NCBI GenBank assembly: GCA_002787155.1
Contig: PCVY01000072.1
Coordinates: 43,072-76,748 of the forward strand
From: Candidatus Abzuiibacterium crystallinum
GTDB lineage: Bacteria > Omnitrophota > Omnitrophia > Omnitrophales > Abzuiibacteriaceae
Reading direction: 5' to 3'
DNA length: 33,677 nucleotides
The position numbers were made by a program, and so were the translations under genes. This document shows positions 1 through 33,677 of the stretch, one piece after another (position 1 is the stretch's first letter; every line of letters starts with the position of its first letter). The notes under the pieces were generated by a model that was not told the DNA's origin, searched no databases, and worked only from the letters and a program-made list of their open reading frames with translations.

Positions 1-9
1 TCTATTCTT

Positions 10-1200
10 ATGAATCAATCGGTTGCTCATAATCGGATTAAAGTTTCTACCTTTGAAAATGGTGTGGGAAGTAAGGAAATATACATCACCATGAAAGGCA
101 TTCCTGATTTGTCCTTTTCGGACCAAGTTAAGCAATTAGAGCTTACCTACAATTCGGTTTTAAAAGACTTGGGTCTTAATCAGAACACTGAAGTTTTTCG
201 CCGTTTCTTCTTAAGCGATGCCGTCAATCAATTCATGGAACTGTTTGACTCAGCGATTTACCGACAGCCGCATGATTACGCGGGTGCAGCCACTTCCATT
301 ATTCAGCAAAGTGCTTTGCCGGATTCAAAGGTAGCACTTGAGTCTTATCACGTGCGCTTTTCCAGCGATGTATTTAGGCAAAAACTACCCATTCAAAACC
401 GATGCCATGCCAACGGCCTTCGGATCTCCCATCAAGGTTACGACTATATGTGGCTGGCGAATTTGGGATGGGGGACTTGCGAAGAAGGCGGAGATGTATT
501 TCAGCAAACCACGAAATCATTTGATGCGCTAATTGCCGATCTAGATCAAATTTCTTCATCATTATCGAATGATGTGGTGCGCACCTGGATTTATATCAGG
601 GATGTGGATAAATATTACAAATCAATGGTAGAAGCAAGAAAACAGGTTTTTATCAGGGAAGGTTTAACACCTGCCACTCGATTTCTCGCCAGTACCGGTA
701 TTGAAGGAAAATCATTCTGCCCACATTTGGATTTCTTAATGGATGTGATTGCAATAAAAGGTCTTTCTCCCGGTCAGATGGTCCAATTGGATGTTCCTCA
801 TATGATGAATTCACCGCATGAATATGGCGTTACTTTCGAACGCGCCGCCCAAGTATTTTTTGGTGATCGCACGCATATCCATCTTTCGGGGACCGCAAGC
901 ATTGATTCAGAAGGGCGAGTATTGCATCCAGGCAATATTTCCAAACAGCTTGATAGGACATTCGAGAATATTGCAGCATTGCTTGAGCGGGGGAATGCCT
1001 CTTTGGGTGATTTGGCATTGATGAATGTTTATTTGCGCGATGTCGGCGATGCCTCATCGGTGCAATCCTATTTAGAAAACATGGCCATTGATGTTCCTTA
1101 CCAACTGTTGCATGCACCGGTTTGTCGGCCTGAATGGTTAGTTGAAATTGATGGGGTTGCGATTACCCGCCATCAAGATAAAAAATACCGACCCTATTAA
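10..1200 (+). CDS. Tandem RidA/chorismatase-like (FkbO/Hyg5-type) protein
   Basis: This 396-residue protein appears to consist of two YjgF/RidA-type halves, about residues 1-160 and 200-385. The second half is the clearer: it has LSGTASID near residue 293, a following stretch with NI..LL spacing, and a C-terminal LVEIDGVAI with a glutamate where this family places acidic active-site residues. The architecture resembles FkbO/Hyg5/XanB2 chorismatases, often annotated as pteridine-dependent deoxygenase-like, which hydrolyse chorismate to benzoate or cyclohexadiene acids. Whether this protein uses chorismate cannot be read from sequence; it may be an imine deaminase or have another role. The frame is still open at base 1, so the true start could lie upstream of the window. 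A 46-base gap with a strong Shine-Dalgarno separates it from the next gene, so co-transcription is likely. Confidence 0.75.
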   Translation: MNQSVAHNRIKVSTFENGVGSKEIYITMKGIPDLSFSDQVKQLELTYNSVLKDLGLNQNTEVFRRFFLSDAVNQFMELFDSAIYRQPHDYAGAATSIIQQSALPDSKVALESYHVRFSSDVFRQKLPIQNRCHANGLRISHQGYDYMWLANLGWGTCEEGGDVFQQTTKSFDALIADLDQISSSLSNDVVRTWIYIRDVDKYYKSMVEARKQVFIREGLTPATRFLASTGIEGKSFCPHLDFLMDVIAIKGLSPGQMVQLDVPHMMNSPHEYGVTFERAAQVFFGDRTHIHLSGTASIDSEGRVLHPGNISKQLDRTFENIAALLERGNASLGDLALMNVYLRDVGDASSVQSYLENMAIDVPYQLLHAPVCRPEWLVEIDGVAITRHQDKKYRPY

Positions 1201-1230
1201 TCGTGTATGGAATGGTTTCATGCGTCAGTG

Positions 1231-1237
1231 AAGGAGG
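1231..1237 (+). promoter_or_regulatory. Strong Shine-Dalgarno before the 691-residue protein
   Basis: AAGGAGG lies nine bases before the ATG at 1247. It supports that start and indicates independent, efficient initiation rather than pure coupling to the upstream gene. Confidence 0.7.
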
Positions 1238-1246
1238 CTGTTTTTC

Positions 1247-3322
1247 ATGTTTGGGATGCTTGAATGGATTGAAAAACGCGCGCGCCAGTCCTCCAAAACA
1301 GGTTTTCTCTCCCAACACCCGGGTTTGCGCTCCTTTGGCAAGACGTCTTTACTGCAATTAAAACATCAAGCAGCCCTTCGCCAACAAAAAAAGTGTATCC
1401 GCACGAAAGATGAAATTTGTTCTTATCTGAAGCGCTATCAAGTTAAACGATTTGCGGTTCTTTTGGATCAAACGAGTCAATATCTCCGTCTCTCGGATCA
1501 TGTGCCTTTTGAGCCTGTCGATTACTATACATTCGATTTGCGCACTGTCGGAGATAAAATAGGCAATAAGATTGTAAAGGCCATTGGAGAAAAGATGTCT
1601 TTTGATGATATGGATGGTTGGCTCGTCATGTCACTCAATCCCATGACCGGTTATATGCTCAATCATTTCCTTTTTAATCATCAAAAGGAAAGCCAAATTG
1701 TCGTCCGGCTTTCAATGGCCAAAACCGTTGCTTATTACTCATATGTGGATTTTTTTTCGGGGTCTGTGGCAACTCAAATCTATATTCACCATTATTTGAA
1801 CCGGTTGTATGACATTACATTTCCCATTGATTTGCGTTACTGTATTAAGACGCTCCAAGGTGAACAGGTCGCTTCTGGTCAATGGATGATTCCTCCGGAT
1901 GGTACAAAAACAATTAATGGAAACAATTTTCAATTGGGAGATTTTCAAGGGTACATCGAAATAGAATTTGAATTAGAGAGCATCACCACGCCCATTAAAC
2001 CTTTTTTTCATATGTGGGTTGATTATGTGAGTGCAGATTCAATTGCGACGAATCATCAATCGGGTTTTGGAACATTTGGTCATGACGTGTGTTTTATTCG
2101 TGGTTATATTCCTGATACTCAAAAAGATTTACGTCTGGTTGCTTCTGTTTTTAATTTTCGGTGTGCAAAAAAGGTACAGCCAACCGCTATTCTTGAGTAC
2201 ACTCAGGCTAATAAACGGATGTCGATTGAAAGACCGCTTCAGACTATCCGCCGAGGTGAAATGATTTTAGCAGATATTAACGAACTTTTCAGTGATGTGT
2301 TGACCAATGGGGCATCTGCCATCCGTTTATTGATCAAATCAAAGGAGAGCATTCATCGTCCCAATTATTACCATCAGGAAAAAGGGAAAGCGGGCTGGGT
2401 TGACACTTACCATGCAACCGGCAAAACATATGCCGGAGAGAAAAGCGGCAATCCTTTTAAACCGGCAAACACCATCGGAAAAGTTTACACGGCTGCTGAA
2501 TTGAAGCGGCTTTCGGCCGCTCGGCTGCATCCGTGGCAGCTGAGTTACCCCATTTTCCCTGCGGCAATGGAAATTGAATCCATTTTAGGTCATCAGGCAG
2601 AATGTGATTATCCTATCAATGATTTTAAATTGACCTTTTTTAATCAAGAGGGGCAAATCATTCATGAGGCGGAAGAGCGGTTTGACTACGAAGAGAAAGT
2701 TTTTTTCAATGTGAACGAATGGATGAGAGAAAAGCATATTCCGCTTCATGAAGGCATGCTGATGGTGACGCCTGCCCCGGGTGTCCAATTAATTCCGTAT
2801 CAATTTGCCATGATGGCTGCATTAAAACATAAAAGAAATCCTTATCTAACAACGACAGCCATTGGGGCCGGTTTGCAAAATGTGCCTTTTTACTTAGACC
2901 CTTTAAAACCTCGTTCAATTCAATATACGAACTGTTTTCTGCAAACTACGGATGTGTTTGGAAGGGGTGTTTATGATCAGAAACACGATACACTGTTTGT
3001 GGTCATACATGCTTCTGCCCAGCAGGGCTATCATCGGACCATTTACTGTGAGATCGATGTTTATACAGAAAAGGGTGATCGCTTTGTCGCGAGGCGGTCA
3101 ATACGTCCCCAAACCGTGATGATGTTTTGGTTAAGCGATTTGATCAGGGAATTGTCTATTTCACAAACCCGCGGCGCCTATGCGGTGTGGGTGCGTTCAA
3201 ATGATGCTTTTCTGCAGGGTTTTCATGTGATCAAACGGCAATCAGATCACAGCATTTCAATCGAACATATGTTCGGTGGGAGCATCCCCACGCCGGGGCG
3301 GCAATCGGGCATTCTGAATTAA
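1247..3322 (+). CDS. Large protein of unknown function, paralogue A
   Basis: I do not recognise a characterised family for this 691-residue protein. It has no signal peptide or membrane segment; the first 60 residues are basic and polar. Most of the rest alternates short hydrophobic stretches and turns, as expected for beta-sandwich domains. Two motifs match the convergent neighbour at nearly the same positions: ELFSDVLTNG (residues 346-355) and TGKTYAGE (391-398). The C-terminus carries SIEHMFGG (671-678), which resembles the end of the neighbour, CVDHFTGG. It is about 165 residues longer than that neighbour. An SIEH-type ending could mean a metal- or ligand-binding role, but that is inference. 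The glycan operon begins 1.9 kb downstream, so a role in surface polysaccharide export, display or modification is possible but unproven. Confidence 0.7.
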   Translation: MFGMLEWIEKRARQSSKTGFLSQHPGLRSFGKTSLLQLKHQAALRQQKKCIRTKDEICSYLKRYQVKRFAVLLDQTSQYLRLSDHVPFEPVDYYTFDLRTVGDKIGNKIVKAIGEKMSFDDMDGWLVMSLNPMTGYMLNHFLFNHQKESQIVVRLSMAKTVAYYSYVDFFSGSVATQIYIHHYLNRLYDITFPIDLRYCIKTLQGEQVASGQWMIPPDGTKTINGNNFQLGDFQGYIEIEFELESITTPIKPFFHMWVDYVSADSIATNHQSGFGTFGHDVCFIRGYIPDTQKDLRLVASVFNFRCAKKVQPTAILEYTQANKRMSIERPLQTIRRGEMILADINELFSDVLTNGASAIRLLIKSKESIHRPNYYHQEKGKAGWVDTYHATGKTYAGEKSGNPFKPANTIGKVYTAAELKRLSAARLHPWQLSYPIFPAAMEIESILGHQAECDYPINDFKLTFFNQEGQIIHEAEERFDYEEKVFFNVNEWMREKHIPLHEGMLMVTPAPGVQLIPYQFAMMAALKHKRNPYLTTTAIGAGLQNVPFYLDPLKPRSIQYTNCFLQTTDVFGRGVYDQKHDTLFVVIHASAQQGYHRTIYCEIDVYTEKGDRFVARRSIRPQTVMMFWLSDLIRELSISQTRGAYAVWVRSNDAFLQGFHVIKRQSDHSISIEHMFGGSIPTPGRQSGILN

Positions 3323-3348
3323 AAGTGCATGGAGAAACGGCAAAAAGT

Positions 3349-4929
3349 TTAACCGCCCGTGAAATGATCAACGCACAAGTGTCCGCTTTTTTCACTTAAG
3401 GCAAACCACGAAGCATTGTAATTCGTATCATCATATTCAAGCTGAACAATGCCGACACGGTCAATGTCGTTGTTAATTGATTCCAGAATTTTCTCACCTG
3501 AAATATTCGTCACACCCTGCGGTTTTAAAGCGATTTTGAGAACACGCTCAGCACGCGTATCAGTCAAAATACGTAAATAAACGTACATGTTTTCACCGAG
3601 GTTCGTTTTGCCACCGACACCAATAATGCTGTAGAGATGTTTTAAACCAAGGTTTTTGGTGATGGGGGCAAACTTGCGGCAGCGATATGATTTAGGTTTT
3701 CGCAAAGGATCATTGGCATATCCAATACTAAAGTGAGAGTGCACCTGATCGGCGTAGGCTTTGCCGGTTCGGTAGTAAAGATGCAAATAACACGCCGGAT
3801 TTTTTTCAAATTCACCGCGATTGCGTTTGAAATCCACAATAAAGTTAATCAATCCGTTCAGAGGAGCGTCGGAGAATACTTCCATTAAATCGATGGTGGT
3901 TTGGCTCTCTTGAATTTTAATTATCTTTGAACTCAGAGGCTGATTTTGATTGTCCAAAGCTTTAATTTCAACTTCAGAGGGCTGAAAACCAATTTGTGAA
4001 GCTTGAATTAAGATCAGCGGGGCGTGTGTTTTAAAATCAGGCACTGCAAAAGCGGTTTGTAAGGGATAGATTTGTTTTGCACCGTTCTTTTTTTCGGTTA
4101 CGCGGTTGTCAGTCGGACCCTCATGCCAAATGCTGGAAGGGCAAGTCTCATCGGTTGAATGAATGGTCATAAAACCTGTGTTACCAATGAGTTTGGTAGA
4201 AACCGAAAGTGGGACTAAGTGGTTTCCGTTGTGTGTCATGCCTGATGCAGGCACCATCGAGTTTCGGCACGTGTGATAAAAAATCTTGGCATCAATCGGA
4301 CCAAAACTTCGGTACGATGGTTTTAAAGTTTTGCTCACACCATGCAAAGGCGGTGGGAGTGAATGAACACCCGATACAATGGTTCGGTTCTCATTGAGAT
4401 AGCACCCGAAATAACGTAACTGGTTTGCAATGGTTTTGATACGCGGATGAAATGCCTGAACCAATAAAACGCCATAGGGCGGAAGTGTTTTTTCACTCAA
4501 ACCGGGATCATCGAACAGGAAAACAGTATCAGCCGCTATGATTTTCTGACTTAACCAAACCGGATGTCCTTCGTTTAAAATGATAAAACGATAGAGAATC
4601 GGATCCCGAATACCATAATTTCGTGCAAAGAAATTGTAAAGAATCGGATAGGTGGTTCCACAAAAATAAGGTACAAACGAGTGTGCACAAGGCGTGTTTT
4701 CATTCGGCACAATCGTTTGAGCATCGACTTGACCATAATAAGCTTGGAACAAGCAGGGAGTTAATTGCTGAGGTAAAACCAGTTGTGCCTGCGGATGCGA
4801 TTGAAGATGAAATTGAGTGATTTCAGCAGGATCAAATACGCGTTCTCGCCGCCCACTTTTCAGGAGGAAATCCGTCCACGCTTTAGAAACTTTAATTCGT
4901 TCTTTTAACCGCTTTTGGTATGAAATCAT
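3349..4929 (-). CDS. Large protein of unknown function, paralogue B
   Basis: This 526-residue protein is encoded opposite to everything else and converges on the 691-residue gene, with only 26 bases between the stops. I chose the ATG at 4929; a TTG codon immediately before it is less likely. It has no signal peptide or transmembrane helix. EVFSDAPLNG (350-359) and TGKAYADQ (388-395) match the convergent protein at equivalent positions, and it ends in CVDHFTGG, like the SIEHMFGG of its partner. The middle region contains histidine- and cysteine-bearing segments such as DETCPSSIWHEG, which could bind metal. The function is unknown. The resemblance suggests an old duplication followed by inversion, or members of a lineage-specific family. 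Confidence 0.7.
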   Translation of the reverse strand: MISYQKRLKERIKVSKAWTDFLLKSGRRERVFDPAEITQFHLQSHPQAQLVLPQQLTPCLFQAYYGQVDAQTIVPNENTPCAHSFVPYFCGTTYPILYNFFARNYGIRDPILYRFIILNEGHPVWLSQKIIAADTVFLFDDPGLSEKTLPPYGVLLVQAFHPRIKTIANQLRYFGCYLNENRTIVSGVHSLPPPLHGVSKTLKPSYRSFGPIDAKIFYHTCRNSMVPASGMTHNGNHLVPLSVSTKLIGNTGFMTIHSTDETCPSSIWHEGPTDNRVTEKKNGAKQIYPLQTAFAVPDFKTHAPLILIQASQIGFQPSEVEIKALDNQNQPLSSKIIKIQESQTTIDLMEVFSDAPLNGLINFIVDFKRNRGEFEKNPACYLHLYYRTGKAYADQVHSHFSIGYANDPLRKPKSYRCRKFAPITKNLGLKHLYSIIGVGGKTNLGENMYVYLRILTDTRAERVLKIALKPQGVTNISGEKILESINNDIDRVGIVQLEYDDTNYNASWFALSEKSGHLCVDHFTGG

Positions 4930-4961
4930 CAATTCTCAATCAGAAGAAACACGTCTTTTTT

Positions 4962-4993
4962 ATTATGCTACAAGTTTCTGCTCTTTCGGTCAA
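4962..4993 (-). promoter_or_regulatory. Candidate sigma-70 promoter for the minus-strand gene
   Basis: Read on the minus strand, TTGACC (4988-4993) is followed after 17 bases by TAGCAT (4965-4970), which overlaps CATAAT (4962-4967). Transcription would start some 25-30 bases before the ATG at 4929. The -35 matches consensus at five of six bases; the -10 is weaker at the ideal spacing. This is a sequence-match prediction only. Confidence 0.4.
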
Positions 4994-5145
4994 GGGGAGT
5001 GCATCAGAAGGTAATTCTTTGCGGCACCTGGTTTACCGTATGTTTGATGATGTTGACAGCCCCATACGATTCCACCTTAAATTTGTTTTAGTATATGGTT
5101 AGACTGGGGAGTTGCCACCTCTGCCCTTTTGGTGTACAGTTCTCC

Positions 5146-5174
5146 TTGCCTGTGGGTCCCTATTATAATATGAT
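5146..5174 (+). promoter_or_regulatory. Candidate sigma-70 promoter for the glycan operon
   Basis: TTGCCT (5146-5151), a 17-base spacer and TATGAT (5169-5174) form a plausible promoter inside an AT-rich patch. It lies about 80 bases before the first gene of the operon, so it could drive the whole run of overlapping genes. A second TATAAT at 5164-5169 overlaps it but has no well-spaced -35. Confidence 0.45.
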
Positions 5175-5255
5175 ATTACCCTCTTATTATGAGATACCTT
5201 GATCCAATCAACACCTAAGGCTTCTTAATTCGACTCTCAAAGGAGAAAAATTGAC

Positions 5256-6116
5256 ATGAAGGTTGATGATAAAGTGAATTATTATGAGCAAAAAGTAGAA
5301 AAGGTATGGGGCGGGGAACTTTATCGGACTAAGTATGGCCAAGGGATTTGCTTCAGTGAACGGGATGTACCTTACACCTTAAACGGAATCAAGCGATCAC
5401 AAGAAACCGTGCTTGAAATTGGTTCGTCCATGGGCCAATGTTACCGATGGTTGCTCACCAAAGGGATAGATCTCCGTAAGCGTTATACCGGAACTGATAT
5501 CTCAGAAGAAGGCATTTCAAATTGCCGAAAGCTTTACCCGCAAGCCAACTGGATTCAAGGTAATTTTCCGACGACCGAATTTCCGACCACATACGATTAT
5601 TTGCACGAAAGAAATTCCATCCACCACATGCCGGAGCCTTTGGCCTGTATCCGCAAAGCCGTTTCTCTATTTAAGAAGAAAGGCATTCTCCATATGCGCT
5701 CCCGCACGTTTCATCCCACCGTTTCGGACATCGACCGTTCTTATTTTGTGCAGTTCTCGGACGACGGCAAAGAAATAACGGGAAAATATTTCATGAATTT
5801 GATGAATATTGCGGACATCATCAACACGATTTTATCCTGCGGTAATATTCGATCGATTCACGTTGAATTATCACCGCATGTTCCCTTGGTAAAAGCGAAA
5901 CAATTGAATCACGCGCATAACTATGTGGCACCGGAAGATGCGTATGATCCTGACGAAACGATTTATCATTGCTATTGTGTGATTGAAAAAGGGAAAGCCA
6001 AGCGACCTCAGGTTGATATTGTGTTTGCTTCCGCCAAACAAGCCCTCAAGCATCCGCTCACTTGGTTTCGATTTTTAAAGAACCGGAAATTAATTCTAAG
6101 CCGATGTCACATTTGA
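5256..6116 (+). CDS. SAM-dependent methyltransferase (class I)
   Basis: This 286-residue protein has the Rossmann-type SAM motif VLEIGSSMG (52-60), the acidic end of strand 2 at D81 (GTDIS), and a motif IV-like segment around HERNSIHHMPEP. It is a stand-alone class I methyltransferase, probably acting on a sugar or a glycan-linked acyl group given its place at the head of the operon. AAGGAG at 5240-5245 supports the ATG start. Its stop shares one base with the next gene's likely start. The exact acceptor cannot be predicted; an O- or N-methyl decoration of the glycan is the natural guess. Confidence 0.75.
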   Translation: MKVDDKVNYYEQKVEKVWGGELYRTKYGQGICFSERDVPYTLNGIKRSQETVLEIGSSMGQCYRWLLTKGIDLRKRYTGTDISEEGISNCRKLYPQANWIQGNFPTTEFPTTYDYLHERNSIHHMPEPLACIRKAVSLFKKKGILHMRSRTFHPTVSDIDRSYFVQFSDDGKEITGKYFMNLMNIADIINTILSCGNIRSIHVELSPHVPLVKAKQLNHAHNYVAPEDAYDPDETIYHCYCVIEKGKAKRPQVDIVFASAKQALKHPLTWFRFLKNRKLILSRCHI

Positions 6117-7582
6117 TGGAAAAAAAGATACTTGTTTTTCTGCCGACCAATCCCGCCGCTTACCCGTTTTCGCAAGCCAATGCGTTTTCGGAATTGCAGA
6201 AGCATTTTGATGTTTACTTGGTCTATAACAAACGTGCTGTTTTTATTGATGATGTGAGAACAGAAGGTTTTACGCGTGTGATGGCATGGGATCAACCCAT
6301 TAAGCGCAAACGCTCTTGGATGATGTTTCTTAACATGTGGGGTCATCGGCGGGCCACCAAGTCTTTCGGGGATTCTTTTAAACGCATTTTTCAAATGGAC
6401 ATGGAGCAGCGAAACTGGCTTTATCGGTTCCTTTTCTTTTACTTGCCGGGTTTTTCTTACCGATGGACCAGTTTTTTACTTCAATTCATTGAGCAGTGGA
6501 TGGGTGAGGATAAAACACTTGCAAAATTAGTAGATGAAATTAAACCAAATCTAATCATCGGCATGTTATGCGGTTATTCGGCTTATGACATCGATCCTAT
6601 TAAAATTGCTCAAAAAAGAAAAATCCCGACGCTTTATTTGCAGGTCGGTTGGGACAACATCCCACATCGGGGGCTTCTCCCGTACAAAATGGATTATTTG
6701 GGAGCGTGGGGATATCAATCAGCCATGTTTGCCGAGTTGATACAGGGGATTCCAAAGCGCAGAATATTTCTCATGGGTTGTCCGTTTGGTGAAGTGCTTA
6801 GAGAGCCGCCCAAACGGCCCAGTGAAGAAATTAGGCGGACATTGCAATTGCCTTTGGGTAAAAAAGTTTTGTTTTTCGCAGGTGTGTCACACGTCGGTAA
6901 CGAAGTCGGCTTGTTGGACTTATTGGAAAAGTTTATCGAAGAAGGGAAGCTGCCAAATTGTTGCGTTTTGTACAGGCCGCATCCTTACCGGCAGTTTACC
7001 AAAAACGAGCCCAATTTTTTTGAACGCCATTACAAACATATTTATCTTGATCCCCAAATGAAAGAACGTTTCCGCCGTCACATTGAAGAGAAAGCATACA
7101 TGACGGGCCATCAAGAGCGCCTCGAACGAAGTTATGCATACAATCGAGAAATTCTTTCCATCTCGTCTATTTTAATCGCACCCATTTCGACTTTCGTGGC
7201 AGAAGCGCTTTATTGCGGGGTGCCCAGCGTGGTAGTTTCCTTTGTGGGGAAAGACCATGCCAAATACAGCATTCGCTATGATATGGCAACGAATCAGTTC
7301 TACCATGCAGTTCCGGGTGTTTTTAATTCATTTTCACCATCCGACTTATTGGCCAAATGCCGGCAAGCCTTATCGTTTTCGGAAAACGAGCACCGAGCGC
7401 ACATCATCCGCAGCCATTTAAACAGCATTGCTTACCAGGATGAATTTTCATTTGCCCAAAGAATTGATTATGCTGTTCAATCTATTTTGAATACGAATGG
7501 CCAATCGCTCTACCATTATTTGCATGATCCTTTGATTGATGTTGAGAAAAAAGAAAACGTCGTGGAAAGTTACTTGTCATGA
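6116..7582 (+). CDS. GT-B-like surface carbohydrate biosynthesis protein
   Basis: This protein of about 488 residues resembles the GT-B-like capsule and CDP-glycerol-transferase-type proteins of surface polysaccharide loci. RPHP (287-290) and the C-terminal STFVAEALYCGVPSVV segment match the nucleotide-binding half of that fold, where a Ser/Thr-rich loop is followed by EAL.x.G.P. The N-terminus (KKILVFLPTNPAAYPF) looks like the first strand of the acceptor domain. I chose ATG 6116, which overlaps the previous TGA as TGATG; an in-frame ATG at 6104 or a TTG at 6062 are alternatives. It probably transfers a sugar or nonulosonic acid, as it lies directly before neuB with a 4-base ATGA overlap. 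Donor and linkage are unknown. Confidence 0.65.
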   Translation: MEKKILVFLPTNPAAYPFSQANAFSELQKHFDVYLVYNKRAVFIDDVRTEGFTRVMAWDQPIKRKRSWMMFLNMWGHRRATKSFGDSFKRIFQMDMEQRNWLYRFLFFYLPGFSYRWTSFLLQFIEQWMGEDKTLAKLVDEIKPNLIIGMLCGYSAYDIDPIKIAQKRKIPTLYLQVGWDNIPHRGLLPYKMDYLGAWGYQSAMFAELIQGIPKRRIFLMGCPFGEVLREPPKRPSEEIRRTLQLPLGKKVLFFAGVSHVGNEVGLLDLLEKFIEEGKLPNCCVLYRPHPYRQFTKNEPNFFERHYKHIYLDPQMKERFRRHIEEKAYMTGHQERLERSYAYNREILSISSILIAPISTFVAEALYCGVPSVVVSFVGKDHAKYSIRYDMATNQFYHAVPGVFNSFSPSDLLAKCRQALSFSENEHRAHIIRSHLNSIAYQDEFSFAQRIDYAVQSILNTNGQSLYHYLHDPLIDVEKKENVVESYLS

Positions 7583-8625
7583 AAAATCAAAACGAATTTT
7601 TAAACTGCCTGGCGCGTTCGGTTTATGTGATTGCCGAAATAGGCATTAATCATTGCGGCGATTTGGAAAAAGCGAAATACTTAATTCGTGAAGCAAAAGC
7701 ATGCGGTGCGAATGCAGCCAAGTTTCAGACGTTTAAGACCGAGTTGCTGATTCGCCAAGATCAACCAAAAATGCCTTATCAACACCAAAATACACAACCA
7801 TCCGAAAACCAATTTCAAATGCTTAAAAAGGTTGAATTGAGCGAGGCCTCACATCGCTTACTTCAAAAGTATGCCTTAGAGGTTGGGATTGATTTTATTT
7901 CTACTCCTTATGATCCCATGAGTGCTGATTTGTTAATCAAACTAGGTTTGCCTGTACTGAAAGTAGCTTCAACCGACACAACCAACATCCCTTTTTTAAG
8001 ATATTTAAATCAATTACCAGCTTTTTTAATTATTTCGACTGGGGTAACAGAAATGGAAGAATTAAGACAATCAATGCAAGCCATTGGCGTGCCCGGCAAT
8101 GGGCGTATCGCGCTTTTGCATTGTATTTCTAATTATCCGGCGCCCCTTGAAGAGGCTAATCTTAAATGCATTCAAAGCCTGCGACAAGCTTACGAGTGCC
8201 CCGTTGGTTTTTCGGATCATACGGATGAAATTGAAATGGGGGCTTATGCAGTTGTAGCGGGTGCCAGAATCATTGAAAAGCATTTTACTTTTAATAAATC
8301 AGCAGACGGACCGGATCATCAAGCATCTTTTACACCGCCTGAATTGCAAAACTATATTGGCCAGATCCGCCGAGCCGAAAAATGTTTGGGGGACGGTCTG
8401 AAACGAGTGATGGCTTCTGAGAAGGCTGTTAAAGTTCACATGCAAAAAAGTTTAGTGGCCAAGGAAAATTTAGAAGCAGGGGCTGTTTTATCGGCCGACA
8501 ATTTGTGGACAATGCGGCCTGCAACAGGTATTTCGCCACTGGCGGTTGATCAAATCATCGGGAAACGGATTAACAAAGCAAAAAATAAGTTTGAAATGAT
8601 TTATCAGGAAGATCTTGATGGCTAA
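7579..8625 (+). CDS. neuB: NeuB-family nonulosonic acid synthase
   Basis: This 348-residue enzyme condenses phosphoenolpyruvate with an N-acylated (6-deoxy)mannosamine- or altrosamine-type sugar to make a nine-carbon nonulosonic acid. Family hallmarks are EIGINHCGD (20-28), KFQTFK (48-53), STPYD (108-112), HCISNYP (181-187), FSDHT (211-215), EKHFT (233-237) and GPDHQAS (244-250). The conserved histidines ligate the metal. A C-terminal SAF (antifreeze-like) domain spans about 285-348, as in complete NeuB, LegI and PseI. The length is normal. Sequence alone does not separate sialic, legionaminic and pseudaminic acid synthases here. The neighbouring DegT aminotransferase and absence of an obvious NeuC favour a di-amino sugar, but this is inference. 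Confidence 0.93.
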   Translation: MKNQNEFLNCLARSVYVIAEIGINHCGDLEKAKYLIREAKACGANAAKFQTFKTELLIRQDQPKMPYQHQNTQPSENQFQMLKKVELSEASHRLLQKYALEVGIDFISTPYDPMSADLLIKLGLPVLKVASTDTTNIPFLRYLNQLPAFLIISTGVTEMEELRQSMQAIGVPGNGRIALLHCISNYPAPLEEANLKCIQSLRQAYECPVGFSDHTDEIEMGAYAVVAGARIIEKHFTFNKSADGPDHQASFTPPELQNYIGQIRRAEKCLGDGLKRVMASEKAVKVHMQKSLVAKENLEAGAVLSADNLWTMRPATGISPLAVDQIIGKRINKAKNKFEMIYQEDLDG

Positions 8626-9262
8626 ACAATCAATCATACTCATCGGAGGCGGCGACCATGCACTTTGTGTGACCGAATTGTTACGTAAAACCTCTGCTTA
8701 TGAGTTCGTGGGTTATACGGATGTTAAAAAGAGTCAATTGGATCTAACTTATTTGGGGAACGATCAAGATTTCCTGAGTCAAAAATTAAAAACATTCAAA
8801 AATACTTTGTTTGCAATGGGAATTGGTTCAGATATTAAGCTTCGCGCTCTGCTATTTGAAAAATATCAATCGATCGGGTGTCGATTTATTACTTTCATTC
8901 ATCCATCCGCACAGATCAGTCAAACGGCTCAGATTGAAGAGGGTAGTCTTATTTTCCCGGGCGTGGCGGTGGGGCCTTTTGTCAAACTTGCCAAAAATGT
9001 ACTTCTGCATGATCAGACAGTAGTGGAACATCATTCGGAAATCGGGGCGCACAGTTATTTATCACCGCAAACGGTAATAGCAGGAAGATGCCGCTTAGGG
9101 CAACAAACTTTCTGCGGAATTCACACTTCTGTCATCGAGAACATTCAGATTGCCGGTCAAACATGTCTTGGGGCGGGAGCCGTGGTGGTGAAAGACATCA
9201 CTGAAAAAGGTTTAACTTGGGTGGGCGTTCCCGCCAAAGCATTGGTGAAACAAAATGTCTAA
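8618..9262 (+). CDS. neuD: NeuD-family hexapeptide acyltransferase
   Basis: This is a 214-residue left-handed beta-helix acyltransferase of the NeuD/PglD/LegH type. The N-terminal SIILIGGGDHALCV (about 4-17) is the small nucleotide-sugar-binding Rossmann segment of that family. From about residue 95 the sequence shows hexapeptide repeats ([LIV]-G-x4 spacing: IEEGSLIFPGVAVG, CRLGQQTFCG, CLGAGAVVV) and ends with the usual GVPAK. Such enzymes transfer acetyl or another acyl group from CoA to the amino group of a UDP-4-amino-sugar or to a hydroxyl of a nonulosonic acid. The ATG at 8618 is favoured over the TTG before it because AGGAA (8606-8610) sits seven bases upstream. It overlaps neuB by eight bases. 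Confidence 0.85.
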   Translation: MAKQSIILIGGGDHALCVTELLRKTSAYEFVGYTDVKKSQLDLTYLGNDQDFLSQKLKTFKNTLFAMGIGSDIKLRALLFEKYQSIGCRFITFIHPSAQISQTAQIEEGSLIFPGVAVGPFVKLAKNVLLHDQTVVEHHSEIGAHSYLSPQTVIAGRCRLGQQTFCGIHTSVIENIQIAGQTCLGAGAVVVKDITEKGLTWVGVPAKALVKQNV

Positions 9263-10187
9263 ACCGCAAAACGAAATTTATGTTTCGACTGCTTGTTTGG
9301 ATTCAAGTACGCGCGATTTACGGCACGTCATCGATGTGTATCAGAAGATGGGGATTGCGCATATTGAAATAAGCGCACCGCATCCTTACCTTTCACTCCA
9401 AGATTTAGCGAAACTCATTCAATCATATCAAGCTGAAGGGGTAAAGTTTATTTTCCATAACTATTTTCCTGCGCCAGAGAAAAGTATCGTGCTCAACATG
9501 ATTTCACGAGACCCGTTACGCTATCAGGCTTCGAGTTCATTGATTGGTAATGCCGTCAAGTTGGGTCGAAAAACGGGGGTAAATCTGTATTGTTTTCATC
9601 CCGGTTATTTACGTGACGGTAGTGAACGTCAAGATGGTATGTTTGAATTTTACGGAAAGGATGATCAGGGACGCCGAGCCGGGCTTGAGTACTTTATGTC
9701 GACTTTCCCGAAATTTTATCATCAGTTGAATGTCGAATCAAATGGTCAATCATTTTTTATTGGTTTAGAAAACTTATTTCCTTCACCCAATGGCCAAGAC
9801 CAATCGATTTTATGCACGGCAGATGAATTTGAAAGGGTTTTTGAGTCCCCGCTCTTTAAAGAATCTAACATTGGTATTTTGATTGATTTGGCACATTTAA
9901 CCATCGCATCAAGTTTATACGGCTTTGACCGGGATGATTTCCTAGACCGTTTGATTTCTCAGTATGGTGATCGAATTTATGAAGTGCATTTATCGGAAAA
10001 TGATGGCCGGCATGATTCTCATTGGACATTGCGCAAAGATTCGTGGTGTTTAAATGTTCTAAAACGGTTTCGCCAAACAGGTACAAGGCTGCACGGTGAA
10101 TTAACCAAGATTTGCATTGAGCCGCGCAAATTAAACGAACAGCAAATCAAAGATTGCTATGAGTTAGTAAAGGATTATGTGTCATGA
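9255..10187 (+). CDS. TIM-barrel sugar phosphate isomerase/epimerase-like protein
   Basis: This 310-residue protein belongs to the xylose isomerase-like TIM barrel (AP endonuclease family 2) superfamily. Expected metal ligands appear in order: the glutamate of GLENLF, the aspartate of LIDLAH, the histidine of YEVHLSEN, and a late glutamate in HGELTKICIE. It likely isomerises or epimerises a sugar or sugar phosphate feeding the pathway. Genes of this kind recur beside neuB in legionaminic-type loci, but the substrate is usually not established. It overlaps the gene before by eight bases and the gene after by four (ATGA), so it is translated as part of the series. Confidence 0.75.
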   Translation: MSKPQNEIYVSTACLDSSTRDLRHVIDVYQKMGIAHIEISAPHPYLSLQDLAKLIQSYQAEGVKFIFHNYFPAPEKSIVLNMISRDPLRYQASSSLIGNAVKLGRKTGVNLYCFHPGYLRDGSERQDGMFEFYGKDDQGRRAGLEYFMSTFPKFYHQLNVESNGQSFFIGLENLFPSPNGQDQSILCTADEFERVFESPLFKESNIGILIDLAHLTIASSLYGFDRDDFLDRLISQYGDRIYEVHLSENDGRHDSHWTLRKDSWCLNVLKRFRQTGTRLHGELTKICIEPRKLNEQQIKDCYELVKDYVS

Positions 10188-11872
10188 ACGGTAAAAATGT
10201 CATTGAAAAAGATGTGCAGGACTTATTAATTTCTTCAACCACCATTCTTTTGGAAGCACTTAAGCAACTAGAAGAAACCCGCGAACGTATTTTGATTTGC
10301 GTAGATCAAGACCAAAGACTGTTGGGTGTGATTAGTGACGGCGATGTCCGCCGCGCTTTAATTCAAGGAGCCGAACTCAACGATCCCATTGATCGGTGGA
10401 TGCAAAAGGACCCCGTGTTTGTAAACGATCAGTGCAAAGTTGAAGAAGTGATGCGTTTTGTCAGTGATCGCATTCGCGTGGTCCCTATCGTCAATGAGCA
10501 GCATCGAGTGGTGAAGTACCATTCGTTTAAGGAAAAAAAGGGACTAACGGATAGTCAGTTAGAAACTGTTGCTGTGGTGGGAATGGGCTATGTGGGATTA
10601 ACCCTTGCCGTGAGTTTGGTGGATGTGGGTTTTAAAGTGATAGGATTTGATGTCAATAAAACACTTCTCGAATCCCTCAATCGATCCGAGGCGCCTTTCT
10701 ATGAAAAAGGTTTGCAGAAATATCTCGATTTGTTTGCCGGCCGCAACCTAACATTTACAAACGTGTTACCGGAACATCAAGCCGATGTCTACATGATTGC
10801 TGTTGGTACGCCCGTTGATAAAACAACCAAGAAACCAAATTTGGATCATTTGCTAGCCGCGGCTGCGTCAGTGGGCCAAAGCTTAAAAACAGGTGATTTG
10901 GTTGTTTTGCGTTCAACGGTTCCGGTGGGTTGTACGCGCAAAAACGTGATCCCCATTCTAGAAGCCAAGTCGGGTTTATCGGCCGGTAAGGATTTTTATG
11001 TGGCCTTTGCGCCTGAGCGAACGATTGAAGGCAAAGCGCTTCAGGAATTAAGAGTGAACCCCCAGATTATCGGAGGATATGAATCAAAAGCGGCGGAACT
11101 AGCGGCTCGTTTGTTTAATTACATCACCAAATCCGTCATCAACGTCGGATCTCTCGAAGCAGCAGAAATTTGTAAGCTCATCGATAATTCATACCGTGAC
11201 CATAAATTTGCTTTTGTGAATCAATTAGCTGGTTTGTGTGAACAAATGGATTTGGATTTAAATCAGCTGATCGAAGCGCTCAATCATGGTTATAGCCGCA
11301 ATTTTATTCCCAGGCCGTCGCCCGGCGTCGGCGGACCTTGTTTGTCGAAGGATCCTTATATTTTGATGAATGTTTTTGAGGAATACGGCATTGATCCGGT
11401 TGTTATCAAAAGTGCCCGCGCCGTTAATGAATCGGGGCCTGAAGGCGTGTATAAAACCTTGAACCGACTTTTAAAGAAAATCGATAAAAAGATTGAGACA
11501 GCACGGTTGTTCTTGATTGGTTTTGCTTTTAAGGGATTCCCAGAAACCAGTGATACCAGAGATTCCACATCCGTAGCTTTTTTGAATATGTTACCCAACA
11601 AAAGCAATGTGAAAGGTTTTGATCCGGTGCTCTCATCCGGTGAAATTAAGAATTTAGGAATTCAGCCTGTCAGTTCTTTTGCAGAGGGTTTTAAGCAGGC
11701 AGATGCGGTGGTGATTCTAAATAATCACCCGAGTTACCAGGATATTAATATATTCCAGTTGTGCCCGACCATGCGTACGCCTGCCGCGTTTATTGATACG
11801 TGGCATATTTTTGATCCGCTGGACATCAAGCGCATCAAGGGCATTGTTTACGGAGGCATTGGCAATGTCTGA
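10184..11872 (+). CDS. CBS-domain / UDP-sugar dehydrogenase fusion
   Basis: This 562-residue protein has two parts. Residues about 8-120 form a CBS pair, with GVISDGDVRRALI (48-60) and WMQKDPVFV (72-80), matching the N-terminus of PtmE/LegX-type sugar-phosphate nucleotidyltransferases. From about 128 it is a UDP-glucose/GDP-mannose dehydrogenase family enzyme: the NAD motif GMGYVG (133-138), GTPVD (208-212), STVPVG (244-249), the central DNSYRD, and the catalytic cysteine C386 in GGPCLSKDP. The C-terminal GFAFKG is also typical. The dehydrogenase part most resembles WecC/WbpA enzymes that oxidise UDP-HexNAc to uronic acid. A CBS pair on such an enzyme is unusual and may give allosteric control by a nucleotide. 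Length is increased by the extra domain only. Confidence 0.85.
   Translation: MNGKNVIEKDVQDLLISSTTILLEALKQLEETRERILICVDQDQRLLGVISDGDVRRALIQGAELNDPIDRWMQKDPVFVNDQCKVEEVMRFVSDRIRVVPIVNEQHRVVKYHSFKEKKGLTDSQLETVAVVGMGYVGLTLAVSLVDVGFKVIGFDVNKTLLESLNRSEAPFYEKGLQKYLDLFAGRNLTFTNVLPEHQADVYMIAVGTPVDKTTKKPNLDHLLAAAASVGQSLKTGDLVVLRSTVPVGCTRKNVIPILEAKSGLSAGKDFYVAFAPERTIEGKALQELRVNPQIIGGYESKAAELAARLFNYITKSVINVGSLEAAEICKLIDNSYRDHKFAFVNQLAGLCEQMDLDLNQLIEALNHGYSRNFIPRPSPGVGGPCLSKDPYILMNVFEEYGIDPVVIKSARAVNESGPEGVYKTLNRLLKKIDKKIETARLFLIGFAFKGFPETSDTRDSTSVAFLNMLPNKSNVKGFDPVLSSGEIKNLGIQPVSSFAEGFKQADAVVILNNHPSYQDINIFQLCPTMRTPAAFIDTWHIFDPLDIKRIKGIVYGGIGNV
11852..11856 (+). promoter_or_regulatory. Shine-Dalgarno fixing the SDR epimerase start
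   Basis: GGAGG ends eight bases before the ATG at 11865. This selects that codon over an in-frame ATG at 11793, whose extra 24 residues have no SDR character and would overlap the preceding gene by 80 bases. Confidence 0.65.
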
Positions 11873-12845
11873 TGTTTTAGTCACAGGCGGCTCTGGTTTT
11901 ATCGGTTCTCATTTAGTCCGCGCACTCGTGAAGCGCGGGGAGCGTGTTCGTGTGTTTGATAACGAATTTCGCGGCAGTGAGGCCAATTTGGTTTCAGTTC
12001 GATCTGAGATCGATTGGGTGGAAGGTGATATTCGTGACGCGAAATCGGTTCATAAGGCCATGTCAGGCATCCAAACCGTTTTTCATCTTGCTTTCATTAA
12101 CGGCACGGAATATTTTTACTCTCAACCGAAGTTGGTTTTAGAAGTTGGGATTAAAGGCACTTTAAACACCATTGAAGCAGCGCAAGCCAATGGCGTCAAA
12201 AAATTTATCTACGCGTCATCTTCTGAGGTGTATCAAAATGCGGCCGTGATTCCCACGCCAGAGAATGTACCTGCCATTATTCCTGATGTAAAGAACCCAC
12301 GCTACTCTTATGGTGGGGGAAAATTAATGGGCGAATTGCTGACACTGCATTATCTGCCGAAAGGCGAGACGCAGCGGTTAATTTTTAGACCCCATAACAT
12401 TTATGGGCCGGCCATGGGATGGGAACATGTAATCCCGCAATTCCTTGAAAATATTTTTAAAGCCAGTGAAGCATTTCAAAAAAAAGAAATCATACTCCAG
12501 ATTCAGGGAAATGGGCAGGAGACACGGGCGTTTTGTTACATCGATGATGCGATCGAGGGTATTTTAACAGTTGCCGACAAAGGTACGGATGGCGAAATTT
12601 ATCATGTGGGTAAAGACGAAGAAATTTCGATTATTCAATTGATTGAGGCGATTGAGAAATGCTTAAAGATAAAAATTCAAATCAAAATCGGCGAATTGAC
12701 TCCGGGCAGCACGCCCAGACGTTCACCTTGCATTGATAAATTAAAAACCATGGGATATTGCCCAAAAGTGTCTTTAACCAACGGACTCATGAAAACCATC
12801 GAATGGTATCAACGCGCACTCACGGAGAAACTATGTCACAAATAA
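11865..12845 (+). CDS. NAD-dependent nucleotide-sugar epimerase/dehydratase (extended SDR)
   Basis: This 326-residue enzyme is an extended short-chain dehydrogenase. The NAD-binding TGGSGFIGSHL lies near residues 7-17, the SSSEVY strand follows, and the catalytic YGGGK is present (YxxxK). The RPHNIYGP and RAFCYIDD segments are typical of RmlB/GalE/UDP-sugar decarboxylase relatives. It probably epimerises, dehydrates or decarboxylates a UDP-sugar made upstream; following a UDP-sugar 6-dehydrogenase, a UDP-uronic acid substrate is plausible. It does not look like the FlaA1/PseB or Cj1319/LegB 4,6-dehydratase sequences, so calling it LegB would be unsafe. It overlaps the next gene's start by 13 bases. 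Confidence 0.8.
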   Translation: MSDVLVTGGSGFIGSHLVRALVKRGERVRVFDNEFRGSEANLVSVRSEIDWVEGDIRDAKSVHKAMSGIQTVFHLAFINGTEYFYSQPKLVLEVGIKGTLNTIEAAQANGVKKFIYASSSEVYQNAAVIPTPENVPAIIPDVKNPRYSYGGGKLMGELLTLHYLPKGETQRLIFRPHNIYGPAMGWEHVIPQFLENIFKASEAFQKKEIILQIQGNGQETRAFCYIDDAIEGILTVADKGTDGEIYHVGKDEEISIIQLIEAIEKCLKIKIQIKIGELTPGSTPRRSPCIDKLKTMGYCPKVSLTNGLMKTIEWYQRALTEKLCHK

Positions 12846-13975
12846 CCACGAAGAAATTTGATTTTATTCCTATTGCAAATACATTTGTCGGCCAAGAAGA
12901 AGCCCACGCCGTTTTTGAAGTGGCAAAATCGGGCTGGGTCAGCATGGGGAAGAAGGTTCAGGCTTTCGAAGAAATGGCTGCTTCTTACTTGGGCGCGAAA
13001 CACGCGATCGCTTTTAATAATGGGACATCGACGCTTCATGCGGCGCTTTTGGCTTTCGGCGTGGAGCCGGGCGATGAAGTGATTGTCCCGACGCTTTCCT
13101 ACATTAGTTCTGCCAATGCGGTTTTGTACTGCAACGCCAAACCTGTTTTTTGCGATTCAGAACCTGATACGTTTAATGTGAGTGTGGCCGAAATTGAAAA
13201 AAGAATTACACCCAAAACAAAAGTAATCATGACTGTTGATCTCAAGGGTATGCCCGTCGATTTTGATGATATCTTAAAATGGGCTAGCAACAAAAAGATA
13301 AAAGTATTAAGCGACAGCGCGGAATCTTTTGGCGCTGTTTATAAAAACAAACCTGTCGGCACGCAATGTCCGGCGCATAGTTTTAGTTTCTTCGCCAACA
13401 AAAACCTCACCATGGGTGAAGGGGGTTTGGTGACTACCAATGATGACGAGGTAGCCGAGCAGTGCCGCATCATCCGTAATCAAGGCCAGTCGGAGCGCTA
13501 TGTGCATGTAGTATTAGCTCATAATTATCGGCTAACGGATTTACAGGCAGCATTTGGCATTGAGCAGTTAAAGCGTGTCGATTGGATTATGAGTGAAAAA
13601 AATAAGGTAGCCTCTTATTACCAGCAGCTTTTCCAAAACCATCCGCTTATTACCGCGCCCTTTGTACCCGAGTACGTCACGAGACACACATGGTACATGT
13701 ATTGCCTGCGTTTGGATCCTCAAGTGAACCGTGATCTGGTGGTCAAGAAAATGAAGGAAAAGGGCGTTGATTCGAGGTTAAGTTTTCCGCCGATTCATTT
13801 GCAGCCGCTTTACAGGAAATTATTCGGTTACCGGGAAGGTGATTACGCCAAATCAGAACAGATTTTCAATTCTTTCATTGATATCCCTTGCTGGGTAGGA
13901 ATGACGGAAGAGATGTGCCAGTACGTTGCGGAAGTTCTTAGAACGTGCGTAGAGAAATCAGTCAGCCTAAAATGA
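12833..13975 (+). CDS. DegT/DnrJ/EryC1/StrS-family sugar aminotransferase
   Basis: This 380-residue PLP enzyme transfers an amino group, usually from glutamate, to a keto-sugar nucleotide. The PLP lysine is K190 in FFANKNLTMGEGG, and SDSAESFGA (160-168) supplies the pyridine-ring aspartate. NNGTSTLHAAL (62-72) binds the cofactor phosphate and YNRLTDLQAA-like residues lie in the C-terminal half (HNYRLTDLQAAFG). It could be the LegC/PglE-type step making a 4-amino-4,6-dideoxy sugar for nonulosonate synthesis. The ATG at 12833, with GGAG just upstream, is preferred to an ATG at 12758 inside the preceding gene. Confidence 0.9.
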   Translation: MSQITTKKFDFIPIANTFVGQEEAHAVFEVAKSGWVSMGKKVQAFEEMAASYLGAKHAIAFNNGTSTLHAALLAFGVEPGDEVIVPTLSYISSANAVLYCNAKPVFCDSEPDTFNVSVAEIEKRITPKTKVIMTVDLKGMPVDFDDILKWASNKKIKVLSDSAESFGAVYKNKPVGTQCPAHSFSFFANKNLTMGEGGLVTTNDDEVAEQCRIIRNQGQSERYVHVVLAHNYRLTDLQAAFGIEQLKRVDWIMSEKNKVASYYQQLFQNHPLITAPFVPEYVTRHTWYMYCLRLDPQVNRDLVVKKMKEKGVDSRLSFPPIHLQPLYRKLFGYREGDYAKSEQIFNSFIDIPCWVGMTEEMCQYVAEVLRTCVEKSVSLK

Positions 13976-14973
13976 TTAAAACATCGTCTCAAAAAAGACA
14001 ATCATTGTCCGAAGTCAAGAAAGAGCATTTCCGTGCTTTAGATTCGGAATGGCAATCTTACTTGAATTCGAAAACACATGAGGCAGATCGGGCCTATGTT
14101 CAAAAAGTGCCCTGTCCGGTTTGCGGCGGCAATCAGTTTAACGAGTTATTTGCCAAACAAGGCTTTCATTTTATCCGATGTTTTGATTGTACACATGTTT
14201 TTATTAATCCGCAGCTGAAAAGCGATATTTTGGCGGAGCACTTTCGCACTTCTCTAGCCTGGAACATTTGGGCGAACCGGGTTTTGAACCATCCGGAACA
14301 AATGAGTTTTGACAAAGCCAAATACGAAAAATTTATTGAGCTGATAGATCCCTATTTCCAATCCATGAATGAGAAGCACGTGCTGGACATTGGTTGCTCT
14401 TCGGGTATTTTTTTACGCTTGATGGAAGAACGGGGCTGGAAGGTAACCGGGCTTGAATTATCCGCACAAGCCGCAGATTTGGCAAGAGAGCGTTTTGGGT
14501 TAAGTGTGTTCAATCAGTCATTGGTTAACTTTGAATCTACTCAGAAATTTGATTTAATCACTTTCTGGGCTTCGCTGGAATATCATCAAGATTTAAAAAC
14601 CGTTCTTGGAAAAGCAGCAAGCCTTTTAAAAGAAAACGGTATTATTTTAGCTTTGATCAGCGGAAGTTCTCACAGTTTTGCCATGCGTGTCCTGCGCGAG
14701 AAGTGTGCCGGTTTTATTTTTAACCGTGTGCAATGCTTCAATCCGGACAGTTTGAATCAATTATTCGAGTCCTTTGGACTTCAAAATATCTATCAAACCT
14801 CGCTGATTCCAGAATTGGACCCCGTCCTGCGCTACCTGGAAGGAGGCGATCCTTATGAGACGTCATTTGATTCAAAATTACTTGCTGGCGAAGATAGGGA
14901 AAAGTTTGAATCAATTATCTTGAAGAATATGATGGGCTATAAGTTTTTGTCACTTTTTAAGAGGCAAGCATGA
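13972..14973 (+). CDS. Zinc-ribbon SAM methyltransferase
   Basis: This 333-residue protein has an N-terminal zinc ribbon with C48-x2-C51 and C70-x2-C73, followed by a class I methyltransferase core with LDIGCSSG (138-145). This architecture occurs in C-methyltransferases of deoxysugar pathways and in many uncharacterised glycan-locus enzymes. An intact SAM motif suggests it is active. It starts at an ATG in a 4-base overlap (ATGA) with the aminotransferase; a GTG 27 bases earlier is less likely. Acting after the aminotransferase, it may methylate the amino sugar or its substituent, but the site cannot be predicted. Confidence 0.75.
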   Translation: MIKTSSQKRQSLSEVKKEHFRALDSEWQSYLNSKTHEADRAYVQKVPCPVCGGNQFNELFAKQGFHFIRCFDCTHVFINPQLKSDILAEHFRTSLAWNIWANRVLNHPEQMSFDKAKYEKFIELIDPYFQSMNEKHVLDIGCSSGIFLRLMEERGWKVTGLELSAQAADLARERFGLSVFNQSLVNFESTQKFDLITFWASLEYHQDLKTVLGKAASLLKENGIILALISGSSHSFAMRVLREKCAGFIFNRVQCFNPDSLNQLFESFGLQNIYQTSLIPELDPVLRYLEGGDPYETSFDSKLLAGEDREKFESIILKNMMGYKFLSLFKRQA

Positions 14974-16190
14974 GCCGTATTGGAAAAGTGTACGTGGTTT
15001 GTGCGATTGACACGGAAGGACCTATTCAGGATCCGCGAAAGCCGGATATTCTTGATTCATGGGATCGCGTGGATGCGTTAATCAAAGATATGACCAGCAA
15101 GGCCTATCGATGTCAGTATCCCGATTCGGAAGGGAAAGGGTTAATTTATAGTTGGTTCATCTTAACGTTAAGCGGGTTTAAAACCAATCCGTTCAACCGG
15201 CCGATGGGGTATAACATTGTGCACAGGCATTATCTTGAAACGCATGGACAAAATTTTGAGAACTACGGGGACGGCATTTATTGGCATTATCACCAACCGG
15301 CCCCCAGCGGAATTGGCAATGAATGGTGCCGTGATTGGACTCACACCAACGAATATCTCAACATTCTGGCGCACCTGGTTTTGGATGAACATTTCTTTCC
15401 AGCCTGCTTTAGGGCAGGGGGTCGCATTGAAGACAATGATTTATCGCATTGGCTGGAGCAGTGGATTCCGTTTGATTATTCAAACTGTAGCGGTAATGTG
15501 GACTGGGAACGCCGCGAATCTGACGGAAAGAAACTAAAAGAGGTGTGTGATTGGTCGCGCGCTTCACGGGACTGGTTTCCTTATCACCCTTCTTTCGAGG
15601 ATTACCAGATCAGCGGCAATCAAAGACGCTGGGTATTTCGCTGTCCGGATTTGGCTTCTCCAGTTCACCAATTGTCAGAAGCCGATATTACTGAGGCATT
15701 TCAACGCGCTCAAGAAGGTGAGGATGCCGTGTTGGCTTTTTTCGAGCATGACAGAAGAGATCATGTGAAAGACAAAATACATCAACATGCCTGCCAAACC
15801 ATTACGCGCGCGGCTCAGAAATTCCAGAATGTCAGATGGGTTTATGCCAATGCGGCAGAAGCAGCGATGAAAGTGTTGCGATTGAGCAAAACTCAGGCGC
15901 CGTCATTTTCAATCCGAATTCAATCAAACAATCGTTTGATGATCACAACATCCGGAGATATTTTTGGCACACAACCGTTTACCTGCGCAGTCATTGCCGG
16001 AAAATATGATATACTGCCACTTCAAGTGATCGGAAGAGGTAAATGGCTGAGCAGTGCCATCCCGTTGGATTTCCTTACCAAGGTGGGAATTGCGGCCAAC
16101 CATTTAGGCGGCCAAGCAGGTGTTTCGGTGTTTGAATGGTCTGAGCAAACCTTTCACCGGGTTAAAAAAGAGGGAGTGTTGAGTCTATGA
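14970..16190 (+). CDS. DTEG-type polysaccharide deacetylase-like protein
   Basis: This 406-residue protein opens with VVCAIDTEGP, where D14 fits the catalytic/metal aspartate of the deacetylase-like TIM barrel. IYWHYHQP (103-110) gives a closely spaced histidine pair (H106, H108), followed by an FRAGGR segment resembling the family's arginine motif. The fold assignment to the glycoside hydrolase/deacetylase superfamily is an inference from these motifs. About 110 C-terminal residues beyond the barrel look like a small beta domain. There is no signal peptide, so it likely acts in the cytoplasm, perhaps on a sugar intermediate or lipid-linked precursor. It is coupled to both neighbours by ATGA overlaps. 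Confidence 0.55.
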   Translation: MSRIGKVYVVCAIDTEGPIQDPRKPDILDSWDRVDALIKDMTSKAYRCQYPDSEGKGLIYSWFILTLSGFKTNPFNRPMGYNIVHRHYLETHGQNFENYGDGIYWHYHQPAPSGIGNEWCRDWTHTNEYLNILAHLVLDEHFFPACFRAGGRIEDNDLSHWLEQWIPFDYSNCSGNVDWERRESDGKKLKEVCDWSRASRDWFPYHPSFEDYQISGNQRRWVFRCPDLASPVHQLSEADITEAFQRAQEGEDAVLAFFEHDRRDHVKDKIHQHACQTITRAAQKFQNVRWVYANAAEAAMKVLRLSKTQAPSFSIRIQSNNRLMITTSGDIFGTQPFTCAVIAGKYDILPLQVIGRGKWLSSAIPLDFLTKVGIAANHLGGQAGVSVFEWSEQTFHRVKKEGVLSL

Positions 16191-17206
16191 AGTTTGGCAT
16201 AATTGGTTTAGGTTCGATTGGTAAAAGACATGGCCGCAATTTGATTGCCCTTGGTGTTCAACCGTCCGACATTATCGGCGTTGATTTAAGGGAGGACAGA
16301 CGTCAAGAAGCTAAAGAAAAGCTAAACTTAACCAAAACGGTGAGCAGTATTGATGAACTATGTGCCGATAAAATTGATTGCGCTTTCATTTGCTCTCCCA
16401 CTTCTTTGCATACGGCACATGCGAAACAATTAATTCAGCATGGCGTGGCGCTCTTCATTGAAAAACCGGCGGCTCATCAGTTAGACGAAGAATTGTCGGA
16501 ACTTGCGAAACAAATTGAAGCCAAGCAGATCAAAACCTTGGTGGGGTATGTGTTTCGGTTTTCTGACCATGTTCGTCATCTCAAGGCATTGCTGGATCAG
16601 CGAGTCATCGGCCGGATTTTGTCGGTTCGGGGTGAATTTAGCGAATATTTGCCTGACTGGCATCCCTGGGAAGACTACCGGAGTTTTTATATGGCTAAGA
16701 AATCTATGGGAGGCGGATCGCTCTTAGACCAAAGTCATATTTTGGATTTATGCCATTATTTGTTTGGTGAGATTGACGAAGTGTTTGCTTTTAACGGCAA
16801 AGCCAGTCAACTAGAAGTAGAGGCAGACGATTTTGCCGAGATGTCGGTTCGTTTTAAGTCTGGTCTGATCGGATCGGTTCATCAGGACATGTTTGGAAGG
16901 GAGCACAAAAAGTTTCTTGATATCAAAGGTGAAAAAGGCAATTTATTTTGGAACGTTTATCAGTTATCCGTGACCCATTATGACGGTGAAACTAAAAAAT
17001 CAAAAACATACACCTTCGGCACCGATCACAACCAAATGTATTTGAATCAAACACGGCATTTGTTAGATATTTTGGAAAACAAACAGCAGTCTCTGATCCC
17101 TCTTGAAGTAGGGTTGCACACCATGGCAGTGATTCAAGCAGTCGAGCGGTCACAGGCTGAAAAAAGGTTAGTTAAAGTTGGTGAACAGGTCGCAGTGAAA
17201 TCATGA
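16187..17206 (+). CDS. Gfo/Idh/MocA-family oxidoreductase, immediately before neuA
   Basis: This 339-residue NAD(P)-dependent sugar oxidoreductase begins with the dinucleotide motif GIIGLGSIGKRH (4-15). It has the family EKP signature (IEKPAA, 91-96) with its catalytic lysine, and a GGGSLLDQSHILDL segment in the substrate domain. Such enzymes oxidise or reduce sugar hydroxyls. A Gfo/Idh gene directly before the cytidylyltransferase is a recurring arrangement in legionaminic-type loci (the Campylobacter ptm region), which supports a role in the nonulosonic acid precursor pathway. The 4-base ATGA overlaps at both ends indicate translational coupling. The exact substrate is not established. Confidence 0.85.
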   Translation: MKFGIIGLGSIGKRHGRNLIALGVQPSDIIGVDLREDRRQEAKEKLNLTKTVSSIDELCADKIDCAFICSPTSLHTAHAKQLIQHGVALFIEKPAAHQLDEELSELAKQIEAKQIKTLVGYVFRFSDHVRHLKALLDQRVIGRILSVRGEFSEYLPDWHPWEDYRSFYMAKKSMGGGSLLDQSHILDLCHYLFGEIDEVFAFNGKASQLEVEADDFAEMSVRFKSGLIGSVHQDMFGREHKKFLDIKGEKGNLFWNVYQLSVTHYDGETKKSKTYTFGTDHNQMYLNQTRHLLDILENKQQSLIPLEVGLHTMAVIQAVERSQAEKRLVKVGEQVAVKS

Positions 17207-17949
17207 GTCTTCAAAAACCATGCGTGCTTGGATTGATTCCGGCTCGCGGTGGCAGCGAACGGTTACCGCGTAAAAATGTACGCCTTTTGGGCGGTCAGCC
17301 ATTATTGCAATATAGCATTGAAGATGCTAAACAGTCTAAATACATTGATCGTTGTCTTGTTTCGACCGATGATAACATGATTGCTGAAATAGCCAAAGAA
17401 TGCGGTGCTGAGGTTCCATTCCTCAGACCAAAGAATATTTCCGGCGGCGGTGTTTCTGACACCCCTGTTGCCGCACACGCGGTTGAGTGGCTTGAGAAAA
17501 ACGAAGGTTATCAACCTGATATCATTGTATTTTTAAGACCGACGACACCTTTTCGTAAAGATGATTTAATCGATCGCTGTATTAACATGGTAATCAAGAC
17601 AGGTTGTGATTCCGTCAGATCTATCAGGCCTGTGGCGCATTGGCATCCTTACTGGATGTTAACGATCGCAGAAGATGGCCGGGTAGAGGAGTTGATTCCA
17701 GGTAAAACGGTTGATATTTATTATCAATCTCAGCTGCTGCCGCCGGTTTATAAGCATGACGGTTATTGTGATGTGATTAGGCGGCATAATTTACCCAAAA
17801 CCTATGACGCCAAAACAACTTTAGAAGGGTTCTACGGCAAAGACAGGCGTGCGGTGATCAATGACGATGCTTACTTTGTGAATATTGATACGGAAGAAGA
17901 ATTTAAAGCAGCCGAAATGATTATTGAAAAACAGAAAACAGCTATATGA
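17203..17949 (+). CDS. neuA: CMP-nonulosonic acid synthetase (acylneuraminate cytidylyltransferase)
   Basis: This 248-residue enzyme activates the nonulosonic acid with CTP to give the CMP-sugar donor used by glycosyltransferases. LIPARGGSERLPRKN (11-25) is the nucleotide-binding signature of the NeuA/KdsB family, and VFLRPTTPFR is the conserved second motif. A late DDAYFVNIDTEEEF stretch is typical of the LegF/PtmB/NeuA group. The length is normal for the single-domain bacterial form without an esterase domain. With neuB it defines the nonulosonate identity of the locus. It is coupled to both neighbours by ATGA overlaps. Confidence 0.92.
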   Translation: MSLQKPCVLGLIPARGGSERLPRKNVRLLGGQPLLQYSIEDAKQSKYIDRCLVSTDDNMIAEIAKECGAEVPFLRPKNISGGGVSDTPVAAHAVEWLEKNEGYQPDIIVFLRPTTPFRKDDLIDRCINMVIKTGCDSVRSIRPVAHWHPYWMLTIAEDGRVEELIPGKTVDIYYQSQLLPPVYKHDGYCDVIRRHNLPKTYDAKTTLEGFYGKDRRAVINDDAYFVNIDTEEEFKAAEMIIEKQKTAI

Positions 17950-18863
17950 AACTCAAAAATCCCGAAGTGAGATTTGAAGTGACCAATCATTGTAACTATG
18001 ATTGTGTCATTTGTCCGCGCGAAGAGATGACAAGGACCAAAGGCATCATGGATTTTGATTTATATTGCCGGCTAGTCGATGAAGGCATCAAGTTAGGCTT
18101 GAAGTATGTTACCCTTACCAGTTTTGGAGAACCATTTATTGACAAGCGCTTTTTTGATCGCACCCGTTATGCCAAACAGCGGGGTTTAACCACATATGTC
18201 GACACCAACGGTTCCATCGTGGGTGAAAAACATGCTCAGCAGCTGATTGAAACACAATTTGATAGCATTCGATTTAGTATTTTTGGGGGCTCTCGGGAAA
18301 CATATCACAAGCTGATGGGTTTTGATGGTTATGACCAGGTGGTCGAGAACGTAGAACGTCTCATGCGTCTCAAAAAAGAAATAGGCAGCAAGTATCCAAA
18401 AGTCGGTATTTACTATGTTCATCAGCCGGGCAATGAGCATGAAACGCAAGCGTTTATCGAACGTTGGAAAAACGCCGTAGACGAATTATCTGTCTGGAAA
18501 GCGCATAATTGGATGAATACTTATCATTTGCGGCAGGGGCAAAAGCGGCACAAAGGCTGTTTTAGGCCTGAATCGGGTCCGCTTCAAATTCGCTGGAACG
18601 GGGATGCGGTAGCCTGTTGTTTTGATTTTAATAATCAATTGGTGATGGGGAATGTTTCGGATGGCAAGTATGATTCTTTATTTGAAGATCCCAGGGCTAA
18701 AAAACTGATCTTAGCGCATCAGGAAGGTGATCTTTCTGATTATCCGCTTTGCGCCAATTGCGATCAATTATTTGAGACGCCTGATGCTCTTATTTTCTCG
18801 ACGGAAGATAAAAATAAGATCGGAGTATCGGGGAATACATTTGAAGAAATGATGACGGCTTAA
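17946..18863 (+). CDS. Radical SAM/SPASM-domain protein
   Basis: This 305-residue protein has the radical SAM iron-sulfur motif CNYDCVIC (C16, C20, C23) followed by an FGEP segment that binds SAM. The C-terminal third holds a SPASM-type cysteine set: CFRPE, the CC pair of VACCFDF, and PLCANC. This implies at least one additional iron-sulfur cluster. Related enzymes modify peptides or sugars by radical chemistry, including epimerisation and deoxygenation steps. No precursor peptide was seen nearby, so a carbohydrate or glycan-linked substrate is the likelier role. It directly follows neuA with an ATGA overlap. A 39-base gap follows before the membrane protein. Confidence 0.85.
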   Translation: MKLKNPEVRFEVTNHCNYDCVICPREEMTRTKGIMDFDLYCRLVDEGIKLGLKYVTLTSFGEPFIDKRFFDRTRYAKQRGLTTYVDTNGSIVGEKHAQQLIETQFDSIRFSIFGGSRETYHKLMGFDGYDQVVENVERLMRLKKEIGSKYPKVGIYYVHQPGNEHETQAFIERWKNAVDELSVWKAHNWMNTYHLRQGQKRHKGCFRPESGPLQIRWNGDAVACCFDFNNQLVMGNVSDGKYDSLFEDPRAKKLILAHQEGDLSDYPLCANCDQLFETPDALIFSTEDKNKIGVSGNTFEEMMTA

Positions 18864-18902
18864 AAAATATTTTTTATCGTTTCTCCCTTTTTGTGTCAAT
18901 CA

Positions 18903-20465
18903 ATGATTTCATCAAAACCAAGTTTTTCACATCAAAAAAAGAATCGAATAGCCATTCAGCCTCCCGCCACATCTCAGGCAACCAGCCATTATCCTTTAAC
19001 AGCTTATCTTGATTTAATAGCTTACGGACTCATTGTGGGTTTAATGGCGGGGTATGCTTGCTGGATGTCCGATTTTGCCGAAATTCATACGCCCCTTTCA
19101 TTGCTGCCTTTTCCTGTTTTTATCGGAGAGTGGGTGCTTGGCGGGCTTTTCATTTTGGCTGTTATCAAATTTTTTTATCAACGTTCACGCATTCATTGGC
19201 GAGTAGGATTGTTTGGTCTGTTCTTGCTTTTTATTTTATTGAAGGCACTTTATGGTTATAAAGCGCATGGAGCGCTCTCTTTTCGTCATGCTGCTTTCTT
19301 CTATTATTATTGTTACGGTGTCTTTGCCTATTATTTCTATAATCCCCATTGGCTGAAGTCACCTCGTGACAAACAAATCTTGACCGCTTTGTTATTCGTT
19401 ATTGCGTGCTTTCTGGTAAGAAGTTATTATCTATTTCCATTGTTGATGGTCATCGCTGCCTTGTTAGCCCGTCAATCGCGCATTGGACAGATTACCTTAG
19501 GGCTTTTCGTTATATTCTTATTTCCATTTCACACCATGCTGCATACGAGCCGCAGTGCACTGATTGCGATTGCAGGATCGATGTTATTCTTAGCGTTCAG
19601 CTTTGTCGGCATCATGGTTAAAATTGCCAAGCGCTGGAGTATTCTCATTATCAGCCTCTTGATTTTATCACTCGGCCTGGTTTTTGTAAAAATGGACGAC
19701 TCAATCAAGCAACGGGTTAGCTCAATCGGGCATTTGCATGAATTAGTTTATATTTATCAATTGCTGCTTGTTGAATCGAATAAGCGTTTGGAACATTACG
19801 AACCCACTTATTATCCCGTTCGACTTTACAGCAGTAACGATACTTCCGATATTTCACCGGACCAAAATAAAAAATATTATACTAAATCTTATCAGGATCT
19901 TCTCACCCAAACGAACGGACGAGATCCTTCTGAGATCAAGTTAACTGATTTACCGGTTCCGATTAATCATTTAATCGAAAGGGGAAATGCGGATCACCAA
20001 TTTGCCTATGGTTTCAGTACGATGATTTGGCGGCTTTTTTTATGGACTGATATGTTGGATGATTTAAAAGACCTGGTGTTGCAAAATCCCATGAAATCAA
20101 TTATCGGTTTTGATTTTGGCAAAGTGCTTCGTTCAAAACGTCAGGAAGTGCTGATCATGGCATTTCCGGAAAGAACGGGGTGGCAGGAACCGCATAATTC
20201 AATCTTACATGTCATTTATCGTTCCGGGTTCACAGGCTTCCTCTTTATTTGCCTTTTTTGTTGGTTATTTATCCGTACCCTCAAATTGGCTTTGAAGCGC
20301 CGTCTGATCGCGGGTTTGTTCTTGTTGGGTGCGTGTTTTTACTGGATATTGTTTTCTCTGACGTTGGTCATGTTTGAATTGCCTTATTACGCGGTTTTCT
20401 TTTGGAGTTTAGCCGGCATCACAGTGGCGTATATCCGGGGTGCTGTCAATGGGGAATATGCATGA
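18903..20465 (+). CDS. O-antigen ligase/polymerase-like membrane protein (WaaL/Wzy type)
   Basis: This protein of about 520 residues has roughly 10-12 hydrophobic helices in two blocks, residues 35-260 and 430-510, separated by a large hydrophilic loop of about 170 residues likely in the periplasm. Just before the C-terminal helix block is EPHNSILHVIYRSGFTG, which matches the H-N-x-x-L...G..G pattern of the O-antigen ligase/polymerase (Wzy_C) family. It therefore probably polymerises the repeat unit or ligates the glycan to lipid A core or protein. Polymerase and ligase cannot be separated by sequence. The ATG at 18903 is favoured over a TTG at 18891; neither has a strong Shine-Dalgarno. It ends in an ATGA overlap with a deacetylase. 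Confidence 0.8.
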   Translation: MISSKPSFSHQKKNRIAIQPPATSQATSHYPLTAYLDLIAYGLIVGLMAGYACWMSDFAEIHTPLSLLPFPVFIGEWVLGGLFILAVIKFFYQRSRIHWRVGLFGLFLLFILLKALYGYKAHGALSFRHAAFFYYYCYGVFAYYFYNPHWLKSPRDKQILTALLFVIACFLVRSYYLFPLLMVIAALLARQSRIGQITLGLFVIFLFPFHTMLHTSRSALIAIAGSMLFLAFSFVGIMVKIAKRWSILIISLLILSLGLVFVKMDDSIKQRVSSIGHLHELVYIYQLLLVESNKRLEHYEPTYYPVRLYSSNDTSDISPDQNKKYYTKSYQDLLTQTNGRDPSEIKLTDLPVPINHLIERGNADHQFAYGFSTMIWRLFLWTDMLDDLKDLVLQNPMKSIIGFDFGKVLRSKRQEVLIMAFPERTGWQEPHNSILHVIYRSGFTGFLFICLFCWLFIRTLKLALKRRLIAGLFLLGACFYWILFSLTLVMFELPYYAVFFWSLAGITVAYIRGAVNGEYA

Positions 20466-21373
20466 ACGCTTTAAAATCAGTCGACTTACGGCAAGGAAAT
20501 GGTCTCTGCCTTTTGATTCACTGTTTGAAGAAGAAATCGGACCCGCCGCCTCCGTTTCACAGTAACTTATTTATCCCGCTCGAAGCATTAGAATTACTGG
20601 TTCAGCAACTGCTAGAGAGCGGCTATCAATTTACGTTGCCGGGTGTTTTACTCCAATCAAATCGTCCGCAATGTTCCATCACCTTTGATGACGGCTATTA
20701 CAACAATCACCTTTTCTTGCCATTGGCGGAGAAATACCGTATTCCTTTTTTGGTGTTTCCAAATTCATATAATATTCAAAATAACATGCCTTTTATTTGG
20801 GATTTATGGAAATCAAAGAAATCGGAAGAGTGGCCATTTACTTCAGTCGACTATAAAGGTCTTTATGAGGATGTGTTGCCCGAAGAGAGAAAGCAGTTGC
20901 TCAATGATCAATATCGGCCGTTCACGTTTGACGAACTCAAAAAGCTCGCGCAAAATCGTTTCGTACGTTTAGGCGCGCACGGACACACGCATCAGCCGTT
21001 TGTGGATGCATATGCCAGTCAGTTTCATCAAGAAATCGATCAAAATCTAAATTTCTTAGGAACAGTGACAGATTCACCAATTGAAGATTTTGCTTTTCCG
21101 TGCGGTTTATATACACCGCATGCCATGAGACAAGCGCAGCAAGAATTTAAAAGAGTTTATACGATTAGCGGCGGCCCATGGCATTTAAATCAAAAGGTGG
21201 TGCACCGTATTTCCCTTGAAAATTCTGATGAGCGGGGGACGCTTGAGCAGCAAATCATCCGCTCGTTGGTTTGGTGGAACCAATTAAAAAAAAGAATCAA
21301 TATGATGGCATATACACAACCCGGATTAAAACCTTTGATCCACGCTGCCAAAGCAATTAAGAGTCGTTTTTAA
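20462..21373 (+). CDS. Polysaccharide deacetylase (CE4/NodB type)
   Basis: This 303-residue protein carries the CE4 signatures TFDDG (74-78), with catalytic and metal-binding aspartates, and AHGHTH (172-177) supplying the two metal histidines. A later FAFPCG segment fits motif 3. It should remove an N- or O-acetyl group from a sugar or glycan. No signal peptide is evident, so it may act in the cytoplasm on a precursor rather than on the exported chain. The ATG at 20462 in an ATGA overlap is chosen over an ATG at 20402 inside the membrane protein. It is the second deacetylase-like gene of the operon but unlike the DTEG-type one. Confidence 0.85.
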   Translation: MNALKSVDLRQGNGLCLLIHCLKKKSDPPPPFHSNLFIPLEALELLVQQLLESGYQFTLPGVLLQSNRPQCSITFDDGYYNNHLFLPLAEKYRIPFLVFPNSYNIQNNMPFIWDLWKSKKSEEWPFTSVDYKGLYEDVLPEERKQLLNDQYRPFTFDELKKLAQNRFVRLGAHGHTHQPFVDAYASQFHQEIDQNLNFLGTVTDSPIEDFAFPCGLYTPHAMRQAQQEFKRVYTISGGPWHLNQKVVHRISLENSDERGTLEQQIIRSLVWWNQLKKRINMMAYTQPGLKPLIHAAKAIKSRF

Positions 21374-21385
21374 TTCCTCACAAAG

Positions 21386-23293
21386 ATGAATAGCATGGCA
21401 TTCAACTCGAATAAAACCGTTTACCTCATATCGGTTGCGACTGCCCAAAGAAAATTAGCCAAAGTAAATCTACAGGGGGCAAAAACTGTCTTTTATTTGA
21501 GTCATGATTACTTTTCATATGCTCAAATCAGGTCGCAATTAGGCGATCAATTTCATTTACAGATGCTGCAAGATAAATTCCACACGATGCTCAAGAAAAA
21601 ACAGCCGGCTTATTTGAAATTTTGTCGCAATTTAGCTAAACAATACGATCCTGATATTTGGTGGCGAACCCATTTCGCGTCACGCAACGCTGCTTCGACC
21701 CCATTTCTGCGGCACCTCATTTATTTATGCTGTGCCTTGCAGATCACCAAGGAAACCAATGAATCTTTGGTTTTTATTTCGGAATCACCGGCTCTCCTTC
21801 AAACCATCGAAGAGATTTTAAAAAGTAAGGGAGAAAGTGTTAAACGTATCCGCTGTTTGAATGATTGGCTTACTCGACTACTGCTTTTGATTAAACTGAT
21901 GGCACGCGGGCTGATCTTTCTGAAAGAGATGATTTCTAACTTTTGGATAGTTAAACGTTTAAAATTTGACGAACCACCAATCGCATCAAAACCACGTGTT
22001 CTTCTGAGAAGTTGGTTCTCAAAGGGTTCTTTGGATGCGAACGGTGTTTATGACGATCGAAATTTTGGCGTTTTGGTTGACTGGTTTCAAAAAAAAGGAG
22101 TGGACGTCTGGATTAGTCCGATGTTTTTTAATTTGGACAAGAAACTTTCTGAATATTTGACGCTGATGAAAAAAAGCCGGACGCCATTTTTACTGGCGGA
22201 AACTTACTTAAATTGGGTTGATATTCCTCGTCTTTTATGGCGTGGTATCCGGGAGCTTGAGTTAGCAGTTCACCGTTTAACATTTGAAGAATTACCGGTT
22301 GGTGCTTTGGCGTGCGAGGCGCATTGGCAAACAAGCCTGTACCCGGAATTGCTCCAATGGAATAGCATCGATTTGGTTTTGAAGCGATTGAGAAAACGCG
22401 AACTTGCATTTGATAGTTTCTTTTATCCGATGGAAAACAATGTGGTGGAAAAAACTTTCTTGCGTGCGGTGCGAAAATATTATCCCAATGCCGGTGCGTT
22501 TGGTTTCCAGCATACCGTTTGGTACAAAGAACAGCTCGGGATGTATTTAACCTCAGAAGAATTGGGAGAACATCCTTTGCCGGATCGGATTATTTGCAGC
22601 GGGGAAGCCTACCCAGATATTTTAATGCAAGCCGGATTTCCACGAAATCTTCCTGTCTTAGGACCAAATTTGAGATTTCAGTATGTGAATCAGGAGTCGG
22701 CTAAAAGAAGGTCTTTTAAAGGTGAAAAAGGGGCAAAAAACCTCCTAATATTACTGACTTTTGATTTCAATAACGGACTTGAAATCCTTGATCAATTGAA
22801 GGATGTCCTAAAGAAGATCAACCATGGTAAAATATACATCAAATATCATCCGCTCAATTCGCGTCAAATGCTAGAAACCTACTTGGCATTTATACATTTT
22901 CCTAAATATGAGTGGGCGGAAGGTGGGATGGCCGACTGGTTGGAGCGTTCAGACGCCGTGATTGTGACAGGTGGTTCGATTGCCATTTTAGAATCAATTG
23001 GAGAAGGCGTTCCGGTTATTCGATTTAAACCACAAAACAATTTCTATTTTGAGCCTTTTTGGAACGATTATTACTTGCCCGTCTCACAAAACACTGCTGA
23101 ATTACGTCAGGCCATTCACCAGGCGTATGAATTAAGCGACTCCGAATTGGATTTGTTAAAACAATTTGGCCGGCAAATCAAAGATGAATATTTTGAGCCC
23201 GTGTCAGAAACAAAATTAAATGTATTTCTTGATTTAGTGAAAAAAAGGACAGAGTCAAGTGAACAGAACGGAAATCAAACAACAACTGATTGA
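21386..23293 (+). CDS. Large GT-B-like surface carbohydrate protein (possibly TIGR04326-type)
   Basis: This 635-residue protein has no signal peptide. Its C-terminal half resembles the donor domain of GT-B-like capsule/O-antigen proteins: KIYIKYHPLN, then SDAVIVTGGSIAILESIGEGVPVIRF, corresponding to the loop-helix-GxP element. The N-terminal half (about 1-330) has short hydrophobic stretches around 190-215 but no clear membrane anchor. Length and features recall the TIGR04326 surface carbohydrate biosynthesis family described from Leptospira O-antigen loci; this identification is from memory of the family and needs a profile search. It could transfer the nonulosonic acid or another residue. 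It overlaps the acyl carrier protein gene by 35 bases. Confidence 0.6.
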   Translation: MNSMAFNSNKTVYLISVATAQRKLAKVNLQGAKTVFYLSHDYFSYAQIRSQLGDQFHLQMLQDKFHTMLKKKQPAYLKFCRNLAKQYDPDIWWRTHFASRNAASTPFLRHLIYLCCALQITKETNESLVFISESPALLQTIEEILKSKGESVKRIRCLNDWLTRLLLLIKLMARGLIFLKEMISNFWIVKRLKFDEPPIASKPRVLLRSWFSKGSLDANGVYDDRNFGVLVDWFQKKGVDVWISPMFFNLDKKLSEYLTLMKKSRTPFLLAETYLNWVDIPRLLWRGIRELELAVHRLTFEELPVGALACEAHWQTSLYPELLQWNSIDLVLKRLRKRELAFDSFFYPMENNVVEKTFLRAVRKYYPNAGAFGFQHTVWYKEQLGMYLTSEELGEHPLPDRIICSGEAYPDILMQAGFPRNLPVLGPNLRFQYVNQESAKRRSFKGEKGAKNLLILLTFDFNNGLEILDQLKDVLKKINHGKIYIKYHPLNSRQMLETYLAFIHFPKYEWAEGGMADWLERSDAVIVTGGSIAILESIGEGVPVIRFKPQNNFYFEPFWNDYYLPVSQNTAELRQAIHQAYELSDSELDLLKQFGRQIKDEYFEPVSETKLNVFLDLVKKRTESSEQNGNQTTTD

Positions 23294-23513
23294 AATCTTT
23301 TCCGTTATTTTCGATTTGACTGATCAAGGCGAGATCGAACGATTAGAAGCGGCTCATTCTGAGAAATGGGACTCTTTAAATCATCTGAATTTAATGACTG
23401 CCATCGAGCAGAAATTCGAAATTGAACTTACGCCGGACGAAATGGATTTGATACATTCTTTTGATTTAGCACTCAGTGTCACGCAGGAGAAAGTGCAGGA
23501 GAAGTTGGTCTAA
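23259..23513 (+). CDS. Acyl carrier protein
   Basis: This is an 84-residue four-helix carrier protein. The attachment serine for phosphopantetheine is S39 in WDSLNHLNL, matching the DSL motif of acyl and peptidyl carrier proteins, with the acidic surface (EIERLE, EIELTPDEMD) typical of ACPs. The start is GTG, with AAGGA upstream, inside the end of the preceding gene; this unusual overlap implies coupling. It lies directly before an FkbH-like gene, so it is most likely a dedicated carrier for that enzyme rather than the housekeeping ACP. The needed phosphopantetheinyl transferase is not in the window. Confidence 0.9.
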   Translation: MNRTEIKQQLIEIFSVIFDLTDQGEIERLEAAHSEKWDSLNHLNLMTAIEQKFEIELTPDEMDLIHSFDLALSVTQEKVQEKLV

Positions 23514-25282
23514 TGCAATTCTTGGAAGCACTCAAATATTCAAAGCTCAAAATGGCAGGTTCAGCCAGGCAAGTGATGGTGCTGGCGAACTATGAGATGG
23601 ATCAATTGAAAACGTATGTGGAAGCGTACGCCAAACAAGCGGATCTTCATTGGAAAGCAGAACAATGCGGATATGGTAATTTGATGACGGCCCTCATGGC
23701 CGGTCAAACTAAAGCCGATTATCAAATCATCTTTCTTTTCCTGGAAGATTTTTTCCCCGCCTTATCTTACCGGACGCAAGCACAATGGACGCATGTCTTA
23801 TTGGAAGACTTACATGCGGAATCGGAAACTGCAGTGAAAAAGTTCTGCAAAACGATTCAAAATTATCTTAAAAAATGCCCCATCAAAACGGTGATTGTCC
23901 CGCCCATTTTAAACGCACCGCCTTTATGGCCCAATGCGCCAGTTTTGATGAATGATATTCAAAATTTGCTTCCGTATGTTCAAGCGCAATTATGGGCACA
24001 TTTCAAGTCTGATGATCTGGTAGAAATTCTCGATCTCAACCAGAGTCTTTCCGCCTTGTCGCCTGATCAGGTGCGTGACTCGAAGGCATTGTTCCACAAA
24101 GGATTCCCGATGAGTATTGAAGCCATTGATTGCATCGCGGCTGATTGCATTCGATCCTTGTCCGGTGCTTTTCAGGCAGCTGCCAAAAAATTGCTCGTGA
24201 CAGATTTGGACCAAGTGCTTTGGCGGGGCGTTATTGGTGAAGACGGTATAGATCAGATTTCAGCCCATCCTGACCGGGAAAACCATTGCCACCATGTTTT
24301 TCAGAAATTCTTAAAATTATTGGTATCCGAAGGAACGCTTTTAGCGGCAGCATCCAAAAATAACGCAGAAGATGTATCGGCTTTATTGGATCAACCGTCG
24401 CAATTAAAGAAAGCAGGCATGATCTTGGCGCGTAATGACTTTGCAGAAATCAGTTGCCAATGGACGGAGAAATCAAAACAGATTCAAGCCATTTGCCGCC
24501 GTCTTAACATACTTCCCCAAGACGTCGTTTTTGTGGATGATAACCCAATGGAGTTGTGGGAAGTCAGCCATCATTTACCCGAAGTGTCTTGTGTGGCATT
24601 TCCAAAATCCTCCAGCCAATTGGATACGTTTCTAAAAGAACTGCGCTCCTACTTTATCAAATCAAAGTTAACGGAGGAAGACAAAAAACGATCACGTTTC
24701 TACGAACAAAAAAAGAAAGCCGAAGCGTTTAAATTAGAGCACGCGAATCTGGACGATTACTTAGGTTCGTTGCAAATGACAGCTTCCATTGAGCAGGTAA
24801 CTGATTCGAATCAGGAGAGACCGTTCCAACTTTATAATAAAACCAATCAATTTAATTTAACGGGTGAACGTCTCAGTCAAGCAGAGTGGCGTCAGTTTCT
24901 GGAAGCGCCGAACCGCTATATTTTTACGGCAGATTTAAACGATCAATTTGGAGATCACGGGATTGTGGCGGTAGCGCTGGTTTATTTAAAAGAGCAGACT
25001 GTCATTTTGCATAACCTGGTTCTGAGTTGCCGCGTTTTCAACCGCACAGTAGAAACGGCATTTTTGGAGTGGATTGCTGCCCAATTCAAAGAAGAGGCCG
25101 TCACCGTGAAAGGCAGATTGCGCCATACGGCTAAGAACGAACCCTGCCGGGCCTTTTTCAGTCAACATTGTTTTGTTGAGAAAAAAGAAGATGCGAATAC
25201 AAAGTGGTTTGAAGCGGCTTTGCCGCTTAAGTTGCCGAAGCATTTTATCGGCGTTCAGTCCGAATCTCTGCTTAAAAAATGA
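23513..25282 (+). CDS. FkbH-like HAD/GNAT protein (glyceryl-ACP-type)
   Basis: This 589-residue protein has the FkbH (HAD IIIC) core with TDLDQVLWRGVIGEDG near 230-245, where D231 and D233 form HAD motif I, and VFVDDNPMELWEV further on. An N-terminal BF1531-like region covers about 1-220, and a C-terminal GNAT-like part about 410-560 contains the NQFNLTGERLS segment seen in the family. Characterised FkbH enzymes load a glycerate unit from 1,3-bisphosphoglycerate onto an ACP. In the usual LLA(V/I)CSKN motif the cysteine is here alanine (A280 in AAASKNN). The start overlaps the ACP stop by one base, with AGGAG 11 bases upstream. Confidence 0.85.
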   Translation: MQFLEALKYSKLKMAGSARQVMVLANYEMDQLKTYVEAYAKQADLHWKAEQCGYGNLMTALMAGQTKADYQIIFLFLEDFFPALSYRTQAQWTHVLLEDLHAESETAVKKFCKTIQNYLKKCPIKTVIVPPILNAPPLWPNAPVLMNDIQNLLPYVQAQLWAHFKSDDLVEILDLNQSLSALSPDQVRDSKALFHKGFPMSIEAIDCIAADCIRSLSGAFQAAAKKLLVTDLDQVLWRGVIGEDGIDQISAHPDRENHCHHVFQKFLKLLVSEGTLLAAASKNNAEDVSALLDQPSQLKKAGMILARNDFAEISCQWTEKSKQIQAICRRLNILPQDVVFVDDNPMELWEVSHHLPEVSCVAFPKSSSQLDTFLKELRSYFIKSKLTEEDKKRSRFYEQKKKAEAFKLEHANLDDYLGSLQMTASIEQVTDSNQERPFQLYNKTNQFNLTGERLSQAEWRQFLEAPNRYIFTADLNDQFGDHGIVAVALVYLKEQTVILHNLVLSCRVFNRTVETAFLEWIAAQFKEEAVTVKGRLRHTAKNEPCRAFFSQHCFVEKKEDANTKWFEAALPLKLPKHFIGVQSESLLKK

Positions 25283-26415
25283 TCCCCTCGTTTGAGCCTA
25301 CTGCCAAAATTGAAAGTACTGTTCAACTTCGACAGGCCAAGAAAGCTGATGAATCCGAAATTATTCAACTTTGTGCCAAAATTTTTTCATTAAATCCGGA
25401 TTATTTAACCAAGATTTGGCAGTGGCTTTATCACGAAAACCCGGCTCGTTCAGATGATCAGCCTCAAGGCTGGGTTTTGATTTCGAATGGTCGTGTGGTG
25501 GGATATAGCGGCTCTATTCCGCAATGGTTTCGTTTGCGGGGCGAGAAGGTTATCTTCTCGTTTGCATCTTGTTTTTGTGTTTTACCGCCTTATCAACGGC
25601 ATGGCATTAAATTAGCCAGACAGTTTTTATCCGACCCTATGATTTCATATCCCATGACCAATTCGGCCAATGAAAAGACAGCAGGCATTTACAAATTCTT
25701 TGGTTGCATGGAAATAAGGCAATCAATGAAACGAATGATTTGGATTCGGCAGGTTGATCAACTGATCAAATTGCGATTACCGGCTGTGTGGCCAGGTTTG
25801 GCGTGGCCGCTGCAATTTGTATGGTCGATTGTTTCAGGTATTTGCCGTGGCATTTTTTGGACCAAAACCCGCAGTCGGTTCTTATTTGATGTGACTGATA
25901 AAGTTCCCGAGACGTTGGATGCCCTCGATGAACGGCTGTGCTCTTTATTTCCGATTGCTTCTGTGAGAAGCCGCGAATGGCTTACATGGCGATTATTTGC
26001 TCATCCGGAAAAACCTTATCAGCTGGTTTTAGTTCGAGACACCTCTCAAATACTTGCGGGCTATATCGTCACAGCCGAGCGGATCGTTAAAAACAATCTT
26101 AAAGCATTGGTGGTGCTTGATATTTTTTGCGATGATCGTGATCGCAAGCTTCTTCGTTCCATTGTATCGTATCTGCTGACACAAACCGAAAGGGGTCATT
26201 TTGATGTTTTGATCATTGAACCAATCACTGATAGAATCCAATCAGTGCTGAACGGAAAAGGATTTGTGGGATTAAATATCGAGAAAAAAACAATCGTGCA
26301 AAATAAGAACGGCCAGTTTTCTCAGACGCAAAATACAGAACAAGCATGGCGCATGTCTTCTTTAGACGGTGATCAGGACACCATGATTTGGACAGCATGC
26401 CCGGGGGATATATGA
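25279..26415 (+). CDS. GNAT-family acyltransferase
   Basis: This 378-residue protein has an N-terminal GNAT fold. QRHGIKLA (106-113) fits the Q/R-x-x-G-x-G/A acyl-CoA/pantetheine-binding loop, and SANEKTAGIYKFFGC resembles the family's final strand-helix. A longer second half (about 160-378) may be a second GNAT-like domain, as in two-domain N-acyltransferases. Its position after the ACP and FkbH-like genes suggests it moves a carrier-bound acyl group to an amino sugar. That is inference; acetyl-CoA could equally be its donor. ATGA overlaps couple it to both neighbours. Confidence 0.65.
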   Translation: MIPSFEPTAKIESTVQLRQAKKADESEIIQLCAKIFSLNPDYLTKIWQWLYHENPARSDDQPQGWVLISNGRVVGYSGSIPQWFRLRGEKVIFSFASCFCVLPPYQRHGIKLARQFLSDPMISYPMTNSANEKTAGIYKFFGCMEIRQSMKRMIWIRQVDQLIKLRLPAVWPGLAWPLQFVWSIVSGICRGIFWTKTRSRFLFDVTDKVPETLDALDERLCSLFPIASVRSREWLTWRLFAHPEKPYQLVLVRDTSQILAGYIVTAERIVKNNLKALVVLDIFCDDRDRKLLRSIVSYLLTQTERGHFDVLIIEPITDRIQSVLNGKGFVGLNIEKKTIVQNKNGQFSQTQNTEQAWRMSSLDGDQDTMIWTACPGDI

Positions 26416-27566
26416 GCCAGCCCGAATGGCGCATCGGCGACAAAAAATCGTTTACGCACCAATTTACTCGTGAGCAAGTGGAACAGTTTGCCGCTTTAAC
26501 GGGCGATCGAAATCCTGTCCACTTAGATGATGCTTATGCGCGCCGGACGCCTTTAGGAGCGCCTGTCGTTCACGGCATGTTAGCCGCTTCATACATTTCA
26601 ACCTTGGTGGGCATGCATTTGCCGGGGCCCGGTGCTTTATGGACTTCTTTTCAAGTGGATTGGCGGCACATGATTCGGGTGGGGGATACGCTTGAATTCG
26701 AAGCAGAAATATTACAAATCAGCCAATCAACACAAACCATGGAAATTAAGCTAACTGCCAAAGAGGTAAAAACCGGTAAAGAGTGTTTGACGGGCAAAGG
26801 AAAGGTGATGATGATGGAAGAGCCAAAACGCGAAAAAAAAAAGTCCATGAAAGGTGAGCGAATCCTTGTAACGGGAGCCAGCGGAGAAGTAGGCGCAGCG
26901 GTATGCCGTTCTTTAGCGGCATTGGGTTGCCGTCTGATTTTATGGGGACGAAACATGGACCGTCTAAAAAAAATTGCCAAAGAATTTCCCGATCAGTGCG
27001 AACAATGTGAATCAGTTGACTTAAATCAACCCAAGATAATTGCGAGTGCCCTTAAGAAAATAGCTGACGGAAAAATTTACGGTTTTGTACACGCTGCCTC
27101 AGCGCCCATTGTTTATTCCGATGTCGATCAGGCGTCAAATCAAGAAGCACTTCAGCAACAATGGCAGATAACCGTAGGCGCTTTTAATCAAATAGCACTT
27201 TCGCTTATTCCCCGTATGAATGAAGGCGGTGTGATTATTCCGGTGTTAACACAATATGTGGAATCAGCTGTCCCGCCCAAGATTTCTGCCTATGTCTCAG
27301 CCAAAACGGCTTTGTGGGGATTGGTTCGCTGTATGGCAAACGAATTAGGTATTCGCGGGATTCGGTGCAATGCCGTTTCTCCCAGCATGATCAACACACC
27401 TTTTTCGATGGAAGTCCCTGTTCGCATGAAACAAATCGAAGCCAACCGGAACCCTATGAAGCATTTGTGTCAAGTCGAGGATGTGGCCGATGCTGTGGCT
27501 TATCTCGTGAGCCCAAAGGCCAGCTTTGTTAATGGTGTCAACTTAGCAGTGACCGGCGGCTTATAA
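26412..27566 (+). CDS. MaoC hydratase / SDR ketoreductase fusion
   Basis: This 384-residue protein joins two domains. Residues about 1-140 form a MaoC-like hot-dog (R)-specific enoyl hydratase: LTGDRNPVHLDD (29-40) with catalytic-type D32 and H37, then VVHGMLAASY. Residues about 148-384 are a classical SDR with TGASGEVG (154-161), an active-site YVSAK (Y294, K298), and NAVSPSMINT near the end. The expected catalytic serine, 13 positions before the tyrosine, falls at Q281 (T280 adjacent). The pair could interconvert 3-keto, 3-hydroxy and 2-enoyl thioesters on the neighbouring ACP, for example to make a 3-hydroxyacyl substituent. It ends the main operon, and a 172-base gap follows. Confidence 0.85.
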   Translation: MSQPEWRIGDKKSFTHQFTREQVEQFAALTGDRNPVHLDDAYARRTPLGAPVVHGMLAASYISTLVGMHLPGPGALWTSFQVDWRHMIRVGDTLEFEAEILQISQSTQTMEIKLTAKEVKTGKECLTGKGKVMMMEEPKREKKKSMKGERILVTGASGEVGAAVCRSLAALGCRLILWGRNMDRLKKIAKEFPDQCEQCESVDLNQPKIIASALKKIADGKIYGFVHAASAPIVYSDVDQASNQEALQQQWQITVGAFNQIALSLIPRMNEGGVIIPVLTQYVESAVPPKISAYVSAKTALWGLVRCMANELGIRGIRCNAVSPSMINTPFSMEVPVRMKQIEANRNPMKHLCQVEDVADAVAYLVSPKASFVNGVNLAVTGGL

Positions 27567-27670
27567 AAACTGTCATTTGGTTTCATTGAGGTGCTTGCAA
27601 GCTTCCAGCCAGATCCCCTCAGAATAGCTTAAAATAAGGTGGAAAACAGCTGTTCTAACTCACCATGACT

Positions 27671-27699
27671 TGTGATAAACTAATCGTCACATTTTTTAT
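27671..27699 (+). terminator. Possible weak terminator hairpin
   Basis: TGTGA (27671-27675) and TCACA (27687-27691) can pair around an 11-base loop, followed immediately by a run of six Ts. The stem is short and AT-rich, so strong termination is doubtful. Partial read-through into the second group would be expected. Confidence 0.2.
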
Positions 27700-27728
27700 T
27701 TGAGTCTTGACGTAAAAGATGTCCTCAT

Positions 27729-27734
27729 AAGGTG
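27729..27734 (+). promoter_or_regulatory. Shine-Dalgarno choosing a GTG start
   Basis: AAGGTG lies just upstream of the GTG at 27739. It favours that codon over the TTG at 27700 for the second Gfo/Idh gene, whose conserved N-terminus (LRTLIIGYGYMG) begins only after the GTG. Confidence 0.5.
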
Positions 27735-27738
27735 TTGT

Positions 27739-28770
27739 GTGAAAAAAGCGCCACTAAGAACGCTCATCATTGGTTACGGGTACATGGGTGAGATCAGACG
27801 GGGAGTGATAGAACAAAATCCGCGTCTTGAACTTGCGGGTATTTGTGAAACCAGGCCTGAAATCAGAAAAAATATTATCGGCGCCCAAGTCTTTGAGGAC
27901 TACGAACAGGCTTTAGGAGAAAACGTCGATATCGTATTTGTCTGCACACCCAACAACATTTCGCCTGACATATGCATTAAAAGTTTAAATTTGGGAAAGC
28001 ACGTTTTTTGCGAAAAGCCGCCAGGCCGATCGGTAGATGACATTAAAGAAATCATGCGGGCCGAAAACCCGTCCACCAAACTCATGTTTGGATTTAATCA
28101 TCGTTTTCACCCCGGTATTTTAAGAGCTAAGTTAATTGCCACCGACAAACGTTTGGGAAACATTTTGGGATTAAGAGGTATCTACGGAAAATCGGGCGGT
28201 GCCAACTTTAAGCATTCATGGCGAAACAAAAGGCAAATTTCAGGCGGCGGCATTTTACTTGATCAAGGGATTCACATGATGGATATTTTTCGCTTCTTTT
28301 GCGGTGATTTCGACGAGGTGAAATGTTTTGCAGATAATCGTTTTTGGAAGTTTGATGTCGAAGATAATGCTTTTGTGATTCTAAAGAATTCAAGCGGTCA
28401 AATGGCAAGTCTTCACTCGTCTTCCACTTTGTGGAAGCACACTTTTCGTTTGGATATTATTTTAGAGAAAGGTTATATCGTTTGTGAAGGCTTATTATCA
28501 AAAAGCGGCAGCTACGGGCGGGAAAAATTAGTCATCGCCCGCCGTGAATTTGAAGATGAAAGCAATACAGCGGGCAATCCGATGGAAGAAATTGCATATT
28601 TTGATCGGGACACCTCATGGGAATTGGAAGTGGAAGAGTTCGTGAAGTGTATCGATCAAAACATAGTTGTCACCAAAAGTTCATCGCGCGATGCTTTGCG
28701 TGTGATGGAGTTGATTGAACAAGCATATCAGGATGCGGGGATTCGCGCGAGTGAGGTGTGTCCGAAATGA
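27739..28770 (+). CDS. Gfo/Idh/MocA-family oxidoreductase (second copy)
   Basis: This 343-residue NAD(P)-dependent oxidoreductase has LIIGYGYMGEIRRG near the N-terminus (9-22), the CEKPPG signature with the catalytic lysine, and GGGILLDQGIHMMD in the substrate domain. It is clearly a different enzyme from the Gfo/Idh gene before neuA, with shared fold but low obvious identity. It likely oxidises or reduces a sugar intermediate for this second gene group. It ends in an ATGA overlap with a zinc-ribbon methyltransferase-like gene. Confidence 0.85.
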   Translation: MKKAPLRTLIIGYGYMGEIRRGVIEQNPRLELAGICETRPEIRKNIIGAQVFEDYEQALGENVDIVFVCTPNNISPDICIKSLNLGKHVFCEKPPGRSVDDIKEIMRAENPSTKLMFGFNHRFHPGILRAKLIATDKRLGNILGLRGIYGKSGGANFKHSWRNKRQISGGGILLDQGIHMMDIFRFFCGDFDEVKCFADNRFWKFDVEDNAFVILKNSSGQMASLHSSSTLWKHTFRLDIILEKGYIVCEGLLSKSGSYGREKLVIARREFEDESNTAGNPMEEIAYFDRDTSWELEVEEFVKCIDQNIVVTKSSSRDALRVMELIEQAYQDAGIRASEVCPK

Positions 28771-29777
28771 AAAACATTATTTCGTTTGCTGAATTTACCA
28801 ATGCGGATTTAAAACCGACGGCGCTGATTGATCGATACAAAACATTAACAGTCGAAGGTATTCAACAATTTTTTGATCAACCGTCACGGGTCAGCATATT
28901 GGTTTGTCCTGCTTGCCAGTCTGGTAATTCAGATTCTGCTTTTCAGAAAATGGGAATGGATTATCTTTTGTGCCGTGCATGCGGAACGCTTTATGTGGCG
29001 CCGCGTCCGACGGATGAGGCTATCAAACAATTCTATATACATTCTGCTGCTCGACAATTCTGGAATCAAGAATTATCGAAAACGACTAAAGATAAACGTG
29101 AGACAAAAATCTTAAAGCCGCGTTATCAGTGGGTTCTTGACTCCACCCAAGAGAACATGAGTACGGCTATGCACATTGTGGATGTTCACCCAAATCAGGC
29201 GGTCTCTTTAATAGAATTGGCAAGTCTAGAAGGGTTTACGCGTAAAACAGTCGTGATGCCGTTGTTTGACACAGCAAGCGCGGAAACCAGCAAGCAAGTT
29301 GAGGTGATCAATTCACCGCTTGATCAAGCATCTTTATCCAATGCGGATGTCGTGACTTTGTTTGAAGTGCTGGATAGAACCTCAGATGCCAATACTTTGT
29401 TGAAAGCCGTGAATCGAATCTTAAAACCAAAAGGTTTGTGTTTTGTCACAGCCATTTTAACGAGTGGATTTGATATTCAAACACTTTGGTCAGAAGCGCC
29501 CAACCTTTATCCGCCTGATCGTTTAAACGTGTTTTCCCTGGAAGGTATCAAGCGGCTTTTTGAACGTAACGATTTTGAATGTTTAGAAATAAGCACGCCG
29601 GGTATTTTAGACTTGGAAAATGTGAAACAGGCAGAACAAGCGGTCATGCCAAGATTTTTGAAGTACTTGTTTGAACATCGTGATGATGCCGTCCGTAAGT
29701 CATTCCAGCAATTTCTTCAATCAAGTCTTCTCAGTTCTTACGGGCGTTTTTTAATTCAAAAGCGGGTGAAAGGATAA
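28767..29777 (+). CDS. Zinc-ribbon methyltransferase-like protein with degenerate SAM motif
   Basis: This 336-residue protein has the same plan as the one at 13972: a zinc ribbon (C47, C50, C69, C72) and a Rossmann-like C-terminal region with VVTLFEVLDR and a following LKPKGLCFVT strand. However, the SAM-binding glycine motif is missing: the equivalent strand is MHIVDVHPNQ (135-144) rather than a D-x-G-x-G form. It may have lost SAM binding, bind another ligand or act as a partner protein. The ATG at 28767 follows GAGGTG and overlaps the previous stop by four bases. Confidence 0.65.
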   Translation: MKNIISFAEFTNADLKPTALIDRYKTLTVEGIQQFFDQPSRVSILVCPACQSGNSDSAFQKMGMDYLLCRACGTLYVAPRPTDEAIKQFYIHSAARQFWNQELSKTTKDKRETKILKPRYQWVLDSTQENMSTAMHIVDVHPNQAVSLIELASLEGFTRKTVVMPLFDTASAETSKQVEVINSPLDQASLSNADVVTLFEVLDRTSDANTLLKAVNRILKPKGLCFVTAILTSGFDIQTLWSEAPNLYPPDRLNVFSLEGIKRLFERNDFECLEISTPGILDLENVKQAEQAVMPRFLKYLFEHRDDAVRKSFQQFLQSSLLSSYGRFLIQKRVKG

Positions 29778-29780
29778 TTC

Positions 29781-30395
29781 ATGTCTCACATTCTTCGTTA
29801 TTTGGATGAAGTGGCCGAAATCTCGCAAAAATTGGATCGGGAGCAATTAGAACAATTCACACTGTCTTTGCTCCAAGTTCGCGAAAGGAAAGGCCGCCTT
29901 TTTTTAATCGGGGTTGGCGGCAGCGCAGGTAATTGCTCACATGCAGTCAATGATTTTCGCAAACTTGGCGGTTTTGAAGCTTATTCGCCGGTTGACAATG
30001 TGCCGGAACTCACCGCCCGGACAAATGATGAAGGTTGGCATACTGTTTTTGAAGCATGGCTTCGGGGCAGTCGCTTAACGAGTCGCGATGCTGTTCTTGT
30101 GTTATCGGTGGGAGGCGGCGATAAAGAACGCAATATCAGTGCAAACATTGTTTATGCGCTTGAATATGCCAAGCAAGCAGGGGCAACCATTTTAGGGATT
30201 GTCGGTAGAGACGGTGGTTTTACGGCGCAGGTGGCAGATGTTTGCGTGATTATTCCACCGATTAATCCTGATATGATTACGCCGCACACAGAAGCTTTTC
30301 ACATGGTTATTTTACATATGATTATTGCGGATCCCAGAATGATGGTCATGGGAAATAAATGGGAGTCATCTGTTAAAGAGAAGGTTCATCGGTAA
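29781..30395 (+). CDS. SIS-domain sugar isomerase (GmhA-like)
   Basis: This 204-residue protein is a single SIS domain of the phosphoheptose isomerase type. FLIGVGGSAGNCSHAVNDFRK (around 41-61) is the phosphosugar-binding loop and helix, and LVLSVGGGDKERN is the second phosphate-binding loop. GmhA isomerises sedoheptulose 7-phosphate to D-glycero-D-manno-heptose 7-phosphate. No HldE or HldD partner is present, so the substrate here may be a different sugar phosphate. It begins four bases after the preceding stop with AAAGGA upstream, and it precedes two aldolase-family genes. Confidence 0.85.
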   Translation: MSHILRYLDEVAEISQKLDREQLEQFTLSLLQVRERKGRLFLIGVGGSAGNCSHAVNDFRKLGGFEAYSPVDNVPELTARTNDEGWHTVFEAWLRGSRLTSRDAVLVLSVGGGDKERNISANIVYALEYAKQAGATILGIVGRDGGFTAQVADVCVIIPPINPDMITPHTEAFHMVILHMIIADPRMMVMGNKWESSVKEKVHR

Positions 30396-30412
30396 GAATT
30401 TACATTCGATAG

Positions 30413-30417
30413 GGAGG
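30413..30417 (+). promoter_or_regulatory. Strong Shine-Dalgarno before the transaldolase-like gene
   Basis: GGAGG within AGGGAGGAAG sits nine bases before the ATG at 30427. It is one of the strongest sites in the window, suggesting higher translation of this gene than of the coupled ones around it. Confidence 0.65.
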
Positions 30418-30426
30418 AAGTAACTT

Positions 30427-31137
30427 ATGGCAATTTTTCTGGATACGGCAAAAATCGAAGACATCCAAAAGTTTCATCGCATGGGGATTATACGCGGTGT
30501 CACGAGTAACCCAACGCTTTTGTATCAAGCCGGCATTGTCGGTACATTTGATGAAATGAAAAAATATTTTATTCACATGGCTGAGCTCATCCAGCCGCTT
30601 CCTTTGTCAGTTGAGGTAACGAGCAATGATCAAGAGGAAATGATTCGGCAAGCCAAAGAATTTGCCAGTTGGGCTAAGAACATTAACGTGAAAATCACCA
30701 TTCATGGCCCTCAAGGTGAACTCCATAATTTGGAAGTGGTGCATCATCTCGAAAAAGATTTAAATATCCGTGTTAACGTGACAGCAATGATGAGCGCTCA
30801 GCAATGTCTGGTGGCTGCCATGGCGGGGGCAAGTTTCGTCTCACTTTTTTGCGGCCGGGTCAATAACATGGGCTACAACGCCATTGACGAAATTAAAAAA
30901 TTACGCCGGTTGTTAGATGAATTTCAGCTCAAAGCAAAAATCATTGCGGCTTCAACGCGTGAAATCTTAAACGTGGTGGAATGGCTGGGTGCCGGCGCTC
31001 ACATTGTGACCGTGTTGCCCAATTTGCTTGAAGGAATGATTGTGCATCCTTATTCAAAAGAAACAGTGCAAATGTTTCTACGTGATGGTGAAAGGGGATT
31101 GATGGCAGATGTCAAATCAAAAGCCGGTACGGTTTAA
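30427..31137 (+). CDS. Transaldolase-family aldolase (fructose-6-phosphate aldolase-like)
   Basis: This 236-residue protein belongs to the small class I transaldolase/F6P aldolase (TalC/Fsa) group. FLDTAKIEDIQ (4-14) and GVTSNPTLL (24-32) are the opening signatures. K89 in NVKIT is at the Schiff-base lysine position, and the RVNVTAM and SLFCGRVNNMG segments follow as in the family. Such enzymes cleave or form a carbon-carbon bond using dihydroxyacetone or a ketose phosphate donor. A housekeeping pentose phosphate role is possible, but a dedicated sugar-building role fits its position between a GmhA-like isomerase and an HpcH-type aldolase better. Confidence 0.88.
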   Translation: MAIFLDTAKIEDIQKFHRMGIIRGVTSNPTLLYQAGIVGTFDEMKKYFIHMAELIQPLPLSVEVTSNDQEEMIRQAKEFASWAKNINVKITIHGPQGELHNLEVVHHLEKDLNIRVNVTAMMSAQQCLVAAMAGASFVSLFCGRVNNMGYNAIDEIKKLRRLLDEFQLKAKIIAASTREILNVVEWLGAGAHIVTVLPNLLEGMIVHPYSKETVQMFLRDGERGLMADVKSKAGTV

Positions 31138-31906
31138 TTTAAAGCAAAAGCTTAGAAACCGCGAGCGTGTTTTCGGCACGTGGGCGTCACTTTTTCACCC
31201 CTCCATTGCCGAAATCTTCGGAGAAATGGGCGCTGATTTTCTAGGGCTCGATCTTGAACATGGGACGATGAGTCATGGAGATGCTCAAACCATGATTTTG
31301 GCCAGCCAATCAAAAAATGTTCCTTGTTTGCCGCGGATTGCCTCGCACAACATCGAAATGGGAAGACGTTTACTTGATTCGGGCGCTGATGGACTCATTA
31401 TTCCGATGGTCAATACTGCCAAACAAGCCAGCGATCTTGTCACGGCTTATAAATATCCGCCCTTGGGTCATCGCGGCTATGGCGTTGCCCGCGCTCAAGG
31501 TTATGGATTTTCTTTTAGTGAATACGCAAAAACCTGGAATGACTCCTCTACCTTCATCGTTCAAATTGAATCCATCAAAGCGATGGAACATATAGATGAA
31601 ATATTGAAGCTTGACCTCATTGATGGCGTGATGGTAGGGCCGTATGACATTTCAGGCTCTCTTGGCATTCCGGGTGAGTTAGAACATCCGCGGGTCCAAG
31701 AAACCGTTAATCAGATAATTCAGGCGTGCCAGACACATGGCAAATCGTGCGGGACACAGTTGGTTGATCCTGACACAGAGCAATTGGATCAAGCCTTTAA
31801 AGCGGGTTTTACATTCGTCATTTTGTCATCCGATGTTTTTCTGCTTTGGAAATGGAGCGAGCGCATGAAGGGTTTGCTTCATCCTTCCGTGCCGCAAAGA
31901 GTTTAA
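31109..31906 (+). CDS. HpcH/HpaI-family class II aldolase
   Basis: This 265-residue enzyme has the family DLEHG motif (48-52), which includes the metal-binding glutamate region, the LDSGADGLIIPMV strand-loop, GHRGYG and the metal or substrate glutamate and aspartate of VQIES and VGPYDIS. HpcH/HpaI enzymes perform reversible aldol reactions between pyruvate (or oxaloacetate-derived enolate) and an aldehyde. In a glycan locus it could extend a sugar aldehyde with pyruvate to a 2-keto-3-deoxy acid, but cleavage in the other direction is also possible. It overlaps the previous gene by 29 bases, and an AAAGGGGA site precedes it. Confidence 0.88.
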   Translation: MSNQKPVRFNLKQKLRNRERVFGTWASLFHPSIAEIFGEMGADFLGLDLEHGTMSHGDAQTMILASQSKNVPCLPRIASHNIEMGRRLLDSGADGLIIPMVNTAKQASDLVTAYKYPPLGHRGYGVARAQGYGFSFSEYAKTWNDSSTFIVQIESIKAMEHIDEILKLDLIDGVMVGPYDISGSLGIPGELEHPRVQETVNQIIQACQTHGKSCGTQLVDPDTEQLDQAFKAGFTFVILSSDVFLLWKWSERMKGLLHPSVPQRV

Positions 31907-31911
31907 CAGCC

Positions 31912-32571
31912 GTGAAATACAAACTTATTGCTCTTGATTTTGATGGTGTGATTGTCGAATCCGTTTTGATCAAGGACCGAGCATTTCAAGACTTGTTTGG
32001 CCGTTTCCCGGCACACTTAGATGAGATCATGGCTTATCATCGGTCGCATCATGCCGTGATCCGCTTCGAAAAATTTCGGCATATTTTTAATCACATCCTC
32101 AAAAAGCCTTACACGGATGACATCGAAAAAGAATTAGCGGATCGTTTTCACAAAGACATTATCCATCAAATGCTGGCGTGTCCTTTTGTCAAAGGGGCAG
32201 AAGCATTTTTGGAATTCTTTTCTCAGCAAGTGCCCCTTTATTTAATTTCCATATCACCGGCTGATGAGTTAAACGACATCCTAAAGCAAAGAAAATTAAA
32301 CGCCTATTTTAAAGAAGTCTATGCGGTGCCTTGGAAGAAAAAAGACGCCTTGCTGGACATCCAAAGAAAAGAGCAGGTTAGTTCCGGGGAAATCATTTTT
32401 ATCGGTGACAGCCCGGAAGATCAGAAGGCAGCTTCGGAAGCAGGTGTCGACTTTTTGGCGCGGCAAAGTCAAAATCAAATGCCAAATGAGACATCACCCC
32501 TTTTTGATGATTTGGAAGCAGCACACAGCTGGTTGCTTAAACGGATGAGTGCTTATGAGTCGGCCCATTAA
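31912..32571 (+). CDS. HAD-superfamily phosphatase
   Basis: This 219-residue hydrolase has the HAD motif I ALDFDGVIVES with nucleophile D9 and acid D11, motif II in LISISPA, and motif IV FIGDSPEDQKAA. A helical cap lies at about 15-90. It should remove phosphate from a small phosphorylated substrate, plausibly the sugar made by the neighbouring aldolases. The GTG at 31912 is chosen because upstream in-frame codons overlap the aldolase gene and the conserved strand starts just after it. It starts five bases after the aldolase stop. Confidence 0.85.
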   Translation: MKYKLIALDFDGVIVESVLIKDRAFQDLFGRFPAHLDEIMAYHRSHHAVIRFEKFRHIFNHILKKPYTDDIEKELADRFHKDIIHQMLACPFVKGAEAFLEFFSQQVPLYLISISPADELNDILKQRKLNAYFKEVYAVPWKKKDALLDIQRKEQVSSGEIIFIGDSPEDQKAASEAGVDFLARQSQNQMPNETSPLFDDLEAAHSWLLKRMSAYESAH

Positions 32572-33535
32572 ATTTATCCTCACCATGCCGCGCTGCGGCA
32601 CTCATTATATTTGGTCACGTTACATTCAATCAGACCGTTATCAATTAATTTATGATGCGGATCGTATTCCTGCATTCGAAGTGCTTAGTCAATGTTATCA
32701 AGGGAAGCTCAATTTTCTTCGTTCAGAAGCATTGAATCCCAATTATAATTTTCAATATAACTCACAAATAGAAGTTAATGAGGTGTCGAGCGCCAAAGAA
32801 CATCTGGCATTTCTTTCCAAAAAATACGGGGCAGAGGCTGGCTATGATTTGTTTGAGGCCGTCATGGCGCGTCAGGATAATCGTGACCGCTCTCTTTTCT
32901 CAATCAATCGTTTTATCTATACTTGCAGTTATGATTTTCTATTCAAAGATTTTGAGTGGACGATTCACCATGCCGTCCAAGCGCTCAGACTGCTGCATGA
33001 ATGGGCGTTTCGACTAAAGGGTTATGAGCCGCAATTTGTTTTCATTGTGCGCAGCATTCAGGATTGGATGATTTCACAAATGGCGATGATGGGAAAACGG
33101 TCACTTTCATTCTTGGAAAGGCGTTTAAATGACCTGGATATCATTCTCACCTCTTGCCAGGTGCTCAACATTCCCATTTATGCCATGGGAAGTGTTATTC
33201 GTGCGATGGAAGAGGAGGGATTGGAATATGAGAAAATCGTGAAGCCCTTGCGCGCGGATGACATTGCTGCCATGCGAAAAGAAATCAAGGACGGCATCCA
33301 ACCGCTCACAAACGGTTCAAAGCCGCTTCGTTTGCCGAATTCGCGATTTAGGATAGAGCGTTTGATTCAATATTTAAAAGAAAAAGATCCTATCAAACGG
33401 ATCTCATTGGTTCGTTCGATTGGTTCGATTCCGTTAAAATTATCGAAATGTGTTCCGTTTGTCGGACCGCGCATCCAAAGCGATTTTGAAGGAGTTGCAC
33501 TTAACAATGCCAAAATCAAAACGACACTTATTTGA
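32555..33535 (+). CDS. Sulfotransferase-like P-loop protein
   Basis: This 326-residue protein begins with ILTMPRCGTHYIWSRYI, where PRCGTH (12-17) matches the PAPS-binding P-loop (PRSGTT-type) of sulfotransferases with a cysteine in place of the usual serine. FVFIVRSIQDWMISQ later on resembles the R-x-P-x-D-x-x-x-S motif that binds the 3' phosphate of PAPS. The family call rests on these two motifs. It would add sulfate to a sugar of the glycan. PAPS-forming genes are not in the window. The ATG at 32555 is chosen over a GTG at 32549; it overlaps the phosphatase gene by 17 bases. Confidence 0.6.
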   Translation: MSRPIKFILTMPRCGTHYIWSRYIQSDRYQLIYDADRIPAFEVLSQCYQGKLNFLRSEALNPNYNFQYNSQIEVNEVSSAKEHLAFLSKKYGAEAGYDLFEAVMARQDNRDRSLFSINRFIYTCSYDFLFKDFEWTIHHAVQALRLLHEWAFRLKGYEPQFVFIVRSIQDWMISQMAMMGKRSLSFLERRLNDLDIILTSCQVLNIPIYAMGSVIRAMEEEGLEYEKIVKPLRADDIAAMRKEIKDGIQPLTNGSKPLRLPNSRFRIERLIQYLKEKDPIKRISLVRSIGSIPLKLSKCVPFVGPRIQSDFEGVALNNAKIKTTLI

Positions 33536-33677
33536 AACTTTGTTTCAGCAGCTGAAGGTTGAGAATCCGTTTGCCTTGATGGACATCGGTGTCATGGGAG
33601 GCATTGCTTCTCAGTGGCAGCCATTGAAATCGTTCATTAAAGTTATCGCGTTTGAGCCGGACGAACGCGAGTTCACC
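33507..33677 (+). CDS. FkbM-type methyltransferase, N-terminus only
   Basis: The first 57 codons of a gene that runs off the right edge. FALMDIGVMGGIASQW (22-37) corresponds to the SAM-binding motif I of FkbM-type methyltransferases, and VIAFEPDE (46-53) to the end of strand 2 with its acidic ribose contact. AAGGAG (33489-33494) is 12 bases upstream of the ATG. It overlaps the preceding gene by 29 bases. Such enzymes O-methylate sugars and polyketide-like hydroxyls. The rest of the protein is outside the window. Confidence 0.6.
   Translation, partial: MPKSKRHLFETLFQQLKVENPFALMDIGVMGGIASQWQPLKSFIKVIAFEPDEREFT

Follow-up and report, generated by a model that had tools for sequence, protein, structure and literature searches.

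Four consecutive genes of Candidatus Omnitrophota, an uncultured bacterium, encode an acyl carrier protein (ACP), an FkbH-family protein, a tandem-GNAT acyltransferase and a MaoC-SDR fusion, and we consider it probable that a C3 hydroxyacyl group would be made on this ACP and then placed on a glycan. The fuller reading, a hydroxyacyl-transfer cassette made of the four genes and a nearby deacetylase, which would serve an amino sugar and has lactyl as its model, stands at about even chances in our judgement, and lactyl specifically as the transferred group is a more tentative proposal. The cassette is met again in loci that build sugars in widely differing bacteria and archaea, and could therefore explain the origin of several known sugar decorations. 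Throughout, the window is the whole stretch of 33,677 nucleotides that was analysed.

Gene layout and encoded proteins

The first-pass annotation described four consecutive, overlapping genes, and this description held: all four are intact open reading frames at the positions in Table 1, with key catalytic residues kept. On inspection of the sequence, the ACP/FkbH junction is TAATG, the FkbH/GNAT junction ATGA and the GNAT/MaoC-SDR junction ATGA at 26412, and the four genes are translationally coupled. The MaoC-SDR frame opens at a TTG at 26388; the ATG at 26412 is the preferred and more likely start, because the ATGA there couples GNAT to MaoC-SDR.

Table 1. Positions in the window of the cassette genes and of features around them
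Feature	Position	Strand	Evidence
NeuB-family nonulosonate synthase (context)	7579..8625	+	TIGR03569 E 4.9e-108, 361 bits, under cut-off 399.65
NeuD/PglD-type sugar acyltransferase (context)	8615..9262	+	TIGR03570 171 bits, over cut-off
DegT aminotransferase, best match PseC (context)	12758..13975	+	TIGR03588 E 2.6e-89, under cut-off
CMP-sugar transferase, best match PseF (context)	17203..17949	+	TIGR03584 E 1.8e-38, under cut-off
Polysaccharide (NodB-type) deacetylase, probable true start ATG 20462	20402..21373	+	PF01522 E 2.9e-11
Shine-Dalgarno-like AAGGAC ahead of ACP start	23245..23250	+	sequence inspection
Dedicated ACP, 84 aa, GTG start at 23259	23259..23513	+	family scores weak, WDS motif kept
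FkbH: N-terminal part, HAD-IIIC phosphatase domain, C-terminal GNAT-like fold	23513..25282	+	TIGR01686, motifs, fold match
Tandem-GNAT, putative acyl-ACP to amino-sugar N-acyltransferase, 378 aa	25279..26415	+	weak PF13527, predicted fold
MaoC dehydratase fused to SDR reductase	26412..27566	+	PF01575 5.5e-18, PF13561 2.4e-36
Six-gene downstream set: Gfo/Idh, methyltransferase, SIS, FSA/transaldolase, HpaI-type aldolase, HAD	27700..32571	+	

NeuB, the PseF-like CMP transferase and the cassette form a single same-strand gene run, with NeuB 15 kb upstream; the earlier placement inside a nonulosonate operon was somewhat generous. The window also holds aminotransferase, deacetylase and putative glycosyltransferase genes, with methyltransferases in the cluster. 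Two other genomes have the six-gene downstream set close to the cassette: it is collinear in one (L040), and 5/6 of its genes are present in the other (L039/L161).

The ACP scores 16.5 bits against PF00550, under the 20.8 cut-off, and matches NCBIfam ACP models at E 4e-4 to 5e-3. Its predicted attachment residue is Ser39 (WDSL, 23373-23375), and the WDS motif is that of the neighbouring cassette ACPs. The host genome carries a separate, better-scoring ACP (contig C48) and one AcpS-type enzyme (C27); with the phosphopantetheine serine motif present and such an enzyme available, we class the protein as an ACP despite its PF00550 score.

FkbH membership is given by a TIGR01686 match over the curated cut-off (E 3.8e-77, 259.6 bits vs 146.65) together with the HAD-IIIC motifs: residues D231, D233, S281, K320 and D342/D343, as well as S505-C506-R507, are invariant, and the fold match is 3slr. 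The protein is nevertheless divergent, sharing at most 28% identity with other FkbHs, lying on a long branch that the tree tool marks as uncertain, and having other residues at nine positions that are conserved elsewhere (e.g. R238 for G, Q316 for N). It is too divergent for a single-sequence search of the genome contigs, which returned no matches; an alignment of cassette FkbHs used as query yielded 80 loci.

In the MaoC domain the Asp-His dyad D40/H45 of GDxNPxH (numbered from 26388) is kept, and the SDR domain has TGASGEVG (TGxxxGxG) and YVSAK (YxxxK), with Leu-Thr at the catalytic Ser position. The GNAT is weakly matched by PF13527 and is a tandem GNAT by predicted fold (AF2 pLDDT 75), with NMT and Eis2 as PDB matches at a TM of about 0.5. 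The deacetylase keeps the TFDD and HGHTH motifs; it had no match among NCBIfam models, TIGR04243 included.

Recurrence of the cassette across genomes

Two sets were surveyed: 43 genomes with stand-alone FkbH, and 128 FkbH loci spread over many phyla, archaea included. The same genes adjoin in dozens of distant genomes, so the four-gene association is not due to chance. In the 43 genomes, 27/28 MaoC domains over cut-off lie within 4.5 kb of FkbH, and KAS III is close to FkbH in only 2/50 matches; the host genome has no PF08541 (KAS III) match and the window no KAS III. Because MaoC is found almost wholly beside FkbH, where KAS III is nearly absent, and was not detected in the host, the simplest reading is that the substrate of MaoC and SDR is the group that FkbH has loaded.

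This bears on the 3-hydroxybutyryl-like acyl group that the first-pass annotation had offered. MaoC and SDR would then be an ordinary FabG/hydratase pair working on a C4 chain (acetoacetyl/crotonyl), FkbH would contribute something else, and the sugar formed by the GNAT would carry N-3-hydroxybutyryl, a parallel to the viosamine island of P. syringae. Among fatty-acid-type N-acyl groups of bacterial glycans, N-3-hydroxybutanoyl is described as the most abundant (PMC10609480), and in that island vioR, a 3-oxoacyl-ACP reductase, is required for modified viosamine, alongside KAS III, ACP and acetyltransferase genes (PMC3927599). Furthermore, in two Omnitrophota loci (L040, L052) MaoC/SDR has as neighbour a KAS III whose C-H-N triad is intact, an arrangement consistent with chain extension at those loci. 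However, a ketosynthase is absent from the window cassette and from 25/27 MaoC cassettes, and the C4 route leaves FkbH without a role. Since no ketosynthase accompanies the cassette, a C4 group is less likely than a C3 acyl, and we regard this route as improbable.

MaoC and a VOC/epimerase are nearly exclusive, occurring together in 2 loci and one alone in 54 and 24 (p 1.6e-5); a tree-aware test gave 0.2 independent pairs of the same sign vs 7.2 of opposite sign (median p 0.016). Such exclusion is what one would expect if the two were alternative ways of tailoring a single thioester. FkbH has an AcpS-type gene next to it in 6/51 Omnitrophota loci and 12/77 others. Comparative genomics shows FkbH, ACP, MaoC and SDR to be a single functional unit, to which a dedicated AcpS-type phosphopantetheinyl transferase belongs in some loci, and shows that this unit pairs with an acyltransferase, GNAT or MBOAT.

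Relatives of the GNAT adjoin FkbH in 22 loci, and a deacetylase is present in 13/22 FkbH loci with GNAT vs 12/106 without (p 4.7e-6; p 0.008 and 3e-5 for the association taken separately). The tree-aware test gave 6.5 pairs vs 0 (median p 0.03), and several other loci have both genes directly side by side. A mutual exclusion of GNAT and MBOAT (Fisher p 5e-4) was set aside because the tree yields only about one informative pair. Some observations weigh against the model: the divergence of the window FkbH, the ACP score under the PF00550 cut-off, the 3.9 kb between deacetylase and GNAT in the window, and the many cassettes that have no GNAT.

The loci annotated in detail (the window, L144 and L079) are glycan loci. 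In the KSB1 locus L144 one run holds NeuB, deacetylase, MaoC/SDR, FkbH, ACP, GNAT, UDP-GlcNAc 2-epimerase and CMP transferase. NeuB lies within 20 kb in 18/47 Omnitrophota FkbH loci vs 1.5 expected, but many cassettes have no NeuB, and mere residence in glycan clusters could account for the enrichment. Comparative genomics backs the earlier suggestion of an ACP-borne acyl group transferred by the GNAT, whereas the nonulosonate tie, in the specific form given, lacks support and is only a loose one. A MaoC/SDR pair on a Cetobacterium plasmid was rejected as a cassette; it sits in an acyl-CoA metabolism cluster.

Proposed route and its alternatives

The dedicated ACP would first be armed by AcpS. 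FkbH would then remove the phosphates of D-1,3-bisphosphoglycerate and load glyceryl onto the ACP; MaoC would dehydrate the beta-hydroxyacyl-ACP, converting glyceryl to an enol that tautomerises to pyruvyl, and the SDR would reduce the ketone to give lactyl-ACP. Finally, the deacetylase would expose an amine on the sugar precursor, to which the tandem GNAT would move the acyl group from the ACP. The bryostatin loading module (FkbH/DH/KR) is a precedent for lactyl formation. A point against the model is that MaoC enzymes do not usually dehydrate substrates carrying an alpha-hydroxyl. Published work counted in support of the FkbH-based core is PMC8949500 and PMC3679948; D-lactate-ACP is the FkbH output as modelled in PMC7901079, which cites a glycerate paper. 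D-glyceroyl and lactyl groups occur on bacterial glycans (PMC10609480; PMC4432689), and we found no source enzymes described for glyceroyl, lactyl or related hydroxyacyl groups in searchable papers.

Glyceryl might instead never become lactyl. MaoC-SDR could oxidise it (to 2-hydroxy-3-oxopropionyl or hydroxymalonyl), invert C2 or serve to stabilise its partners; the group transferred would then be glyceryl, either as such or modified, perhaps O-methylated by the methyltransferases present in the window cluster. Dehydrogenases do oxidise glyceryl-ACP in methoxymalonyl-ACP pathways (PMC7489565; PMC3679948), and O-antigens carry D-glyceroyl amides (PMC10609480); however, those pathways use a 3-hydroxyacyl-CoA dehydrogenase and an acyl-CoA dehydrogenase rather than MaoC and SDR, and the acid-base dyad conserved in MaoC is of the dehydratase type. 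We hold this alternative to be rather unlikely, less so than the C4 route.

The cassette could also supply a small-molecule pathway (tetronate or polyketide) instead of a glycan. In tetronate clusters, FkbH together with an ACP is the hallmark of glycerate utilisation (PMC7489565; PMC4979870), the same loading chemistry is expected of the window's FkbH and stand-alone ACP as of tetronate and methoxymalonyl modules, and a tetronate-type KAS III/E2-like/FkbH/ACP set was seen on a Pseudalkalibacillus plasmid. The window, in contrast, has no PKS, KAS III or other FabH-like condensing enzyme beside FkbH-ACP, no E2-like acyltransferase and no acyl-CoA dehydrogenase; it has MaoC-SDR, GNAT and deacetylase instead, in a glycan locus among the neighbours described above, and GNAT or MBOAT takes the place of a condensing enzyme. 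Pfam found no PKS domains in the FkbH-bearing giant frames L070 and L071. We consider a small-molecule product very unlikely.

Known systems and implications of the cassette

Among known acylation systems, two islands, that for viosamine in P. syringae (vioS, vioR, acp, vioB; PMC3927599) and that for flagellar glycosylation in P. aeruginosa PAK, likewise provide an amino sugar with an acyl group by means of an SDR reductase, an acyltransferase and an ACP of their own, but their C4 3-hydroxybutyryl is made by KAS III, they have neither FkbH nor MaoC, and the annotation of VioB is acetyltransferase rather than tandem GNAT. The KAS III chain building that marks the viosamine type is lacking in the window.

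In rhizobial Nod factor N-acylation, the deacetylase NodB frees an amine that the acyl-ACP-dependent NodA re-acylates, with NodF as dedicated ACP and NodG as SDR; the long fatty acyl is made by the ketosynthase NodE, and the acceptor is a chitin oligomer. The window shares the combination of deacetylase, putative acyl-ACP-dependent transferase, dedicated ACP and SDR. Its acyl source differs, NodA belongs to another, smaller family, and the Nod system has no FkbH or MaoC; neither a NodB equivalog (TIGR04243) nor NodA was found, the 378-aa GNAT having only its weak PF13527 match.

Flagellin glycosylation islands (PMC7874193, PMC4875605) also hold ACP and reductase genes within nonulosonate clusters (ACP, FabG, LuxE/LuxC and ligases beside pseudaminate genes), but activate the acyl group by ligase/LuxE, and a text search of both papers found no mention of FkbH. 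At other loci the FkbH-ACP cassette has MBOAT as its alternative transferase, in many cases accompanied by a GDSL protein, which recalls MBOAT/SGNH O-acylation systems such as alginate AlgI/AlgX; the window uses a GNAT, however, and the cytoplasmic acetyl donor of alginate is described as unidentified, not as an FkbH-loaded ACP (PMC4432689). C. jejuni Cj1302-Cj1304 was dropped as a precedent, only the name FabH2 for Cj1303 being confirmed.

The view that an ACP-borne assembly route was new is too strong in general, since ACP-borne sugar N-acylation is known from the viosamine island (PMC3927599), and from Nod factors as well, and ACP/FabG/ligase genes are reported beside pseudaminate genes (PMC7874193, PMC4875605). 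Our literature search found no description of an FkbH-based glycan cassette, and none linking FkbH to flagellin glycosylation or FkbH and MaoC to O-antigen.

We tentatively suggest a widespread modular system of bacteria and archaea, in which FkbH-ACP would give glyceryl-ACP, MaoC-SDR would lead to lactyl or a VOC epimerase to L-glyceryl, and GNAT plus deacetylase or MBOAT would deliver the group, bringing C3 hydroxyacyls to glycans directly from glycolysis. If true, this would account for lactyl groups, for D-glyceroyl amides and for esters of L-glycerate like that of gellan, and would tie glycolysis to surface chemistry via machinery so far treated mainly for polyketides. The cassette could also serve as a genome signature for predicting hydroxyacyl modifications in uncultured lineages, ammonia-oxidising archaea included. 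It is compact and expressible in a laboratory strain, making the origin of glycan hydroxyacyl groups directly testable, and S. meliloti, whose megaplasmids carry related FkbH/ACP/MBOAT/VOC genes, offers a genetically tractable host.

The cassette in the window

The first-pass annotation had marked four overlapping genes as an acylation module for an amino sugar, and all four open reading frames were confirmed at the positions it had assigned. The ACP gave only weak family scores, and its WDSL motif is intact. A second ACP, on another contig of the host, scores better, so that the window ACP looks like a dedicated carrier; a single AcpS-type gene was detected in the host's own genome. For MaoC-SDR, position 26412 appears the better placed start, rather than 26388, because the overlap with the GNAT gene falls there.

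Coordinates of the cassette, its neighbours and compared loci
Source	Position	Feature	Details
Window	8615-9262	NeuD-like gene	
Window	10184-11872	UDP-sugar dehydrogenase	CBS domain (PF00571) precedes PF03721/PF00984/PF03720 in one frame; unusual combination
Window	20402-21373	Polysaccharide deacetylase	TFDD and HGHTH motifs
Window, +	23259-23513	ACP	84 aa; GTG start at 23259, preceded by AAGGAC
Window, +	23513-25282	FkbH	Start overlaps ACP end (TAATG); TIGR01686, E 3.8e-77
Window, +	25279-26415	GNAT	Start overlaps FkbH end (ATGA); weak match by sequence
Window, +	26412-27566	MaoC-SDR	ATGA overlap with GNAT; PF01575, 5.5e-18; PF13561, 2.4e-36
Window	27700-32571	Gfo/Idh, methyltransferase, SIS, FSA/transaldolase, HpaI-type aldolase, HAD	Near FkbH cassette
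Window's contig (G000:C46)	about 31876-36726	Two more neuB genes	Upstream of window
Omnitrophota L040 (G336)	1176-2291	KAS III	Cys-His-Asn intact; adjoins MaoC/SDR
Omnitrophota L040 (G336)	12441-17380	Same six genes, collinear	Near FkbH cassette
Omnitrophota L052	5583-6584	KAS III	Cys-His-Asn intact; adjoins MaoC/SDR
G084, L161 with L039	13066-16001 with 80-4145	Five of the six genes	Near FkbH cassette
Nitrosotenuis L079	8437-12751	FkbH, ACP, MaoC, AcpS-type gene	NeuB 5 kb off
S. meliloti megaplasmid L165 (CP090105.1)	5522-11407	MBOAT, ACP, FkbH consecutive	VOC gene immediately upstream
S. meliloti megaplasmid L164 (CP050512.1)	773-5807	MBOAT, ACP, FkbH consecutive	
Subdoligranulum plasmid L163 (OY725877.1)	151388-154697	FkbH, then MaoC-SDR relative	Mobilizable plasmid

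AlphaFold predicts a tandem GNAT fold for the GNAT protein (mean pLDDT 75), with N-myristoyltransferases and Eis2 as best PDB matches (TM about 0.5). The FkbH model combines a HAD domain as in 3slr with a C-terminal GNAT-like fold. Compared with 48 FkbH proteins, and again with 18, the window FkbH keeps the HAD residues D231, D233, S281, K320 and D342/D343 and the S505-C506-R507 motif; nine other conserved positions are altered. The MaoC-SDR protein retains both the D40/H45 dyad and the YxxxK motif. The six genes downstream of the cassette might together make an unusual sugar acid by way of a pyruvate aldolase.

Association of MaoC with FkbH and the acyl chemistry

We compared about 20 kb around most FkbH matches in Omnitrophota and 80 loci from other records. 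ACP adjoins FkbH by HMM in 30 of 51 Omnitrophota loci, about eight others having ACP-like ORFs; MaoC was counted in 27 of these loci, AcpS-type genes in 6. The corresponding figures for 77 further bacterial and archaeal loci (Nitrosopumilales, Asgard archaea, Nitrospinia, Myxococcota, Acidobacteria, Anaerolineales, KSB1, Burkholderiales and others) were 72 for ACP, 29 for MaoC and 12 for AcpS-type genes. MaoC and SDR occur fused or as separate genes, on either side of FkbH. Of 28 MaoC domains over the cut-off in 43 genomes, 27 are at most 4.5 kb away from FkbH; the remaining one belongs to a 2641-aa frame. By contrast, only 2 of 50 KAS III matches are near FkbH, and no KAS III domain was detected in the window's draft genome, which is from the phylum Omnitrophota (2.48 Mb, 95% complete). 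The case for MaoC and SDR acting on the acyl group loaded by FkbH rests mainly on these observations. The KAS III proteins of L040 and L052 may extend the chain or, alternatively, serve as a further type of acyltransferase, the third after GNAT and MBOAT.

In known pathways FkbH moves glyceryl from 1,3-bisphosphoglycerate to ACP (PMC7489565, PMC8949500, PMC3679948). Here FkbH would likewise load glyceryl, which bears a beta-hydroxyl; MaoC could dehydrate it to an enol tautomerising to pyruvyl, which the SDR might reduce to lactyl. O-antigens carry D-glyceroyl and 3-hydroxybutyryl amides (PMC10609480), and exopolysaccharide substituents include glyceryl and lactyl, with L-glycerate in gellan (PMC4432689). 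The identity of the acyl group is the largest uncertainty, alongside the divergence of the window FkbH.

Some Omnitrophota genomes also have FkbH domains in very long open frames, from about 4,000 up to 25,332 codons (G070:C5, G116:C17, G341:C15, G235, G383:C239, G141:C3); Pfam found no PKS domains in the two stretches tested.

Acceptor and known relatives

NeuB is enriched around FkbH, lying within 20 kb of it in 18 of 47 Omnitrophota loci against 1.5 expected, but most cassettes have no nearby NeuB. A KSB1 locus (L144) reads NeuB, deacetylase, MaoC/SDR, FkbH, ACP, GNAT, UDP-GlcNAc 2-epimerase, CMP transferase. This order and the enrichment make a nonulosonate a plausible acceptor. In the window, the NeuD-like gene might by itself account for N-acylation of the nonulosonate precursor. 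Given the two further neuB genes, the host possibly produces several different nonulosonates.

The first-pass annotation knew of no described ACP-borne route of this kind. The general principle is known, NodB/NodA/NodF being an ACP-borne acyl system for a sugar. The vioS/vioR/acp/vioB genes of P. syringae are another, modified viosamine requiring vioR (PMC3927599), and ACP, FabG and LuxE genes adjoin pseudaminate genes (PMC7874193, PMC4875605). FkbH-ACP modules are already known in polyketide clusters. An FkbH-based glycan cassette was not found described in the searchable literature, which largely excludes subscription journals, so this does not by itself prove novelty. The cassette is real, conserved and informative, and varies on systems already known.

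Interchangeable parts

In some loci MaoC is replaced by a glyoxalase/VOC gene (PF13669, the family of methylmalonyl-CoA epimerase): 54 loci have MaoC alone, 24 VOC alone and 2 both (p 1.6e-5). The FkbH tree requires a minimum of 36 changes for MaoC and 21 for VOC; among independent pairs, 7.2 changed in opposite directions and 0.2 in the same direction (median p 0.016). With D-1,3-bisphosphoglycerate, FkbH would yield D-glyceryl; a VOC epimerase as source of the L form is conjecture. GNAT and MBOAT occur together in no locus (p 5e-4), with too few informative pairs on the tree.

Among loci with a GNAT, 13 of 22 have a polysaccharide deacetylase no more than 6 kb away, versus 12 of 106 others (p 4.7e-6). 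The association is present in both data sets and also on the tree, where 6.5 pairs changed in the same direction and 0 in opposite ones (median p 0.03). In several loci the deacetylase directly abuts the GNAT. In L079, from an ammonia-oxidising archaeon, a hexapeptide acyltransferase gene adjoins the deacetylase in place of GNAT. L165 offers the VOC/MBOAT form in a tractable host, Sinorhizobium meliloti. FkbH and a MaoC-SDR relative also lie on a Subdoligranulum plasmid that is mobilizable, so transfer of the cassette among gut bacteria is conceivable.
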